From contig LVAJ01000030.1 of assembly GCA_001603005.1 (NCBI GenBank), positions 124,001 through 188,000 on the forward strand: a stretch of 64,000 bases of DNA, written 5' to 3'. Numbering within the stretch: the stretch's first letter is position 1; every line of letters starts with the position of its first letter. The notes under the pieces were generated by a model that had not been told where the DNA came from, made no database searches, and saw only the letters and a list, made by a program, of their open reading frames with translations. The translations under genes and the position numbers were made by a program. Shown here piece by piece: positions 1 to 64,000 of the stretch. This DNA is from Clostridiales bacterium Firm_04 (lineage in GTDB: Bacteria; Bacillota; Clostridia; Oscillospirales; Ruminococcaceae).

Positions 1-53
1 CGCACGGCGCTCTTTTCTTTGTTGTCGATTTCTTCTGCTAAGAATCTGAACAT
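1..53 (-). CDS. 5' fragment of an unknown gene running off the left edge
   Basis: Only the first 17 codons lie in the window, beginning MFRFLAEEIDNKEKSAV. The ATG is preceded at a good distance by a GGAG ribosome binding site and further upstream by a TTGACT-18-TATAAT promoter at 114-143, so this is a genuine gene start rather than chance. The fragment is too short to assign a family. It would be transcribed leftwards and is separated from the upstream anti-sigma gene by a terminator. Confidence 0.6.
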   Translation of the reverse strand, partial: MFRFLAEEIDNKEKSAV

Positions 54-113
54 AGCCGCATTCTCCGTTCAAATCGGTTATTTCGTTTCAGGCGGATATT
101 TCCGCTTTTCCTT

Positions 114-143
114 ATTATACCACCAGCCGGTACAAAAAGTCAA
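114..143 (-). promoter_or_regulatory. Sigma-A type promoter for the left-edge gene
   Basis: On the minus strand: TTGACT (143-138), an 18-nt spacer and TATAAT (119-114). A small GCGGA/TCCGC hairpin lies in the leader between this promoter and the ATG at 53. Confidence 0.7.
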
Positions 144-145
144 TG

Positions 146-189
146 CAAAAAGCCGCAGCACCTCTGACAACCGGTCAGGGTGCTGCGGC
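146..189 (-). terminator. Rho-independent terminator of the anti-sigma gene
   Basis: An 11-bp perfect stem (GCCGCAGCACC at 152-162 with GGTGCTGCGGC at 179-189) is followed on the minus strand by a TTTTT run. It ends the leftward sigma/anti-sigma transcript. Confidence 0.85.
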
Positions 190-213
190 AAAGCATTTCA
201 ATCAGATTTTTAT

Positions 214-1422
214 TCAGGAGAGTTCGACTGCGGTGACCTGCACACCGTTTTCATAGTGGAAGATCAGCGCTGTGACCGATGCGATATCGGCAGTTCTGAC
301 CGGATCGGAGAAGCAGGCGATATTGTCAAACCGGTATGCAAATTCCTGCACGGAATCCGCTCCGGAGAGAATGCCCGCATCCGCGAGTGCCTTATGCTCC
401 GAGGAGATATCCTCTGCGAGCGCGCCGTCCAGAATCTTCGTGCCGTCCTTCAGCGTGACCATGTATTCGACCTGCGCATCGGGATCCTGCTGTTCTGTTT
501 GCAGCGAGAGTCCGTCTGCACGAACGGTGAAGCCTTCCGCGGTGAAGATGCGCGGTGCATCTGCTGCCTGCGGGATCTTCAGCTCGGCTGTCCATGTACC
601 GCGCAGAAGCGGATCGGTCTCTGCGAGCAGCGCGGTTACGGTTTCAGCGGTTCTGCCGTCGAGATCCTCGGACTGCCAGAGTGCTTTCCATTCTTCAACG
701 GACATCGAATCGGCGCCGAGATCTGCGCGCCACTGTGCCTGCGCATCCTGCACACTGGCATAGACCGATTTCAGCTGCGCATCCGAGTAGGCGTTTTTCA
801 GTTCCACGCGCAGCGTGCTGTCAGCAAGATCCTGCGCGGTCAGATAGTATGTCAGATAAAAGATGCCTGTTTCATCGTCCTGCACGAGTGCCTGCACATT
901 TGCAATGCCGCTCTGCGGAAGCAGGCTGCCGTCCGCGCGGTAGAAATACGGGATGAATTTTGCATTTTCCGGCAGAGACTGCCCGTTCTGCGGTGCAATC
1001 GCGAGCATCAGCATCAGCGTATCCTGTCCGCTGTACATGCTGACTGTTGAGATGTTCAGGCTGCTGTCGCCGGCAAAGACCGTGCCGTCTTCCCAGAGGT
1101 ACTGCGACATGGTTTCCTCTGACGTTTCGTGCATCATCGGGAGCCGGCTGTCGGTATCGGTCAGCGCGGTTTTGCCGAGCATTTTCCGGAAGATATCCAG
1201 CTTTCCGGTTGCTGCCGCGACGGTCACGCCGCAGACAGCGACCGCTGCCGCCGCCGCTGCGATTGCGGGGAACAGTCTGCGGTGTTTGATCCTTCGGATC
1301 GGCTTTGCAGCGGTTCTGGTCATGACAAGCTGCTCGATCTGTGCGGAATCGCAGGGAGATTCTTTCAGCTCCGGCAGTTCACCGTCATAATCCGCAAACA
1401 GGTCATACAGATTCTTCTTCAT
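214..1422 (-). CDS. Membrane-anchored anti-sigma factor
   Basis: A 402-residue protein with an N-terminal cytoplasmic segment of about 48 residues, one hydrophobic Ala/Val-rich transmembrane helix at about 49-70, and a large predicted extracytoplasmic domain. It directly follows an ECF sigma gene, which it overlaps by 20 nt, so the two are translationally coupled. This is the usual arrangement of an ECF sigma factor and its cognate membrane anti-sigma. No zinc anti-sigma HxxxCxxC motif is evident in the N-terminus. The role (holding the sigma factor at the membrane until an envelope signal arrives) is inferred from topology and neighbourhood. The extracellular domain is not recognised. Confidence 0.75.
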   Translation of the reverse strand: MKKNLYDLFADYDGELPELKESPCDSAQIEQLVMTRTAAKPIRRIKHRRLFPAIAAAAAAVAVCGVTVAAATGKLDIFRKMLGKTALTDTDSRLPMMHETSEETMSQYLWEDGTVFAGDSSLNISTVSMYSGQDTLMLMLAIAPQNGQSLPENAKFIPYFYRADGSLLPQSGIANVQALVQDDETGIFYLTYYLTAQDLADSTLRVELKNAYSDAQLKSVYASVQDAQAQWRADLGADSMSVEEWKALWQSEDLDGRTAETVTALLAETDPLLRGTWTAELKIPQAADAPRIFTAEGFTVRADGLSLQTEQQDPDAQVEYMVTLKDGTKILDGALAEDISSEHKALADAGILSGADSVQEFAYRFDNIACFSDPVRTADIASVTALIFHYENGVQVTAVELS

Positions 1423-1957
1423 ATTGATAACCCCTTTCCGTAAGTTCCGCGAGCAGTTTTTTTCTGGCGCGGAACAGTCTGGTTTTCGCCGCAGTTTCGC
1501 TGATGCTCAGTTCATCTGCGATCTGCGGGAGTTTTTCGCAGTAAAAATAGTACCGCAGCAGGATTTCCCGATCGGCTGGCGGCAGGCTGTCGATCGCCGA
1601 ACGGACCGATTCGGCAAGCAGCTTCTGCTCCGTTTCCGCGGTGAGGTCCGCTTCGCTTTGCAGTTCGATCTCGTCGATCGGAACCGTAAAGCGGAGCCGC
1701 CGCAGACGGTCAACAGAGAGATTCCGCGCAATGACGGCAAGATAGGAACGCAGCGCACCGGTACGCAGCCTTTCCGCGTTCTGCCAGACGTTCAGGAATA
1801 CATCTGCTGCAATTTCTTCTGTATCATGCACCGAAAGCGAACCGCGTCCGACATTCCGGATGATTGTGCTGACATAGGCACTGTATGTGCGGATGAGTGT
1901 TTGCAGTGCATGCTCATTCTGCTGCTTCAGCAGCCGGATGAGTGTTTCCTCCTGCAT
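1403..1957 (-). CDS. ECF RNA polymerase sigma factor
   Basis: 184 residues, the usual ECF size. The sigma-2 region includes the DTEEIAADVFLNVWQNAERL stretch and is followed by the LAVIARNLSVDRLRR segment. The sigma-4 helix-turn-helix is LPPADREILLRYYF...LPQIADELSISETAAKTRLFRARKKL. It should direct core RNA polymerase to GTAACC-type promoters. It begins at ATG 1957 after a GGGAGGTGC ribosome binding site and overlaps the start of the anti-sigma gene. Its own upstream region carries a canonical ECF promoter, which suggests autoregulation. Confidence 0.9.
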   Translation of the reverse strand: MQEETLIRLLKQQNEHALQTLIRTYSAYVSTIIRNVGRGSLSVHDTEEIAADVFLNVWQNAERLRTGALRSYLAVIARNLSVDRLRRLRFTVPIDEIELQSEADLTAETEQKLLAESVRSAIDSLPPADREILLRYYFYCEKLPQIADELSISETAAKTRLFRARKKLLAELTERGYQYEEESV

Positions 1958-1980
1958 CTCTGCACCTCCCTTCTCTGCTT

Positions 1981-2012
1981 ATTAGAACGGATGAGACCGG
2001 AAAAAGGTTACC
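1981..2012 (-). promoter_or_regulatory. ECF-type autoregulatory promoter
   Basis: On the minus strand: GGTAACC (2012-2006) followed by TTTTT, then CGTTCTAA (1989-1982), with 16 nt between the two elements. This fits the established AACC-N16-CGTC pattern of ECF promoters and lies just before the sigma gene at 1957. Confidence 0.75.
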
Positions 2013-2052
2013 GGAATTTTTGGGGGGATTTTGTATGTCACGTTTGAATGTT

Positions 2053-2140
2053 GATATGAATGTTGAAATGCATGTCAGAATGAATGTCGATTTTGCATGA
2101 AAATATGCATGTCGGATTTGTGTATGTCCGTTTGAATGTC
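2053..2140 (+). repeat. Degenerate 12-bp tandem repeat
   Basis: Units such as GATATGAATGTT, GAAATGCATGTC, AGAATGAATGTC and AAATATGCATGTC follow one another with a period of about 12 nt. They read as repeated (G/C)AATGT or GCATGT motifs. The tract lies about 40 nt upstream of the ECF promoter of the sigma gene. No coding function is apparent. Confidence 0.6.
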
Positions 2141-2546
2141 CTCAAAGAAGTATCCGCTGCGCGGATGCTATTTGGAATGGGACAAGCTGCCCCTTTCAGA
2201 AAGGGGGGCTTTTCCCAAGCCCTTTTCTTCCCGAAATAGAACGCTGGGGGAGTTTCGCGATCTGCGGATCGCGACCAGAGGCTCTGCCTCTGGACTCTGC
2301 AAGCCTTTGAAAAGGCTTGAGCGAAACTTTCATGCTGTGCGCGCCGGATGCGTAGCGCGTTAATCAGATACGCTTGCGGGAACGCTGTCGTGCGATCGGC
2401 AACGTATGCGGGGCGCAATCCGCTGTGAGCAGAAACTTATGAGAAGCCGCGTCTAGCGGCGTGTACTGCGAACGTGGGGAGAGCCACGCTGCCGCACTCC
2501 GGAGGAAAACGGCAGCGGGCACTGCCCGCCCCGCCCCGCCCCGCAG
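2141..2546. other. Repeat-rich, gene-free stretch
   Basis: No supported gene is present. It contains a C-rich/G-rich hairpin (2189-2209), the cloverleaf palindrome at 2251-2328, and a GC-rich segment ending in repeated CCGCC units (about 2523-2544). Base composition differs visibly from the coding regions around it. It probably represents an interspersed non-coding repeat inserted between the divergent sigma and LRR genes. Confidence 0.5.
2251..2328. repeat. Cloverleaf-like palindromic element
   Basis: An outer 8-bp stem (AGTTTCGC 2251-2258 with GCGAAACT 2321-2328) encloses three consecutive hairpins. These are CGCGATC/GATCGCG (2256-2273, sharing three bases with the outer stem), CCAGAGGC/GCCTCTGG (2275-2293) and CAAGCCTTT/AAAGGCTTG (2300-2319). 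All stems are perfect. The design resembles a mobile interspersed palindromic repeat rather than a terminator. Confidence 0.75.
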
Positions 2547-2575
2547 TTGACAAAAGCGGTTCTTTGTTTTATAAT
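2547..2575 (+). promoter_or_regulatory. Consensus sigma-A promoter for the LRR-dockerin gene
   Basis: TTGACA (2547-2552), a 17-nt spacer and TATAAT (2570-2575) match the consensus exactly. The predicted leader is only about 30 nt. Confidence 0.9.
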
Positions 2576-2610
2576 AAATGTATCTTTTCGTTTGAATGGG
2601 GGTTTTGATC

Positions 2611-4404
2611 ATGAAACAATTCCGAACAACTGCTCTGCTCTGCGCAGCTTTGCTGACAGCTGCCTGTGCCGTTCCCGCAATGCCTGCACCGTCTGCGTTT
2701 GCAGAGGAGCTGACCGCCGGTGGCTTCCGATACGAGGAAAACGACGGCAGTGTTTGCGTAACCGGTCTGACCTGCGAAAGGGATGAAGCACCCGCTTCGC
2801 TCACGATCCCGAGAACGATCGAGGGCAAACCGGTCACGGAGATCGGCTACGGCGCGTTCCGCGGTTACAGCATCCGCGAAATCCTGCTGCATGACGGCAT
2901 TACGAAAATCGGTATGTCTGCATTCAGTTCCAGTGCGATCGGGGAGATCCGCATTCCGGATTCCGTTACATCGCTCGGCTTATCTGCCCTGTCCGGCTGC
3001 AAAAACCTCAAATCGGTCGTGCTGCCGAAGAATCTGGAATATGTTCCGCGCGGGCTGTGCTCCGGCTGCGCGTCGCTGGAACAGATCACCCTGCCGGAAA
3101 ATGTTCAGGAGATCTCTCCGAATGCGTTTAATGCCTGTACCGCGCTGAAATCCTTTCAGATTCCGGAAAGTGTCGTGACGATCGGCTATGAAGCGTTTGC
3201 GGATTGCTCCGCGCTCAGCAGCATCAAGATTCCGGATACTGTAAAGGCGATCGGCAACAATGCATTCGCAGGGACACCGTGGATCGAAGCCAAGCGGAAA
3301 ATCAGCCCGTTTGTCTGCTCGGACAGCGGAAAAGTCCTGCTCGACGGCAAAGCCTGCACGGGCGACATCGTGATTCCCGATACCGTAGAGCGCATCAATG
3401 AAGAAGCATTTTCCAAAAATAACGATTTAACCGGCGTGACGATTCCGGAGACTGTCACGGAATTTGGCGCCGCGGTCTTTGCGGAGTGCGATGCGCTGAA
3501 ACATGTCGAGCTGCCGGCGAATCTGAAACGGGTACCGGAAACAATGTTTGCATTCAGCGAGGGACTGGAACAGATCAAGCTGCCGGATTCTGTGCAGGAA
3601 ATCGGAATGGGCGTATTTTTAGAGTGTACTGCGCTGAAATCCGTGGAGCTGCCGGACGGTCTGAAAACGGTCGGGGAAGGCGCATTTCTGTCATGTGAAA
3701 AACTGGAGCAGATCAGTTTTCCGGCGTCTGTGGAGACCTGCGGCGCGCAGATCATGGGCGGAACGGCGTGGCTTGCAGCACAGCGGGAGCAGGATCCGTA
3801 TGTGCGCGTAAACGGCAATCTGATCGACGCAGAAGGATTTTCCGGCAGCATTTGCATTCCGGCGGATGTGCATACGGTCTGTTCCGCAGCGTTCATGGAT
3901 TGTCCGGATCTGACAGACATTACGGTTCCGGCGACAGTGAAGGTGCTGGGCGCAAGTGCGTTTTATAACTGTGACGATCTGAAAACGCTTGCGATTCTGA
4001 ATCCGGAATGCGAGATCAAAGAGCCGGAAACGCCTACGGAACAGATGTATGAGGTCACCATTACGCCGCAGAAATACAGCGGCGTGCTGTACGGCGATCC
4101 CGATTCGACTGCGCAGAAATATGCCGAAGCACATGCATTGCAGTTCGATGCGCTGACAAAGGGCGATCTAGACGGCGATCATGTTGTGAATGTTGTGGAT
4201 GCACAGTCTGCGCTGCGGGAATATACCGAGCTGTTTGCGGGCAATCCCGCATCGCTGACGCCGGCGCGGACGCATGCCGCGGATGTGGACCGGAACGGCA
4301 GTCTGACGGTCGAGGATGCGCAGCTGATCCTGAAATATTACACGAACAATGCAGTTGCGGGCAAAGCCGTCACATGGGAAATGCTGCTGAACGGCGAGGT
4401 CTGA
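2611..4404 (+). CDS. Secreted BspA-like leucine-rich repeat protein with C-terminal dockerin
   Basis: 597 residues from the ATG at 2611, chosen over the in-frame ATG at 2596 because a GGGGG ribosome binding site overlaps the latter. An N-terminal signal peptide (MKQFRTTALLCAALLTAAC, then Ala-rich) is followed by many LRR_5/BspA-type units of the form 'L.(S/Q)I.IP.(S/T)V..IG..AF..C'. The C-terminus is a type I dockerin with two Ca-binding loops, DLDGDHVVNVVDAQ and DVDRNGSLTVEDAQ, about 50 residues apart. Dockerins bind cohesins on scaffoldins, so the protein is probably displayed on or in a cellulosome-like complex. BspA-type LRRs usually mediate adhesion. It is a single-gene transcript with its own consensus promoter and terminator. 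Confidence 0.9.
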   Translation: MKQFRTTALLCAALLTAACAVPAMPAPSAFAEELTAGGFRYEENDGSVCVTGLTCERDEAPASLTIPRTIEGKPVTEIGYGAFRGYSIREILLHDGITKIGMSAFSSSAIGEIRIPDSVTSLGLSALSGCKNLKSVVLPKNLEYVPRGLCSGCASLEQITLPENVQEISPNAFNACTALKSFQIPESVVTIGYEAFADCSALSSIKIPDTVKAIGNNAFAGTPWIEAKRKISPFVCSDSGKVLLDGKACTGDIVIPDTVERINEEAFSKNNDLTGVTIPETVTEFGAAVFAECDALKHVELPANLKRVPETMFAFSEGLEQIKLPDSVQEIGMGVFLECTALKSVELPDGLKTVGEGAFLSCEKLEQISFPASVETCGAQIMGGTAWLAAQREQDPYVRVNGNLIDAEGFSGSICIPADVHTVCSAAFMDCPDLTDITVPATVKVLGASAFYNCDDLKTLAILNPECEIKEPETPTEQMYEVTITPQKYSGVLYGDPDSTAQKYAEAHALQFDALTKGDLDGDHVVNVVDAQSALREYTELFAGNPASLTPARTHAADVDRNGSLTVEDAQLILKYYTNNAVAGKAVTWEMLLNGEV

Positions 4405-4428
4405 CAGCGATTCCCGTAAAACAGAACA

Positions 4429-4468
4429 AACCGCCGCACTCCGGAACAGAGCTGCGGCGGTTCTTTTT
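4429..4468. terminator. Bidirectional terminator between LRR-dockerin gene and serS
   Basis: A 10-bp perfect stem (AACCGCCGCA with TGCGGCGGTT) is followed by CTTTTT on the plus strand and by TTTGTT on the minus strand. It serves two convergent genes. Confidence 0.85.
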
Positions 4469-4480
4469 GCTTATGAATGA

Positions 4481-5770
4481 TTACTTCTGATTCGGGACGA
4501 GGCGCGCCTTGCCGCCCATGTACGGACGGAGCACTTCCGGAATGTTCACGGAGCCGTCTGCCTGATAGTGGTTTTCGAGCAGCGCGATCAGCATTCTCGG
4601 CGGCGCCACAACGGTATTGTTCAGCGTGTGGACGAGGTAGGTGCCGTTTTCGCCCTTTGTGCGGATCTTCAGGCGGCGAGCCTGTGCATCGCCGAGGTTC
4701 GAGCAGGAGCAGACCTCGAAATACTTCTGCTGACGCGGGCTCCATGCCTCGATGTCGCAGGATTTGACCTTGAGGTTTGCAAGGTCACCCGAGCAGCATT
4801 CGAGCTGACGCACCGGAATTTCCATGCTGCGGAACAGATCCACGGAGAGCTTCCACATCTTGTTGTACCAGTCCATGCTTTCTTCCGGCTTGCAGAGGAC
4901 GATCATCTCCTGCTTCTCGAACTGGTGGATGCGGTAGACACCGCGCTCCTCAAGACCGTGCGAGCCGATCTCCTTGCGGAAGCACGGCGAATAGGACGTC
5001 AGCGTCAGCGGCAGGGACTTTTCATCGACGATCTGGTTGACGAATCTGCCGATCATGGTGTGCTCCGACGTACCGATCAGGTAGAGATCCTCGCCCTCGA
5101 TCTTGTACATCATTGCTTCCATTTCCTCGAAGCTCATAACGCCCTCAACGATGCTCTTGTGCATCATGAACGGCGGGATCATATAGGTAAAGCCGTGGTC
5201 GATCATGAAATCTCTTGCATATGCAAGCACTGCCTCGTGCAGACGCGCGATATCGCCCATGAGGTAGTAGAAGCCGGTTCCGGCGACTCTGCCCGCGGAA
5301 TCCTTATCAAGACCGCAAAGGCTGGTCATGATCTCCGCATGATAGGGGATCTCGTAATCCGGCACTTTCGGCTCGCCGAAGCGCTCGACCTCGACATTCT
5401 CGCTGTCGTCCTTGCCGATCGGCACGGAAGCGTCGATCATCTGCGGGATGCGCTTCATGATGTCATCGAGCTTTACGCTTGCTTCATCCATGAAGGTTTC
5501 CTTTTCCTTCATGATGACAGCGTTCTCCTTGACCTGATTCTTGATCTTCTCCGCTTCTTCCTTCTGACCGGACTTCATGAGCTGTGCAACCTGCGCGGAG
5601 AGCTGGTTGCGCTGCTGACGGATGTCCTCGGAGATGTGCTTGGCATCCATGATCTGTGCATAGAGCTCCGCTGCTTCATCGACGAGCGGGAGCTTGTCTT
5701 CCTGAAATTTCTTGCGGATATTTTCCTTTACCGCATCCTTATTGTTGATGAGAAATTTAATATCGAGCAT
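4481..5770 (-). CDS. serS: Serine--tRNA ligase
   Basis: 429 residues, the normal SerRS length, starting MLDIKFLINNKDAVKENI after a GAGGAG ribosome binding site. The N-terminal tRNA-binding coiled coil spans about 1-110. The class II catalytic core contains motif 2 (PCFRKEIGSHGLEERGVYRIHQ) and motif 3 near the C-terminus (NNTVVAPPRMLIALLENH). The enzyme charges tRNA-Ser, and also tRNA-Sec where that exists, in the cytoplasm. It is monocistronic with its own promoter. No T-box leader was found upstream. Confidence 0.97.
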   Translation of the reverse strand: MLDIKFLINNKDAVKENIRKKFQEDKLPLVDEAAELYAQIMDAKHISEDIRQQRNQLSAQVAQLMKSGQKEEAEKIKNQVKENAVIMKEKETFMDEASVKLDDIMKRIPQMIDASVPIGKDDSENVEVERFGEPKVPDYEIPYHAEIMTSLCGLDKDSAGRVAGTGFYYLMGDIARLHEAVLAYARDFMIDHGFTYMIPPFMMHKSIVEGVMSFEEMEAMMYKIEGEDLYLIGTSEHTMIGRFVNQIVDEKSLPLTLTSYSPCFRKEIGSHGLEERGVYRIHQFEKQEMIVLCKPEESMDWYNKMWKLSVDLFRSMEIPVRQLECCSGDLANLKVKSCDIEAWSPRQQKYFEVCSCSNLGDAQARRLKIRTKGENGTYLVHTLNNTVVAPPRMLIALLENHYQADGSVNIPEVLRPYMGGKARLVPNQK

Positions 5771-5833
5771 GATGATCTCCTCTTTCTGATACTGATAATC
5801 GCAGTACCGGCGCATTGTCCGGATATCCAGTTT

Positions 5834-5862
5834 ATTATAGCACAGATTGCGTTTTCCGTCAA
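5834..5862 (-). promoter_or_regulatory. serS promoter
   Basis: TTGACG (5862-5857), a 17-nt spacer and TATAAT (5839-5834) on the minus strand. The leader to the ATG is about 60 nt and contains no T-box consensus. Confidence 0.85.
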
Positions 5863-5959
5863 GAGGAAGCCTTGCGAAAATCGCAGCCGGATGCAAAATA
5901 CCTTTCGTAAATATGATGATTTGTTTCAGATCGCGGTATGCGATTATATGCAAAGGCTC

Positions 5960-5988
5960 TTGACATTGCAAATGAGTTGTGTTATATT
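5960..5988 (+). promoter_or_regulatory. Promoter of the small unknown gene at 6016
   Basis: TTGACA (5960-5965), a 17-nt spacer and TATATT (5983-5988). Confidence 0.75.
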
Positions 5989-6015
5989 TATAATTATGAC
6001 AATAAAGGCGGTGTT

Positions 6016-6351
6016 ATGAATATGATTCGGGAAATTGATCAGAAGCAATATCTTCAAACGATGGGCAATCATATGAAGAATATTACAAATGAAGCCGAGG
6101 CTCTCACAGATATCTGGGAATATGCAGAATATCTGCTGAAAGACAGCGTGATCTCCGCGTATGGTTTTCAGAATCATCTGATCGAAGCCGTTTATATCAA
6201 TGACGCTCACACATACCAGCATGTTCTTCTTTTCACGGATCAGGAAAACTGCTATGTTGTGATCGTGATTGATGTGCTTCAAAGAACGATTTTCGGGCAT
6301 TATATTCTGGATCTGAACAAAGCGTATGGCATAAACGGAAAAGATGACTGA
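6016..6351 (+). CDS. Small uncharacterised protein
   Basis: 111 residues beginning MNMIREIDQKQYLQTMGNHM. The start is set by AAGGCGG upstream and the promoter at 5960. It is soluble by composition, with no signal peptide or membrane segment. The N-terminal half is helical and acidic, and the C-terminal half has a hydrophobic strand segment (ENCYVVIVIDV). I do not recognise the family. It stands alone between serS (divergent) and an EF-hand surface protein (convergent). Lower GC and different codon use compared with the surrounding genes hint at later acquisition. Confidence 0.7.
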   Translation: MNMIREIDQKQYLQTMGNHMKNITNEAEALTDIWEYAEYLLKDSVISAYGFQNHLIEAVYINDAHTYQHVLLFTDQENCYVVIVIDVLQRTIFGHYILDLNKAYGINGKDD

Positions 6352-6406
6352 TCGCAGAATATGCTGAAATACGAACCGGTTCAAAGGGTTCCGGCTCTGA
6401 AAACGA

Positions 6407-6447
6407 AAACCGCCGGCAGTTGAGAACGCTGCCGGCGGTTTCCGTTT
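6407..6447. terminator. Bidirectional terminator between convergent genes
   Basis: A 13-bp perfect stem (AAACCGCCGGCAG 6407-6419 with CTGCCGGCGGTTT 6429-6441), with A-rich and T-rich flanks on either side. Confidence 0.8.
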
Positions 6448-6478
6448 GCTATGAGTTGCCTGATGATAGGGAGAATGC

Positions 6479-7879
6479 TTATTTATCTGCATCCTTCTTG
6501 CGGAGCGCGGTCAGTGCCACGCCGCCTGCGAGCATACCGACTGCGCATGCGATCAGCGGCATGGTGGTGTCGCCGGTCTTGACATTGCCGGACTTCGCTG
6601 CGGAAGCGGAAGTGCTGCTCTTTGCGGTGGATGCAGAGGATGCGGTCGTGCTTGCTGCGGCCGATGCAGCGGTGGTCTGTGCAGCAGCGGCGGTGGTGGT
6701 CAGGGCTGCTTCGGTCGTGGTCTCTGCGGATGCGGTCGTGGTGACAGCGGCAGCAGTTGTGGTCTGTGCGGTTTCTGCCGGTGCATCTGCGATCTTATTG
6801 CTGAGGTATGCGGTGTTCTGTGCTGCAACAGTGTTCTTCAGGATATCCAGAATGAAGTACACGGTGTCGCCTTCTGCAAGGCTGACTGCGCCGGACAGAT
6901 CCTTGGTATTGCCGCTGTACTTGGTGTTCTTTTTGGAATCGGTGACGATGCAGTTGAAGCTGCCGGATTCGCCGAACAGCTTGTCCGGATAGTTGCCGAC
7001 CGGATAGTTGACCTCGGTGTTGACGTACATTGCATCCTTCACGTCGATGCTGCCGTTTTTGTCGGAATCATACACATAGAGCGGTGCATTCAGATCGGTC
7101 TTGTTTTCTTCCTTCTGCACAACACACTGCACCTTGCGGAACAGGCTTGCATCCTTGATGTGGAAGAAATAGCTGTCGTTTTCGGTCACAGCGTTCGGAT
7201 CCACGGACTTGAAGTTGCAGCCGAGCTCATAGTCGCCGGCGTATGCAAATGTCACAGTGACCTTGCCGTTCTGATCGGTTTTGATGCCGGTGCCCTTGCC
7301 GTTCTGCACGATCTCCGCGCCTGCGACAGGTTCCGGATCCTTCTTCGCCGGATCATGGCGGTATGCGCCGAAGGTTGCGGTGAAGCCGGTCGGCAGCTGC
7401 TCAAATACGCTGAAGCTTGCATTTGCCGATTCCGGAACGAACTCGTAGCGCGCGGTGTCCATTGCGATCGCGTAGCAGCGGATCGAATCGCCGTTCTGCA
7501 CTTCGTCGCTGTAAGACGGTGCTGCGGTGCCCGCTTCATACTCTGCGGAATTGTTCAGGCGAAGCTTGCCGTTCTGATCGCTGACCGCCGTAATGAAGGT
7601 TCCGCCCTTGCCCCAGATCCTGCCGTCTGCCATGCCTGCGGAGCTGCCGCCCGGATAGTAGATATCGTGTGCAGCGGAAACGACTTCGTCAGAGGTCAGC
7701 TTGCCGTCGCCGTTGTAATCGAAAACGGTGAGCGGACGGTTGTTCAGAACGGTTTCCGAACCGATCTCGATCGTGACATTCACATCTGCGGTGATGCATC
7801 CTGCACAAGCGGAAGCGAGGATCGGGGATGCCTGCATCATCATAGCAGCAGCTGCTGCAAAAATCATTGTCTTTTTCAT
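6479..7879 (-). CDS. EF-hand surface protein with Thr/Ala-rich stalk and C-terminal anchor
   Basis: 466 residues from ATG 7879, chosen over upstream in-frame ATGs because AAGGAG lies 7 nt before it. A signal peptide is followed by two EF-hand-like Ca loops (FDYNGDGKLTSDEV and YDSDKNGSIDVKDA). Each loop heads a similar module containing '(A/N).(H/E).(I/N)YYPGG/YPVGN'. Then come a Thr/Ala/Ser-rich stalk and a C-terminal NVKTGDTTMPL, hydrophobic helix and RKKDADK tail. That tail has the layout of a sortase signal but lacks the LP of LPXTG. It is a paralogue of the protein at 13663-14688 and shares a promoter motif with it. Probably a cell-surface protein; the function is unknown. Confidence 0.85.
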   Translation of the reverse strand: MKKTMIFAAAAAMMMQASPILASACAGCITADVNVTIEIGSETVLNNRPLTVFDYNGDGKLTSDEVVSAAHDIYYPGGSSAGMADGRIWGKGGTFITAVSDQNGKLRLNNSAEYEAGTAAPSYSDEVQNGDSIRCYAIAMDTARYEFVPESANASFSVFEQLPTGFTATFGAYRHDPAKKDPEPVAGAEIVQNGKGTGIKTDQNGKVTVTFAYAGDYELGCNFKSVDPNAVTENDSYFFHIKDASLFRKVQCVVQKEENKTDLNAPLYVYDSDKNGSIDVKDAMYVNTEVNYPVGNYPDKLFGESGSFNCIVTDSKKNTKYSGNTKDLSGAVSLAEGDTVYFILDILKNTVAAQNTAYLSNKIADAPAETAQTTTAAAVTTTASAETTTEAALTTTAAAAQTTAASAAASTTASSASTAKSSTSASAAKSGNVKTGDTTMPLIACAVGMLAGGVALTALRKKDADK

Positions 7880-8009
7880 GGTAATTCTCCTTATCATCAT
7901 CAGTAAATTTCAAATTTTTTGTGCGGCGGCTTCTGCAGAGCGCGCCGTGCAGGCTTGCAAGCAATTCATCATTGTTTTTGGGGGCTGTCTCATTTGCCCC
8001 TTCACTCAT

Positions 8010-8040
8010 TACGACAGCAGCCGCAGCAGGTTGGTCACAA
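8010..8040 (-). promoter_or_regulatory. Candidate ECF promoter, TTGTGACC-N16-TGTCGTA
   Basis: On the minus strand: TTGTGACC (8040-8033), 16 nt, TGTCGTA (8016-8010). The same layout and spacing occur before the paralogous gene at 14688, and GGGGCAA follows the GTC at an identical distance in both. The N16 spacing is typical of ECF promoters. Confidence 0.55.
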
Positions 8041-8097
8041 CTTTTTGAAAATTTTTTTGAGATTCAGAGAAATATTTTTCCGGAGATGCAAATTTCC

Positions 8098-8126
8098 TTG
8101 CTTTCAGCGGGAAATCATGCTATACT
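8098..8126 (+). promoter_or_regulatory. Promoter of the sigma/anti-sigma/dockerin operon
   Basis: TTGCTT (8098-8103), a 17-nt spacer and TATACT (8121-8126). The region from 7880 to 8234 otherwise holds only the divergent ECF-like promoter and no gene. Confidence 0.65.
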
Positions 8127-8234
8127 GAATGCAATATATTTCCCTGCGGAAAAATTTTTTTGCAGGGCATGACAGATTTTGCTTTCGATCCTGTTCTTAT
8201 AGGTGAAAGGCAAACACGAAGGGCGGTGATTGCT

Positions 8235-8792
8235 GTGGATGACGAACGGATCATCTCACTGTTTTATAGCAGAGATGAGCAGGCGCTGCGGGAAACAGAT
8301 TCCCGTTACGGAGCGCTCTGCCGGTCTGTTGCACGCAATATTCTCGGGAGCAGTGAGGATGCAGAGGAATGCGTCAGCGACGCCCTGCTGACGGCATGGA
8401 ATGCGATCCCGCCCGCAAAGCCGCGCAATTACTGTGCCTACCTGATGAAGCTGGTGCGCGGGCATGCGGTCAACCGCTGGCATGCAAACCGTGCGGAAAA
8501 GCGCGGCGGCGGTCAGACGCCTGCTGCGCTGGATGAACTTGCGGAATGCATTTCCGCGCGGGAAACCGTGGAGTCGGAGAGCGACCGGCGCGCCCTGCTG
8601 GAAGCGATCACGGCGTTTCTCGGCACCCTGCCGGAGCAGCAGCGTCATCTGTTCGTCCGGCGGTACTGGTACACCGATCCGGTTCAGGTGCTTGCCCGAG
8701 ACTTCGGCATGAGCGAAAACCGCATTTCCGTTACGCTTTCCCGCATCCGCAAGCGCCTGCATACTTATCTGGAAAAGGAGGGATTGCTGTGA
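8235..8792 (+). CDS. ECF RNA polymerase sigma factor of the dockerin operon
   Basis: 185 residues from a GTG start (VDDERIISLFYSRDEQAL), chosen because AGGGCGGTGA lies just upstream; longer in-frame starts lack a site. The sigma-2 region contains NILGSSEDAEECVSDALLTAWNAIPP. The sigma-4 region contains LPEQQRHLFVRRYWYTDPVQVLARDFGMSENRISVTLSRIRKRL. Its stop codon overlaps the GTG of the anti-sigma gene (GTGA). It belongs to a different ECF subgroup from the factor at 1403. Likely targets are the operon's envelope genes and the flanking EF-hand genes that carry TTGTGAC-N16-GTC motifs (inference). Confidence 0.88.
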   Translation: MDDERIISLFYSRDEQALRETDSRYGALCRSVARNILGSSEDAEECVSDALLTAWNAIPPAKPRNYCAYLMKLVRGHAVNRWHANRAEKRGGGQTPAALDELAECISARETVESESDRRALLEAITAFLGTLPEQQRHLFVRRYWYTDPVQVLARDFGMSENRISVTLSRIRKRLHTYLEKEGLL

Positions 8793-10012
8793 ATGCAAAT
8801 GAGCTTTACAAACTGCTCGGCGATCTGCCGGATGACTATGTAACGGCGGCAGCGGGTACGCACCGGCAGTCCCGCATTTCGCTGCATGTCATCATCCCTG
8901 CGATCGCTGCATGCTTTGTGCTGCTGATCGCAGCGGCGGTCTATCCGAAGCTCCGGACGCAGATGCCGGAGATGCAGGAAGATTCTATATATAGTATGGA
9001 GACAACGGCAGAAGCAAAGACCACTGCTGCTGTGACCACTGCAACAGAATCCCTGCCGGAAGAAATTTCATCTGCAAAGACAACCGGTACAAAACGCACA
9101 ACATCGGCAGCCGTCACGACAGAACAGACGGCAGCATCGCAGCAGACGGCACAGACAACCGGTACGGCTGCCCCAGCGCAGCATACCGAAGCGGAACCGG
9201 AACCGCAGCAGGAATCTGTTCCGGAAACGGCGGCTGCATCTGCGACAGAGCCGCCTGCAAGCACGGGATCTTTGACATCGGCAACGACACCGGCGATCAC
9301 ACCCGCAACGACAATGACACAGGCGGAGACCGGTCAGGACGACGGCGGGGATCATCATGTGACATCTGTGGTGACAACAAGATCCACACAAATTGCATCG
9401 ACAAAAAATGCGAGCGAAACGGTGCCGACTTCTACGGTCATCGGAAATACGGAAACGTTCATGCCTGTGACCACCACAACAAAGTATACTACTTCAAAGA
9501 AAGTGGTCTATACGACGACCACGGCAGAGGTCACCGTGCCCTATTCCGTCTCGAAAACGCGCGCAAAGCTGCCGGAAGATCTAAGCGGCGAGCAAACAGG
9601 ACGTCCGGAAACCGGTGTCTTCACGGAGCAGCCTGCAACGACGCTCGTGACCACGACAACATCAGCGGAACCGGAATCATTTCCGGAAACACAGCCGGTT
9701 TTCGAGGATTCGGCGGCGCAGATCCGGACGGACGGCGAAAACTGGTATATCACAATGCGAAAACCCTATGCGGATGCGGCACTCGGAAACGGGACGCTGA
9801 CGCCGGACGGACTCTGGCTCGATGTCATCTGTCTGGAGCAGGATCATTCGGAGGGCGGCTTGCCGGATGATACCGTGCAGCTGATCCTGACGCTGCCTGC
9901 CGATGTCAGTGCACGCATCCCGCGAATCACGCTGCGGGTGTCCGAAACGGCGACCGTTAAAGCCTTTGAACAGCTCACGGCGTTTCAGACCGCGATCCGC
10001 GATTATACCTGA
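8789..10012 (+). CDS. Membrane anti-sigma factor with Thr-rich extracellular stalk
   Basis: 407 residues from the GTG at 8789, overlapping the sigma stop by 4 nt after an AAGGAGGG site. A short cytoplasmic segment (about 1-28) precedes one transmembrane helix (about 32-50, HVIIPAIAACFVLLIAAAVY). Next comes a low-complexity Thr/Ala/Glu-rich extracellular stalk of roughly 200 residues. A C-terminal folded domain of about 100 residues begins near NWYITMRKPYAD. The layout (cytoplasmic sigma-binding end, one helix, stalk, outer sensor domain) resembles cellulosome-regulating anti-sigma proteins of the RsgI kind, although the partner here is an ECF factor. The sensor ligand is unknown. Confidence 0.8.
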   Translation: MNANELYKLLGDLPDDYVTAAAGTHRQSRISLHVIIPAIAACFVLLIAAAVYPKLRTQMPEMQEDSIYSMETTAEAKTTAAVTTATESLPEEISSAKTTGTKRTTSAAVTTEQTAASQQTAQTTGTAAPAQHTEAEPEPQQESVPETAAASATEPPASTGSLTSATTPAITPATTMTQAETGQDDGGDHHVTSVVTTRSTQIASTKNASETVPTSTVIGNTETFMPVTTTTKYTTSKKVVYTTTTAEVTVPYSVSKTRAKLPEDLSGEQTGRPETGVFTEQPATTLVTTTTSAEPESFPETQPVFEDSAAQIRTDGENWYITMRKPYADAALGNGTLTPDGLWLDVICLEQDHSEGGLPDDTVQLILTLPADVSARIPRITLRVSETATVKAFEQLTAFQTAIRDYT

Positions 10013-10026
10013 AAGGAGCATGCGCC

Positions 10027-11466
10027 ATGACAAAAATGAAACTGCTTGCCGCGGCGATCAGCGGCATTCTGGCGGCGGGAATGCTCTCCGCACTGCCCGC
10101 TGCCGCATACCGTCCGCAGCTCGGCGAATACCGCCGTGTCGGTGAGAGCGGACTCTATATCAGCGATTCCGGTGCGATCCAGGTAGACAGCGAGGATACA
10201 TCCGGCATTCTGCTGACCGTGCAGCTCCCGCAGGAGCAGGAGCCCGTGTTCCGCAGCGCTTTGCGGGAGAAGATCCGGCAGTATTTCCATGGGATGCCGG
10301 ATGCGCCTGCACGCTATGTGTTCGATTTTGACGAGATCCGCACGGATACGCACCACAAGGGCACAGCGGATGCGCCCGCCTACACCTACACGCTGACGGA
10401 CAAACAGCAGGGCGAAGATTTCTACGCGGCGGCAGCATCGCTGTATGCCGATCTGCATTTGACCTGCGAAGGGCTGAAAGCATTCAAGTACTATCCGGAT
10501 TTCGGCTGTACCAATTATGCCGGCTGTTACGGCTATGCCGTTGCCGGAAAGCCGGAGATGAAGAATGCGATTGCCGCGTGGCTCGCGGAGCATGCGCCGG
10601 ATGTGGAAGCCCGCATGTCCGATGATGATGAGATCCTGAATCTCGGCTGGAAGGAAACCGGCGATGACAGGGAATATGAACCGTACAACCCCTATCCGGA
10701 TATGTATGCGATCTGGCGGGATCTCGGCTATGTGCCGTCCTATTCGAGCACAGCAATGTACCGGTACGGCGATGAATTTGCGATCGACTTCATGCAGTAT
10801 CAGAAGTATTATGACGGCGTCAGCGAGGCACAGCTGCAAAAAGCATGGGAAAAATATGCCCTCGATGACATTGCGGATTCCCCGTATCCGTATCGGGTGT
10901 ATCTGCTTCTGCCGGACAGCACTGTGCGGACGCTTGCGAAGCGTGCCGGCAGTCTCTATGATCCGTCGGCGGAATCGGCTGCACCGTGGATTCCGGATGC
11001 AGATATGCTGGCAGAGGGACTGAACATCGGCTTTGCTGCTGGCATCCGATCGGACACCGATCCGGAAGCATGTCAGAATATTCTGATCGGGGACAAGGAC
11101 TTCGGGCACGGCTGGGCAGTGCAGCTGACGGCGCATCAGCCCGCAGCCGGCGATCCGGCAGGGGAACCCGAATATCTGCTGAAGCCGCAGGAGATCGCGC
11201 GCATTCTGGCGTATCTGGATCTGAACCTCGGACTGCCGTTCGGGGTGCAGACTGAACTGCCGAGTCAGGGCGCGGCGACCGGCGACCTGAATCTCGACGG
11301 CGCGGCGGATGTAGCCGATGCCGTCCTGCTGGCACGGTTCTTTGTCTCTGACAGCAGCGCGAAAATCAGCGATCAGGGCATGAAAAATGCCGACGTCAAC
11401 AAAGACGGCGGCGTCACGGCAGATGATCTGGATGCGCTTCTGCGGCGCATTGCAAGAATGGAATAA
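10027..11466 (+). CDS. Secreted dockerin protein of unknown function (first)
   Basis: 479 residues. A signal peptide (MTKMKLLAAAISGILAAGMLSALPAAA) follows an AAAGGAG site. The long central region contains a segment with Tyr/Cys-rich YYPDFGCTNYAGCYGYA. The C-terminal dockerin has Ca loops DLNLDGAADVADAV and DVNKDGGVTADDLD. No catalytic family is recognised in the centre. It lies 14 nt after the anti-sigma gene, so it is co-transcribed with the sigma pair. Being exported and carrying a dockerin, it should attach to a scaffoldin cohesin outside the cell. Confidence 0.85.
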   Translation: MTKMKLLAAAISGILAAGMLSALPAAAYRPQLGEYRRVGESGLYISDSGAIQVDSEDTSGILLTVQLPQEQEPVFRSALREKIRQYFHGMPDAPARYVFDFDEIRTDTHHKGTADAPAYTYTLTDKQQGEDFYAAAASLYADLHLTCEGLKAFKYYPDFGCTNYAGCYGYAVAGKPEMKNAIAAWLAEHAPDVEARMSDDDEILNLGWKETGDDREYEPYNPYPDMYAIWRDLGYVPSYSSTAMYRYGDEFAIDFMQYQKYYDGVSEAQLQKAWEKYALDDIADSPYPYRVYLLLPDSTVRTLAKRAGSLYDPSAESAAPWIPDADMLAEGLNIGFAAGIRSDTDPEACQNILIGDKDFGHGWAVQLTAHQPAAGDPAGEPEYLLKPQEIARILAYLDLNLGLPFGVQTELPSQGAATGDLNLDGAADVADAVLLARFFVSDSSAKISDQGMKNADVNKDGGVTADDLDALLRRIARME

Positions 11467-11503
11467 ACCGGAAACGATCACATTTTGCAAAGGAGGAATT
11501 ATT

Positions 11504-13282
11504 ATGAAGAACCTGACAAAAATCACGGCAATGCTGCTCTGTGCGGCAATTGCAGGGGGCATGGTGACGGCAATGCCGGTCACCGCGGAAACCGAAACGA
11601 CCGTAACCGAAACCGCAGGTTCGGTCAGAGACTACACGCTGGATGAGCTGATGCAGATGGATGCGGCACAATTGGATGCGCTGTCTGATTTCTACGCAAT
11701 CGGCAACTGCGGCTATGCACTCGCTGCCGAGATCACGGCGCAGGATCAACAGCTGGAGCTGGCAAGCGGCAGGGAATGCTTCTTCGTGAAGCTGGATTCG
11801 CCGGAGCTGGCGGACAGGATGTATTCGACCACGATCGTCACCGACGACAAGGGCGAATATACGGGAGAATCCGTGCTGTCCTATTTCGATACGGCGGAAC
11901 TGCTGGGGATCCCCAGAGCGATCATCGAAAACATTGAGGAGGGCGAGGCAAAGGGTTATGTGCATGTGACCGTCAATCTCAACCATTACGGTGACGCCTG
12001 CAAGACCTATATCCTGACGCTTGCAAAGCTGATTGTGTCCGAAAATGTCGCGGATGCATTCGGCATGTCGATTGCGGGCGGCAGACCGATCGTACAGGGA
12101 ACCGGCATTCCGGGAGCGCATGACGACGTCATTGCAACATCCTACGGAACCGTTCCCCCTGTGACCGGCACGAAGCCGCCTGCCCACACCGGTACACATG
12201 CCGGAACGACCGGAACCACTGTCGCAACGACCGTGACCGGCAGCAGCACGCAGAATCCGAATGATACGCACACGACCGTGACCGAATCCGAAGATATCGG
12301 CATGCTGCCCGCGGAACAGGATACCCGCACGGTGTTCATGGAGCGCGTCGCAGGCTGGCAGAATGCAAAGCTCGAAGACTGCGTGATCCTCGGCGATCAG
12401 CTGCTCACGCCGGATAAGCCCTACAGAATCAGCCGGATCCGCTTCACCCCGTTCTGCGTCTACACACGCGACGGTTCGGCGCCCGACAAAGCGGAGATCC
12501 TTGCGAAGTGGAAGGAAATGCTGCTTGCAAACGGTTATCCGGAGGACGCCGGCATGTGGGACTTCTATGACTGCAAACTGACCGCATCTGACGACGGCGG
12601 CTATTTCGTCAAGGTTCCGCAGGATGCCTACGCCAATGTTTCGCTGGCGGACTGCCTGAAAACGATGCCCGATGTGCAGCGCATTACGGCGCAGTTCGGT
12701 TACAGTACTCATGACCGCCCGAATACGGCTCTCAATTTCGCGTTCCACTTTACCGTGGACGGATTGAATACGCCGCAGCCGGATGATTTTCCGGAGCTGG
12801 AAGGTGTGCATATCGGCGGCGATGTTCCGCTGCCGCTGATGCAGACGGAGAGCGACTGGTTCCTGACAATTACTTCCCGTGCATATGCGGACTACTTTGC
12901 AGCTGCAAAATATCTGCAAACGCTGGACTTTGTGCATGATCTGCAGCTGACTTACATGACCACAGAGCTTGGCGACGAAAGTGATAATGCAAAGATCCTC
13001 GAACCGGACATGACGGTTCTGTTCGAGCGCGCAGAGGATGCCGCCGGCGGTGCGGTGACCAGCACCACCAGACAGGAGACCGCCCGCGAATCTGCGAACG
13101 GCGACCTGACGCTTGACGGTAAAACGGATGTTTCCGATGCAGTGCTGCTCGCACGGTTCCTCGCAGCCGACGCAAACGCGAAGGTCTCCGATCAGGGGCT
13201 TGCCAATGCGGATGCAGACGGCAGCGGCAGCATCACGAGCGAAGACCTCACGAAGATCCTGTTCATCATTGCAAGACGCTGA
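11504..13282 (+). CDS. Secreted dockerin protein of unknown function (second)
   Basis: 592 residues from ATG 11504 after AAAGGAGG. A signal peptide ends near MPVTAETE. The N-terminal domain (about 35-200) is followed by a Thr/Gly/Pro-rich linker (about 210-260). The second domain (about 270-500) includes SDWFLTITSRAYAD, which resembles the anti-sigma sensor motif NWYITMRKPYAD. The C-terminal dockerin has Ca loops DLTLDGKTDVSDAV and DADGSGSITSEDLT. It is the last gene of the sigma operon before the hairpin at 13309. No enzyme family is recognised. Its shared layout with the preceding protein suggests paralogy in the dockerin only. Confidence 0.85.
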   Translation: MKNLTKITAMLLCAAIAGGMVTAMPVTAETETTVTETAGSVRDYTLDELMQMDAAQLDALSDFYAIGNCGYALAAEITAQDQQLELASGRECFFVKLDSPELADRMYSTTIVTDDKGEYTGESVLSYFDTAELLGIPRAIIENIEEGEAKGYVHVTVNLNHYGDACKTYILTLAKLIVSENVADAFGMSIAGGRPIVQGTGIPGAHDDVIATSYGTVPPVTGTKPPAHTGTHAGTTGTTVATTVTGSSTQNPNDTHTTVTESEDIGMLPAEQDTRTVFMERVAGWQNAKLEDCVILGDQLLTPDKPYRISRIRFTPFCVYTRDGSAPDKAEILAKWKEMLLANGYPEDAGMWDFYDCKLTASDDGGYFVKVPQDAYANVSLADCLKTMPDVQRITAQFGYSTHDRPNTALNFAFHFTVDGLNTPQPDDFPELEGVHIGGDVPLPLMQTESDWFLTITSRAYADYFAAAKYLQTLDFVHDLQLTYMTTELGDESDNAKILEPDMTVLFERAEDAAGGAVTSTTRQETARESANGDLTLDGKTDVSDAVLLARFLAADANAKVSDQGLANADADGSGSITSEDLTKILFIIARR

Positions 13283-13304
13283 TCTTCTTCACATCATCCT
13301 TATA

Positions 13305-13538
13305 AACACGAAACGGCCGGATATCCGAGGATATCCGGTCGTTTCGTCGGTGTGATAAAACAGAAATTCAGGGAGACAGTTTGTGCGTTGTTCGGTTGTG
13401 GTGCGGTTAAGAGGAAAAAGTGGTTTGATGTGTGGTAGGGTATGAGATGAAATGTGGTGGTGGGGTAAGAATGAAACGTTTGGGTATTTGAATATACAGC
13501 AGCCGATGGTCCGAATGCCGTGGGAGCTGTTCTCCCGT
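13305..13538 (-). ncRNA. Candidate small RNA
   Basis: A consensus promoter on the minus strand (13545-13573) points into about 230 nt without a convincing gene and ends at the long hairpin 13309-13346. The predicted RNA would open with a GGGAG-AACAG-CTCCC hairpin (13522-13536). A G-poor, C/A-rich single-stranded stretch follows, with motifs such as TACCCCACCACCAC and ATACCCTACCACAC, which could pair with G-rich ribosome binding sites. A 97-codon frame overlaps it but has no ribosome binding site. Its existence as an RNA is an inference. Confidence 0.45.
13309..13346. terminator. Long hairpin ending the dockerin operon and the candidate small RNA
   Basis: A 16-bp stem (CGAAACGGCCGGATAT with ATATCCGGTCGTTTCG, one G-T pair). 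The U-tracts are weak on both sides. It lies between the operon end at 13282 and the converging promoter at 13545. Confidence 0.65.
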
Positions 13539-13544
13539 GATTTT

Positions 13545-13573
13545 ATTCTAGCACAACTGCGATTATTTGTCAA
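13545..13573 (-). promoter_or_regulatory. Promoter of the candidate small RNA
   Basis: TTGACA (13573-13568), a 17-nt spacer and TAGAAT (13550-13545) on the minus strand. No open reading frame with a ribosome binding site lies downstream. The remaining bases to 13662 show nothing recognisable. Confidence 0.65.
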
Positions 13574-13662
13574 TAGATACAAAAGAGATAGTTGCGTTCC
13601 GCGTTTTTTGGAGGATTCGTGTGTAATATTATGTACAAATTATACAAAATGGAACGAATCTA

Positions 13663-14688
13663 TCATTTTTTCTCGCTCAATTCATCGGATTCCCGATGCT
13701 TTCCGAAGATCAGAAGGGCTGCCATTGCGGCGGCACCTGCACCGCAGAAAGCCGCGAGCGGTGCGGATTCTCCTGCGCTGACGCCCTTTGTTTTCAGCGA
13801 TGCGAATGCGCTGGAAACGGTCGTGCTGAGCATCGTGGTGAGCGATGCGGCGGTATCGGGTTCATCGGTCGTCATGCGGCTGACGGAACCAGATTCACCG
13901 GTGAGATTCGTATTTTCGGCCGGAAGCGTATTCTTTGTCAGCGTGGTATCGTTTGTGGATGCGGTGCTGTCCGCTGTCTGCATGCTGACGGTCGTTTCGG
14001 TGCTCTCGGAGACCGTGAACTGCTCGTTCTGCATGAGCAGCGCCGTGCCGTTGAGCTTTGCGCTGACCGAATGCTGACCGGCATCACGGAAGACAACATC
14101 CGCCCAGCCCTGCTCATTCGTCCGGAAGCCGGTCTGTCTGCCGTCGATCAGAATCGCAGCATTGCAGACGGGTTCCTCGCGGCTGGAATCCGGCTCCTTG
14201 CGCATCAGCTTGAGGCGGACGCTTTCTCCGGCTGCGACCTTGTTTTTGGTGCTGTGCCGGAAGCTGTAACGCTCCGGATCGGCATAGCGCGCGAGCACAT
14301 TGATGCTGTCGCCGTTTTCCGGCGCGCCGGTTTTCTCCATGCCGTCGCGGTCCTGCATAAAGCTGATATAATTGCCGCGCACGCCCCAGATCACGGAAAG
14401 CTCCGGTGCGCGGTCGCAGGAGCGGACATAGCCCGCCTCGGCGCCGCCGTCATAATATGTGTCATGTGCGGCGATCAGCACATCCTCAAGCGTGAGCTGA
14501 CCGTCCTCGTTCTCATCCCCTGCTGTAACCTCTGCATGATCCAGCACGACGGACTCTGTCCGGATCGTGACATGGACGCTGACTGTTTCTCCGTTGGCTT
14601 TGGTCTGGGTATCGGCTGCCGAAGCGGACAGCGGAAATGCGTGCATCAGCAATGCAGCTGCCAGAATGATGCCTGTTCCCTTATTCAC
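13663..14688 (-). CDS. EF-hand surface protein, paralogue of the one at 6479
   Basis: 341 residues from a GTG start (MNKGTGIILAAALLMHAF) after AGAGGAAG. A signal peptide is followed by one EF-hand-like module, DENEDGQLTLEDVLIAAHDTYYDGG. This corresponds closely to DYNGDGKLTSDEVVSAAHDIYYPGG in the other protein. Next are a beta-rich domain, a Ser/Thr-rich stalk (about 225-290) and a C-terminal hydrophobic helix with a basic tail (KHRESDELSEKK). Only one Ca loop is present, and the pre-helix sequence VSAGESAPL lacks the TGD of its relatives. A TTGTGACT-N16-GGTC element lies upstream. The function is unknown. Confidence 0.82.
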   Translation of the reverse strand: MNKGTGIILAAALLMHAFPLSASAADTQTKANGETVSVHVTIRTESVVLDHAEVTAGDENEDGQLTLEDVLIAAHDTYYDGGAEAGYVRSCDRAPELSVIWGVRGNYISFMQDRDGMEKTGAPENGDSINVLARYADPERYSFRHSTKNKVAAGESVRLKLMRKEPDSSREEPVCNAAILIDGRQTGFRTNEQGWADVVFRDAGQHSVSAKLNGTALLMQNEQFTVSESTETTVSMQTADSTASTNDTTLTKNTLPAENTNLTGESGSVSRMTTDEPDTAASLTTMLSTTVSSAFASLKTKGVSAGESAPLAAFCGAGAAAMAALLIFGKHRESDELSEKK

Positions 14689-14803
14689 GATGAACTTCCT
14701 CTTTTCTGTGTATATAGCTGTGATTCGGAAATGTTCTGTTCGGGGCGGTTCCGATTTTTGCGCTGCCGGTCTATTTGTTTCTCCGGCATTGCCCCTCTAT
14801 ATA

Positions 14804-14835
14804 TATAGACCGTTTTTTTCGCAGAAAAGTCACAA
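14804..14835 (-). promoter_or_regulatory. Candidate ECF promoter, TTGTGACT-N16-GGTCTATA
   Basis: On the minus strand: TTGTGACT (14835-14828), 16 nt, GGTCTATA (14811-14804). It is the same architecture as the element at 8010-8040. It would give a leader of about 110 nt. Between 14836 and 14970 nothing else was recognised. Confidence 0.55.
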
Positions 14836-14970
14836 AATCGGCGGAAAAATTTTCCGAAATGTTGAACTTTGGATAGTTTATACAAAATCAACATACTCCA
14901 TTCGGCAATTTGACGGGTTTCGCTGCATTTTGTATTGTTTCGATATTGTTATAAAGAATGATGCGTGCAA

Positions 14971-15011
14971 AATAAAAGCAGAAAAGAAACCCGTTCGGAT
15001 CTCTTTTCTGC
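14971..15011 (-). terminator. Terminator after pfkA
   Basis: A 10-bp stem (GCAGAAAAGA 14978-14987 with TCTTTTCTGC 15002-15011) is followed on the minus strand by TTTTATTTT. Confidence 0.75.
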
Positions 15012-15038
15012 TGCTTTTCTATGGTCGGTTTTCAGCGG

Positions 15039-16121
15039 TCAGTCGCCGAAGGAAACGCCGATGCGCTTCGCCGTGATGACAAGCTGATCCTTCGGGTTGA
15101 CGAATTTGGTCAGACCGGCGATATCTTCGAGCTTGTTGGATGTGACCTTGCCGTTGACCATTGCGACGGTTCTGCCGTATTTCTCATGTGCGATGAGCTT
15201 TGCGGCATGGACGCCGAATTTGGTCGCGAGGATGCGGTCGTATGCACTCGGAGAGCCGCCGCGCAGCATATGTCCCGGCACGCAGACGCGCGCTTCGATG
15301 CCGGTCGCTGCCTGCACCTGCGCCGCGATGCGGGATGTTGCCGTAATGATGCCGGCTTCCTCGCGCTTTCTGGCGCGGTCCTTCTTCTTCATCTTCGCCT
15401 CATCCTGATCGAATGCGCCCTCTGCGACCGCCATGATCGAGAAGGATTTTCCGCTTGCCGCGCGCTTCATCAGCGCGTCGCAGACCTTGTCAATGTCATA
15501 CGGGATCTCCGGAATCAGGATGATATCCGCGCCGCCCGCAAGACCTGCATTGAGCGTCAGCCAGCCGGCTTTGTTGCCCATGATCTCGCAGACCAGAATG
15601 CGGCTGTGCGATGCAGCAGTCGTGTGCAGCCGGTCGATCGCGTCCGTTGCGGTATCGACGGCGGTGTGGAAGCCGAAGGTCACGTCGGTACCGTAGATAT
15701 CATTGTCGATCGTTTTCGGCAGACCGATGACGTTGAGTCCCTCGTCCGAGAGCAGCTTCGAGGTCTTGTGCGTGCCGTTTCCGCCGAGCGTCAGCAGGCA
15801 GTCGAGCTTCTGCTTCTGATAGGTCTCGCGCATATTCTTGACCTTGTCCACATTGTCATCGCCGATGACGGTCATCATCTTGAACGGCTGACGCTTCGTG
15901 CCGAGGATCGTGCCGCCCTGCGTCAGAATGCCGGAAAATTCGCCCGGCTGCATGACGCGGCAGAGATTGTGGATCAGCCCGTAATAGCCGTTGGAGATGC
16001 CGACGATCTCGACATTTTCCTCGCCCATCAGCTCAAAGCATGCCTTTGCCACGCCGCGGATGGTTGCGTTCAGACCGGGGCAGTCGCCGCCGGATGTCAG
16101 AATACCGATTCTTTTTTTCAT
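15039..16121 (-). CDS. pfkA: 6-phosphofructokinase
   Basis: 360 residues from ATG 16121 (MKKRIGILTSGGDCPGLNAT), preceded by AAAGGA. It phosphorylates fructose 6-phosphate to the 1,6-bisphosphate in glycolysis. The family landmarks are GGDCPGLN (11-18), GGNGT (113-117), PKTIDND (135-141, with catalytic Asp139), TFGFHTA, and the fructose-6-P binding MGNKAGWL and AEGA segments. By E. coli numbering the pair Gly104/Lys124 is present (Gly116, Lys136). Known group III ATP enzymes have that pair, while PPi enzymes have Asp104. The Mg-contacting Asp103 is Asn here. Phosphoryl donor ATP is therefore likely but not certain. Confidence 0.93.
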   Translation of the reverse strand: MKKRIGILTSGGDCPGLNATIRGVAKACFELMGEENVEIVGISNGYYGLIHNLCRVMQPGEFSGILTQGGTILGTKRQPFKMMTVIGDDNVDKVKNMRETYQKQKLDCLLTLGGNGTHKTSKLLSDEGLNVIGLPKTIDNDIYGTDVTFGFHTAVDTATDAIDRLHTTAASHSRILVCEIMGNKAGWLTLNAGLAGGADIILIPEIPYDIDKVCDALMKRAASGKSFSIMAVAEGAFDQDEAKMKKKDRARKREEAGIITATSRIAAQVQAATGIEARVCVPGHMLRGGSPSAYDRILATKFGVHAAKLIAHEKYGRTVAMVNGKVTSNKLEDIAGLTKFVNPKDQLVITAKRIGVSFGD

Positions 16122-16159
16122 GGTCCCGATTCCTTTCCTCAAATCAGATTTTTATGGGG

Positions 16160-16861
16160 TTACATTTTATGGGTATAGGTGCATTCCGGCCAGCGGGAGC
16201 ATACCCAGTAATTGCCGGTCGGGGTGCCCTGCGGTACGAGCCTTGCGCCGCATTCCGGACAGATCTGCTGGAACAGCATCTTGCGCGCATCATTTTTATA
16301 CTGCACGGCTTCGACCTCATGCGCTGCGCGCGCATCGGTTCCGCGGATCTGGTTCTTGCCGATGAAATCAAAAATGTATTCGAGCTCGCCGTCGGTCAGC
16401 GTCACATGCTGCTTCTCGTTCACTTCCTGAATGATGCGCCGGAGTGCTGCAACAGAGGTGACGATGCTCGACTGCAGCGGATACGGCGGCGAGATCTGCA
16501 GCCTTGCATTGCCGTAGCCGTACATATAGACGATCGAATGCAGATAAGTCTCGAACGGCAGCGGCTTCAGCAGCTTCATCAGATATTTCATGTGATACAG
16601 ATTTTGCAGCAGCGGACTGAAATAGTCGATCTCATTGCCGTCGGTGAACTGTTTCCAGTATTTCTTCATGCCCTCGCCCTGCATGATGCCGCGGAATGTT
16701 TTCATCTCGCAGATGAAGATGCAGTGATGCGTCAGGATCAGGAAGTCGATGTGCATGGTGCGGTTATCTGCCGGAATCAGCAGATCCCGCATGATTTTCA
16801 GGTCATCGTACTGTGCAAGCATGGTTGTCAGCTGCATTTCCGGTGTCGGTTGCTGGATCAT
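16160..16861 (-). CDS. NERD-domain protein with C-terminal zinc ribbon
   Basis: 233 residues starting MIQQPTPEMQLTTMLAQYDD after a GAAGG site. The N-terminal half contains a NERD (nuclease-related) core, recognisable from HIDFLILTHHCIFICEMKTFRG. The last 40 residues form a topoisomerase-type zinc ribbon, CPECGARL...YWVCSRWPEC. NERD proteins are thought to act on DNA, but no activity can be read from this sequence. It lies 17 nt downstream of the EAL gene and 38 nt upstream of pfkA on the same strand with no hairpin between, so co-transcription is likely. Confidence 0.8.
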   Translation of the reverse strand: MIQQPTPEMQLTTMLAQYDDLKIMRDLLIPADNRTMHIDFLILTHHCIFICEMKTFRGIMQGEGMKKYWKQFTDGNEIDYFSPLLQNLYHMKYLMKLLKPLPFETYLHSIVYMYGYGNARLQISPPYPLQSSIVTSVAALRRIIQEVNEKQHVTLTDGELEYIFDFIGKNQIRGTDARAAHEVEAVQYKNDARKMLFQQICPECGARLVPQGTPTGNYWVCSRWPECTYTHKM

Positions 16862-16878
16862 AGTGTTCTTGCCTTCTT

Positions 16879-19194
16879 TCAAGTATGGGTTGTGCCGCCT
16901 GCGGGGTGCTCTGCCATGTTTTTGCGGATGTACGCTTCTGTTTCCTTCGCGGTCATCGGCTGACCGTAGAGGAAGCCCTGTGCGTAGGTGCATCCTGCGG
17001 CGCGGAGCTGTTCAGCCTGCGCAGGTGTTTCGACGCCTTCTGCGATGGTTTTGATCTGCTTTGCCGCTGCAATGCGCGCGACCGAGCGGACGATCTCCTG
17101 CACGACGGGATCCTCGTCCATGTGGATGACGAATGCGCGGTCGAGCTTGAGCATCGTGAACGGCAGCCGCTGGATATAGCTCAGCGAGGAATATCCGGTG
17201 CCGAAATCGTCCATTGCAAGCTGGACGCCTGCCTGCCGCAGCTCCTGCATGCGCGCGATCGTGATGTCGATATCCTTCAGCGCCAGCGATTCGGTCAGCT
17301 CGATCTCCAGCCAGCGCGGATCAAGCTGATTCCGCTGCAATGCTGCAAGGATCAGGTCACAGATGTTGTCGAGGTAGAAGTCCGTGCTGGTGAAGTTGAT
17401 CGACATGACGACCGGCTTGACACCCTGTGTCTGCCAGAGCTTTGCCTGCCGGCATGCCTCATTCAGCACGAAACGGGTGATATGGGTGATCAGCTGGGAT
17501 TTTTCCGCGATCGGGATGAACGATCCCGGCGAGAGCAGTCTGCCGGAAGGATGCTTCCAGCGGATCAGCGCTTCCAGTCCCATGACCTCGCCGGTTTCCA
17601 GCGAGACCTTCGGCTGATAATAAAGCGTCAGTTCATTGCGCATGACGGCATCGGTCAGTTCGGCTTCGAGGTTGCTCTCCTGAATGATGCTGTCGTGCAT
17701 TTCAGATGTATAGCGGCGGATGCTGCCGTGGATATCGCTTGCAGAGGAAAGTGCAAATTCTGCGTGCTCCATGACGTTTTCAAAGCTTTCGCCGTCAGAG
17801 GGCATGCGCGCATAGCCTGCCGAGCAGGTCAGCGAACGGCTTGCCAGCGTACCGGTCGCCATTTTCGCGAGTGCCCGCTGCACGCGCTTGACCGCCTTTT
17901 CCGGCAGCGTATCGTCGCCGGTGTCCCGCAGGATCAGCGCGAAATTGTCGCCGGAGATGCGCGCCGCAAAGCCGCCGAAGCTCAGCTGCTTGACGACCGC
18001 GCCCGCAAAGCTTTTCAGCAGCTCGTTGCCCGCGGAATAGCCGCAGGTATCGTTGATAAGGTGGAAGCGGTCGATGTCCATGACGATCACCCAGTATTTT
18101 GTACCGAGATCGCCGGTCGCCTGATAGAGCTCCTTGCCCATGCGCATGAGCTTGTTCCGATTCGGGATCCCGGTGACGGCATCCTCATAGGCGATCTGTT
18201 CGATTTTGGCATCCTTTGCCTTTTCCTGCGTGATGTCGATGACGGAGCCGCCCGCGACGAGCCTGCCGGATTCATTGCTCTCCGTGACCTTGAACCGGTA
18301 GGAATACCAGCGGTACTGCCCGTCCGCGGCGCAGATGCGCAGTTCGATGGATTCGGTCTTGTGCAGGAAATTGCGCATGTGATTGCGCATGATCTCGACA
18401 TACTGATCGTAGGTGACGGTATCGAGCGGATAGATCCTGCCGCGGAGCGCCTGCACGGTAAATTCTGCGGCGGGCATGCCGAGCATGCTCTGCAGCTTCT
18501 CCGAGGGGAACATCCGCGGGTTGCCCTGCTCGATCAGCAGAATGCCGACATCCATGAGCTCCATGGTCAGGTTATGCTGCCCGCGCGAAACGGACAGCGC
18601 TTTGGAATAGGCTTCGATCTCGGACTGCATCGTGCGGATGTCCGTAAAGTCCATGCCGATCGAAAGCAGCCATGTGACGCCGTTTTCGTCGGTTTCGACC
18701 GCGCAGGTGTTCCAGACCAGATCATGCGTCTTGCCGGCGGCATCGGTGAACGGATATTCCTTGTGCTTTGCCGCGATCAGTCCGTCGATCTCCGCTGCGG
18801 TCAGATCCTTTCTGCCGAAAAACTGCGCGATCACGTAATTTGGCTGAAAATCATCCCGCAGTGTGATGCCGGAAAGCGCGGTCAGTGCATCATTCAGCAC
18901 GGCCTCGGTAAAGGTATTGTTCCAGAGCATTGCGGGGGCGGTCAGATTTCTGACCATATCTGTGAGCCGTCTGCGGTCGGCTTCCTTTTTGCGCTTTGCC
19001 TTGCGCTCCCGGTACAGGACGATCAGGAAGCTCAGCAGAACGGCGATCAGTGCGTAGGTGTTGAAAATCAGATAGACCAGTTCATTTTTGTCGCGATGGT
19101 GAAATGCATAGATAATCAGATAGACCGTAAAAAACGCAAATGCAACCACAACTGAATAGATCAGCTGCTTTTTCTGTAATTTCACGTCGGTCAT
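16879..19194 (-). CDS. Membrane PAS-GGDEF-EAL protein, probable c-di-GMP phosphodiesterase
   Basis: 771 residues. There are two N-terminal transmembrane helices (about 10-30 and 40-61), PAS-like sensory regions (about 75-330), a GGDEF domain (about 335-490) and an EAL domain (about 510-765). The GGDEF signature is SGDNF, so cyclase activity is probably lost. The EAL domain keeps EALIRW, NFTS, ELTES, DDFGTGYSSLSY, LKLDR and AEGVET, as expected of an active phosphodiesterase. The degenerate GGDEF may bind GTP as a regulatory site (known for some family members; inferred here). It is divergent from the two-component system and the first gene of a three-gene run with the NERD gene and pfkA. Confidence 0.9.
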   Translation of the reverse strand: MTDVKLQKKQLIYSVVVAFAFFTVYLIIYAFHHRDKNELVYLIFNTYALIAVLLSFLIVLYRERKAKRKKEADRRRLTDMVRNLTAPAMLWNNTFTEAVLNDALTALSGITLRDDFQPNYVIAQFFGRKDLTAAEIDGLIAAKHKEYPFTDAAGKTHDLVWNTCAVETDENGVTWLLSIGMDFTDIRTMQSEIEAYSKALSVSRGQHNLTMELMDVGILLIEQGNPRMFPSEKLQSMLGMPAAEFTVQALRGRIYPLDTVTYDQYVEIMRNHMRNFLHKTESIELRICAADGQYRWYSYRFKVTESNESGRLVAGGSVIDITQEKAKDAKIEQIAYEDAVTGIPNRNKLMRMGKELYQATGDLGTKYWVIVMDIDRFHLINDTCGYSAGNELLKSFAGAVVKQLSFGGFAARISGDNFALILRDTGDDTLPEKAVKRVQRALAKMATGTLASRSLTCSAGYARMPSDGESFENVMEHAEFALSSASDIHGSIRRYTSEMHDSIIQESNLEAELTDAVMRNELTLYYQPKVSLETGEVMGLEALIRWKHPSGRLLSPGSFIPIAEKSQLITHITRFVLNEACRQAKLWQTQGVKPVVMSINFTSTDFYLDNICDLILAALQRNQLDPRWLEIELTESLALKDIDITIARMQELRQAGVQLAMDDFGTGYSSLSYIQRLPFTMLKLDRAFVIHMDEDPVVQEIVRSVARIAAAKQIKTIAEGVETPAQAEQLRAAGCTYAQGFLYGQPMTAKETEAYIRKNMAEHPAGGTTHT

Positions 19195-19263
19195 CTCCTC
19201 TCGGAAACGAGGGTATCCTTTTGTTCTTCACATTGTTCACAGGGCAGACTGCCCCATACTGCT

Positions 19264-19292
19264 ATTATACCAAAGAATCTGTCGCCTGTCAA
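19264..19292 (-). promoter_or_regulatory. Promoter of the EAL-NERD-pfkA run
   Basis: TTGACA (19292-19287), a 17-nt spacer and TATAAT (19269-19264) on the minus strand. Confidence 0.85.
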
Positions 19293-19320
19293 TGGATTTT
19301 CGGTAAATGTGAGCGGGAGT

Positions 19321-19363
19321 TTGCGCAGCTTTTCACAAAAAATTCACAATCTTATGGTATAAT
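19321..19363 (+). promoter_or_regulatory. Promoter with PHO-box-like direct repeats
   Basis: Two TTCACA hexamers (19332-19337 and 19343-19348) sit 11 bp apart, with a weaker TTGCGC in the same phase at 19321. They precede TATAAT (19358-19363), and no -35 hexamer is found at the right distance. Repeats of this kind with 11-bp period are the known binding sites of PhoB/PhoP-type OmpR regulators, so the downstream regulator probably activates its own gene. Confidence 0.5.
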
Positions 19364-19465
19364 AAGCTGTCTGAATGCGGGATATGCCGCAAAAAGGCGC
19401 TGAAAGCTGCGCAGATGCAGCGAATCCGCCATGCAGCAGCGATGCTGCGGAAAGGAATTTACATC

Positions 19466-20134
19466 ATGAAAATACTGATCGTGGATGACGAAGCAAATAT
19501 CCGCAGAGTCGTGCGGGAATATGCAGAATTTGAAGGCTACGAGACCGATGAGGCAGGCGACGGCATGGAAGCGGTCAGCATGGCGAAGGCGACAGATTAC
19601 GATGTCATCATCATGGACATTATGATGCCGCGGCTCGACGGCTATTCCGCCTGCAAGGAGATCCGCAAGACCAAAAATACGCCGATCATCATGCTTTCGG
19701 CGCGCGGCGAGGAATATGACAAGCTGTTCGGCTTTGAACTCGGCATTGACGATTATGTGGTCAAGCCGTTCTCCCCGAAGGAGCTGATGGCGCGCGTCAA
19801 GGCGGTCAGCCAGCGCAGAAGTGCCGCACAGCCGCAGCTGCCGGAGCGCATCTCCTTTGAGGGGCTGGAAATCGACATGGCGGGCAGAGAGGTCTATGTC
19901 AACGGACAGAAAGCCAATATGACGCCGAAGGAATATGACCTGCTGTTCTATCTCGTCAAAAACCGGAATATTGCGCTCACGCGTGACAAGCTGCTGGAGG
20001 AGGTCTGGGGATACGACTTCTTCGGAGATGACCGCACGGTGGATACCCATATCAAAATGCTCCGCAACAGTCTCGGCGAGTATCGCAAGTTTATTGTGAC
20101 GCTGAGAGGAATGGGGTATAAGTTTGAAGCGTAA
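19466..20134 (+). CDS. OmpR-family response regulator
   Basis: 222 residues from ATG 19466 (MKILIVDDEANIRRVVREY) after AAAGGA. The receiver domain (1-115) has the phospho-acceptor Asp in IIMDIMMPRLDGY and the conserved Lys in VVKPFSP. The winged-helix DNA-binding domain (about 125-222) ends in the typical VTLRGMGYKFEA. It overlaps the kinase gene by 11 nt. The promoter holds PHO-box-like repeats, so it may be a PhoP-like regulator, but the stimulus is not shown by the sequence. Confidence 0.92.
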   Translation: MKILIVDDEANIRRVVREYAEFEGYETDEAGDGMEAVSMAKATDYDVIIMDIMMPRLDGYSACKEIRKTKNTPIIMLSARGEEYDKLFGFELGIDDYVVKPFSPKELMARVKAVSQRRSAAQPQLPERISFEGLEIDMAGREVYVNGQKANMTPKEYDLLFYLVKNRNIALTRDKLLEEVWGYDFFGDDRTVDTHIKMLRNSLGEYRKFIVTLRGMGYKFEA

Positions 20135-21566
20135 AGCAAAACACAACAACAGCCTGCGCCTGACGATCTGGCTCTGGTTCATGACATTTGTCCTGCTGAC
20201 GTTCCTGCTGCTCTGGGTATGTCAGGTGCTGTTTTTGCAGAAGTTCTATGACCGGATGAAAACAAAGGATGTTGTGCGCGCTGCGGATAAGATCATAGAG
20301 CTCTATCAGTCGGGTAACTATCAGGAGCAGGAATTTGAGGAGCTTGTGTATAAAAATGACATCTGCTTTCAGCTCACGGATAAATATTACCGCAATCTGA
20401 TCTCCGCCTGTCCGAAGCGGAACTGCTTCATTCACGGGTTCCGGAGTGAGGCGGTGACGTTCCTGCGGGAAGCGACGAAGTCCGAGACCGGCGTTTATAC
20501 GGATACGCAGGAGCATCCGGTGACGCATACGCAGGTGCTGATCTATGCAAGGACGATCGGCATGAAGTCCATGCCGGAAGGCTATCTCGTCATCAATGCA
20601 TCGCTTGCGCCTGTCGGCGCGACGGTCAGCATCATCCAGAGGCAGCTCATCATTATTACGGTGATCCTTGTCATCATCGGTTTTATTTTGTCCGTGGTGG
20701 TCTCCGACCGCCTTGCAGAGCCGATCGTGCGCGTCACGAAGGATGCGGAGCAGCTTGCACACGGGCGGTATAATATCAAGTTCAACGGCAACGGCTATGA
20801 CGAAGCGGAACGGCTCGCCGAAACGCTGACCTATGCCAGCCGCGAGATCAACCGCGTCGATACCATGCAGCGCGACCTCATCGCGAATGCCTCGCATGAT
20901 CTGCGCACACCGCTGACCATGCTGAAAGCCTATGCCGAGATGATCCGCGATCTTTCCGGCGATAATCCCGTCAAGCGCGCGGAGCATTTGCAGGTCATCA
21001 TCGAGGAGACAGACCGCCTGACGGCGCTTGTCAACGATATCCTCGATCTCTCCAAGCTCGAAAACGGCAAGATGAAGCTGGAACGCTCGACCTTTGACAT
21101 CGAGCAGCGGCTGCATGAGATCGTGGACCGCTACCGCGGACTGAGCGATGTTTCCGGCTATACCTTCACGCTCGAAACGGACGGTCCCGCGGAAGTGAAC
21201 TGCGATGCCGGCAAGATCGAGCAGGTCATCTGCAACCTGATGAACAATGCGATGAACTATACCGGCGAAAACAAGCAGGTGTTCGTCACGCTGCAGCATA
21301 CCGCTGAGGGCATCCGCATTTCGGTGCGCGATACCGGTCAGGGCATGGATCAGGAAACGCTTTCGCGCATCTTTGATAAGTATTACCGCAGCGAAAACTA
21401 TAAGCGCGAGGTGCGCGGCACCGGACTCGGACTTTCGATCGTCAAGGCGATCCTGCGCCTGCATGACTATGCATTCGGCGTGGACAGCAAGGTGGGCGCC
21501 GGCTCGACCTTCTGGTTTGTGATCCATCTGGATGACAGCCACGCGGACGGGCAGTCCGGAAGCTGA
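20124..21566 (+). CDS. Sensor histidine kinase partner of the OmpR-type regulator
   Basis: 480 residues from a TTG start inside the regulator gene (translational coupling). The first transmembrane helix is about 14-38, followed by an extracellular sensor domain (about 39-165), a second helix (about 172-195) and a HAMP segment. The HisKA motif is ANASHDLRTPLTMLKAYAEM, with the phospho-accepting His. The HATPase domain has N-box NLMNNAMNYTGENK, DTGQGMDQ and GTGLGLSIVKAI. All catalytic motifs look intact. It phosphorylates the adjacent regulator. Confidence 0.92.
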   Translation: MKRKAKHNNSLRLTIWLWFMTFVLLTFLLLWVCQVLFLQKFYDRMKTKDVVRAADKIIELYQSGNYQEQEFEELVYKNDICFQLTDKYYRNLISACPKRNCFIHGFRSEAVTFLREATKSETGVYTDTQEHPVTHTQVLIYARTIGMKSMPEGYLVINASLAPVGATVSIIQRQLIIITVILVIIGFILSVVVSDRLAEPIVRVTKDAEQLAHGRYNIKFNGNGYDEAERLAETLTYASREINRVDTMQRDLIANASHDLRTPLTMLKAYAEMIRDLSGDNPVKRAEHLQVIIEETDRLTALVNDILDLSKLENGKMKLERSTFDIEQRLHEIVDRYRGLSDVSGYTFTLETDGPAEVNCDAGKIEQVICNLMNNAMNYTGENKQVFVTLQHTAEGIRISVRDTGQGMDQETLSRIFDKYYRSENYKREVRGTGLGLSIVKAILRLHDYAFGVDSKVGAGSTFWFVIHLDDSHADGQSGS

Positions 21567-21582
21567 TTTTTGTATCGGGACC

Positions 21583-21649
21583 GGGAACGGACACGGAGAA
21601 TGAAATATGGGAAACAGGGAAATGAAGATCGGAAAACGTGTCCGTTCCC
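21583..21649. repeat. 13-bp inverted repeat with 41-nt spacer
   Basis: GGGAACGGACACG (21583-21595) and CGTGTCCGTTCCC (21637-21649) are perfect inverted copies. They may form a long stem ending the two-component transcript, though no U-tract follows. The rest of 21567-21740 shows nothing recognisable and no DnaA boxes. Confidence 0.55.
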
Positions 21650-21740
21650 TGCCTGACAAAGCCGCCTAACGGATTTGCATATAACCCTGTGCAATGTGGC
21701 ACAGTTTCTTGTCAGGGTGCACAAATATCCGGATTCGCCC

Positions 21741-21769
21741 TTGACTTTTTCACGATTTTCCTGTATAAT
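21741..21769 (+). promoter_or_regulatory. rpmH operon promoter
   Basis: TTGACT (21741-21746), a 17-nt spacer and TATAAT (21764-21769). The leader to rpmH is about 135 nt. Confidence 0.9.
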
Positions 21770-21911
21770 CAAACCTTGCAGGGGTATTTGTATCTGTCCG
21801 GCTGAAATCGGACATGCTGCAAGGAAAACCTGCGCAAAATTCAATCTGTAATCCGATGCTGCCGGTGATGCGGCGGCATGATGATACAAAAGAAAAGGAG
21901 TGACGTTTTCC

Positions 21912-22046
21912 ATGAAAAGAACATATCAGCCGAAGAAGCGGCACCGCAAGATGGAGCATGGCTTCCGGAAGCGTATGGCAACCGCGAATGGCCGCAAGGT
22001 TCTGGCTCGCCGCCGTGCAAAGGGTCGTGCAAGACTGACCTACTGA
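21912..22046 (+). CDS. rpmH: 50S ribosomal protein L34
   Basis: 44 residues, [20 protein letters not shown] and so on to GRARLTY, the standard length and composition of L34. It is preceded by AAAAGGAG. L34 is part of the large ribosomal subunit. It heads the conserved rpmH-rnpA-yidD-yidC-jag block that marks the origin region in Firmicutes. dnaA is not next to it here; the gene to its left is the histidine kinase. Confidence 0.98.
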
Positions 22047-22062
22047 TCCGATACGCAACTAA

Positions 22063-22093
22063 GAGGGCCGCAAGATGATTGTGGCTCTTTTTT
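22063..22093 (+). terminator. Partial terminator between rpmH and rnpA
   Basis: An imperfect stem GAGGGCCGCAA / TTGTGGCTC is followed by TTTTTT. It would let the abundant L34 message end early while some transcripts read into rnpA. Confidence 0.65.
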
Positions 22094-22142
22094 GCTATAC
22101 GGACAGCGAATGCTGAACTCGTTTTACCGGAGAGGAGATCCT

Positions 22143-22568
22143 ATGCTCTTCACGCAGATTCTGAACCGGAACGCCGATTTTCAGCGGCTTTACCGCTCCG
22201 GCGCGTTCTGTTCCCTCGGCTCCGCACTGATCTATGTGAAGCCGAACGGTCTGCCCTGCAACCGCCTCGGCATTACTGCAGGCAAAAAAGTCGGCAATGC
22301 AGTCCGGCGCAACCGTGCAAAGCGGATCATCCGCGCGGCATATGCTGCCGCGGAACCGCAGCTCCCGATCGGCATTGATATCGTCGTTGTCGCAAGGAGC
22401 ACACTGCCGGAGCAGTCTGCAACTGTGCTGACAGAAGCCTTCTGTACCAGAGGCGTCCGGCACTGTATCGGTGTCAGCAGCGGGGAGATCTCCGGTGCGC
22501 AGAACCAGAAGCAGAACCGGCGCAGACCGTCTTCTGCCGGCAGAAAATCCGCCGGCGCGCAGCCGTGA
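22143..22568 (+). CDS. rnpA: Ribonuclease P protein component
   Basis: 141 residues from ATG 22143 after GAGAGGAG; an upstream in-frame start lacks a site. The RNR signature [13 protein letters not shown] and the [13 protein letters not shown] segment define the family. It assists the RNase P RNA in trimming tRNA 5' ends. The C-terminal basic, Gln/Arg-rich tail (about 115-141) is longer than usual. Its stop overlaps the GTG of yidD. Confidence 0.95.
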
Positions 22569-22918
22569 AGCTGCTGCGGTATCTTTATACCGCACCGATT
22601 CGATTTTACCGGCGGTTTATCTCGCCGATCTTTCCGGCAGTTTGCCGGTATCGTCCAAGCTGCTCTGCCTATGCACTCGGCGCGATCGAACGCTTCGGCA
22701 TTCTGCGCGGGACATGGCTTGGCATGCTCCGGATCCTGCGATGCAACCCGTTCTCCAAAGGCGGGTGGGATCCCGTTCCGCTTCAGTTTGATCTGCTCGG
22801 ACGGCATAAGATCGCGCAGCCGGATCCGCTTACGCCTGCACAGGCGCATGCGCTCGAATACCAATGGCTGCTGGCGCCGCGTACCCGCTGGCACGGGAAA
22901 CGGCATACAATAGAATGA
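22565..22918 (+). CDS. yidD: Membrane protein insertion efficiency factor YidD
   Basis: 117 residues from GTG 22565, overlapping rnpA by 4 nt. The family core [26 protein letters not shown] and [18 protein letters not shown] is intact, and the C-terminal extension of about 40 residues is not conserved in most members. It is a small amphipathic protein at the inner face of the membrane that assists YidC-dependent insertion. It lies between rnpA and yidC, the standard place. Confidence 0.94.
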
Positions 22919-22940
22919 TTTTCAGACGGAGGAATGTTAG

Positions 22941-24092
22941 TTGAGTCTCATTTCCAAGCTCATGGGCTGGATCCTGTACAATATCTATCAGGTTGTACAT
23001 AATTACGGCCTGTCCATGATCCTGTTCACGATCCTGATCAAGCTCGTGACACTTCCGAGCAGCTATAAAATGCAGGTCAATCAGTCCCGCATGGCACTGG
23101 TCGCACCGAAGCTCGAAAAGATCAAGAAGTCCTTCCCGAATAACCCGACGCGCGTGCAGGAGGAGCAGAACAAGCTCTATACGGAGGAGGGCATCAACCC
23201 GAGCTCCGGCTGTCTGAGCTCGCTGATCACCATTTTGCTGCTGTTCCCTGTGTTCTTCGTCGTGCTCCGTCCGCTGACCTATATCCTGCGTCTGCCGACG
23301 GATCAGATCAATGAGGCAAAGGGGCTGCTGACACAGTGGCTTGTCAATTTCGGCACCTATGCAAAGCTCGAAGATGCAGAAAAGTTCGTCAACGGCAGAC
23401 CGGAGCTGCTTCTTTTGCAGCATGCAAAGGATCATCCGGAGATCTTTGACTCGATGCCGGACTTTTTGCAGAAGCTGCGCGGCTTTGACAATACCTTCCT
23501 TGGGTTTGACCTTGCCGGCGTGCCTTCGCTGCATCCGGAGAACGGCTGGAGCTTTACGAATCTGATGCTCGTGCTCCTGCCGATCCTTGCAGCACTGGTT
23601 TATCTGCTGCATACGTTCGTCACACAGAGACACAGCAAGAAAGCGAATCCGGATGCTGCAAGTCAGATGGGCGCGATGAATGCAATGCTGTATCTCTCCC
23701 CGCTGATGACCGTCTGGATCGGTCTGAAAGCACCTGCCGGTCTGAGCTTCTACTGGCTGGTCAATGCTGTGCTTTCGCTCGTCCAGCAGCTTGCACTTTA
23801 TAAGTATCTTTCCGGTCCGCGTCTGGAACGCATCAATGAAAAGGAAAAGGCAAAGCAGATCGCCAAGGGACCGGGCTGGATGCAGCGCATGATGGAACAG
23901 TCCGCACAGATGCAGGCGGAGCAGAACGGCACCGCAGGCAATTCGTCGAAATATGACGACGGCGATGACGGCATGTCCCGCAAGGAGCGCGCCGAATATG
24001 AAAAAGCGCTGATTGAAGCGGCAAGAAAACGCGCCGCTTTGAAATACGGAGAGGAAACACCGAAGAACGACGATTTGTCAGATAATACGTGA
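22941..24092 (+). CDS. yidC: Membrane protein insertase YidC/Oxa1 family
   Basis: 383 residues from a TTG start, supported by GGAGG 8 nt upstream. The five-helix Oxa1 core is visible: a helix near YGLSMILFTILIKLVTLPSS with the conserved hydrophilic groove Arg region QSRMALVAPKLEKI, the helix SGCLSSLITILLLFPVFFVV, and C-terminal helices near LMLVLLPILAALVYLL and YWLVNAVLSLVQQL. The insert between helices 2 and 3 is longer than usual (about 120-200). The charged C-terminal tail (about 300-383) fits ribosome contact. It integrates proteins into the membrane. Confidence 0.95.
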   Translation: MSLISKLMGWILYNIYQVVHNYGLSMILFTILIKLVTLPSSYKMQVNQSRMALVAPKLEKIKKSFPNNPTRVQEEQNKLYTEEGINPSSGCLSSLITILLLFPVFFVVLRPLTYILRLPTDQINEAKGLLTQWLVNFGTYAKLEDAEKFVNGRPELLLLQHAKDHPEIFDSMPDFLQKLRGFDNTFLGFDLAGVPSLHPENGWSFTNLMLVLLPILAALVYLLHTFVTQRHSKKANPDAASQMGAMNAMLYLSPLMTVWIGLKAPAGLSFYWLVNAVLSLVQQLALYKYLSGPRLERINEKEKAKQIAKGPGWMQRMMEQSAQMQAEQNGTAGNSSKYDDGDDGMSRKERAEYEKALIEAARKRAALKYGEETPKNDDLSDNT

Positions 24093-24130
24093 TTTCTCCC
24101 GAACTTTCTGATGAAAGGGGAATTGACCAC

Positions 24131-25141
24131 ATGACTGAGATTTTCACCGCCTCAAGCATTGAGGAGGCGAAGCAGATGGCTGCGGACGCATTCGGCGTTC
24201 CGGCATCTGAAATCGACTTCAAAGTAATCGAGGAGCCGAAGCGCTCGCTGCTGAGCGGCTTGTTCGGCAAGAAAGAGGAATTTCGCGTTGAGGCGTCCTA
24301 TACAGCGCCCGCCGCGCCGCAGGCAGAACCGGTGATCGAAGCAGAGCCGGAGATCACGGAACCGGAAATCGCTGCGGAGCCGGAAACGGATGCGGAGATT
24401 GAGATCGCGGAAGAAACCGATAAGCCGGAGGCTTCTCCGGAGGTTCAGCTCGAAAAAATGCAGATCGGTGCTGCGTATCTGGAACAGGTGCTCGCACAGC
24501 TTGCACCGGAGGTCAAGGCTGCCGGCAGGCTCGAAAACGGCATTTCCTTTACGCTGGAGGGCAACGGCGCCGGCTCACTGATCGGCAGACGCGGTGATAC
24601 GCTGGATGCATTGCAGTACCTCACCTCGATGGTCGCAAACCGCGGCGACAAGGATTATGTCCGCCTGACGATCGACACCTGCGGCTATCGCGAAAAGCGC
24701 AGAAAAGCGCTGCAGGATCTCGCACAGCGCATCAGCAAGAGCGTGCTCCGCACCGGCAGAAGCGTCGCGCTGGAGCCGATGAATCCCTATGAGCGCCGCA
24801 TCATCCATTCCGCCGTGACCGAGATCGAGGGCGTTTCCTCACATTCGTCCGGCGAGGAGCCGAACCGCAAGGTCATCATCACGAACGATTCGGCGCCGGA
24901 TTACAAGAAGGATGACAAGAATGCACGCGGCTTCCGCAGCGGAAACGGTCGCTACGACCGGAACGACCGCGGCAGAGGCGGCAAGCAGCGCAGTCATGAC
25001 CGCCGCGATCGCCGTGACCGCAGACCGAGCGGCGAAGGCCCGCGCAAGCTTGACCTTTCGACCAGCTTTGAAAAGGATTACAAGCGTCCGAAGCCGGAGG
25101 ATTCCCTGAACGCCGGCGTCTACGGAAAAATTGATATCTGA
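24131..25141 (+). CDS. jag: RNA-binding protein Jag/KhpB
   Basis: 336 residues from ATG 24131 (MTEIFTASSIEEAKQMAADA) after AAAGGGG; a GTG at 24089 overlaps the yidC stop but has no site. It has a Jag N-terminal domain (about 1-52), an acidic Glu/Pro-rich linker (about 55-115), a type II KH domain around LIGRRGDTLDALQYL, and an R3H domain around MNPYERRIIHSAV. A long Arg/Gly/Asp-rich tail (about 260-320) is typical of RNA-binding extensions. It forms the KhpA/KhpB RNA-binding pair that influences cell division in other Firmicutes. Confidence 0.93.
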   Translation: MTEIFTASSIEEAKQMAADAFGVPASEIDFKVIEEPKRSLLSGLFGKKEEFRVEASYTAPAAPQAEPVIEAEPEITEPEIAAEPETDAEIEIAEETDKPEASPEVQLEKMQIGAAYLEQVLAQLAPEVKAAGRLENGISFTLEGNGAGSLIGRRGDTLDALQYLTSMVANRGDKDYVRLTIDTCGYREKRRKALQDLAQRISKSVLRTGRSVALEPMNPYERRIIHSAVTEIEGVSSHSSGEEPNRKVIITNDSAPDYKKDDKNARGFRSGNGRYDRNDRGRGGKQRSHDRRDRRDRRPSGEGPRKLDLSTSFEKDYKRPKPEDSLNAGVYGKIDI

Positions 25142-25185
25142 TGAATCGGGCGGCGATTTTGCCGCCCTTTCTTTTTGAGGTAAAT

Positions 25186-26529
25186 ATGAAAACGATTGCA
25201 GCGATTTCGACGCCGGATGCAGCCGGCGGCATCGCAATGATCCGGATATCCGGTGCAGAATCTATCCGGATCGCCGATGAGATCTTTACTGCGGCGAATC
25301 ATGTGAAAGTATCGGAAATGCGCGGTTATACATGTGCATACGGGACTGTCTCCGAAAACGGCGAGCAGCTCGATGATGTGGTGCTGACGGTATTTCGCGC
25401 GCCGCACAGTTATACCGGAGAGGACACTGTAGAGATCACATGTCACGGTGGAATATATTTAACAAAAAGAATATTAATGGCGATTTATCTGCATGGCGCG
25501 GAGCCTGCTGCTGCCGGTGAGTTTACAAAGCGGGCGTTTCTGAACGGAAAGCTGACGCTTTCGCAGGCTGAAGCGGTCATGGATGTGATTCAGGCGGACG
25601 GCGATGCGGCACTTCGACAGGCAAATTATGTGAAAGCCGGAAAACTCGGCAGAGAAATGCAGCAGATCAGCGATGTGCTGGTCGATCTGATGTCGGCATT
25701 CGCCTACTGGCTGGACGATGCAGAGGAATGTCCGCCGGAGCTGGAACGCAGCGGACTGATCGAAAAGCTGCATGGAATTGAATCGCAGCTGCGTGACATG
25801 TCAAGCCGGTATCAGGACGGACTTGTTCTGCGCAGCGGAATCCGGACGGTGCTGCTCGGCAAGCCGAATGCCGGCAAGTCATCGGTCATGAACTGGCTCT
25901 GCGGGACGAATCGCAGCATTGTGACGGACATTGCCGGAACGACGCGCGATGTTGTGACGGAGCAGGTGAAAATTGGCGCATTTACGCTGCTTTTATCGGA
26001 TACTGCCGGACTGCGTGATACCGATAATGCGATAGAATCCATTGGCATTTCGCAGGCGTATCAGGCGCTGGATACAGCGGATCTTGTGCTGTATGTGGTC
26101 GATGCGAGCATCGGTATGACAGACGATGATTATGAGATGATTCGTCGCTGTGCTGACCGGCGGCTGATTTTGCTTTGGAATAAAACAGATCTTTCGGAAT
26201 CCGATCCGCCGCAGCTGTCGGTTCTGTGCCTGACGCTTTCGGCAATTCAGGAGCAATCTACGGATAGACTTGAACAAATGCTGCGCGAATGTTTCGCCTT
26301 GACGGAAACGACTTGCGCGGCACCGCTGAATGAGCGACAGAATCTGCTGATTTTGCGTGCCGCGGAAGCAATTTCGGTAGCAGTTGCTGCGGCAGCGTCC
26401 TCGGATGAGCTTGACATGATCTATGCCGATCTCGAACAGGCAGCTTCCTATTTGCGCGATTTCGACGGCGGAGAAGTGACGGATGATGTCATCGACGGTG
26501 TTTTTTCAAAGTTTTGTGTCGGAAAATAA
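25186..26529 (+). CDS. mnmE: tRNA modification GTPase MnmE
   Basis: 447 residues from ATG 25186 (MKTIAAISTPDAAGGIAMIR) after TGAGG. The N-terminal tetrahydrofolate-binding domain (about 1-115) is followed by a helical domain and an inserted G domain with GKPNAGKSS (G1), IAGTTRD (G2), DTAGLRD (G3) and NKTD (G4). The C-terminus FCVGK is the variant of FCIGK that carries the catalytic Cys. With MnmG it installs the carboxymethylaminomethyl group on wobble U34 of tRNAs. Three parS sites lie directly downstream. Confidence 0.96.
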   Translation: MKTIAAISTPDAAGGIAMIRISGAESIRIADEIFTAANHVKVSEMRGYTCAYGTVSENGEQLDDVVLTVFRAPHSYTGEDTVEITCHGGIYLTKRILMAIYLHGAEPAAAGEFTKRAFLNGKLTLSQAEAVMDVIQADGDAALRQANYVKAGKLGREMQQISDVLVDLMSAFAYWLDDAEECPPELERSGLIEKLHGIESQLRDMSSRYQDGLVLRSGIRTVLLGKPNAGKSSVMNWLCGTNRSIVTDIAGTTRDVVTEQVKIGAFTLLLSDTAGLRDTDNAIESIGISQAYQALDTADLVLYVVDASIGMTDDDYEMIRRCADRRLILLWNKTDLSESDPPQLSVLCLTLSAIQEQSTDRLEQMLRECFALTETTCAAPLNERQNLLILRAAEAISVAVAAAASSDELDMIYADLEQAASYLRDFDGGEVTDDVIDGVFSKFCVGK

Positions 26530-26545
26530 TGTTCCACGTGAAACA
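26530..26545. other. parS site 1
   Basis: TGTTCCACGTGAAACA, identical to the established Bacillus subtilis parS consensus bound by ParB/Spo0J. It begins at the last base of the mnmE stop region. Confidence 0.92.
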
Positions 26546-26556
26546 TTGCCGAAAAA

Positions 26557-26572
26557 TGTTCCACGTGGAACA
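26557..26572. other. parS site 2
   Basis: TGTTCCACGTGGAACA, a perfect 16-bp palindrome of the parS family, 27 bp after site 1. Confidence 0.9.
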
Positions 26573-26581
26573 ATTGGGCGG

Positions 26582-26597
26582 TGTTCCACGTGGAACA
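26582..26597. other. parS site 3
   Basis: TGTTCCACGTGGAACA again, 25 bp after site 2 and just before the mnmG ribosome binding site AGGAGG. Confidence 0.9.
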
Positions 26598-26615
26598 TTC
26601 AGGAGGTGCATGTGA

Positions 26616-28493
26616 ATGGGACAATTGGCAGCGTTTGACGTTGCAGTGATCGGCGCCGGGCATGCCGGCGTAGAAGCAGCAGTTGCCGCGGCAAAACGCG
26701 GATGTAAGACTGCGCTGTTTACGATCGCGCTCGATCAGGTTGGTAATATGCCGTGTAATCCGTCGATCGGCGGCAGCGCAAAGGGACATCTTGTGCGTGA
26801 AATTGATGCGCTCGGCGGTGTAATGGGCGAGGCCGGCGATGCTTGCTGTATTCAGATGCGCATGCTGAACCTGAGCAAAGGCGTTTCGGTTCACAGCCCG
26901 CGCGCGCAGGAGGATCGCCGTGCTTATCACACGTATATCAAGAAAATCTGCGAAAATACGACGAATTTGTATCTCATTCAGTCGGAAGTCTGCGATATTG
27001 AACTTGACGAAAACCAGTGTGTGAAGGGCGTTTTGACACGGCATGGCGGAAGATATTCTTGCAAAGCAGCCGTGATTTGTGCCGGAACATTTCTGAACGG
27101 AATGGTATACATCGGCAAAATCGGCGAGAGCAGCGGTCCGGATTCGTGCCTGCCTGCAAGATATCTTTCGGATAGCCTCGCAAAACATCATATTCAGCTT
27201 CGCCGTTTTAAGACGGGTACGCCTTGTCGCGTGCATCGCCGCAGTATTGATTTTTCAAAGCTTCAGCCGCAATATGGCGATCCGGATCCGCAGCCGTTTT
27301 CATTTCTCGCGGAGCGCGGAAGCTTGCGGAATGATGCTGTGTGCTATATTGCGAATACAAATCCGGAAACGCACCGCATTATACGCGAAAATATCGGAGA
27401 ATCGCCGCTTTACAGCGGTGTGATACACGGTGTCGGCCCGCGGTATTGTCCGTCGATTGAGGACAAAGTGATCCGATTTTCGGAGCGCGAACGGCATCAG
27501 ATCTTTGTGGAACCGACCGGTTTGCAGACAGACGAGATGTATTTGCAGGGATTCAGCACTTCGCTGCCTGAATTTGTTCAGATTCAAATGATGCGCAGTG
27601 TCACCGGTTTTGAGCACATCGAAATCATGCGCCCGGCATACGCGATCGAATATGACTGCATTGATCCGATCTGCCTGCATCATACGCTTGGATTCCGTGA
27701 TTTTCATGGCTTATATTCCGCAGGACAGTTCAACGGCACCTCCGGATACGAAGAAGCTGCTGCACAAGGCTTGATCGCCGGAATCAACGCATCTGCGTAT
27801 TTTTTGGGCGAAGAACAGCTCGAATTGAGCCGCAAAAGTTCATATATCGGAACACTGATTGACGATCTTGTGACCAAAGGAACGCAGGATCCGTACCGCA
27901 TGATGACCGCACGCAGTGAATACCGGCTTTCTCTGCGTCATTCCAATGCCGATGACAGATTAACCCCGATCGGCAGAAAGTACCGCTTGATATCTGATGA
28001 CAGATGGGCGCAATTTACTGCAAAAATGGAACGGATTCATCATGCTATCGACCAGATTTGTGCGACAACCGTTTCGCCGGATACAATCAATACTTATCTG
28101 ACAGAATTAGGCACATCGGAATTGAAACAAGGTGTAAAGCTGGATGCATTGTTGCGAAGACCGCAGGTGATTTTGCATGATATTACGCAGTTTTTGAAGT
28201 TTGATCTTAATTTGCGCGGCGAGGAACCAGACGAGGTCAGTCATCGTATCAAGTATGCGCAGTATATTGCGCGGCAGGATCAGCAGAACGAGCATCTTGC
28301 ACATCTTGAACAGATCAGGCTTCCGCAGGAATTGGATTATGTTGCCGTTCATGGGCTGTCATCCGAAGCAATCGAAAAGTTGACGAAACTGAAACCGGAT
28401 AATCTCGCGCAGGCATCGCGCATTTCCGGCGTATCGCCCGCTGATGTTTCGATTATCATGACATGGCTGAAAGCAGGTGGATATCATGGATGA
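26616..28493 (+). CDS. mnmG: tRNA uridine-5-carboxymethylaminomethyl synthesis enzyme MnmG
   Basis: 625 residues, the usual length. The FAD-binding GxGxxG is VIGAGHAGVEAAVAAA near the N-terminus. The family motifs NPSIGGSAKGHLVREIDALGG and GTFLNGMVYIG, together with the C-terminal MnmE-binding helical domain ending AGGYHG, are present. It is the FAD- and NADH-using partner of MnmE in wobble uridine modification. The start is ATG 26616 with AGGAGG 9 nt upstream. The last bases overlap rsmG. Confidence 0.97.
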   Translation: MGQLAAFDVAVIGAGHAGVEAAVAAAKRGCKTALFTIALDQVGNMPCNPSIGGSAKGHLVREIDALGGVMGEAGDACCIQMRMLNLSKGVSVHSPRAQEDRRAYHTYIKKICENTTNLYLIQSEVCDIELDENQCVKGVLTRHGGRYSCKAAVICAGTFLNGMVYIGKIGESSGPDSCLPARYLSDSLAKHHIQLRRFKTGTPCRVHRRSIDFSKLQPQYGDPDPQPFSFLAERGSLRNDAVCYIANTNPETHRIIRENIGESPLYSGVIHGVGPRYCPSIEDKVIRFSERERHQIFVEPTGLQTDEMYLQGFSTSLPEFVQIQMMRSVTGFEHIEIMRPAYAIEYDCIDPICLHHTLGFRDFHGLYSAGQFNGTSGYEEAAAQGLIAGINASAYFLGEEQLELSRKSSYIGTLIDDLVTKGTQDPYRMMTARSEYRLSLRHSNADDRLTPIGRKYRLISDDRWAQFTAKMERIHHAIDQICATTVSPDTINTYLTELGTSELKQGVKLDALLRRPQVILHDITQFLKFDLNLRGEEPDEVSHRIKYAQYIARQDQQNEHLAHLEQIRLPQELDYVAVHGLSSEAIEKLTKLKPDNLAQASRISGVSPADVSIIMTWLKAGGYHG

Positions 28494-29196
28494 ACAGCTG
28501 ACATTCGAGTTTTGCCGGAGGATTTTTGAAAAAAATGAGGTAAATCTGTCACGCGAACAGTTTGAAAAGCTGCAGAAATATGCGGATTTGCTGATTGATG
28601 AATCTGCACGGCAGAACGTTACGGCAGTTCGTACACGCGCAGAGATCTGGGTTCGGCATTTTCTGGATTCTGCGTATTTGCTGCGCTTTCTGAATGATTC
28701 TTCTGATGTTCTGGATATGGGAACAGGCGGCGGGATCCCTGCGATTCCGCTTGCAATCATGAATCCGACGCTGCGAATCACAATGCTGGACAGCGAGCTG
28801 CGTAAAATAGAGTTCTGTGAAAAGGCAATTGCTGCGCTTAATTTAACTGCGATTGCGATTTGCGGTCGGGCGGAAGAACTTGCGCAGGACGAAACATATC
28901 GCGGTCAGTTTGATTTTGTTGTATCCCGTGCGATGGCTGCCGGCTCGATGTTGTCTGAGCTGTCTGTTCCGTTTTTGCGTGTCGGCGGATCGCTGCTTGC
29001 AATGAAGGGCAGGCAGTATGATCCGGAATTTGAGCGCTTTTCGCAGGCTGCTGAGAAACTGCTCTGTTCTGTGGATGCGCCGATTCCGTATTCGATTGAA
29101 TCGGAACAGAAGTATTTGATCCTTGTACGGAAGCTCGACGAAACGCCTTCACAATATCCGCGCAGATTCGCGAAAATCAAGCGAAATCCGCTTTGA
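28486..29196 (+). CDS. rsmG: 16S rRNA (guanine-527 N7) methyltransferase RsmG
   Basis: 236 residues from ATG 28486, overlapping mnmG by 8 nt, with AGGTGG just upstream (a GTG at 28477 is the alternative). The SAM-binding motif VLDMGTGGGIPAIPLAI and the conserved VSRAMA and KG segments identify the family. It methylates G527 of 16S rRNA. It ends at a terminator whose stem is a parS site. In many Firmicutes parA/parB or noc follow here; this window has a LytR-family gene instead. Confidence 0.95.
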   Translation: MDEQLTFEFCRRIFEKNEVNLSREQFEKLQKYADLLIDESARQNVTAVRTRAEIWVRHFLDSAYLLRFLNDSSDVLDMGTGGGIPAIPLAIMNPTLRITMLDSELRKIEFCEKAIAALNLTAIAICGRAEELAQDETYRGQFDFVVSRAMAAGSMLSELSVPFLRVGGSLLAMKGRQYDPEFERFSQAAEKLLCSVDAPIPYSIESEQKYLILVRKLDETPSQYPRRFAKIKRNPL

Positions 29197-29203
29197 TATG
29201 ACC

Positions 29204-29240
29204 AAAACCGGAATGTTCCACGTGGAACATTCCGGCGTTT
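29204..29240 (+). terminator. rsmG terminator built around a parS palindrome
   Basis: A 28-bp perfect palindrome (29208-29235), CCGGAATGTTCCACG and its complement, is flanked by AAAA before and CGTTTT after. It has the form of a Rho-independent terminator and includes parS site 4. Confidence 0.7.
29214..29229. other. parS site 4
   Basis: TGTTCCACGTGGAACA, embedded in the centre of the rsmG terminator hairpin. Confidence 0.9.
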
Positions 29241-29259
29241 TATATGCCTGAAAATGAAA

Positions 29260-29275
29260 TGTTCCACGTGGAACA
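29260..29275. other. parS site 5
   Basis: TGTTCCACGTGGAACA, within a 22-bp palindrome (29257-29278), 46 bp after site 4. Confidence 0.9.
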
Positions 29276-29359
29276 TTTAGGCAGATTAAGCTTTTCTTTG
29301 TATTTTCTGAAGATGCAGTAACAATTCGATGCCAAATCAATACAGAGTCAAAATAAAGG

Positions 29360-29389
29360 TTGACAGAACACGCCGAAAAAGAGTATAAT
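29360..29389 (+). promoter_or_regulatory. Promoter of the LytR-WYL gene pair
   Basis: TTGACA (29360-29365), an 18-nt spacer and TATAAT (29384-29389). Confidence 0.8.
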
Positions 29390-29422
29390 AGTAGTAGATA
29401 GAAACAGAAAGGACCAACGATC

Positions 29423-30793
29423 ATGAGCAAACACAATTCACTTTCTGATACCAAGATCATGCCGGCAATTACGCCGCAGGATCCGAAACCGGCTGAGACT
29501 TCACCACGCACCGGCGATACAAAGCTTTTTTCTGTTGCTTCGGAACGGCAGATTCAGCCGCAGCAGCGCAGACCGCAGTCTGCACGCACTAGCAGTGCGC
29601 CGCAAAGACAGCGTTTGCAGCCGCCGCCGGCATCTCCGCCGCCGCATGCGATGATCCGGCGCGCGTCCTATCAGGAAAAGCTGCCGGAGCAGGACAAATC
29701 CATGCCGTATCGGCGCAGTCCGCAGTCCGTTCGCGGCAGAGAATTTGACGATGAACCGCCGATCCGGCAGGAACCGCCGCGGAAAAAGAAGAAAAAGCGC
29801 AGGAAGCACAGGAAAAGCTGTGCCGGACGCATCATCAAAACGGTTGTCACAACGGCAGTCGTTCTGTTTCTGCTTTACTCCGGTATTTCCGTGCTCGCAA
29901 TTCGTAAGATTCAGCATGAAGAAACCGGTCAGCGGGCGCTGACTGCCGGTCTTGCGGAGCAGGATGCGGCTGTGCGCAATATTCTGCTGATCGGTACCGA
30001 TTCGCGCGACGGCGAACGAGGTCGTGCGGATACGATGATCGTGCTGAGTTTCAGCAAGCATAATCAGACTGTGACGATGACCTCGCTGCTGCGCGATTCA
30101 TACGTCAGCATTCCGAATCACGGAACGGATAAGCTGAATGCGGCGTATGCCTACGGCGGGCCGACATTGCTGATGGACACGATCGTGAATAATTACGGAA
30201 TTTCGATCGACGAATACATTTGCGTCAATTTTAAGGCGTTTGTGCATATCGCGGATGCGCTCGGCGGCGTGAAAGTCACGGTATCCGATCGCGAAGCAGC
30301 AGAAATCAATGTAATTCTTGAAAGCGAAGTCAACCGGATCATGGGCGATGAACCGACAGACGATTTTCTGCCGAGCGGCGGTACTTTTGTGCTGAATGGC
30401 AAGCAGGCGCTTTCTTATGCGCGCATCCGGCATGTCGGAAATTCCGATTACGAGCGCACGGAGCGTCAGCGCACGGTGCTCGACATTATGCTGAACAAAA
30501 TGAAGCATCTCAGTCCGACCGCTGTTCCGGGAATCCTGCACAATGCACTTCCGGAGCTCTCGACGAACATTGAGCCGACTGACATGTATCTGCTTTCGCT
30601 GCAGCTGCCGTTCGATCTGATCGTTTACGACATGCAAAAACTGCGGCTGCCGCAGGACGGAACATTTACGGATGCGACTTCTCCGGACGGACAAATGGTT
30701 CTTGCGGTCGATTTTGACCGGAATCATCAGATCTATCTCGATGCAGTCACAAATCCGGTACAGCCCGCGCCTGAGAGCGAGGTGCAGCCGTGA
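29423..30793 (+). CDS. LytR-CpsA-Psr family cell wall polymer ligase
   Basis: 456 residues. A long cytoplasmic Pro/Gln/Arg-rich N-terminus ends in a very basic KKKKKRRKHRKS patch. One transmembrane helix (about 139-160) is followed by an extracytoplasmic LCP domain (about 185-345) with ILLIGTDSRDGERGRADTMIVLSFS, SLLRDSYVSIP and the YGGPTLLMDTIVNNYGI and YARIRH segments that hold the lipid pyrophosphate and catalytic Arg/Asp residues. LCP enzymes transfer teichoic acid or polysaccharide from lipid carriers to peptidoglycan. The unusually long N-terminus is predicted disordered. Its stop overlaps the following WYL gene by 4 nt. Confidence 0.92.
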   Translation: MSKHNSLSDTKIMPAITPQDPKPAETSPRTGDTKLFSVASERQIQPQQRRPQSARTSSAPQRQRLQPPPASPPPHAMIRRASYQEKLPEQDKSMPYRRSPQSVRGREFDDEPPIRQEPPRKKKKKRRKHRKSCAGRIIKTVVTTAVVLFLLYSGISVLAIRKIQHEETGQRALTAGLAEQDAAVRNILLIGTDSRDGERGRADTMIVLSFSKHNQTVTMTSLLRDSYVSIPNHGTDKLNAAYAYGGPTLLMDTIVNNYGISIDEYICVNFKAFVHIADALGGVKVTVSDREAAEINVILESEVNRIMGDEPTDDFLPSGGTFVLNGKQALSYARIRHVGNSDYERTERQRTVLDIMLNKMKHLSPTAVPGILHNALPELSTNIEPTDMYLLSLQLPFDLIVYDMQKLRLPQDGTFTDATSPDGQMVLAVDFDRNHQIYLDAVTNPVQPAPESEVQP

Positions 30794-31845
30794 AAGGACA
30801 GGTCATTTTCCAGCTGCTTCGTCTGTTACAGGAAGAAACCGACGAGCAGCACCGCATGTCCCAGCAGGCACTTGCAGAGCGCATGTTTACGCGATTCGGC
30901 GTCAAAATGAACCGTCGGACGCTGAAAACCTATCTCGATGAGCTGCTTGCGGCGGGTTATCCGCTTGTTTCATCGAAAAAAACGCGAGCACAGGCGGACG
31001 GCAGCGTGGAGATCATGCAGACAGACTGGTATCTCGAACCGCAGTTTGAGGTGAGCGAGCTGCGACTGCTGACCGATTTGCTCGCGGCGATGCCGGCTGT
31101 GCCGGATAATCAGCGGGATGAACTTGTCCGCAAGCTGATGCTGCATTCCTCGCCGATGAGCCGGCAATCGCAGTCCGGTCAGCAAATGGTCTTTCTGCAC
31201 ACACCGCCGGCAAAGCAGCTGCTATACTCCGTTGATATTCTATGCGAGGCGATCCGCAGAAACCGCATGGTCAGCTTTCGCTATTACAGCTATATGCTTG
31301 ACGGCGACGGAAATCCGGTTCAGGTGCCGCGCATGCGGTCAGGCGGGGTTGCGCGGGAATATCTCGTCAGCCCGTATGAGATCGCTGTTTCGCACGGCAG
31401 ATACTACCTGATCTGCTGCAAGGAGCCGCATCGGACGCTCTCGCATTATCGCATTGACCGGATCACCGATGTTGCGATCATGGAGCGGTTTGAACGTCTG
31501 CCGATCGAGTCACTGTCCGGTGAACATCCGCTGCCGGAGAATCTGGCTGAACAGCTTTACATGTACAGCGGCGAGACCGTGCATTGCGAATTTTATGCAG
31601 ATACGCGCATTTTGGGCGATATTCTGGATTGGTTCGGAACCGGCGCGTCGTTCAAATGGGTGCATTATCCGGATCGGATCCGCGTGACTGTGCAGGTTCA
31701 TCCGATCGCTATGCAGCACTGGGCGCTGCAATACGGGCAGTGGGTGACGGTCATCTCGCCGGAATCTGTGCGTGGTGAGATCGCAAACATTGTCCATTCG
31801 CTTGCGGAGCGTTATCCGACTGCGAATCAGCCCAAAGAATCATAA
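30790..31845 (+). CDS. WYL-domain transcriptional regulator
   Basis: 351 residues from a GTG start overlapping the LCP stop (GTGA). The N-terminal winged helix (about 1-75) includes MNRRTLKTYLDELLAAGYPL. The WYL domain (about 145-235) has VSFRYYSY and AREYLVSPYEIAVSHGRYYLICC, then SHYRIDRI; the family's W-Y-L triplet is altered to Y-Y-L. A C-terminal WCX region follows. WYL proteins sense ligands, often nucleic acid or nucleotides. Coupling to a cell wall ligase suggests it regulates envelope genes, but that is inference. Confidence 0.85.
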   Translation: MKGQVIFQLLRLLQEETDEQHRMSQQALAERMFTRFGVKMNRRTLKTYLDELLAAGYPLVSSKKTRAQADGSVEIMQTDWYLEPQFEVSELRLLTDLLAAMPAVPDNQRDELVRKLMLHSSPMSRQSQSGQQMVFLHTPPAKQLLYSVDILCEAIRRNRMVSFRYYSYMLDGDGNPVQVPRMRSGGVAREYLVSPYEIAVSHGRYYLICCKEPHRTLSHYRIDRITDVAIMERFERLPIESLSGEHPLPENLAEQLYMYSGETVHCEFYADTRILGDILDWFGTGASFKWVHYPDRIRVTVQVHPIAMQHWALQYGQWVTVISPESVRGEIANIVHSLAERYPTANQPKES

Positions 31846-31848
31846 TGA

Positions 31849-31890
31849 ACGGCAGCATTTCCGCAGCGATCCGGAATGCTGCTGTTTTAT
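31849..31890 (+). terminator. Terminator after the WYL gene
   Basis: Stem ACGGCAGCATTTCCG / CGGAATGCTGCTGT followed by TTTTATA. Confidence 0.75.
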
Positions 31891-31958
31891 ATACTTTATG
31901 TATATTACAGATTATTTTCACAAATTATGTTAAATCTTTGTGAAAGCGAACAATGTCG

Positions 31959-31987
31959 TTGCAATTTTAACCGAAATGTGCTATAAT
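31959..31987 (+). promoter_or_regulatory. Promoter of the zinc-ribbon/LRAT-like gene pair
   Basis: TTGCAA (31959-31964), a 17-nt spacer and TATAAT (31982-31987). The leader is about 75 nt. Confidence 0.8.
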
Positions 31988-32068
31988 AGAATCAGACAGA
32001 AGATGCGCCCGATGCGGCGCTGCAAAGATAGAGAGATGCTTTTTTGTTTGATTTAAGGAGTGTTACCG

Positions 32069-33067
32069 ATGAAGTGTCCGAATTGCCGCGCGGTAGTGCC
32101 GAAACAGTATAAGTTTTGTCCGAAGTGCGGTCTTTCCGTGAAGGCTGCACGACAAAGCGGGCGCTATCGTTTTAATTTGTTTGTGATCTGTCTGCTCGGC
32201 GTGATCGTGATTTCCGGCGGCGTGATCGCACGAACTTTGCTGAAGCATCACCAGCCGAAGCCGCAGTCATTCTTTACGGCGGAGAGCTCTGAATCCGAAC
32301 AGAAGGAATCAGTCACCACTTTGCCGGCGGTCACGACGGCTGCGGAGACAACGGAGCCCCCTGCGGAGAGCGAGCCTTCGGAAGAACAGACAGATGTGCA
32401 GACAACAATGGAAACCCAGCAGACAACTCCCGCAGCGACACCCGCGCCGGAAACGGAGCCTGCGCCGCAGGAGGACGGCAATACGCCTGCGGATTATTAT
32501 AAAACGCTCGGCGCGATGCCGTTCCATGAATATGACAGCGGCGATCCGTTCCTGCCGACCGGCTTGTACACGCGCGCAGATAACCGCGACGGTTCTGCGC
32601 TGAAAGAGGCGGACGCAAAAAACGCGATGATGAAGCTCGGCGTGGACTGGGGCAAGAATGCGGATCTGTACTGCGGCGATACGCCGGACGAGAGCGGCAT
32701 GTCCAATTCGACCTACCGCTATATCGCGGATGCGTTTCCGGTTCCGGGATACAGCGATCTGCAGCTGCCGGCGGCGGTTGATCTGTATATTCACAACGGC
32801 GATGCCGCGCAGGGCAGCTATCTGCGCGCGGTCGATTACCGTTTCTGCAATCATGACGACTACACGGGAAAATATGTCTGGGATCAGGCGGAAATTGCGA
32901 AAATTTTCGCAGGCATCGCGGAGTATGCCGACGGCGTCTACGGCGGGCATACGGAGATCGCGGACAGCAATCTCGTGCATTATAACTATCGTGACGGCGC
33001 GCTTGCAATCGGATATTACGAGCATAGCGGTAAATATGTGCTCTGGATCTCGCGCGCAAACGATTAA
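32069..33067 (+). CDS. Zinc-ribbon membrane protein with Thr/Pro/Glu-rich stalk
   Basis: 332 residues from ATG 32069 after TAAGGAG. The N-terminal zinc ribbon is CPNC-x14-CPKC (residues 3-23). One transmembrane helix (about 35-57) is followed by an acidic Thr/Pro/Glu stalk (about 65-135) and a C-terminal extracellular domain (about 140-332). That domain is rich in Tyr/Asp/Gly and begins TPADYYKTLGAMPFHEYDSG. The family of the outer domain is not recognised. A zinc ribbon plus one transmembrane helix is a common Firmicute layout. It is followed 20 nt later by the LRAT-like gene. Confidence 0.8.
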   Translation: MKCPNCRAVVPKQYKFCPKCGLSVKAARQSGRYRFNLFVICLLGVIVISGGVIARTLLKHHQPKPQSFFTAESSESEQKESVTTLPAVTTAAETTEPPAESEPSEEQTDVQTTMETQQTTPAATPAPETEPAPQEDGNTPADYYKTLGAMPFHEYDSGDPFLPTGLYTRADNRDGSALKEADAKNAMMKLGVDWGKNADLYCGDTPDESGMSNSTYRYIADAFPVPGYSDLQLPAAVDLYIHNGDAAQGSYLRAVDYRFCNHDDYTGKYVWDQAEIAKIFAGIAEYADGVYGGHTEIADSNLVHYNYRDGALAIGYYEHSGKYVLWISRAND

Positions 33068-33087
33068 ACGCCGCAAGGAGGGCGACA

Positions 33088-33957
33088 ATGGCAATGGATT
33101 TTTGGGACGCGGTCAGCCGCGGAATGGACAAACTTGCGAATAAGCTGGACAATCTCTCGGAGAATCTGCAAACAAACGACAGCGGATTTTCGATCATGGA
33201 CAAGGATTATTGCTGGGAGGATCTGGATTACGGCGCGGATTGTACATTGCAGCGGCATGTTGTCAGCGGAGAGTGCCGGATCATCGACAAATTCGGTCAG
33301 GTGATCGACCGCGGTACGCAGGCGCAGCTGGAGCAGACTATGGTGCGCAGAGCCGCGCGCGCGGAAGCGATCCGGAGCATGGGCGGAGTCCCGACGGGCG
33401 TGACCGGCTTCCAGCAGACCGGTTATGTCGATCCGCTTGCCGCACAGCAGCCGGTACAGGCGCAGTACGGCGACATCATCGGCGTGGTGCGCCGCGGCGG
33501 CATCTACGAGCATTACGGCATTTACGTCAGCGACACCTGCATCGTGCATTACAATATCCCCGCGAGCAAAACGATCGGGCATGCGGTTGTGCACGCGACC
33601 AATTTGCGTAATTTTCTGCGGGACGATTCGGAGTATTTCATTCTGGATTTCCCGAAGCCTTATGAGCCGCCGGTTCGGCTGGGAGCACCTGTGACGCCGC
33701 ATACCAATTCCTATTCGGAGGATCTTGCGCGCACCTTGCAGCAGACCTACGGCTATCATCTCTATTCGCCGGAGGAGACAGTCGCGCGTGCGCGGTCGCG
33801 TCTGGGCGAGACCAGCTACAATTTCTTCACGAATAATTGTGAGCATTTTGCGATCTGGTGCAAGACCGGTGTCAGCGAATCGCTCCAGGTCACCGGCATG
33901 CTCGGAACGCTTCTGAACAATCAGAACTGGCAGTTCCGCAGACCGATGTTCCGATAA
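33088..33957 (+). CDS. LRAT-like (NlpC/P60-superfamily) protein
   Basis: 289 residues after an AAGGAGGG site. The C-terminal half carries an LRAT-type circularly permuted papain-like fold: YGDIIGVVRRGGIYEHYGIYV (His142), CIVHY (His154) and NNCEHFAIWCKTG (Cys251). These match the His/His/Cys arrangement and the NCEHF box of LRAT/H-rev107 acyltransferases. The N-terminal 125 residues are helical, unrecognised, and lack a signal peptide, so it is probably cytoplasmic. Acyltransferase or thioesterase activity on lipids is the family expectation; the bacterial role is undefined. Confidence 0.85.
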   Translation: MAMDFWDAVSRGMDKLANKLDNLSENLQTNDSGFSIMDKDYCWEDLDYGADCTLQRHVVSGECRIIDKFGQVIDRGTQAQLEQTMVRRAARAEAIRSMGGVPTGVTGFQQTGYVDPLAAQQPVQAQYGDIIGVVRRGGIYEHYGIYVSDTCIVHYNIPASKTIGHAVVHATNLRNFLRDDSEYFILDFPKPYEPPVRLGAPVTPHTNSYSEDLARTLQQTYGYHLYSPEETVARARSRLGETSYNFFTNNCEHFAIWCKTGVSESLQVTGMLGTLLNNQNWQFRRPMFR

Positions 33958-33963
33958 AAAACG

Positions 33964-33991
33964 CGGGAGCCGAGCGTTCGGCTCCCGTTTT
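33964..33991 (+). terminator. Terminator after the LRAT-like gene
   Basis: A 10-bp perfect stem (CGGGAGCCGA / TCGGCTCCCG) with a GCGT loop and TTTT tail. The ribosome binding site of the next gene follows at once. Confidence 0.85.
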
Positions 33992-34005
33992 GTATGGAGG
34001 TCAGA

Positions 34006-34581
34006 ATGCAGATCAGTGGAATTTCCGCAGAGATCACCGTGATTCGCAGTCGCCGCCGGACGCTTGCTGCTGAGATCCGTTCGGACGGATCGGTGGTCGT
34101 GCGCGCACCGCAGCGGCTTTCCGAGCAGCATATTCGGTATTTTCTTGCGGAGAAAGCGAATGTGATCGAGCGGCATGTGCAGCAGAAACGTGCGGAATTG
34201 CAAAAGCATCCGGAGCCGCCGTTCACGGCAGAGGAATTGGCGGATCTTGCGGAGCGGGCAAAGGCAGTGATCCCGCAGCGGGTTGCATATTATGCAGAAA
34301 AGATCGGCGTTTCATACGGGCGCATCACGATCCGCTGCCAGAAGACGCGCTGGGGCAGCTGTGCATCATCCGGCAATCTGAATTTCAATTGCCTGCTGAT
34401 GTGCGCGCCGCCGGAAGTGCTGGACAGTGTTGTGGTGCATGAACTTTGTCACCGGCTGCACCCGAATCATTCGCGTGCATTTTATGCAGCGGTTTTGCGT
34501 GTATTTCCGGATTATGCACGCTGCGACAGCTGGCTGAAACAGAACGGTTCCGCGCTGCTGCGTCGGGCTGCCAAAGTCTGA
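34006..34581 (+). CDS. YgjP-like (DUF45) zinc metallopeptidase
   Basis: 191 residues from ATG 34006 (MQISGISAEITVIRSRRRTL) after GGAGG. The active site HELCHRLHPNHSRAFY has the zinc-binding HExxH and the downstream His typical of the YgjP/WLM family. The preceding TRWGSCASSGNLNFN motif is a family hallmark. It has no signal peptide, so it is cytoplasmic. Substrates of the family are not known. The terminator upstream suggests it is expressed mainly by read-through or from its own weak promoter. Confidence 0.9.
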   Translation: MQISGISAEITVIRSRRRTLAAEIRSDGSVVVRAPQRLSEQHIRYFLAEKANVIERHVQQKRAELQKHPEPPFTAEELADLAERAKAVIPQRVAYYAEKIGVSYGRITIRCQKTRWGSCASSGNLNFNCLLMCAPPEVLDSVVVHELCHRLHPNHSRAFYAAVLRVFPDYARCDSWLKQNGSALLRRAAKV

Positions 34582-34607
34582 TCTCCGGCTCCGATCCTGA
34601 ATATGAC

Positions 34608-34640
34608 AAAAATCGACCGGCATGATACCGGTCGATTTGT
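34608..34640. terminator. Bidirectional terminator between convergent genes
   Basis: AAATCGACCGG / CCGGTCGATTT stem (11 bp) with a TTTTTGT-like tail on the minus strand and TGTTTTG on the plus strand. Confidence 0.8.
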
Positions 34641-34704
34641 TTTGAAAACGCTTATCTCATGTTTGTCCGGAGCCCATTTTTAATCATCGCGCCGCGATAC
34701 CTTT

Positions 34705-35337
34705 TCAAGCATACGCGTGGCTGCGGTAGAGCTCCTCGATAACAAGTTCGGTCGCGTCTGCCGGACCGGTTCGATAGACATTGTGCTGCTTGATATGCAG
34801 CTTGTTCGCAAGATTGTCATACATGCGGAACAGCGCGTTCGGCGCAAAGATCCGGTCGGTTTCATATTCCAGTTTCGCAAGATCGTCATTAAAATCAAGC
34901 ATCTCGTCCGCGGTGTAAAGATACGAGATACGCGTGCCGACAAGCTTCTCATCCTTGTCATAATACAGCGTGACCGTTGCCGGCTGCTGATTGGCAAACA
35001 GCGTGTACTTCGGAAATTCGACGGATATTGCGGAGACATTCTGTGTATTGACATTGTAGCTGCCCTCGGATTTGGAGAGGATCGGCTTTGATTCCTCGCT
35101 GCGCACCGGTTCCTGTTCGGTCTGTCCGTAATCATAGATGCCGCAGAAATCGTCGCTGGAAAAATGATCTATGCCGTTGATCGCGCCGATCACGCCGGGC
35201 ATATTGGGATAGAGCCGCACATTCCGGACATAGACAAAGAATCCGGCGGTCAGCGCAAGGATCGCAAGGATGATGAGAATGATGATGCAATTGAGCAGCG
35301 TATGCTTTTTTGCAGGCTTTCCGGTCTGTTCGGGCAT
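34705..35337 (-). CDS. Single-pass membrane protein of unknown function
   Basis: 210 residues from the ATG at 35337 (MPEQTGKPAKKHTLLNCIII) after AAGGGGG. One transmembrane helix lies at about 15-38, with a Lys-rich cytoplasmic end and an extracellular domain of about 170 residues. I recognise no domain. The outer part is rich in Tyr and Asp and lacks Cys apart from one (DDFCGIYDYG). It is monocistronic, between YgjP and cellobiose phosphorylase genes. Confidence 0.75.
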   Translation of the reverse strand: MPEQTGKPAKKHTLLNCIIILIILAILALTAGFFVYVRNVRLYPNMPGVIGAINGIDHFSSDDFCGIYDYGQTEQEPVRSEESKPILSKSEGSYNVNTQNVSAISVEFPKYTLFANQQPATVTLYYDKDEKLVGTRISYLYTADEMLDFNDDLAKLEYETDRIFAPNALFRMYDNLANKLHIKQHNVYRTGPADATELVIEELYRSHAYA

Positions 35338-35367
35338 AGAGATTCCCCCTTGTATGTGATTGTATCT

Positions 35368-35396
35368 ATTATAACATATATCCGCGAAAAGTGCAA
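35368..35396 (-). promoter_or_regulatory. Promoter of the membrane protein gene
   Basis: TTGCAC (35396-35391), a 17-nt spacer and TATAAT (35373-35368) on the minus strand. Confidence 0.8.
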
Positions 35397-35433
35397 TGGT
35401 AGAGCCAAAATAATGCTGAATCATCTGTAAACA

Positions 35434-35467
35434 GAAAAGACGCCGACAGATCGCCGGCGTCTTTTTC
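35434..35467 (-). terminator. Terminator after cellobiose phosphorylase gene
   Basis: AAAAGACGCCG / CGGCGTCTTTTT stem with U-tracts on both strands. Confidence 0.85.
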
Positions 35468-35508
35468 GATTGTTATTTGTATGATATTGCGCTTAGCCGA
35501 TTAACCGA

Positions 35509-37971
35509 TTAACCGAGCACTGCAACGACCTCGTAGGTGCCGCCTGCCGGAAGCACCGGAACGACATTGCCTTCGACAGCCTTGCCGTCCACGGTCAGGG
35601 ACTTGATGCCCTTGGAAACATGATCCGGATTCTTGACAGTGATCTGGTAGGTCGCGCCGCGGAACTTTCTGGTCGCGGTGAAGCCGTCCCAAGCCTTCGG
35701 GATCGACGGATCGACTTTCAGACCGTCAAAGTCTGCGGAGATACCGAGGATATACTGTGAAATCGCAACAAAGTTCCATGCAGCCGTACCGGTCAGCCAC
35801 GAGTTCTTGCCCTCGCCGAAGCGGCTTGCATCCTTACCTGCGATCATCTGACCGTAGACATACGGCTCGGTCTTGTGCAGATCGGAGATCTCCTCGTTGA
35901 ATGCCGGCGCGATCTTGCTGTAATACTCGAATGCCTTGTCACCTCTGCCCGCATACGCCTCTGCGCAGATGATCCATGCATTGTTGTGCGTGAAGATACC
36001 TGCGTTTTCCTTGTAGCCGCCCGGATAGGTCGAGATCTCGCCGTACTGGATATAGTACTTGGAGAACGCCGGATTGTTCAGCACAAGGCCGTACTTGGTG
36101 TTGAGGTACTTGTCGATCGAATCGAGCGTCTTGATATCCGCGCCCTGATCCTTGCCGATCTCGGACATGACCGCGAAGCCCTGCGGCTCGATGAAGATCT
36201 TGCCTTCCTCGCATTCCTTGGAGCCCATCTTTGCGCCGGAAGCGTCGTAGGCACGCAGGAACCATTCGCCGTCGAAAGCGGATTCCATGACGTTCTTCTT
36301 CATCTTGTCGATCTCAGCCTGCGCCTTTGCAGCCTCATCGTCCTTGCCGAGGTGCTTCAGGATGCCGACATAGGTCGGACCGACATAGGTGAACAGTGTG
36401 GCGACCATAACGGATTCCGCGACCTTGGAGTAACCGCCCTCTGCCTTGAACTTCGGGTTTGTATAGGTCTGGAAGCTCTCGCCCGGCTTATCGGAGAAGC
36501 AGGAGAGGTTGATGCAGTCGTTCCAGTCCGCGCGCATTGCAAGCGGCAGACCGTGCGGGCCGAGGTTGTTGACGATGTGATAGAAGGAAACCGTCAGGTG
36601 ATCGAGCATCGGCTTTGCCTTGGACTCGTCATTGTCATACGGAACCGGCTGATCGAGGATCGCCCAGTCTCCGGATTCCTTGATATAAGCGCCGACAGAA
36701 AGGATCATCCACAGCGGATCATCAGAGAAGTCGCCGCCGATATCGGAATTGCCCTTCTTGGTGAGCGGCTGATACTGGTGATAGCATCCGCCGTCCTCAA
36801 GCTGTGTGGAAGCGAGGTCGATCAGGCGGTCTCTTGCTCTGTCCGGAATCTGGTGGACGAAGCCGAGAATATCCTGATTGGAGTCACGGAAGCCCATGCC
36901 TCTGCCGATGCCGCTCTCGAAGTAGGAAGCGGAGCGGGAGAGGTTGAAGGTGACCATGCACTGATACTGGTTCCAGATATTGACCATGCGGTTGACCTTG
37001 TCATCCGAGGTGTTGACATTGAAGATGCCGAGGAGCTTGTCCCATGTTGCTTTCAGCTCTGCGAGACCTGCAGCGACCTTTTCAGGGGTGTTGTACTGCT
37101 CGATCATTGCATGTGCCTTGGTCTTGTTGATCGTGACGCCGTCCGCCTCGAACTTCTGGTCAGCGGGCATCTCGACATAGCCGAGAATGAAGATCAGCGT
37201 CTTGGATTCGCCTGCAGCAAGGGTGATCTCCTTGTAGTGGGAAGCGATCGGGGACCAGCCGTCCGCGAAGGAATTGGTTGCCTTGCCGTCGAGCACAGCC
37301 TGCGGATCGCCGAAGCCGTTGTACAGACCGATGAAGGAATCGCGGTCGGTATCGTAGCCGTCGATGCTGTCATTGACGGTATAGAACGCGAAATGATCGC
37401 GTCTGTCTCTGTATTCGGTCTTGTGGTAAATGGTCGAGCCTTCGACCTCAACACGGCCGGTGGAGAAGTTTCTCTGGAAGTTGGTGCAGTCATCCTGCGC
37501 ATCCCAGAGGCACCATTCTGCGAACGAGAACAGCTTGAAGGTCTTGGCAGCGCTGCTCTTGTTGGTCAGAACGACCTGCTGCACTTCGCCGTCATAATTC
37601 TGCGGAACGAAGAACGTAACCTCTGCCTGCAAGCCGTTTTTCTCGCCGGTGATAATGGTATAGCCCATACCGTGGCGGCACTCGTAGGCATCGAGCTCGG
37701 TTTTGACCGGAGACCAGCCCGGATTCCAGATCGTGCCGTTATCCGAAATATAGAAATATCTGCCGCCCATGTCGATCGGGACATTGTTGTAGCGATAGCG
37801 GGTAATACGGCGAAGACGGGCATCCTTATAGAAGCTGTAGCCGCCGGCAGTATTGGAAATCAGAGAAAAGAACGCCTGCGTTCCGAGGTAATTGATCCAC
37901 GGATAGGGCGTCCGCGGAGACTGGATGACGTATTCCTTGCGCGCGTCATCGAAGTGACCGAATTGTTTCAT
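35509..37971 (-). CDS. Cellobiose phosphorylase (GH94)
   Basis: 820 residues from ATG 37971 ([20 protein letters not shown]) after AAAGGAG, the normal length for the enzyme. It has the N-terminal beta-sandwich (about 1-280), a helical linker, an (alpha/alpha)6 barrel (about 315-740) and a C-terminal beta domain. GH94 landmarks include [28 protein letters not shown] and [12 protein letters not shown], where the Asp in the ADWND motif is the expected general acid. It has no signal peptide. It cleaves imported cellobiose with phosphate to glucose and glucose 1-phosphate, saving ATP, which fits a cellulose-degrading organism. Its close start FGHFDD is characteristic of cellobiose rather than cellodextrin phosphorylases. 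Confidence 0.94.
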
Positions 37972-38046
37972 GGTTGTTACGCTCCTTTTTTTGCATAATA
38001 ACATCAGAATGATTCATCCAATGCATATACTGCACAGATATATCTA

Positions 38047-38075
38047 ATTATATCACAACATGCACAAAAATACAA
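38047..38075 (-). promoter_or_regulatory. Promoter of the cellobiose phosphorylase gene
   Basis: TTGTAT (38075-38070), a 17-nt spacer and TATAAT (38052-38047). The region 37972-38285 otherwise holds only a weak hairpin (about 38237-38275) that probably ends the XRE gene. Confidence 0.75.
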
Positions 38076-38285
38076 GCCGCCAATTTCACGAATTTTCCAT
38101 GTCATCCTACAGCACATTACACAAAGTAAAGGAAAAAACCGAAAATTCTTGTTAAAAACAGCCCGCCGGTACAGCAAAATAATGCATCTTTTCACTTTCG
38201 TGCTGTGCAAAAGCGATAAAATTCCGTAAAATCGCAAAAAAAGCAGCGAACCGGAACGAATCGCCGCCTTTTCTGTAAAGTTGAA

Positions 38286-38798
38286 TCACTTGCTGATCCC
38301 GAGCAGGCGCTTTTTGGCGTCGCGGAGCATCTGACCGTGCTTTGTGGTGAGCAGCAGCCCGACAAACGGCATGCCGATGCAGATGCCGAGGGACAGTCCG
38401 TGCAGAAAGTCGAACATCGGTGTCGGCTTTTCCGGCTCCAGAAATGTCATTGCGACCAGCGCGATGCCCGCGGCACAGCCGAACAGAAATACCCATTTCA
38501 TATAGCGGTTGAGTTTTTCCTTTTCGTCATTTGCAAGGTCAGCGACCTTGAGGACGGTTTCTTTTGTTTCCTGATTCATATTCGCACTTCTCCTTTCGCC
38601 GTCCAGCAGCTCGCGCAGCTCCACTTCGTAGTAGTCTGCGATCTCAATGAGCACTGCCAGATCCGGCATGTTGCTTCCGGTTTCCCATCTTGAAACAGTG
38701 CGCCGCGCGACATTGAGCGTTTCGGCGAGCTGTTCCTGTGTAATGCCTTTCTCCTTGCGGAGTGTTTTCATGAACGATCCGATCTTTTGCTGATCCAT
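38286..38798 (-). CDS. XRE-family regulator with two C-terminal membrane helices
   Basis: 170 residues from ATG 38798 after AAAGGAGG. The N-terminal helix-turn-helix (about 5-60) reads MKTLRKEKGITQEQLAETLN and VARRTVSRWETGSNMPDLAVL. A linker leads to two hydrophobic helices (about 102-120 and 130-152). It is a membrane-tethered transcription factor by prediction. Its neighbours are a GH94 gene and a dockerin hydrolase; control of either is possible but not shown. Confidence 0.88.
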   Translation of the reverse strand: MDQQKIGSFMKTLRKEKGITQEQLAETLNVARRTVSRWETGSNMPDLAVLIEIADYYEVELRELLDGERRSANMNQETKETVLKVADLANDEKEKLNRYMKWVFLFGCAAGIALVAMTFLEPEKPTPMFDFLHGLSLGICIGMPFVGLLLTTKHGQMLRDAKKRLLGISK

Positions 38799-38919
38799 CG
38801 GATTGCCTCCTTTCGCATTCATGATACCACGGCGCACGGGGAAAGTACAGGACATGAAGTGCGCAAAATCCACGTATTTTCGTATGGGACATGCCGTGTC
38901 ACATGAGACATTTCACTGT

Positions 38920-38948
38920 ATCATACCATATTTCGGCAGAAAAGTCAA
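38920..38948 (-). promoter_or_regulatory. Promoter of the XRE gene
   Basis: TTGACT (38948-38943), a 17-nt spacer and TATGAT (38925-38920). The -35 box overlaps the last codons of the upstream hydrolase gene. Confidence 0.75.
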
Positions 38949-40102
38949 TCGGCATGCGGACTGTCGGGCGCATCCCACCCGCCCTCTTTTCCGGCGAGGA
39001 CATGCTCCGTGTAATATTGCAGGATCATCTGCGCATCGGCAATGGTCAGGCTGCCGTCCCCGTTGACGTCCGCTGCCCGCAGCTGCAAACCGGTGAGCCC
39101 ACTGTCCTTGCCGGAGAGTGCTTCGGTGTAGGCAGCGAGCGTGAGCTGCGCATCCAGCGGACTGACCTTCCGGTCAAAATTCACATCGCCGCGCAGCAAA
39201 GTCGCATCGACCTCTGCCTGATGTGCAGCGGCGAGTTTGTTCGCAGCAGCCGCAACATTTTTGACAAAGCTGACGTCCGCGCTGTAATTGACAGCGCCGC
39301 TCAGGATGACGAGGATATACGGATGCTCCCCGCCGACATAGCAGACCTCGTGCCAGCAGTCCGGAATGCTGCCGTATTTCAGCGCGATCGGCACGCTGTT
39401 TCCGAGTGCCTGCCGCGTATAGCCGCTTGTGGAACCGATGAGCCCATCCCAGACGATGCGTCTGCATTCGCTGTTATCGGCATGCTGCTGCACCTGCTCC
39501 ATTGCCGTGCGCATGAAGGATGCGGTCACGGCGGGAAAGCGCGAATACTGTGTGATGCGCGTTTCGTAGCCCCATTCTCTGACCATCTCGTTGAAGCCGT
39601 CAATCCCGAACAGATAGACCAGCATGTCATAGGCAACATTGTCCGAATAGCGCATTGCGTAGTCGAGCAGCTGCCGCACGGTATAGCTTCTGCCGTATGG
39701 ATTTTTGCGGATGATGCCAGCCCCGCCGTGATACCATGCGGATGTATAGGTCACAGTGTCATCGAGACTGCGCACGCCTTTTTCGAGCTGTTCGCAGCAA
39801 TAAAATGCATAGGGCAGCTTGATGAGGCTTGCGCCGGAGATCATCAGATCCGGACGGTAGGAATAGAGCGCGGTGCCGTCCATGTCGCAGAGCAGCACGG
39901 CGCAGGTGCGCCAGTAGCCTGTAACGATCCGGTTCAGCTCATTTTTTGCCGCGGCGACCTGTTTGGCAGCGGCATCGGCATCGGGTGCATCAGCGATGAA
40001 ACTGCGCGGAACGGCAGCGGCTGACTGTACAGACATGCTGCCGGTCAGCATCAGGACAGCTGCGCCTGCCGAAAGAAGTTTCCGATGTTTGACAGAGATC
40101 AT
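38945..40102 (-). CDS. Secreted class A beta-lactamase-like serine hydrolase with dockerin
   Basis: 385 residues. A signal peptide (about 1-30) is followed by a serine hydrolase domain (about 50-300) of the class A beta-lactamase/DD-peptidase fold. It has SxxK as SLIK (Ser92, Lys95), SDN (153-155) and a KTG-like KYG (242-244). The C-terminal dockerin has Ca loops DVNFDRKVSPLDAQ and DVNGDGSLTIADAQ. No Glu166-type omega loop was confidently seen, so deacylation as in true beta-lactamases is uncertain; a peptidase or esterase role is as likely. Attachment to a scaffoldin is expected from the dockerin. It is monocistronic with its own promoter. Confidence 0.88.
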   Translation of the reverse strand: MISVKHRKLLSAGAAVLMLTGSMSVQSAAAVPRSFIADAPDADAAAKQVAAAKNELNRIVTGYWRTCAVLLCDMDGTALYSYRPDLMISGASLIKLPYAFYCCEQLEKGVRSLDDTVTYTSAWYHGGAGIIRKNPYGRSYTVRQLLDYAMRYSDNVAYDMLVYLFGIDGFNEMVREWGYETRITQYSRFPAVTASFMRTAMEQVQQHADNSECRRIVWDGLIGSTSGYTRQALGNSVPIALKYGSIPDCWHEVCYVGGEHPYILVILSGAVNYSADVSFVKNVAAAANKLAAAHQAEVDATLLRGDVNFDRKVSPLDAQLTLAAYTEALSGKDSGLTGLQLRAADVNGDGSLTIADAQMILQYYTEHVLAGKEGGWDAPDSPHAD

Positions 40103-40171
40103 GATATCCCCTCCTGTGCGCGATTTTGGGATCGGCTTCAGGTGTACATCCGGATGTCATTTCCTGTTTTT

Positions 40172-40200
40172 ATTCTAACATATTTTGATCAGCATTACAA
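40172..40200 (-). promoter_or_regulatory. Promoter of the dockerin hydrolase gene
   Basis: Minus strand TTGTAA (40200-40195), a 17-nt spacer and TAGAAT (40177-40172). Confidence 0.75.
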
Positions 40201-40363
40201 GATGCGGTGCTGAACATCACGAAAATTTGTTGAAAGATTGAATGCTGACCGCACTGACAATTTGAACGATTCCCGGCAATCAAACGGAAATTGCCGCAAA
40301 ATATACATAGCATCGCACATTTCACCATAAAATGAAACAGAATCGCAGAAAGGGGGCATCCGC

Positions 40364-41830
40364 ATGCAGCCGCATACCGCGATCTATGTGCGGCAGTCTG
40401 CCGACCGCGCGGACAGTGTTTCGCTGGAAACGCAGGAGCAGCTCTGCCGGCAGGAGCTTTTGCCGGACGAACCGGCGCAGGTTTACAGCGACCGCGGCTT
40501 TTCCGGACGGAATACGGAGCGTCCGGCGCTGCGCCGCCTGCTGGATGCGGTGCGTGCGGGGGCGGTGCGGCGGGTGCTGGTCTACAAGCTCGACCGCATC
40601 AGCCGCAACCTCGCGGATTTCACGCAGCTGCTGCGATTATTCGAGGCGCATCATGTGGCTTTCGAGTCGCACACGGAGCGCTTCGAGACCGCGTCCCCGA
40701 TGGGGCAGGCGATGCAAAGCCTGCTCATGGTCTTTGCGCAATTAGAGCGCGAAACGATCAGCGGGCGTGTGCGGGATGCGGCATTTTCGCGGGCGAAAGC
40801 GGGATTCGACACAGGCGGACCGCCGCCGTTCGGGTTCCGGAAGGTGCCGCATACGATCCTCGGCAGGCGCACGCAGATGCTCGCGCCGGATGACAACGCA
40901 GCGCTGATCCGCAGCGGTTTTCTGCAATATCTGCAAGCGGAAGGCTCGTTGACGACCGTTTGCAGAGACTGGACAGCGCGCGGCATCCGGACGGCGCGGG
41001 GCGGCACATGGTCGCCGAATACGCTCTGCCGCATGCTGCGCAATCCGGTGTATGCACAGGCGGATTTCCGCGTATATGCGTACTTATCCTCGCGCGGCGC
41101 AGAGATCTGTGCGCCGGAGTCGCCGCCGGAACAGCACGGTATTTACCTGTACACCGACCGCCGGCAGAATCAGGCGCGCTTCTCCGATCTGACGGGCAGT
41201 CTTGCGATCTGCGCGCCGCATATCGGGCTGATCGCGCCGGAGATCTGGCTTGGCTGTCAGAAAAAGCTCGATGCTTCGCGGAAATTGCGGCAGACGGGCA
41301 AGGGGCGGCGCAGCTGGCTGAGCGGGCTGATCTTCTGCATGCAGTGCGGCAGCGCGATGACGGTCGTGCAGGGGCGGCATGCGGATTATCTGCTCTGCGG
41401 CGGAAAAAAGCGCGGACGATGCAGCGGCGCGGGGGCGGTCTGGCGGAAGGAAGATGCAGAGGATCTGGTCGGGCGCGTCCTGTCTGCGCGGCTGGATGCA
41501 TTGCGAAGCTGTCCGGTTCCGCCGGAATCAGACAGCGAAAATACGGCAATGCGGGAGCAGCTTTCGGCGCTGTATCTGCGGCGGGAGCAGATTTTGCAGC
41601 GCATGACGGAAGCGCCGGAAGCGGAATTTGCCGTGCTGACCGAAGCGGCAGTGCGGATCAGCGAAAAATGCCGCCGTACAGAAGAAATGATCGCCGCGCG
41701 GTCGTATCCGCAGCAGATGCCGCTGCCGGAATGGTCAGCCTGTGACATGGATGCCCGCCGGACAGTCGCACGGACGCTGCTGCACGGCGCCTTTGCGGAC
41801 GGCGAAATGCTTCATGTGTTTTTGCAGTAA
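40364..41830 (+). CDS. Large serine recombinase
   Basis: 488 residues after AAAGGGGG. The N-terminal resolvase domain (about 1-150) has YVRQSADRADSVSLETQ with the nucleophile Ser at the S of RQS, plus DRGFSGRNTERPAL and YKLDRISRN. The recombinase domain (about 155-270) and a zinc beta-ribbon (FCMQCGSAM...CGGKKRGRCSG) follow, then a coiled-coil C-terminal region. Members integrate or excise phages and conjugative elements, or invert or excise DNA in sporulation. No phage, excisionase or element genes lie beside it, so its substrate is not in the window. Confidence 0.9.
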   Translation: MQPHTAIYVRQSADRADSVSLETQEQLCRQELLPDEPAQVYSDRGFSGRNTERPALRRLLDAVRAGAVRRVLVYKLDRISRNLADFTQLLRLFEAHHVAFESHTERFETASPMGQAMQSLLMVFAQLERETISGRVRDAAFSRAKAGFDTGGPPPFGFRKVPHTILGRRTQMLAPDDNAALIRSGFLQYLQAEGSLTTVCRDWTARGIRTARGGTWSPNTLCRMLRNPVYAQADFRVYAYLSSRGAEICAPESPPEQHGIYLYTDRRQNQARFSDLTGSLAICAPHIGLIAPEIWLGCQKKLDASRKLRQTGKGRRSWLSGLIFCMQCGSAMTVVQGRHADYLLCGGKKRGRCSGAGAVWRKEDAEDLVGRVLSARLDALRSCPVPPESDSENTAMREQLSALYLRREQILQRMTEAPEAEFAVLTEAAVRISEKCRRTEEMIAARSYPQQMPLPEWSACDMDARRTVARTLLHGAFADGEMLHVFLQ

Positions 41831-41854
41831 CAGCGTTATTTTTGAATACAGAAA

Positions 41855-41900
41855 AATCCCGAAAGCAGCCGCATATGCCTGCTTTCGGGATTATGTTTGT
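41855..41900. terminator. Terminator between recombinase and vanZ-like gene
   Basis: A 14-bp stem AATCCCGAAAGCAG / CTGCTTTCGGGATT with T-rich flanks. It overlaps the last codons of the minus-strand gene. Confidence 0.75.
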
Positions 41901-42460
41901 GTGATTGGATTGATGCCGTCATTTTCCGCAGATGAAGCCTGCCTGTGCTGCCGGATCCGGCGCAGCAGCCGTCCGCACAGCATACAGATCAGCATACCGC
42001 AGCATGCACCTGCAAAATCAATGCAGACATCGCGCAGCTCGCAGCTTCTTCCGGGGACAAACCGCTGATGAAATTCATCCGAGCAGGCATAGAGCAATGC
42101 CAAAAGCGCCGACAGCGCAAAGAATCCCGCTGCGGGGTGCTTCTGCCGGCGGATCGGATTCAGTTTCGGGATATGCCGGAGTGTCTGGAGCAGGAGTATG
42201 CCGAGCACGGCGAACTCTGAAAAGTGCCCGCATTTCCGGAACAGGGTATGCAAAGCCTCGTGGATCGCTTCCTGCTCCGCGAACGAACGCTGCTCCCAGT
42301 GCGGGACGCAGATTTTCAGCAGCGCATACAGGAGCCCGCTGCTCATGATGCCGGAATCCGCCGCATTCCGCGCGGAGAACCAGAAAATGACGCCCATCCA
42401 GAGCAGCGTCGCAGGCAGCAGGAACCGCAGCGCGGAGCGGGAATGCCCGGTGCTGTGCAT
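41891..42460 (-). CDS. VanZ-like membrane protein
   Basis: 189 residues with four hydrophobic helices and the VanZ-family motifs WMGVIFWFSARN, RKCGHFSEFAVLG, SDEFHQRFVPGRSCELRDVCIDFAG. VanZ itself gives low-level teicoplanin resistance; relatives are widespread and mostly of unknown function. Its ATG overlaps the stop of the coiled-coil gene by 1 nt. It is the last gene in the long minus-strand run. Confidence 0.88.
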   Translation of the reverse strand: MHSTGHSRSALRFLLPATLLWMGVIFWFSARNAADSGIMSSGLLYALLKICVPHWEQRSFAEQEAIHEALHTLFRKCGHFSEFAVLGILLLQTLRHIPKLNPIRRQKHPAAGFFALSALLALLYACSDEFHQRFVPGRSCELRDVCIDFAGACCGMLICMLCGRLLRRIRQHRQASSAENDGINPITQT

Positions 42461-42903
42461 TATTTATCCCAGTTTTCCTTTTCGCGCTTGAGATCGGCGA
42501 GCAGCTCGTTCAGGCGGGCTTCGGTCGCGTTCAGCGAGGTCAGCACGTAGGATGCAGTCGCCTCTTTGGTCTCCTCGCACTTGGTTTTGGTCTTTGCAAG
42601 GATCTCGTGTGCTCTGCGCTTGGCTTCTTCGACGATCGCGTTTTCGGCAACGAGTCCCTTTGCACGCTCCTCGGCACCGTGAATGATGCTTTCGGCATTG
42701 GACTGTGCTTCCTTCATGATGCGGTCACAGTCGTAGTCAATGGTCTGTGCGCGTTTCATTTCCTTCGGCATCGCAAGGCGGATGTCGTTGACCAGCTCGC
42801 GCAGGCGGTCGCCGTCAATAACGATCTTGTGTGCGGCAAGCGGAAATGCCTTGGCATTGTCCAGCATGTCATCCATTTCATCGAGAATATCAAATACGCT
42901 CAT
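42460..42903 (-). CDS. Coiled-coil protein, DivIVA/ATPase-stalk-like
   Basis: 147 residues, almost wholly alpha-helical, with a long charged heptad region (about 55-147) including YDCDRIMKEAQSNAESIIHGAEERAKG. This composition resembles DivIVA-type or V-ATPase subunit E-like proteins, and genes of this type sit next to coaD in related Firmicutes. It overlaps coaD by 4 nt and vanZ by 1 nt. The function is unknown. Confidence 0.75.
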   Translation of the reverse strand: MSVFDILDEMDDMLDNAKAFPLAAHKIVIDGDRLRELVNDIRLAMPKEMKRAQTIDYDCDRIMKEAQSNAESIIHGAEERAKGLVAENAIVEEAKRRAHEILAKTKTKCEETKEATASYVLTSLNATEARLNELLADLKREKENWDK

Positions 42904-43493
42904 TCTGATTCATCCTTTCCGATTGCATTGGCAAATTGCTGAACTTCCTGAATCAACTGCGCCCTGTCAGATGTTGAGGAAGCTGCATAGATATTTTTCT
43001 TTCGCAGACGCTCTGCGATTGCAGGCTGGATCTCCGGCGGGACAAAGCTGCTGATATCGCCGCCGAGGGTTGCGATCTGCTTGACGATGCTGGAGCTGAG
43101 ATACATATTCTCGGCAGCGGTCGTCAGGAAGACGGTCTCGGCTTCGGGACAGAGCTTTTTGTTGCCGAGTGCCATCTGAAATTCATACTCGAAGTCGGTG
43201 ACGGCGCGCAGACCTTTGACGATCGCATCCGCGCCGACTCTGCGGACATAATCCGCGAGCAGCTCATCTTCGAGAATATCAATCACAATATTATCATAAC
43301 CCTTCGTGACCTTCTGGATCATCAGCAGACGTTCGGTCAGCGTAAAGGCAGGGTGTTTTTCGAGATTTGCAGAGACGAGCACGATCACCTTGTCAAAGAG
43401 CTTCGAGGCTCTGCCGATGATGTCGAGATGCCCGTATGTGACCGGATCGAAGCTGCCGGGGCAGACCGCGACACGGCGTTTTTTTTCACTCAT
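42900..43493 (-). CDS. coaD: Phosphopantetheine adenylyltransferase
   Basis: 197 residues. The nucleotidyltransferase motif GSFDPVTYGHLDII (T/HxGH type) is near the N-terminus, and the SSSIVKQIATLGGDISSFVP motif ends the catalytic core. The enzyme transfers AMP to 4'-phosphopantetheine in coenzyme A synthesis. The family is usually about 160 residues; this one carries a helical C-terminal extension of about 30 residues (from NIYAASSTSDRAQ). It overlaps the coiled-coil gene. Confidence 0.95.
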   Translation of the reverse strand: MSEKKRRVAVCPGSFDPVTYGHLDIIGRASKLFDKVIVLVSANLEKHPAFTLTERLLMIQKVTKGYDNIVIDILEDELLADYVRRVGADAIVKGLRAVTDFEYEFQMALGNKKLCPEAETVFLTTAAENMYLSSSIVKQIATLGGDISSFVPPEIQPAIAERLRKKNIYAASSTSDRAQLIQEVQQFANAIGKDESE

Positions 43494-43509
43494 GTCCGTA
43501 AATTTCCTT

Positions 43510-44193
43510 TCATAGGTGCATACGATCCTGCGGAAGTGTGTTCTGTGTCATGCATGAAGCCGACATTGTGATCCGGCACTGCGGCGCATAGGACTGAAAC
43601 CAGCTGCAGATCCTTGCCGCCTGTTCAGGGATCGGAAGAAGTCCGGATCGTTCGAGCCTCATCGGATTGGAGCATTCGACTTTATAGGTGCAGTGCTCCT
43701 CGCCTGCCTTCACATGCAGCAGCAGATACGGTTTTGCGCACGGAAATGCCTCAATATCCAGCGAGGTCACCGTCTGAAGCATGATACTGGAACCGATCTC
43801 GCCGCTTATCATGATCAGCTCCGGCGTGAGAAAGGTCTGTCTGCTTGTCAGAATGGAATCTGCTTTCGCTTTGGCGAGAAACGCACCCGGCGCTGACATG
43901 GCGTCGATGCGGTACAGATTCTGCACATCCTTTGCACGGCGGATCTCCGCAATTTCTCCATCAATTTTCTTGTACAGTCCATACAGCGCGAGAAACCATG
44001 CCGGAGCAGTACAGAGCATGAAGACGATCATGACGGCTCTTTCGTTTTTTGATTGGAGGCTGCTGACCACCAGTCCGGCGATCAGCGCAGCCACCGTGCC
44101 GAATGCCAGACAGAATCCGGCTGTGCGGAGCCCGTGATGCAGGCGCAGACGGGAGCGCTCTTTTCTGGCTTCGTGAAGCGGATCAGACCACAT
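43510..44193 (-). CDS. Membrane protein of unknown function between rsmD and coaD
   Basis: 227 residues from ATG 44193 after AGAGGAGAGG. Two transmembrane helices (about 25-46 and 54-74) are followed by a cytoplasmic region of about 150 residues. It begins KKIDGEIAEIRRAKDV and looks beta-rich (TSRQTFLTPELIMISGEIGSSIMLQTVTSLDI), somewhat like a PH-type domain. No family is recognised. rsmD and coaD are usually adjacent; here this gene is inserted between them. Confidence 0.75.
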   Translation of the reverse strand: MWSDPLHEARKERSRLRLHHGLRTAGFCLAFGTVAALIAGLVVSSLQSKNERAVMIVFMLCTAPAWFLALYGLYKKIDGEIAEIRRAKDVQNLYRIDAMSAPGAFLAKAKADSILTSRQTFLTPELIMISGEIGSSIMLQTVTSLDIEAFPCAKPYLLLHVKAGEEHCTYKVECSNPMRLERSGLLPIPEQAARICSWFQSYAPQCRITMSASCMTQNTLPQDRMHL

Positions 44194-44273
44194 ATTGCCT
44201 CTCCTCTGACAGATCGTACCGCACGGCTTGCGGCAATTTTATTGCATAATGCCGCAGTCAGGATACCGGTATT

Positions 44274-44819
44274 TTATTCCTCGCTGTCATTCCGGTAAAC
44301 ACTTATTATTATTTTACCATATTTTTTCTGCTTTTGCAAGTCAAAATGAAGAATTGTTTGCGGTAATTTGCATTCCGGCTCGTGTTCGCAGACGATTATG
44401 CCGTTTTCCTGCATATTTTCCGCGAGAATCGGCAGAATCCGGAGCAAAGTGTCGTGCCGGTAGGGCGGATCGAGAAACGCAATATCGAACTTTTCGTGAT
44501 TGCGCTCCAGAAAGCTGACCGCATCGGATTTGAGGATCGTTGCGCTGTCGGCAAAGCGGCAGGCTTTGACATTCTGCCGGATGCATTCGATCGCGCGGGG
44601 ATCGCTGTCGATGAAGGTGGCTTTGCGGGCGCCGCGGCTGAGCGCTTCGATCGCCATTTGTCCGCTGCCTGCGAACAGATCGAGCACATTTGCGCCGGGA
44701 AAATCAAACTGCAAAGAGGAGCAGACCGCTTCCTTGACCTTATCGGTCGTCGGGCGGGTGTCCAGTCCTTCCGGTGTGACGAGGCGTCTGCCCCGTGCGG
44801 TTCCGGTAATCACACGCAT
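44274..44819 (-). CDS. rsmD: 16S rRNA (guanine-966 N2) methyltransferase RsmD
   Basis: 181 residues. MRVITGTARGRRL and TRPTTDKVKEAVCSSL open the protein; SAM-binding VLDLFAGSGQMAIEALSRGA and the catalytic DPPY (FLDPPYRHD) follow. It methylates G966 of 16S rRNA. The ribosome binding site is AAAGGAG. A stem-loop in the gap 44820-44891 (GCGGGA/TCCCGC) may end the upstream GH25 transcript in part. Confidence 0.95.
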   Translation of the reverse strand: MRVITGTARGRRLVTPEGLDTRPTTDKVKEAVCSSLQFDFPGANVLDLFAGSGQMAIEALSRGARKATFIDSDPRAIECIRQNVKACRFADSATILKSDAVSFLERNHEKFDIAFLDPPYRHDTLLRILPILAENMQENGIIVCEHEPECKLPQTILHFDLQKQKKYGKIIISVYRNDSEE

Positions 44820-44891
44820 GGTGTTTTTCTCCTTTCAAGCGGGAAAATCCCGCGCTTTGTTCCGTCCGGTCGGTATGTCCGGCGCGTCCCC

Positions 44892-45665
44892 TTATTCCCC
44901 CGCAGCGAATGCCGCGAAATCGGCTTTTGTCCCGCGGAAGACATTGAGGTCGATGAGCACCTCGCCGCCGGTGTAGCCGTCGAGCATACCGCGCGGATTA
45001 TACTGCCAGAAAGTCCATTCCGGCTCGAACTCGTCCGCGGGCGCGGTGAAGATGCTGCGAATCCAGAGGGTATAGTCAAGGTCGGAGCCTTCGAGATAGC
45101 GCGACCAGCAGGCTTTTGTGGTATAAATGATCGGCTTTCTGCCGTAGGCTTCCTGCAGCCGTTCCAGCAGAATGTGCAGATTCCGCTGCACTTCCGCATC
45201 GTCCGGCAGATTTTCGGAGCGGTAGAACTCCAGATCAATGACCGGCGGCAGCGCATCGGGATCATCCGGAACGACCGAACAGAAATTATCCGCCTGTGTT
45301 TCGGCGGGGCTGTCGAAGCTGAAAAAGTGATAGGCACCGACAGCAAGACCGGCGGCGCGGGCGTTTTTCCAGTTTTCGGCAAAGCAGTCATCGAGCGTTC
45401 CGGAGCCTTCCGTCGCTTTCAGGAATGCAAAGCTGATGCCCTGCTCTGCTATGATCTGCCAGTCCATCTGCCCCTGATAATGCGATGCATCGACACCGCG
45501 CACGGGATATTTCCGCGCCGAGGGCATATTGAACCAGATGACGCCCTCGCGGAACAGCAGGAACATGAACAGCACGGCAAGCAGCAGGAACCCTGCAATG
45601 AGGATCCTGCGCCGCCGCAGAAGCGGACGCGGCTGTGCGTCCGCGCTTTGATTTTTATTTGACAA
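44892..45665 (-). CDS. GH25 lysozyme-like muramidase, membrane anchored
   Basis: 257 residues. A basic N-terminus (RRRR) and one transmembrane helix (about 21-39) are followed by a GH25 domain. It has VRGVDASHYQGQMDWQII, FAFLKATEG, VGAYHFFSF, PPVIDLEF (catalytic Asp/Glu pair) and TFWQYNPRGMLDGYTG. It hydrolyses the glycan strands of peptidoglycan outside the membrane. It overlaps the upstream gene by 11 nt, so it is in an operon with the 166-residue cytosolic protein. Confidence 0.92.
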   Translation of the reverse strand: MSNKNQSADAQPRPLLRRRRILIAGFLLLAVLFMFLLFREGVIWFNMPSARKYPVRGVDASHYQGQMDWQIIAEQGISFAFLKATEGSGTLDDCFAENWKNARAAGLAVGAYHFFSFDSPAETQADNFCSVVPDDPDALPPVIDLEFYRSENLPDDAEVQRNLHILLERLQEAYGRKPIIYTTKACWSRYLEGSDLDYTLWIRSIFTAPADEFEPEWTFWQYNPRGMLDGYTGGEVLIDLNVFRGTKADFAAFAAGE

Positions 45666-46155
45666 GATGAGAATATCCTCCGTTCAGGGATTTGCGGGTG
45701 ACGCTTTGCAGAGTGTGAATGCCCATTTGCAGGCACAGCTTTGATCGGTGATCTCCGGATAGCAGCTCATGCAGCGGCATGCCCTTTCTCGTGCGGGCAG
45801 ACTGCACGCGGCAATCCGTCATCGTGTAGATCAGCGTATCTCCGTTGATTTCGATGCGGTCTGCGTTGAGCGAGCCGTAAAAGCGCAGCCGGAGTGCTTT
45901 CGCAAGTCCTTCCAGCCCTGCCTGTTCCGGCAGCTGCAAAAATGCCTTGATCCGCCGGGCTTCAATGACCGTGAAGCGCGCCCATGCAGCTTCATCATGC
46001 AGCATTGCGGCATCCATGCCGTCCCGCTGCTCCACGGACTGAAACCATACGCCGTCCAGCGCGAGCCAGTTTTTCGCGTAAAGCTCGATCAGGTCGAGCA
46101 GCTGCTCCTTGGATAATTCCGCGAGCAGCGCGCGGTTTCCGGCGCCGTCTGTCAT
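45655..46155 (-). CDS. Cytosolic protein of unknown function (DUF6125-like)
   Basis: 166 residues after GGAGG. The segment LLDLIELYAKNWLALDGVWFQSVE, followed by HDEAAWARFTVIEARRIKAFL, resembles the DUF6125 family as I remember it; the assignment is tentative. One CRVQSARTRKG segment may be functional. It overlaps both the lipoprotein gene upstream (4 nt) and the GH25 gene downstream (11 nt). Confidence 0.7.
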   Translation of the reverse strand: MTDGAGNRALLAELSKEQLLDLIELYAKNWLALDGVWFQSVEQRDGMDAAMLHDEAAWARFTVIEARRIKAFLQLPEQAGLEGLAKALRLRFYGSLNADRIEINGDTLIYTMTDCRVQSARTRKGMPLHELLSGDHRSKLCLQMGIHTLQSVTRKSLNGGYSHLVK

Positions 46156-46520
46156 GATTCCTCCTTGATGACGATGCCGGAATCGTCGAAAGCGGTCTGT
46201 GTGCCGCAGATCACGACGTTGCCGAGCTTGCTGTCATTCTGAAAGCGATAGAGCACATCATAGCTTGTTGTGCCGGTTTCAAACATGCTGTAAAAAGTAT
46301 CGGTATCCTCGGCGGATTTGAGCCGGTAGACATAGAGAAACTCATCACCTTTTTTCGCGGTCACAATGCTGCCGAGGGATTCGTCCTCGGTGATCGTAAC
46401 GGCATAATCCTTGTCTTCCATGATCTGCCGGAGCTTTTTGTCTTTCGGGATCTTCGAGCCGCATGCGGTCAGCAGCATGGCACATGCGCCGATCAATGCA
46501 GCAGATACGTATTTTTTCAT
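46152..46520 (-). CDS. Small lipoprotein
   Basis: 122 residues from ATG 46520 (MKKYVSAALIGACAMLLTACGS), with lipobox LTAC giving Cys20 as the lipid-modified residue. The remaining domain of about 100 residues (DKDYAVTITEDESLGSIVTA) has no recognised family. It is possibly a paralogue of the next lipoprotein. Longer in-frame starts lack ribosome binding sites. Confidence 0.8.
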   Translation of the reverse strand: MKKYVSAALIGACAMLLTACGSKIPKDKKLRQIMEDKDYAVTITEDESLGSIVTAKKGDEFLYVYRLKSAEDTDTFYSMFETGTTSYDVLYRFQNDSKLGNVVICGTQTAFDDSGIVIKEES

Positions 46521-46533
46521 GAGCGGGTTCCTT

Positions 46534-46980
46534 TCAGTCTCCGCAGCGGATTCCGGCGTCCTGCAGGGCGCCTTCCGTGCAGTAAATATACACATTACCG
46601 ACCTTTTCGTCATCGAGATACATGTAGCTGCGCGCATCGCTGTACTGCTCCAGCGTTTCGTCGGCTTTGTCGATCGCGTCAAGGTCATTGCTGAGGTCAT
46701 CGGCGGTCTCCGCGCGGATCATCATGAATGCGGCAAATTCAGGCGGTTCCATTCCGCGGTGTGCAGAGAGGATCTCATTTCCGCCGTAGGTCGTTCCTTC
46801 GGTCGGCAAGAACTGATAGCCCTGCGCGGTCAGGTTTTTGCGGATGGTCTCGCTGTCGGGGATATAGGTGATGCGGTCATTCGCAGGGTCTTTCGATTCT
46901 TCGTCATCTGCCTGACCGGCGCCGCAGCCTGCCAGCAGTACGCAGCAGCACACTGCCGCAAACAAAGCAGTCATTTTCAT
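46534..46980 (-). CDS. Small lipoprotein, probable paralogue of its neighbour
   Basis: 148 residues from ATG 46980 (MKMTALFAAVCCCVLLAGCGAG) after AAAGGA, with lipobox LAGC. Like the next gene it has 'IRKNLTAQGY' against 'LRQIMEDKDY', a Thr/Glu strand, then '(E/K)..D.D..(A/S)' and a C-terminal '(V/L)GNV(Y/V)I(Y/C)(C/G)T' segment, so the two look like diverged duplicates. The function is unknown. Confidence 0.8.
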   Translation of the reverse strand: MKMTALFAAVCCCVLLAGCGAGQADDEESKDPANDRITYIPDSETIRKNLTAQGYQFLPTEGTTYGGNEILSAHRGMEPPEFAAFMMIRAETADDLSNDLDAIDKADETLEQYSDARSYMYLDDEKVGNVYIYCTEGALQDAGIRCGD

Positions 46981-47005
46981 TTCGGGGTATCCTTTTGTAC
47001 TATTT

Positions 47006-47034
47006 ATAATATTCGGAGCATATTGCCGCAACAA
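47006..47034 (-). promoter_or_regulatory. Promoter of the lipoprotein operon
   Basis: TTGTTG (47034-47029), a 17-nt spacer and TATTAT (47011-47006) on the minus strand. It overlaps no gene. Confidence 0.6.
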
Positions 47035-47074
47035 TATGCATTTGCAGCAAGTATGAACCTGCCGTGCGGGCGTT

Positions 47075-47311
47075 CTATCGTGTGGCTTCTGTGAAACTGA
47101 GCATGAATGCAAACACTCCGCCTATGACAGCAACAAATGCGATCAGCAGGCAAATGCGCGCGATTTTCCGGAAGCGCTTCTCCTGCTGCTCCTTGCCCTG
47201 CTTTTTCGCAATGACAGTGCAGATCTGGAAGAATGCAGCCGCAGGGAATCCTGTCATCCAGAGGACGCCGTAAATGTTTACTAGAAATGCTGGATTCTCA
47301 AGCAGTTTCAT
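47075..47311 (-). CDS. Small two-helix membrane protein
   Basis: 78 residues after CAGGAG. Two hydrophobic helices (about 7-36 and 50-73) are separated by a basic loop (KKQGKEQQEKRFRK). It has no recognised family. It lies 30 nt after the GH42 gene and could be part of its transcript. Confidence 0.7.
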   Translation of the reverse strand: MKLLENPAFLVNIYGVLWMTGFPAAAFFQICTVIAKKQGKEQQEKRFRKIARICLLIAFVAVIGGVFAFMLSFTEATR

Positions 47312-47341
47312 CGTTCATTCTCCTGTTGACCGGTCGGATTC

Positions 47342-49393
47342 TCACGCTTTTACGAGAATTTTTGCGCCATACGGCGAAAGCGGCAGCTTGCTCTGATAGA
47401 TCTTGCCGGTTTCATAATCGCGCAGCGCATAGGGCAGATTGACGGCTTTCTGCTCCCGTGTCCAGTTCATGACGAACAGGAAGCGCGTGCCGTCGGTGCC
47501 GAGCCGCTCTGCTGCGACGACGCCGTGCGGGAAGGTCGCATCCAGCGCAGGCTGCACGCCGAGCCGTTCCGCAAGCGAGATCAGAAAATCAGAGAAGAAT
47601 TTGTCCTCTGCGAAGCCGCCGAGATAATAGGCAGTGCCTCTGCCGAAGCTGTTGCGCGTCAGGCAGGGCAGGTCGTCCGGCATGCAGGGATTGCCCGTGT
47701 CATAGACGCCGAGAATTTCCGCACCGGCGGGCGCAACACGCTCGCAGAGCCGTTCCAGCCGGTAGCTTTCCGCAAGCGGGAACGGTGCTTTGAGAATATG
47801 CATGGTCTCGGTCTGCCCCTCATAGAGCGGATCAATTTCGAGAAAGCGGATGCCCGCCAGCTCGGCAAGCCCCTGTGCAGGCGTATCGCCCATGAAGCAC
47901 AGGTCGTTTTCATCGACCGCGCCGCTGTGCATCGTCAGCAGGACGGTGCCGCCGCGCTTGGTGTAATCGCGGATCTTTTCTGCGACATCCGCGCGCAGCA
48001 TGTAAAGCATGGGCACGCAGAGCAGATGATAGCCGGAAAAATCGGTCTCTGCATTGACAAAATCCACGGCATAGCCCGCTTTCCAGAACGGCAGATAGCA
48101 CCGCAGCATGAGGTCATTGTCCCCGATGCTGGTGTTCCGCGGACCTTTCGCGCCGTTGACCGCCCAGTGATTTTCGATGTCATAGAGGATCGCGATATGC
48201 GCATCCGTCCGCGCGCCGCAGAGCGCATCGAGCCTGCCGAGCGCCGCGCCGAGATCGCTGACTTCCTGAAAAACACGCGTATCTGTGCGGTTTGCATGCG
48301 TCATGACAGCGCCGTGGAATTTTTCGGAGCATCCCCTGCTCTGCCGCCACTGGAAATACTGGATCGAATCCGCGCCGTGCGCAAGATTGGAGATCGCGGT
48401 CAGGCGGTGAAAGCCCCATGTTTTCGGACGGCAGACATCGTGCCAGTTCGTGTTCGAGGGCGTATTTTCCATGAGCAGGAACGGTTTTCCGAGCATCGAG
48501 CGGCACATGTCGGAGAATGCGTCCGCCCAGAATGCGTTATAGGTCTCGTCGCCGTCCGGCATGCTGTGCCACGCAGGATAGCTGTCCCACGAAACGACAT
48601 CGAGTGATTTTGCGAGCTCCTGATAATTGATGCCGTCATAGAAGCCCATGAAATTCGTGGTGACCGGAATCTGCGGATTCGCGGCTTTCAGGGGTGCTGT
48701 TTCCGCATCGAAAAAGCTGCGTGTCTGTGCGGTACAGAAGCGCTTCCAGTCGAGCGCAAGCCCGTGGATCGGGCAGTCGCCGCGCGGCGATTCGATCTGT
48801 TCCCATTCGGTGTAGGTGTTCGACCAGAACGCCGTCCACCATGCACGGTTCAGCGCATCGAGCGAGCCGTATTTTTCTTTGAGCCAGCCGCGGAACGCAT
48901 CCTGACAGAGCGGACAGTGGCACTCCCCCTGGATCTCGTTGCTGACATGCCAGAGAATGACGGCGGGGTGCGAGGCAAAGCGCTCCGCGAGTTTTTCGTT
49001 GATCGCCCGCACTTTTTCGCGGTAGACGGGCGAGGTATAGCAATGGTTATGCCGTCCGCCGGCGGGTTCGCGGGAACGGTCTGCATGGACGCGCCGGACT
49101 TCGGGATACTTCGCAGCGAGCCACATCGGGCATGCGCCGGAAGGCGTCGCGAGCACGGTGTAAATGCCGTTTGCATAGAGCCGGTCGATGATCTCCGCGA
49201 GCCAGTCAAGGCGGTAGTCGCCCTCTGCCGGTTCGAGCGCAGACCACGCAAAAATACCGAGCGAAACGCAGTTGATCTGCGCCTGCTTCATCAGTTCGGC
49301 GTCCTGCGCAAGAATGTCCGGACGGTCGAGCCACTGCTCCGGATTGTAGTCGCAGCCGTGCAGAATATGCGGATAGGATGTGACGGTTCGCAT
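47342..49393 (-). CDS. Beta-galactosidase (GH42)
   Basis: 683 residues from ATG 49393 after AAAGGGGG, the usual GH42 length. The start HILHGCDYNPEQWLDRPDIL, the acid/base Glu in WHVSNEIQGECHCPLC and the nucleophile Glu in FLLMENTPSNTNW identify the family. The Cys cluster near the acid/base resembles the zinc site of GH42 trimers. It has no signal peptide, so it acts on imported galactosides. Its promoter contains a palindromic operator candidate, suggesting sugar-responsive repression. Confidence 0.94.
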   Translation of the reverse strand: MRTVTSYPHILHGCDYNPEQWLDRPDILAQDAELMKQAQINCVSLGIFAWSALEPAEGDYRLDWLAEIIDRLYANGIYTVLATPSGACPMWLAAKYPEVRRVHADRSREPAGGRHNHCYTSPVYREKVRAINEKLAERFASHPAVILWHVSNEIQGECHCPLCQDAFRGWLKEKYGSLDALNRAWWTAFWSNTYTEWEQIESPRGDCPIHGLALDWKRFCTAQTRSFFDAETAPLKAANPQIPVTTNFMGFYDGINYQELAKSLDVVSWDSYPAWHSMPDGDETYNAFWADAFSDMCRSMLGKPFLLMENTPSNTNWHDVCRPKTWGFHRLTAISNLAHGADSIQYFQWRQSRGCSEKFHGAVMTHANRTDTRVFQEVSDLGAALGRLDALCGARTDAHIAILYDIENHWAVNGAKGPRNTSIGDNDLMLRCYLPFWKAGYAVDFVNAETDFSGYHLLCVPMLYMLRADVAEKIRDYTKRGGTVLLTMHSGAVDENDLCFMGDTPAQGLAELAGIRFLEIDPLYEGQTETMHILKAPFPLAESYRLERLCERVAPAGAEILGVYDTGNPCMPDDLPCLTRNSFGRGTAYYLGGFAEDKFFSDFLISLAERLGVQPALDATFPHGVVAAERLGTDGTRFLFVMNWTREQKAVNLPYALRDYETGKIYQSKLPLSPYGAKILVKA

Positions 49394-49436
49394 GCTGATA
49401 ACCCCCTTTGCGCTTGTGTGAGATACAGTTAATGAT

Positions 49437-49465
49437 ATTATAACCGATAATCGGTATCCCGTCAA
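49437..49465 (-). promoter_or_regulatory. GH42 promoter with internal palindromic operator
   Basis: TTGACG (49465-49460), a 17-nt spacer and TATAAT (49442-49437). Within the spacer lies ACCGAT-A-ATCGGT (49443-49455), a perfect 6-1-6 inverted repeat placed where a bound repressor would block RNA polymerase. Confidence 0.75.
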
Positions 49466-49825
49466 GAAAAAAATGGAGATTCCTGCGGAGATTGCGGAAA
49501 ACAGGCAACTTAGGACGATGATTCCAAAGATCTGTACCAAAATAAAGGACAAGCGATACAGAATCTATCGCTATCAGCACCGGAAACTGTCATAATCGTG
49601 CATTAGTAAATTACATAAAGTATAAATTAAAGATCTGTATACTTTTTGCCAAATTATCATACAAAGGGCAACATCCTTACACTTGTAAAACAAATAAAAT
49701 TCAAGAAGATACGCACGTTTTGCAGCAGATGAAGAAGGCGTATGTACAATTTGCGCAAAACGGCACGCATTTTAGCTTTTCCGTTTCACGAAAAGCGGAA
49801 TTTTGGCGAATTTTCTAGGAAAAGG
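49466..49825. other. Gene-free AT-rich stretch
   Basis: No supported gene or RNA. AAAGATCTGTA occurs twice (about 49525 and 49628) and a GCTTTTC/GAAAAGC hairpin lies near 49775-49798. Otherwise nothing was recognised. Confidence 0.5.
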
Positions 49826-49854
49826 TTGACTTTTTAAGCCAGTTGCGTTATAAT
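49826..49854 (+). promoter_or_regulatory. Promoter of the giant surface protein gene
   Basis: TTGACT (49826-49831), a 17-nt spacer and TATAAT (49849-49854). It implies an untranslated leader of about 360 nt before ATG 50224. Confidence 0.88.
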
Positions 49855-49880
49855 ATAATAGAATAAAAAGGTGGACTGGA

Positions 49881-49931
49881 ATGAGCGTTAAAAATAATAC
49901 AGTCTGTCTAAAAGTGGGAGGGGGATTTTGA
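49881..49931 (+). CDS. Possible leader peptide upstream of the giant gene
   Basis: 16 codons, MSVKNNTVCLKVGGGF, with AAGGTGG 6 nt before the ATG. Its TGA overlaps a TTG that begins a second mini-ORF (TTGA). It may be a regulatory leader peptide or a chance frame. Confidence 0.35.
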   Translation: MSVKNNTVCLKVGGGF

Positions 49932-50074
49932 AAAATGTTGAGAAGATTGACGATTCGAGAGCCGTCGGGGTGACGGAGTATCTGCGGGCAGCAGATGCAG
50001 CAAAAAATGCCGGTGGGGAATGCCGGCGCTGCGCAGCAGTCGGACGCGGCTGCACAGCGGTGAAAGCGTCCTGA
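49928..50074 (+). CDS. Possible second mini-ORF in the giant gene leader
   Basis: 48 codons from a TTG preceded by GGGAGGGGG, rich in Ala, Gly, Arg and Cys (ending CRRCAAVGRGCTAVKAS). A competing ATG frame of 12 codons starts at 49935. Without comparative data it cannot be called a gene with confidence. Confidence 0.25.
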   Translation: MKNVEKIDDSRAVGVTEYLRAADAAKNAGGECRRCAAVGRGCTAVKAS

Positions 50075-50223
50075 AAACAGTACTGCGCCGTGAACCGGAG
50101 AACCGAAATGCGGGCACGGCTTCTGACAACAGTGGGAATCTGACAGCGCAACGGAGGATAATTGGGGGCAGCTGAGGGAAGAAGCTGCTGAAATCGACTT
50201 GAAAGTTTTGAGGAGGATTTGAT

Positions 50224-53200
50224 ATGGCAAAGACCTTAAAAGATCGGCTGCTGACGTTTGGGGCGGCGGCGGCGGTCGGTCTGAGCGCGATTCCGCTGAG
50301 CAATTTTGCGCAGGCGGCATCCGGAGCGGGGGCAACGAAGATCACTGTTCCGGTCTCAAAGACCGTCACCGGCGATTACACCGGTGACGAGGAGTTCGAG
50401 TTTATTCTGACGCCCGTGGGCGATGCGCCGATGCCGGCAGGCAAGACGGAGCTTTCCGTGAAGGCGCGCGCAGGAGAAACCGTCAATTTCGAGGATATCG
50501 ACGTTGATGTGGATTCGCTGCCGGTCGGCGAGCACGAGTTCCGCTACGCCGTCCGCGAAAAGAGCGGCTCGGATCCGAACATGACCTATGACAGCGAGAT
50601 GCGGTATTATACGGTTCGGTTCACTGTCTCGGAAAATGCTGACGGCGAAAAGACGACTGTTCTTGCGAACCAGAACCCGATTTTTGCGGGAACGGATTAT
50701 TCGATCCCGACGGTTCTGTCGCTCTATAACGCATTTATCCAGAATGATTTTGAAACCGGTACGCATATTTCCGGCGGTATTGCAGTCGGCGGATCTGCGA
50801 CAGCCGGTCTTCCGTATCTTGGCGATGATGCTCCGGTTGCATCCTATGTGCATAAGATCGACGGTCCCGTTGCAGGCTATTCGCCGAAGATCGGTGATGA
50901 CAAAACAGCAGAGTATTCCGGCTACGATAAGAGTGAACTGGTTCTGTACTACAATGAACCGACGAGCGATCTGGGACCGAATTGTGTGCAGACGGATGAG
51001 GTCAAGGTCGATTTTGGCGCTGCATTTAACGCAATTAAAGCGGAATCAAGCAAGATTGCCAATACGCCTGACATCGTTGTTTCGGAAGAACATATCAAAA
51101 CGATTACATACAACGGCTTCAACCCTGAAACGATGACATGGGGCGATATTGAGGCACCAGCATATCTGGAGATTGAGCTGCCGGCATCGGACTGCAATGT
51201 TTCGATCCCGAAAAGCATACTCGACAAGTTCGGAAGAAATAATCTCCCGATCAATTTTGTAACACCGAACGGAACGCTGGAAGATTTCCAGAAGTATGCA
51301 TATAACATTTCGTTCCCTGATTCGGAAGAACTGAAGTTTGCGCAGACGGGTGCAAACTTGAATGATCCGAACGGAAGCTACAGAATGAGCTTTCCGTTTG
51401 GATACTTGAGCATCGGATACAACGGCGATTTTACCCAGAATCCGATGCAGACAATGCGTACTGCGCATGACGGCAGCGTGGAAGGCATGAAGTTTGTCAT
51501 GAACATGCCGGCTGCAAAGAATGTCACGATTCACGATCAGGGCTCTCTGGCATTCCATGTTGTAGCACCGGATGCTGATGTGATTTTCAGCGGCGGTGAC
51601 GGTAACATCATTGCGAAGAATGCATATAACCGCGGCTATGACGCGATGCAGCGTGACTATGTTGCAGGCAAAACGAACGAAGCGCATTTCTACAGCTATA
51701 ACAAGCTCCCGACCGAGCAGGGCGCTCTGACATTCATGAACTCCTACTCCAAGGAAGTCAAGAAGCTGAATGTTGAGATCTCCAAGCAGAAGGTCGGCGG
51801 TGCGGAGCTGGACGGCGCAAAGCTGACGCTGACCGGTCAGACCGCAGACGGCAGCATCATCAACCTGAATAAGGATGATCTTGCGCTCGGCAGGGATGCA
51901 CATGCACCGGCTCCGGAAAATGACGGCTCCAAGCTCGTCTGGATCTCCGGTAAGACGCCGACAACGGTCAAGAACATGCAGGACGGTACCTACACGCTTC
52001 ATGAGGATACCGCGCCGGCAGGCTATCAGACCGCAACGGATATTTCGTTCGTCATCGAGAACGGCAAGCTCGTTTCGGTTGACGGTCATGATCCGGAACA
52101 CGGCAATACTATTATAATGACAGATAAGGAAGTGCCGAAGGGCGCAGATGTTCCGATCTTCAAGGTCGATGCTGCGGACGGCAGCGAACTGAAGGGCGCG
52201 ACACTGACGCTGAGCGGCAAGGACGCAGAAGGCAATGACGTCAAGATCAAAAAGAGCGATGTCAATCTCGGCAGAGAGGCATCCCTGACAAGCGATCAGG
52301 AAGAATACACCCAGCTGACATGGATCTCCGGCGAGACACAGACCGAGATCAAGGGACTTCCGGACGGCACCTACACCCTCGTTGAGGATGCGGCTCCCGC
52401 AGGCTACAATGTCACCACCGCGATCACGTTCGTGATCGAGAACGGCAAGGTGCAGAAGGTCGGCGAGGATGTGCGCTCCGAGGAAGACGACAATACTATT
52501 ATAATGGCAGATGCTCTGAAGAAGGACGTCCTGTTCTCCAAGACGGGCGTGGATGATGCAGAGCTGCCGGGCGCAAAGCTGACGCTGACCGGTACCGACA
52601 AGGCGACCGGCAATGCGGTCACATTCACCGCAGAGCAGTTTGTTGCCGGCGAGGGCGCAGCGCTTTCCGGCACGCCGGCTGATTCGATCAGCTGGATCTC
52701 CGGTTCCGGCGAATCGAGCGTCAAGAGTCTGCCGGACGGCACCTACACCCTGCATGAGGATACGGCTCCTGCCGGCTACGCGCTTGCATCCGATATCACG
52801 TTCGTGATCGAGGAAGGCAAGATCGTGAAGATCGGCGACAAGACCTATTCCGATGCGGACAAGATCGCAATGAGCGATGCGATCGTCACGGACGTTGAGA
52901 TTTCCAAGGCTGACCAGTTCGGCGACGAGGTCAAGGGCGCATCCATGACGCTGACCGGTACAGACCGCAACGGCAATGATATCGAGTTTGAGACCGGCAA
53001 TGTCGTGCTCGGCAGAGAAGCGGAGCTCGGCGAAAACAATGACAAGAAGGCACTTGAATGGACATCCGGTTCCACCTCTACAGTGATCCGGAACCTGAAA
53101 GACGGCAGCTACACGCTGAAAGAGATCGCTGCCCCGAACGGCTACGAGGTCGCAACCGAGATGACCTTCACGCTTGAAAAGGGTAAGCTCACCAAGATCA

Positions 53201-56200
53201 ACGGCGAGGATGTCGCGGAAGTTCAGTCCAAGGTCACGATGACCGACAAGAAGATCGTTGAGATCAAGATCTCCAAGCGGGACGTCGGCGGCGCAGAGCT
53301 GCCGGGCGCAATGCTGACGCTGACCGGTGAGACCGACGGCAAGGACGAAGAAGGCAACAGCGTCAAGGTTCCGGTTGAGTTCTACAACTCCCTGCTGATT
53401 CCGGGCGAAGGCGCAGAACCGCAGACCACGCCTGCCGCAGCGATCCAGTGGAAATCCGGCACGACGGAAACGACTGTCAAGAATCTGCCGGACGGCGAGT
53501 ACACACTCCATGAGGATACTGCACCGGAAGGCAAGAACGTCGCGACCGATATGACATTCGTGATCGAAAAGGGCGTCCTGACACTGGTGAACGGTGTGGC
53601 TCCCGAAAAGGCGAATACCGTTATCATGACGGACACCGATCTGCTGGACGTTGAGATCTGCAAGGCGGATCAGTTCGGCGACGAGGTCGAGGGCGCAACC
53701 CTGACACTGACCGGCAAGAACAGCCGCGGCGAAGACGTTGTGTTCAAGATTGATAATGTCGCGTTCGGTGAGGGCGCAACTCTGCTGCCCACCGTGGACG
53801 GCACCGAGCTGAAATGGGTTTCCGGCAAAACTTCGACTATGGTCAAGCAGCTTCCGGACGGCGAATACCTGCTGCATGAGGAAGCGGCTCCGAACGGCTA
53901 TGAAGTCGCAACGGATATGACATTCGAGATCAAGAACGGCAAGCTCGTGAAGGTCAACGGCGAGGATGTTGCAAGCGGCAATACCGTCACCATGACCGAC
54001 AAGAAAATTGTCGAGGTCAAGATCTCGAAGGCAGATGTGGACGGCAATGAGCTGAAAGGCGCAACGCTGACACTGACCGGCAAGTCCGACCGCACCGATG
54101 CGGACGGCAACAAGCTGGATGTCGTCTTCCCGGCAGGCTCTGTCGAAGCGGCAGAGGATGCGACGGTGAACAGCGGCGAGGGCACGAAGCTCCAGTGGGT
54201 TTCCGGCTCGGCACCGACCAACATCAGGAATCTGGAGGACGGTACATATCTCCTGCATGAGGACTATGCACCGGACGGATACAACATTGCGACCGATATC
54301 GAGTTCGTGATCGAAAAGGGCGAACTGAAATCTGTCAACGGCGCAGCGCCGAAGAAGGCAGGCACCGTCGTCATGACCGATATCGCAAAGGCGGATGTCA
54401 AGATCTCCAAGCAGGATGCATCCGATCACAAGGAACTTCCGGGCGCAACCCTGACGCTGACCGGTAAATCCAACCGGACAGACGCGGACGGCAACAAGCT
54501 GGATGTTGTGTTCCCGGCAGGCTCCGTTGAAGCGGGCGCAGGCGCAGAGGTCATCACCGGCGAAGGCACCGAACTGAAATGGAAGTCCGGCACCGAGCTG
54601 ACCAACATCAAGAATCTGGAAGACGGCGTGTATACACTTCATGAGGACACCGCTCCGGATGAGTACAATGTCGCAACCGACATGACATTCGAGATCAAGG
54701 ACGGCAAGCTCTACAAGATCAACGGCGCAGAGACCGAAGAAAATGCGGACACTGTGACCATGTTTGACGATCAGATCGTCAGAACGCAGATCTCCAAGGC
54801 TGACCAGTTCGGCGACGAGGTCAAGGGCGCAAAGCTCGAACTGACCGGCGTCGATGCAAGCGGCAACGCGATCACGTTCAAGGCGGGCTGCCTTGAGCTG
54901 GGCGACGGCGCAGAGCTGATCAACGGTACCGGCGAAAAGCTGGTCTGGCTGTCCGGCGACTTCGCAACCAATGTGAAGGATCTCCCGAACGGCACCTACA
55001 CGCTGCATGAAGAAGCAGCACCGACCGGCTATCTTGTCACAACGGACATGACATTCAAGATCGAAGGCGGCAAGGTAACCGAGATCAACGGCGAACCGGT
55101 CGAGGAGACCAACAAGGTCGTCATGACTGACCACAAGCTTGCGGAATCCAAGATCTCCAAGGCGGATCAGTTCGGCGACGAGGTCAAGGGCGCAACCCTG
55201 ACGCTGACCGGAAAGACCAAGACCACGGACGCAGACGGCAACACTGTCGAGAAGGACGTTGTGTTCCCGATGGGCGCGGTTGAACTGGGCGAGGGCGCTG
55301 TGCTCGAATCCGGCGAAGGCAAGGAACTGAAATGGATCTCCGGCACAAAGCCGACCAACATCAAGAATCTGGAAGACGGCGTTTATACGCTGCATGAAGA
55401 TGCGGCACCGAACGGCTATCTGGTCTCCACCGATATGACATTCGAGATCAGCGGCGGCAAGCTCGTCAAGATCAACGGCGAGGATGTTACCGAAGGCAGC
55501 ACCGTGACGATGACCGACGAGAAGATCGTCGAGGTCAAGATCAATAAGGCGGATCAGTTCGGTGCAGAGGTCAAGGGCGCAACCCTGACACTGACCGGCA
55601 AGTCCGATGAAAAGGACGAAGAAGGCAACAACAAGGACATCGTGTTCAAGGCAGGTTCTCTGGAAGCGGGCGAAGGTGCAACGGTTGAATCCGGCGAAGG
55701 CAAGGAGCTGAAGTGGATCTCCGGCACCGGCGCAACGAACGTCAAAAATCTGGAAGACGGCACTTATACGCTGCATGAGGATGCGGCACCGAATGGCTAT
55801 CTGGTCTCCAGCGACATGACCTTCGAGATCAAGAAGGGTGTCGTGACCAAGATCAACGGCGAAGATGTCACCGAAGGCAACACCGTGACGATGATCGACG
55901 AGAGACTCGGCGATGTGAAGATCGCGAAGGAAGATGCATTCGGCGGCGAAGTCAAGGACGCAAAGCTGACGCTGACCGGTAAGGACAGTGATGGCAATGC
56001 GGTCACATTCCCGGCAAATTCTGTTGAAGTCGGCGCTGGTGCAACGCTCATCAGCGGCAGCGGCGAGACACTTGCATGGGTATCCGGCGATGAGGCAACG
56101 AATGTTCTGAATCTTGTTGACGGTATCTACACGCTGCATGAGGAGACTGCTCCGAACGGCTACGCAGTCGCACATGACATGACCTTCGAGATCAAGGGCA

Positions 56201-59200
56201 CGAAGATCGTGAAGATCAACGGCGAGGAAGTCGCAGAAGGCACTGTTGTCACGATGATCGACGAGGCACTCGGCGATGTCAAGATCTCCAAGCAGGATGC
56301 ATCCGATCACGAGGAACTTTCGGGCGCAACCCTGACACTGACCGGTAAGACGAAGACCACCGATGCAGACGGCAACGAAGTTGAAGAAACCGTCGTGTTC
56401 CCGGCAGGTTCCGTCGAACTGGGCGAGGGCGCAACGCTTGAATCCGGCGAAGGCACCGAGCTGAAATGGGTTTCGGGCGATGCACCGACCAATGTGAAGA
56501 ATCTTGTTGACGGTATCTACACGCTGCACGAGGAAGCGGCACCGAACGGCTTCGAGGTCGCAACCGACATGACCTTCGAGATCAAGGGCGGCAAGCTCGT
56601 GAAGATCGGTACCGAGGCAGTCGCGGCAGAGGATGCGGACAGCACTGTGATCGTGATGGTCGATAACGCGATCGTGACCACCACGACGCCGGCGACCACC
56701 ACCGCAGAGGAGACCACGACGACCACCACGACAACAACCACACCTGCTGCAACGACTACGACCGCAGCAGAAACGACAACTCCGGCAGCGACAACCACGA
56801 CCACAACGACCACTCCGGCGACAACAACTACGACCACGACGACAACAACTACGACGACCACGACTACAACTACGACGACCACGACTACAACTACGACCAC
56901 AACTACTACCACGACCACAACTACTACCACGACCACTACTACTACGATTATTGAAAAGGTGACGACCACCACAGAGGAAGTCACGACAACAAAGGCAACC
57001 ACGACAACGAAGGCAGCGACCACCACGAAGGCAACGACCACAGCTGTTACCACGACCGAAGCGACGACCACGACCGTGACCACCACAACTGCAGGTCCGA
57101 CCGTGAAGATCGCGAAGGAGAACGGCTTCGGCGGCGAGGTCAAGGGCGCAACGCTGACGCTGACCGGTAAGGACAGCGAGGGCAATGCAATTGACTTCCC
57201 TGCAAATTCTGTTGAGCTGGGCGGCGGCGCAACGCTGATCAGCGGCGGCGGCGAGAAGCTTGCATGGGTATCCGGCGACGAGGCGACGAATGTTCTGAAC
57301 CTTGCGGACGGCACCTACACGCTGCAAGAAGAAGCGGCACCGAACGGCTATAAGGTCGCAACAGACATGATATTCGAGATCAGCGGCGGCAAGATCGTGA
57401 AGCTGAACGGCGAGGAAGTCGCCGAGGGCACGATCGTCGTGATGATCGACGAGGCACTGACAGAAGTCAAGATCAACAAGGCGGATCAGTTCGGCGCAGA
57501 GGTCAAGGGTGCAACCCTGACGCTGACCGGTACTGACAAGAACGGCAATGCAGTCGAGTTCCCGGCAGGTTCTGTCGAGCTGGGCGAGGGCGCTGTGCTC
57601 GAATCCGGCAGCGGCACAACACTGAAATGGGTATCCGGCGACGAATCGACAATCATCAAGAACCTTGTTGACGGTTCCTACACGCTGCATGAAGATGCAG
57701 CACCGAACGGCTATCTGGTCTCCACAGACATGACATTCGAGATCAGCGGCGGCAAGGTAGTGAAGATCAACGGCGAAGATGTCACCGAAGGCAACACCGT
57801 GACGATGATCGACGAGAGACTCGGCGATGTGAAGATCGCGAAGGAAGATGCATTCGGCGGCGAAGTCAAGGACGCAAAGCTGACGCTGACCGGTAAGGAC
57901 AGCGAGGGCAATGCGGTCACATTCCCGGCAAATTCTGTTGAAGTCGGCGCTGGTGCAACGCTCATCAGCGGCAGCGGCAAGACACTCGCATGGGTATCCG
58001 GCGACGAGGCAACGAATGTTCTGAATCTCGTTGACGGTATCTACACGCTGCATGAGGAGACTGCTCCGAACGGCTATGCAGTCGCACACGACATGACCTT
58101 CGAGATCAAGGGCACGAAGATCGTGAAGATCAACGGCGAGGAAGTCGCAGAAGGCACTGTTGTAACGATGATCGACGAGGCACTCGGCGATGTCAAGATC
58201 TCCAAGCAGGATGCATCCGATCACGAGGAGCTTCCGGGCGCAACCCTGAAACTGACCGGTAAGACGAAGACCACCGATGCAGACGGCAACGAAGTTGAAG
58301 AAACCGTCGTGTTCCCGGCAGGTTCTGTCGAACTGGGCGAGGGCGCAACGCTTGAATCCGGCGAAGGCACCGAGCTGAAATGGGTTTCGGGCGATGCACC
58401 GACCAATGTGAAGAATCTTGTTGACGGTATCTACACGCTGCACGAGGAAGCAGCACCGAACGGCTTCGAGGTCGCAACCGACATGACCTTCGAGATCAAG
58501 GACGGCAAGCTCGTGAAGATCGGTACCGAGGCAGTCGCGGCAGAGGATGCGGACAGCACTGTGATCGTGATGGTCGATAACGCGATCGTGACCACCACGA
58601 CGCCGGCAACCACCACCGCAGAGGAGACCACGACGACCACCACTACGACAACAACCACACCTGCTGCAACGACTACGACCGCAGCAGAAACGACAACTCC
58701 GGCAGCGACAACCACGACCACTACGACCACTCCGGCGGCAACAACGACGACCACCACTACGACGCCGGCTGCAACTACCACGACAACAACTACAACGACT
58801 ACCACCACGACTACGACGACCACGACGACAACTACTACCACAACTACGACGACCACGACGACAACTACTACCACCACAACTACTACCACGACCACTACTA
58901 CTACGATTATTGAAAAGGTGACGACCACCACAGAGGAAGTCACGACAACAAAGGCAGCGACTACAACAAAGGCAACGACCACAGCTGTTACCACGACCGA
59001 AGCGACGACCACGACCGTGACCACCACAACCGCAGGTCCGACCGTGAAGATCGCGAAGGAGAACGGTTTCGGCGGCGAGGTCAAGGGCGCAACGCTGACG
59101 CTGACCGGTAAGGACAGCGAGGGCAATGCAATTGACTTCCCTGCAAATTCTGTTGAACTGGGCGACGGCGCAACGCTGATCAGCGGCGGCGGCGAGAAGC

Positions 59201-62200
59201 TCGCATGGGTATCCGGCGACGAGGCGACGAATGTTCTGAACCTTGCAGACGGCACCTACACGCTGCATGAAGAAGCAGCACCGAACGGCTATAAGGTCGC
59301 AACAGACATGACATTCGAGATCAGCGGCGGCAAGATCGTGAAGCTGAACGGCGAGGAAGTCGCCGAGGGCACGATCGTCACGATGATCGACGAGGCACTG
59401 ACAGAAGTCAAGATCAACAAGGCGGATCAGTTCGGCGCAGAGGTCAAGGGCGCAACCCTGACGCTGACCGGTACTGACAAGAACGGCAATGCAGTCGAGT
59501 TCCCGGCAGGTTCTGTCGAGCTGGGCGAGGGCGCAACGCTCGAATCCGGCAGCGGCACCACGCTGAAGTGGGTATCCGGCGACGAATCGACAAACATCAA
59601 GAACCTTGTTGACGGTTCCTACACGCTGCATGAAGATGCGGCACCGAACGGCTATCTGGTCTCCACTGACATGACATTCGAGATCAGCGGCGGCAAGGTA
59701 GTGAAGATCAACGGCGAAGATGTCACCGAAGGCAACACCGTGACGATGATCGACGAGAGACTCGGCGATGTGAAGATCGCGAAGGAAGACGCATTCGGCG
59801 GCGAAGTCAAGGACGCAAAGCTGACGCTGACCGGTAAGGACAGCGAGGGCAATGCGGTCACATTCCCGGCAAATTCTGTTGAAGTCGGCGCGGGCGCAAC
59901 GCTCATCAGCGGCAGCGGCGAGACACTCGCATGGGTATCCGGCGACGAGGCAACGAATGTTCTGAATCTTGTTGACGGTATCTACACGCTGCATGAGGAG
60001 ACTGCTCCGAACGGCTACGCAGTCGCACATGACATGACATTCGAGATCAAGGGCACGAAGATCGTGAAGATCAACGGCGAGGAAGTCGCAGAAGGCACTG
60101 TTGTGACGATGATTGACGAGGCACTCGGCGATGTCAAGATCGACAAGCAGGATGCTGAGGGTGCAGAGGTCAAGGGTGCAACCCTGACGCTGACCGGAAA
60201 GGATAGCGAAGGCAACGAGATCACATTCCCGGCAGGTTCTGTCGAGCTGGGCGAGGGCGCAACGCTTGAATCCGGCGAAGGCACCGAGCTGAAGTGGGTT
60301 TCGGGCGAAGCACCGACCAATGTGAAGAATCTTGTTGACGGTATCTACACGCTGCACGAGGAAGCGGCACCGAACGGCTTCGAGGTCGCAACCGACATGA
60401 CCTTCGAGATCAAGGACGGCAAGCTCGTGAAGATCGGTACCGAGGCAGTCGCAGATGATACTCTGATTGTTATGGTTGATGACGCAATCGTGACCACCAC
60501 GACGCCGGCGACCACCACCGCAGAGGAGACCACGACGACCACCACGACAACAACCACACCTGCTGCAACGACTACGACCGCAGCAGAAACGACCACTCCG
60601 GCGGCAACAACGACGACCACGACAACGACGCCGGCTGCAACTACCACGACAACAACGACCACCACGACGACAACTACGACAACAACCACAACGACGACAA
60701 CGACGACTACCACAACTACGACAACAACGACGACTACCACGACCACGACAACAACGACCACCACGACAACAAAGACCACGACAACCACAACGACAACTAC
60801 GACTACGACCACTACGACCACCACGACTACCACAACCACAAAGGCAACCACCACCACGACCACAGTGACCACGACCGAGACCACTCCGGCTGTCACGACC
60901 ACAACCGTTCGCGCGGATGTGAAGATCGACAAGCAGAATGTCTACGGCGGCGAGGTCAAGGGCGCAACGCTGACGCTGACCGGTAAGGACAGCAAGGGCA
61001 ACACGATCACCTTCCCGAACGGCTCTGTTGAGGCGGGCGAAGGCGCAGCCGTGATCTCCGACAACGGCAATGAGCTCAAGTGGATCTCCGGTGATGAAGC
61101 AACCAATATCAAGAACCTCGAGGACGGCGTTTACACGCTGCATGAGGAAGCTGCACCGAGCGGCTATCTGGTCGCAACCGACATGATCTTCGAGATCAGG
61201 GACGGCAAGCTCATCAGCATCGACAACACCGCAGTTTCCGAGGATACAACGATCGTCATGTTCGATGACGCAATCGTTGAAGTGAAGATCTCCAAGCAGG
61301 ATGTCCACAGCAAGGAGCTCAAGGGCGCAACGCTGACGCTGACCGGCAAGGACGGCGCAGGCAACGCGATCACCTTCCCGGCAGATTCAATCGAGCTGGG
61401 CGAGGGCGCATCCCTTGTCAACGGCAGCGGCGATTCTCTCGTTTGGATCTCCGGCGATCAGCCGACCGACATCAAGAATCTCGCAGACGGCACCTACACG
61501 CTCCATGAGCTGACTGCTCCGACCGGCTATCAGGTTGCAACCGATATCACATTCGTGATCGAGAACGGCAAGCTTGTCAAGATCGGCGAGGAAGAAGTCA
61601 CCGCAGATGCTGAGATCGTGATGATCGACGAAGCACTCGGCGATGTCAAGATCTCCAAGCAGGATGTCCACAGCAAGGAAATCAAGGGCGCAGAGCTGAC
61701 GCTGACCGGTAAGGACAGCAGCGGCAATGCAGTCAAGTTCCCGACCGGCTCGGTCATTCCGGGCGAAGGCGCAGCAGTTGTCACCGGCAGCGGTGAGAAG
61801 CTCGTCTGGACTTCCGGCGATCAGCCGACCGACATCAAGAATCTTGTTGACGGTACCTACACACTCCACGAAGAAGTCGCACCGAACGGCTACAAGGTCG
61901 CAACCGATATCACATTCGTGATCGAGGGCGGCAAGCTTGTGAAGATCGGTGAGGAAGAAGTCAAGGCAGATGCTGAGATCGTAATGATCGACGAGGCACT
62001 GGCAGATGTCAAGATCTCCAAGCAGGATGTCCACAGCAAGGAGATCAAGGGCGCAGAGCTGACGCTGACCGGCAAGGACAGTAGCGGCAATGCAGTCAAG
62101 TTCCCGACAGGTTCTATCGTTCCGGGCGAAGGCGCTGAGGTCGTGACCGGCAGCGGCGAAACGATCGTCTGGATCTCCGGCGATCATCCGACCGAGATCA

Positions 62201-63396
62201 AGAATCTGGATGACGGCACTTACACGCTCCATGAGGAAGTCGCTCCGAATGGCTACAAGGTCGCAACCGATATCACATTCGTGATCGAGGGCGGCAAGCT
62301 TGTCAAGATCGGCGAGGAAGCGGTTCACGCTGATGCGGAGATCGTCATGGTGGATGAGGCAATTGAGACCACAACCACAACGACGGCTACCACCGCAGCT
62401 CCGGCAACCACGACCACAACCACCACGACAACCGCTGCTCCGGTAACCACCACCACGACCACAACCACCACGACGACGACCACGACCACTACGACAACTA
62501 CCACCACCACGACGACCACGACCACAACAACGACCACGACGACCACGACCACGACGACCACGACTACGACGACCACGACAACTACGACGACGACAACCGA
62601 GACCACTACAACCACTTCTGAGACCACAGTCTCCAGCGAGGAAGGCGGCGTTACCGAAACCACCACAACGACCACCGTCACCGCTGCAAAGGCAGAGGTC
62701 CAGATCAAGAAGCAGGATGTTCACAGCAAGGAGATCAAAGGCGCAACGCTGACGCTGACCGGTAAGGACAGCGAGGGCAACACCGTCACATTCCCGGAGA
62801 ACTCCGTTGTTCCGGGTGAGGGTGCCGAGCTTGTCAACGGCAGCGGCGATCAGCTTGTGTGGATCTCCGGCGACCAGCCGACCAACGTCAAGAACCTTGC
62901 AGACGGTACGTACACGCTCCACGAGGAAGTGGCACCGAACGGCTACAAGGTCGCAACTGACATCACATTCGTGATCGAAGACGGCAAGCTCGTCAAGATC
63001 AATGATGCTGAGGTCGAAGCAGACGCAGAGATCGTGATGATCGACGAGGCTGAGGAAGCAACCACTACCACAACATGGGAAACCGGCGATAAGGCTGAGG
63101 ACAACGAGCGCACAACGACCTCGGTGACCGAGACCACTCCGGCAACCAGCGAGACCGGCGATGACGCCGAGAGAACCACGACGACCGAGACCGAGACACA
63201 GACTGTTGCTGCGACGACCACCACGACCGCGCAGACAGCGACCTCGAAGCAGACCGTGCCGTCCAACGGCGTGAACTCCAAGACCGGCTCTGTCCGCACC
63301 GGAGATTCCGCTCCGACTGCAATCGCAATCGTTGGCATCCTGATGGGTGCAGTGGCAGTTGCAATGCGCAAGCGCCGCAACGATGACGAGCAGTAA
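50224..63396 (+). CDS. Giant surface adhesin with 26 CnaB2-like isopeptide repeats and poly-Thr linkers
   Basis: 4390 residues from ATG 50224 with AGGAGG 7 nt upstream. A signal peptide (about 1-32) is followed by a Spy0128/FctA-like pilin domain (about 38-155, VSKTVTGDYTGDEEFEFIL). Next is a choice-of-anchor-A-like region (about 165-505, with FETGTHISGGIAVGGSATAG). From about residue 515 there are 26 repeats of about 115-130 residues. Each has 'I(S/N/A/D)K.D' (Lys), 'GATLTLTG', 'W.SG', 'YTLHE..AP.GY' (Glu) and 'V.M.D' (Asp). Four Thr-rich linkers follow repeats 13, 17, 21 and 25. The C-terminus is SVRTGDSAPTAIAIVGIL with RKRR, like a sortase signal without LP. Lys/Glu/Asp triads predict internal isopeptide bonds as in CnaB2, giving a stiff stalk. 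It is presumably wall-anchored and adhesive. Internal copies of about 1.9 kb show recent duplication. Confidence 0.93.
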   Translation: MAKTLKDRLLTFGAAAAVGLSAIPLSNFAQAASGAGATKITVPVSKTVTGDYTGDEEFEFILTPVGDAPMPAGKTELSVKARAGETVNFEDIDVDVDSLPVGEHEFRYAVREKSGSDPNMTYDSEMRYYTVRFTVSENADGEKTTVLANQNPIFAGTDYSIPTVLSLYNAFIQNDFETGTHISGGIAVGGSATAGLPYLGDDAPVASYVHKIDGPVAGYSPKIGDDKTAEYSGYDKSELVLYYNEPTSDLGPNCVQTDEVKVDFGAAFNAIKAESSKIANTPDIVVSEEHIKTITYNGFNPETMTWGDIEAPAYLEIELPASDCNVSIPKSILDKFGRNNLPINFVTPNGTLEDFQKYAYNISFPDSEELKFAQTGANLNDPNGSYRMSFPFGYLSIGYNGDFTQNPMQTMRTAHDGSVEGMKFVMNMPAAKNVTIHDQGSLAFHVVAPDADVIFSGGDGNIIAKNAYNRGYDAMQRDYVAGKTNEAHFYSYNKLPTEQGALTFMNSYSKEVKKLNVEISKQKVGGAELDGAKLTLTGQTADGSIINLNKDDLALGRDAHAPAPENDGSKLVWISGKTPTTVKNMQDGTYTLHEDTAPAGYQTATDISFVIENGKLVSVDGHDPEHGNTIIMTDKEVPKGADVPIFKVDAADGSELKGATLTLSGKDAEGNDVKIKKSDVNLGREASLTSDQEEYTQLTWISGETQTEIKGLPDGTYTLVEDAAPAGYNVTTAITFVIENGKVQKVGEDVRSEEDDNTIIMADALKKDVLFSKTGVDDAELPGAKLTLTGTDKATGNAVTFTAEQFVAGEGAALSGTPADSISWISGSGESSVKSLPDGTYTLHEDTAPAGYALASDITFVIEEGKIVKIGDKTYSDADKIAMSDAIVTDVEISKADQFGDEVKGASMTLTGTDRNGNDIEFETGNVVLGREAELGENNDKKALEWTSGSTSTVIRNLKDGSYTLKEIAAPNGYEVATEMTFTLEKGKLTKINGEDVAEVQSKVTMTDKKIVEIKISKRDVGGAELPGAMLTLTGETDGKDEEGNSVKVPVEFYNSLLIPGEGAEPQTTPAAAIQWKSGTTETTVKNLPDGEYTLHEDTAPEGKNVATDMTFVIEKGVLTLVNGVAPEKANTVIMTDTDLLDVEICKADQFGDEVEGATLTLTGKNSRGEDVVFKIDNVAFGEGATLLPTVDGTELKWVSGKTSTMVKQLPDGEYLLHEEAAPNGYEVATDMTFEIKNGKLVKVNGEDVASGNTVTMTDKKIVEVKISKADVDGNELKGATLTLTGKSDRTDADGNKLDVVFPAGSVEAAEDATVNSGEGTKLQWVSGSAPTNIRNLEDGTYLLHEDYAPDGYNIATDIEFVIEKGELKSVNGAAPKKAGTVVMTDIAKADVKISKQDASDHKELPGATLTLTGKSNRTDADGNKLDVVFPAGSVEAGAGAEVITGEGTELKWKSGTELTNIKNLEDGVYTLHEDTAPDEYNVATDMTFEIKDGKLYKINGAETEENADTVTMFDDQIVRTQISKADQFGDEVKGAKLELTGVDASGNAITFKAGCLELGDGAELINGTGEKLVWLSGDFATNVKDLPNGTYTLHEEAAPTGYLVTTDMTFKIEGGKVTEINGEPVEETNKVVMTDHKLAESKISKADQFGDEVKGATLTLTGKTKTTDADGNTVEKDVVFPMGAVELGEGAVLESGEGKELKWISGTKPTNIKNLEDGVYTLHEDAAPNGYLVSTDMTFEISGGKLVKINGEDVTEGSTVTMTDEKIVEVKINKADQFGAEVKGATLTLTGKSDEKDEEGNNKDIVFKAGSLEAGEGATVESGEGKELKWISGTGATNVKNLEDGTYTLHEDAAPNGYLVSSDMTFEIKKGVVTKINGEDVTEGNTVTMIDERLGDVKIAKEDAFGGEVKDAKLTLTGKDSDGNAVTFPANSVEVGAGATLISGSGETLAWVSGDEATNVLNLVDGIYTLHEETAPNGYAVAHDMTFEIKGTKIVKINGEEVAEGTVVTMIDEALGDVKISKQDASDHEELSGATLTLTGKTKTTDADGNEVEETVVFPAGSVELGEGATLESGEGTELKWVSGDAPTNVKNLVDGIYTLHEEAAPNGFEVATDMTFEIKGGKLVKIGTEAVAAEDADSTVIVMVDNAIVTTTTPATTTAEETTTTTTTTTTPAATTTTAAETTTPAATTTTTTTTPATTTTTTTTTTTTTTTTTTTTTTTTTTTTTTTTTTTTTTTTTTIIEKVTTTTEEVTTTKATTTTKAATTTKATTTAVTTTEATTTTVTTTTAGPTVKIAKENGFGGEVKGATLTLTGKDSEGNAIDFPANSVELGGGATLISGGGEKLAWVSGDEATNVLNLADGTYTLQEEAAPNGYKVATDMIFEISGGKIVKLNGEEVAEGTIVVMIDEALTEVKINKADQFGAEVKGATLTLTGTDKNGNAVEFPAGSVELGEGAVLESGSGTTLKWVSGDESTIIKNLVDGSYTLHEDAAPNGYLVSTDMTFEISGGKVVKINGEDVTEGNTVTMIDERLGDVKIAKEDAFGGEVKDAKLTLTGKDSEGNAVTFPANSVEVGAGATLISGSGKTLAWVSGDEATNVLNLVDGIYTLHEETAPNGYAVAHDMTFEIKGTKIVKINGEEVAEGTVVTMIDEALGDVKISKQDASDHEELPGATLKLTGKTKTTDADGNEVEETVVFPAGSVELGEGATLESGEGTELKWVSGDAPTNVKNLVDGIYTLHEEAAPNGFEVATDMTFEIKDGKLVKIGTEAVAAEDADSTVIVMVDNAIVTTTTPATTTAEETTTTTTTTTTTPAATTTTAAETTTPAATTTTTTTTPAATTTTTTTTPAATTTTTTTTTTTTTTTTTTTTTTTTTTTTTTTTTTTTTTTTTTTTIIEKVTTTTEEVTTTKAATTTKATTTAVTTTEATTTTVTTTTAGPTVKIAKENGFGGEVKGATLTLTGKDSEGNAIDFPANSVELGDGATLISGGGEKLAWVSGDEATNVLNLADGTYTLHEEAAPNGYKVATDMTFEISGGKIVKLNGEEVAEGTIVTMIDEALTEVKINKADQFGAEVKGATLTLTGTDKNGNAVEFPAGSVELGEGATLESGSGTTLKWVSGDESTNIKNLVDGSYTLHEDAAPNGYLVSTDMTFEISGGKVVKINGEDVTEGNTVTMIDERLGDVKIAKEDAFGGEVKDAKLTLTGKDSEGNAVTFPANSVEVGAGATLISGSGETLAWVSGDEATNVLNLVDGIYTLHEETAPNGYAVAHDMTFEIKGTKIVKINGEEVAEGTVVTMIDEALGDVKIDKQDAEGAEVKGATLTLTGKDSEGNEITFPAGSVELGEGATLESGEGTELKWVSGEAPTNVKNLVDGIYTLHEEAAPNGFEVATDMTFEIKDGKLVKIGTEAVADDTLIVMVDDAIVTTTTPATTTAEETTTTTTTTTTPAATTTTAAETTTPAATTTTTTTTPAATTTTTTTTTTTTTTTTTTTTTTTTTTTTTTTTTTTTTTTTTTTTKTTTTTTTTTTTTTTTTTTTTTTKATTTTTTVTTTETTPAVTTTTVRADVKIDKQNVYGGEVKGATLTLTGKDSKGNTITFPNGSVEAGEGAAVISDNGNELKWISGDEATNIKNLEDGVYTLHEEAAPSGYLVATDMIFEIRDGKLISIDNTAVSEDTTIVMFDDAIVEVKISKQDVHSKELKGATLTLTGKDGAGNAITFPADSIELGEGASLVNGSGDSLVWISGDQPTDIKNLADGTYTLHELTAPTGYQVATDITFVIENGKLVKIGEEEVTADAEIVMIDEALGDVKISKQDVHSKEIKGAELTLTGKDSSGNAVKFPTGSVIPGEGAAVVTGSGEKLVWTSGDQPTDIKNLVDGTYTLHEEVAPNGYKVATDITFVIEGGKLVKIGEEEVKADAEIVMIDEALADVKISKQDVHSKEIKGAELTLTGKDSSGNAVKFPTGSIVPGEGAEVVTGSGETIVWISGDHPTEIKNLDDGTYTLHEEVAPNGYKVATDITFVIEGGKLVKIGEEAVHADAEIVMVDEAIETTTTTTATTAAPATTTTTTTTTAAPVTTTTTTTTTTTTTTTTTTTTTTTTTTTTTTTTTTTTTTTTTTTTTTTTTTTETTTTTSETTVSSEEGGVTETTTTTTVTAAKAEVQIKKQDVHSKEIKGATLTLTGKDSEGNTVTFPENSVVPGEGAELVNGSGDQLVWISGDQPTNVKNLADGTYTLHEEVAPNGYKVATDITFVIEDGKLVKINDAEVEADAEIVMIDEAEEATTTTTWETGDKAEDNERTTTSVTETTPATSETGDDAERTTTTETETQTVAATTTTTAQTATSKQTVPSNGVNSKTGSVRTGDSAPTAIAIVGILMGAVAVAMRKRRNDDEQ
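55912..57825 (+). repeat. Large internal duplication unit, copy A
   Basis: Repeats 12-13, linker 1 and repeats 14-15 of the giant gene (1914 bp). This block is followed directly by a near-identical block at 57826. Confidence 0.85.
56677..57099 (+). repeat. Poly-Thr linker 1
   Basis: About 141 codons, mostly ACC/ACA/ACG/ACT, with a central uninterrupted Thr run and an IIEKVTTTTEEVTTTK segment. The mixed synonymous codons keep the protein Thr-rich while avoiding a pure DNA microsatellite. Confidence 0.9.
57826..59766 (+). repeat. Large internal duplication unit, copy B
   Basis: Repeats 16-17, linker 2 and repeats 18-19 (1941 bp). It differs from copy A by a few substitutions and by length changes in the Thr linker (an added PAATTT unit and a shortened KATTTT part). 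Confidence 0.85.
58591..59040 (+). repeat. Poly-Thr linker 2
   Basis: A near copy of linker 1 with an extra PAATTT block and the same IIEKVTTTTEEVTTTK segment before repeat 18. Confidence 0.9.
59767..60912 (+). repeat. Large internal duplication unit, partial copy C
   Basis: Repeats 20-21 and linker 3 correspond to the first part of copies A and B. Repeat 21 is DVKIDKQDAEGAEVKG instead of the DASDHEEL type, and the linker ends differently, so similarity fades at this point. Confidence 0.75.
60493..60912 (+). repeat. Poly-Thr linker 3
   Basis: Starts like linkers 1 and 2, then continues as Thr with single Lys interruptions and ends TVTTTETTPAVTTTTVRA. It lacks the IIEKV segment. Confidence 0.9.
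62368..62693 (+). repeat. Poly-Thr linker 4
   Basis: A separate Thr tract (TTTTTTATTAAPATTTT...) ending in SSEEGGVTETTTTTTVTAAKA, unlike linkers 1-3 at its end. It precedes the last repeat. Confidence 0.9.
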
Positions 63397-63430
63397 ACGG
63401 CAGACGATCGTCAAGGCAATCAACTGAAAC

Positions 63431-63462
63431 AAAGGGCGCTGTACGAAAGTACGGCGCCCTTC
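63431..63462 (+). terminator. Terminator of the giant gene
   Basis: AAGGGCGC...GTAC-GAAA-GTAC...GCGCCCTT stem with a stable GAAA tetraloop, then TCAGTTT. Confidence 0.8.
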
Positions 63463-63487
63463 AGTTTGATATGGATATCAGAACAGC

Positions 63488-63520
63488 AAAAAAATCCCTG
63501 CCGCGCGGCGCGGCAGGGAT
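63488..63520 (-). terminator. Terminator of the right-edge minus-strand gene
   Basis: AATCCCTGCCGCG / CGCGGCAGGGATT stem followed on the minus strand by a run of seven T. Confidence 0.85.
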
Positions 63521-63538
63521 TATACTGATCAGTTTTCT

Positions 63539-63955
63539 TCAAAACGGGCGGTCAGCAGGATAAACGGCATATTCACCGTTTGGCTCACGGACGAGGATCG
63601 CATTCATACCATCCGGATGCAGTCCGCATTCGTTATAATCAATCCGCTGATTCACAACTCTTTTTCCAGTGCTGACTTCTGTGAAAGAAAAGAACTTGTT
63701 TTGTGTCTGGATATTCGCCTTGTCAATATGAATCATTGCACCGACGATCTGGTAGTGCGCACGCCGTGCGGGAACGATCCGGAAGACCAGAATCATAGCT
63801 GCGATCAATCCAGCGACCGTCACAGCACTGACGATGAACGGAACGCGGGGATCTGAAAACAACAATTGGCACACAAAAAAGAGGATCGCGGCGATCGCGG
63901 GAATCAAAGTGAATCCGCACAGAATCGCAATCAGAATGAATGTCCGCATGTACAT
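63539..63955 (-). CDS. Small membrane protein, probably continuing past the right edge
   Basis: 138 residues if begun at ATG 63955. Two transmembrane helices (about 5-31 and 39-59) are followed by a soluble tail (GAMIHIDKANIQTQNKFFSF...). The reading frame stays open to the window edge (another 15 codons, reading FSQIPDDLYPRICRK), and no good ribosome binding site precedes the ATG. The true start may lie outside. No family was recognised. Confidence 0.65.
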   Translation of the reverse strand: MYMRTFILIAILCGFTLIPAIAAILFFVCQLLFSDPRVPFIVSAVTVAGLIAAMILVFRIVPARRAHYQIVGAMIHIDKANIQTQNKFFSFTEVSTGKRVVNQRIDYNECGLHPDGMNAILVREPNGEYAVYPADRPF

Positions 63956-64000
63956 CTTCCGGCAGATCCGCGGGTACAGATCATCCGGAATCTGCGAGAA

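Follow-up and report, generated by a model that had tools for sequence, protein, structure and literature searches.

A 4390-residue predicted fibrillar adhesin with a stalk of 26 CnaB2-like SpaA repeats, each with a Lys-Glu-Asp triad, in a Ruminococcus-like gut bacterium

Within the window (the whole stretch of DNA analysed, 64,000 nucleotides in length) we describe a gene whose product is very probably a single-chain fibrillar adhesin that carries its tip on a stalk of 26 CnaB2-like SpaA domains, each probably locked by a Lys-Asp bond. Bond formation is judged probable from an invariant Lys-Glu-Asp triad, the modelled fold and known members of the family, while the mechanics of the stalk, its ligand, its glycosylation and its anchoring to the wall are features that we infer. 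The protein is a large, regular representative of an already known kind of bacterial adhesin rather than of a new one, larger cross-linked adhesins having been published. Its host is a Ruminococcus-like, dockerin-encoding gut bacterium.

Organization of the gene and its product

A single ORF without internal stops spans the whole feature, and the gene is unbroken within a contig of 307,878 bases, in a genome of 53 contigs and 88.6% completeness. From its N-terminus the product comprises a putative signal peptide, an FctA domain, an ice-binding-like adhesive domain, 26 SpaA repeats and a sortase-type C-terminus (Table 1). The union in one chain of a putative signal peptide, an adhesive domain, a repeat stalk and a C-terminal wall anchor is that by which Gram-positive fibrillar adhesins are recognized, the signal peptide here being read by eye. 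The head domains (FctA, PF20597 and TIGR04215) are absent from the lists returned for the whole protein and appear when the first 512 residues are scanned alone, FctA then scoring 42.4 bits against a cut-off of 22.1 (E = 1.4e-10); PF20597 was also recovered in the genome search, as two pieces above cut-off. Three further whole-protein matches were set aside as summed repeat similarity: WxLIP_HBD, at 66 bits against 28.9 with no single stretch passing, and, both below cut-off and spread over several stretches, pilus_ancill_1 (420.9 of 600 bits) and PplA (211.4 of 325 bits). The NCBIfam model for the SpaH/EbpB major pilin (NF033902), applied to the whole protein, did not reach its cut-off (21.2 against 95 bits).

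Table 1. Coordinates of the gene and its parts in the window. Repeats R01 to R26 were delimited by their own motifs, and each matched Pfam SpaA (PF17802) when scanned singly (E <= 0.01).
Feature	Position	Strand	Basis
Whole gene, 4390 aa (P0001)	50224..63396	+	ORF call
Putative signal peptide, aa 1-31	50224..50316	+	read by eye
FctA (PF12892, Spy0128-like isopeptide domain), aa 43-150	50350..50673	+	Pfam scan, first 512 aa alone
pAdhesive_15 (PF20597, ice-binding-like adhesive domain) / choice-of-anchor A (TIGR04215), aa 164-470	50713..51633	+	first 512 aa alone
CnaB/SpaA repeat R01 (K521, E594, D634)	51766..52125	+	motif + PF17802
R02	52147..52512	+	motif + PF17802
R03	52522..52878	+	motif + PF17802
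R04	52888..53247	+	motif + PF17802
R05	53257..53634	+	motif + PF17802
R06	53644..54000	+	motif + PF17802
R07	54010..54381	+	motif + PF17802
R08	54394..54768	+	motif + PF17802
R09	54778..55131	+	motif + PF17802
R10	55141..55518	+	motif + PF17802
R11	55528..55899	+	motif + PF17802
R12 (near-copy of R16, R20)	55909..56262	+	motif + PF17802
R13 (near-copy of R17)	56275..56664	+	motif + PF17802
Thr-rich linker 1, longest pure Thr run 42	56668..57096	+	between R13 and R14
R14 (single-repeat AlphaFold model)	57097..57450	+	motif + PF17802
R15	57460..57813	+	motif + PF17802
R16	57823..58176	+	motif + PF17802
R17	58189..58578	+	motif + PF17802
Thr-rich linker 2, longest pure Thr run 44	58582..59037	+	between R17 and R18
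R18	59038..59391	+	motif + PF17802
R19	59401..59754	+	motif + PF17802
R20	59764..60117	+	motif + PF17802
R21	60127..60480	+	motif + PF17802
Thr-rich linker 3, longest pure Thr run 44	60484..60912	+	between R21 and R22
R22	60913..61266	+	motif + PF17802
R23	61276..61629	+	motif + PF17802
R24 (in two-repeat model R24-R25)	61639..61992	+	motif + PF17802
R25 (in two-repeat model R24-R25)	62002..62355	+	motif + PF17802
Thr-rich linker 4, longest pure Thr run 51	62359..62691	+	between R25 and R26
R26	62692..63045	+	motif + PF17802
C-terminal sorting signal: SVRTGD + hydrophobic stretch + RKRR tail (last 35 aa)	63289..63393	+	TIGR01167

Four Thr-rich linkers divide the array into 13-4-4-4-1 repeats, so that the tandem array described in an earlier note on this DNA holds for the presence of 26 repeats in one chain but is interrupted at these points. 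An origin of the pure Thr runs as DNA microsatellites was rejected: third bases are mixed within all four (42-51 Thr), with no repeat of one codon. Some periodicity remains in two of them by lag tests, three of 28 lags falling below 0.05 (the run at residue 2200, lags 6 and 7; that at residue 4075, lag 5). Long Thr runs occur in relatives too, reaching 65 residues in locus L090.

An antisense open frame of 3420 residues (51046-61308, minus strand; 3446 from stop to stop) was likewise rejected as a gene, its length being within reach of codon use. Only four TTA, CTA or TCA codons occur in the gene, and the long frame follows from this codon use; among 200 synonymous shuffles the longest stop-free antisense stretch averaged 2067 residues, with a maximum of 3739, and four of the 200 reached 3420.

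Conservation and divergence of the repeats

The SpaA model PF17802 identifies 26 stretches in the whole protein (585.8 bits; gathering score 23.1) and matches all 26 repeats scanned singly, R14, for example, with 36.5 bits. The array so delimited runs from 51766 to 63045, in good agreement with the 51766-63050 first proposed, and the initial count of 26 repeats with a conserved triad is upheld: the first-strand Lys, the E-box Glu and the last-strand Asp are each invariant in 26/26, in a family whose pairwise identities range from 37% to 99% (median 57%). The triad represents three of only 19 invariant columns in an alignment of 118; with 19 columns drawn at random, the chance that three named ones would all be invariant is about P = 0.004, a rough figure, the repeats being related. 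Met stands two residues ahead of the Asp in every repeat, and the last-strand 11-mers include 21 distinct sequences among the 26.

The residues flanking the triad are less uniform than had been proposed. The context I[SNAD]K around the Lys fits most repeats but not R02 (IFK), R03 (FSK), R06 (ICK) or R26 (IKK). Similarly, the Glu is present throughout, but its motif YTL.E..AP.GY is altered in R05 (APEGK), R08 (APDEY), R13, R17 and R21 (APNGF), and R06 and R07 (YLL). Last strands, all retaining the Asp, extend beyond the forms VTMTD, IVMID and IVMVD to IIMAD, IAMSD and VTMFD; the two strands quoted verbatim are present, EIVMVDEA in R25 and VIVMVDNA in R13 and R17.

Relationship to CnaB2 in sequence and predicted structure

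Among PDB sequences, the first match to a profile of the repeats is FbaB CnaB2 (2x5p; E = 1.6e-15), followed by the SpyCatcher complexes 4mls and 4mli, and one repeat alone again retrieves 2x5p first (E = 1e-10). This domain is the parent of SpyTag/SpyCatcher. The profile alignment to CnaB2 has a stretch of 13.5 bits containing the Lys, weak alone, and one of 47.5 bits containing the Glu and Asp; the single-repeat alignment is composed of corresponding separate stretches of 10.1 bits (Lys, again weak alone) and 34.8 bits (Glu and Asp). Lys, Glu and Asp of the repeats align with Lys, Glu and Asp of CnaB2. Since the Lys-to-Asp span is 111 profile positions in the repeats against 86 residues in CnaB2, the repeats are about 25 residues longer.

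The AlphaFold model of R14, in which the modelled stretch ends at the Asp, has a pLDDT of 93.1, and in a Foldseek search it returns 2x5p first and as the only match at E <= 0.001 (E = 1.7e-4), with moderate TM scores of 0.62 (query) and 0.70 (target). A model of R24-R25, built from 60 sequences (60 of the 74 pairs listed), has a pLDDT of 96.2 and a pTM of 0.76. Its first repeat places K7 in a strand at 3-9, E78 in one at 72-80 and D118 in one at 114-118, its second places K128 in 122-130, E199 in 193-201 and D239 in 235-239, and three residues (119-121) separate the last strand of one repeat from the first strand of the next. This is the placement of CnaB-type domains, with Lys in the first strand, Glu in the E-box and Asp in the last strand. 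Fold matches of the two-repeat model are led by two-domain pilins (4oq1, L. rhamnosus SpaA), which superpose poorly (rmsd 8 A or more); 2x5p, covering one domain, is ranked 34 with a target TM of 0.77, the highest among the 50 matches listed.

The parallel with CnaB2 drawn in the earlier note is thus borne out, 2x5p being the top PDB match by profile, by single repeat and by single-repeat fold, with the triad aligned. The check it had suggested, alignment of the repeats to CnaB2 and a model of one of them, gave concordant results in the aligned Lys, Glu and Asp and in the best match of the R14 model; its concern that a model might place the three residues apart was examined at strand level only, where each lies in its expected strand in both repeats of R24-R25.

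Probable block duplication within the array

Parts of the array are near-copies of one another. R14, R15 and R16 each share 97.2% of bases with R18, R19 and R20, respectively, R12 is a near-copy of both R16 and R20, R13 and R17 are 98.5% identical in DNA, and R21 has 88% amino acid identity to R13 and R17. Changes among R12, R16 and R20 are mostly silent (dN 0.004-0.007, dS 0.087-0.114; for R12/R20, 0.004 and 0.114), and those in the pairs R13/R17 (dN 0.010, dS 0.032), R14/R18 (0.019, 0.060) and R15/R19 (0.011, 0.086) less strictly so. From these substitution patterns we read the near-copies as products of recent block duplication under purifying selection.

C-terminal sorting signal and sortases

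The C-terminus reaches 19.2 bits with the anchor profile TIGR01167 against a cut-off of 15.9, a short model that also exceeds its cut-off in nine of 14 control genomes; the Ruminococcus NPXTG model (NF033846, Rumino_NPXTG) does not reach its own (18.5 against 23.5 bits). The pentapeptide SVRTG has no Pro at its second place, nor has NSKTG just ahead of it. Ten sortase matches occur in the own genome, three of them on contig C39, and the genome search gave none on the contig of the window.

Sorting-type C-termini without Pro (SVRTGD, NVKTGD, SLATGD, GAKTGD), selected by motif and by eye, occur in seven proteins of the own genome; loci with such termini are 63289-63393, 6479-7900 (minus strand), L145, L146, L148, L149 and L150, and L070 and L071. 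The four LPxTG forms seen (LPQTG twice, LPSTG and LPDTG), in contrast, each have a sortase match no more than 3 kb away, on contigs C9, C11 and C39, and an LVQTG form is also found near the sortases of C39. This pattern may indicate a sortase whose specificity is unusual.

Distribution among related genomes

In a set of 61 genomes (the own genome, near relatives and others of the order) the repeat profile matches 30 at E <= 0.001, including 24 of 29 from the same genus; at E <= 1e-10 it matches 15 of these 29 and none of 31 others. A phylum-wide draw yielded three of 398 genomes at the latter threshold including the own, that is, two of 397 others. The 75 named loci kept from 203 confirmed stretches belong mostly to Ruminococcus and Oscillospiraceae records, R. 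flavefaciens FD-1 among them, with four from Lachnospiraceae, and the sources, where a title names them, include sheep, goat, yak, roe deer, water deer, water buffalo and horse. Ten other ORFs have at least 15 repeat hits, L090 reaching 26. Counted by E-box motif in these ten and two more with 14 hits, the largest of the 12 has 20 and L090 has 19, against 26 here, several of them being cut at locus or contig ends. Heads differ: of ten relatives scanned over their first 900 residues, four have pAdhesive_15, one has FctA and five have neither. A single full-length relative was found (L074/L175, same contig), 48% identical.

Local alignments are biased towards domains that end in Asp, and the last-strand residue was therefore counted in three ways; the fractions are no census of relatives, as loci were chosen by similarity to the repeats of the window. 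With the window and own genome left out, K/E/D occurs in 378 of 383 distinct domains in which the three columns are covered (272 of 655 are not covered). Full-length alignment of 552 distinct segments gives 393 Asp, two Asn, one Ala and 156 not aligned, and a motif search on 377 stretches from Glu to next Lys gives 335 Asp, 22 Asn and 20 with neither. For all loci, the own included, the respective results are K/E/D in 415 of 422 covered distinct domains (305 of 727 distinct sequences, from 901 hits, not covered); 440 Asp, two Asn, one Lys, one Ala and 170 not aligned among 614 distinct segments of the 901 hits; and 357 Asp, 22 Asn and 21 with neither among 400 distinct stretches, at least 15 of these 21 ending in Thr-rich linkers. 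Where it can be read in these sequences, then, the last-strand residue of relatives is nearly always Asp.

The own genome holds a second array, a 3159-residue frame (L009/L151) with a pAdhesive_15 head and SpaA repeats extending to at least base 35392/35604 of contig C39. Locus L145 is a 267-residue C-terminal piece that runs off the end of contig C31 of the same genome, and the two could be halves of one giant gene.

Genomic setting

Elsewhere in the window, 38945-40102 (minus strand) encodes a type I dockerin together with a beta-lactamase-like serine hydrolase domain (PF13354), a hint that the host forms a cellulosome. A GH94 family enzyme (35509-38004, minus strand) and a GH42 beta-galactosidase (47342-49552, minus strand) are in keeping with use of plant fibre. 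A large serine recombinase with Resolvase, Recombinase and zinc ribbon domains is encoded at 40364-41830 (plus strand).

Proposed function and alternative explanations

We propose that, after export, the FctA and ice-binding-like adhesive tip would be held away from the cell by the 26-domain stalk. In each repeat the E-box Glu would promote an isopeptide bond between the first-strand Lys and the last-strand Asp, one water being lost, and the domain so locked would resist unzipping by pulling or proteolysis. Very short links between domains would make rod segments of the array, and the four long Thr-rich linkers, which may be glycosylated, would provide flexible spacing between them. A sortase probably attaches the C-terminus to the wall. 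A very long covalently locked stalk, as the earlier note had it, is the best reading, its bonds being predicted.

The repeats might instead be ordinary SpaA-fold spacers in which folding or salt bridges account for the conserved triad, with many or all of them not cross-linked. Invariance alone is no proof of a bond, as 16 further columns are equally invariant; the invariant trio nevertheless aligns with the CnaB2 triad, is fixed even in repeats down to 37% identity, and has its counterpart in a SpaA reference structure reported to contain a Lys-Glu-Asp bond (PMC12617251), so that we regard the spacer explanation as quite unlikely. A related concern is intermolecular, namely that the last strand of one repeat locks another chain in a natural tag/catcher network. 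Last strands here resemble each other and that of CnaB2, a domain which has been split in the laboratory (PMC12384687), but all three triad residues are present in every repeat, no orphan strand was seen by eye in the protein, and both modelled repeats of R24-R25 have a full set of strands; we give such swapping almost no credence.

The protein might also be a sortase-polymerised pilin, or the tip of a pilus, and not stand free. In NCBIfam its weak relatives include pilus ancillary protein 1 and the pilin SpaH/EbpB, contig C39 has three sortase matches, and two-domain pilins lead the fold matches of the two-repeat model. Both NCBIfam models, however, are below cut-off (the former over 11 stretches), and the sortase matches lie off the contig of the window, which makes a pilin very unlikely. 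The count of 26 could also be a product of assembly, near-identical blocks having been expanded or collapsed: the near-copies described above are of the kind that would be prone to this, the genome is fragmented and incomplete, and the arrays of several relatives, for example L069, L070 and L072-L074, lie at contig ends. Against this, the gene is unbroken inside its contig, and the near-copies carry silent differences, the linkers vary in length and R21 shares no more than 88% identity with R17, so that one block counted twice does not account for them. We therefore think an artefactual count unlikely, and retain the single-chain adhesin with 26 probably locked domains.

More tentatively, and with doubt outweighing conviction, the relatives could belong to a lineage-specific class of giant stalks in Ruminococcus of the herbivore gut, built from one CnaB2-like subfamily fixed for Lys-Asp in blocks of about four repeats and a Thr spacer, with exchangeable tips and, in the species of the window and two near relatives, a Pro-less SV[RQ]TG[DE] wall signal that would call for a sortase with an unusual specificity.

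Should all 26 bonds form, a single gene would provide a single-chain stalk of great length braced by covalent bonds, and would do so in a gut bacterium of the fibre-degrading type and not in a pathogen. It would also offer a natural series of 26 closely related Lys-Asp domains in which to probe the effects of neighbouring residues on bond speed and tag/catcher specificity; the use of the repeats as new tag/catcher pairs, raised earlier, is plausible, and they are candidates only.

Comparison with known systems

The novelty first claimed for the array was overstated. An AlphaFold-model survey describes tandem repeats of isopeptide domains as often found in isopeptide proteins (PMC12617251), and Lys-Asp bonds are already reported in PF17802, for Spy0125, FbaB and L. 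rhamnosus GG SpaA (PMC12617251, PMC4923907). As the database models of that survey are stated to stop at 1280 residues (PMC12617251), a protein of 4390 could not be included whole, which suggests that surveys limited to proteins below this length miss the longest arrays. In open-licence literature, as represented by titles and the beginnings of abstracts, no description of arrays of this kind in Ruminococcus was found, the nearest published protein from that search being R. gnavus RadA (PMC8615915).

The CnaB2 domain of S. pyogenes FbaB (2x5p) shares with the repeats the triad, an IVMVD-type last strand and the Met two residues before the Asp; it differs in its shorter span of 86 residues from Lys to Asp, against 111, and in the occurrence here of 26 copies in one chain. 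The reference bond for SpaA PF17802, that of Spy0125 (2XID), is given as the same Lys-Glu-Asp kind (PMC12617251), and 26/26 repeats match this family; among the PDB structures considered in that survey, none of the Lys-Asp bonds is reported to be cis. The distinguishing features here are the tandem array, the Thr-rich spacers and the commensal-type gut bacterium. L. rhamnosus GG SpaA, a backbone pilin (5F44) among the top two-repeat fold matches, is reported to have tandem CnaB domains, one with a Lys-Asp bond that forms more slowly and even without an E-box Glu (PMC4923907); a triad therefore does not fix rate or mechanism. Unlike the 26-repeat chain, this is described as a two-domain LPXTG pilin polymerised by sortase (PMC4923907).

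The giant adhesin of Mobiluncus mulieris, reported at 7651 residues with 51 cross-linked Ig-like domains (PMC10619420), is similarly the product of one gene with a long covalently braced stalk (the bonds here being predicted) and a wall anchor. It is described as mixing ester and isopeptide domains behind a thioester-domain-like head, whereas the stalk of the present protein is of a single CnaB2-like Lys-Asp type and its head is pAdhesive_15. Periscope Proteins, as reported, share the tandem near-identical repeats in a wall-anchored rod and count SpaA among their stalk folds, although only parts of the present array are near-identical (PMC9704523).
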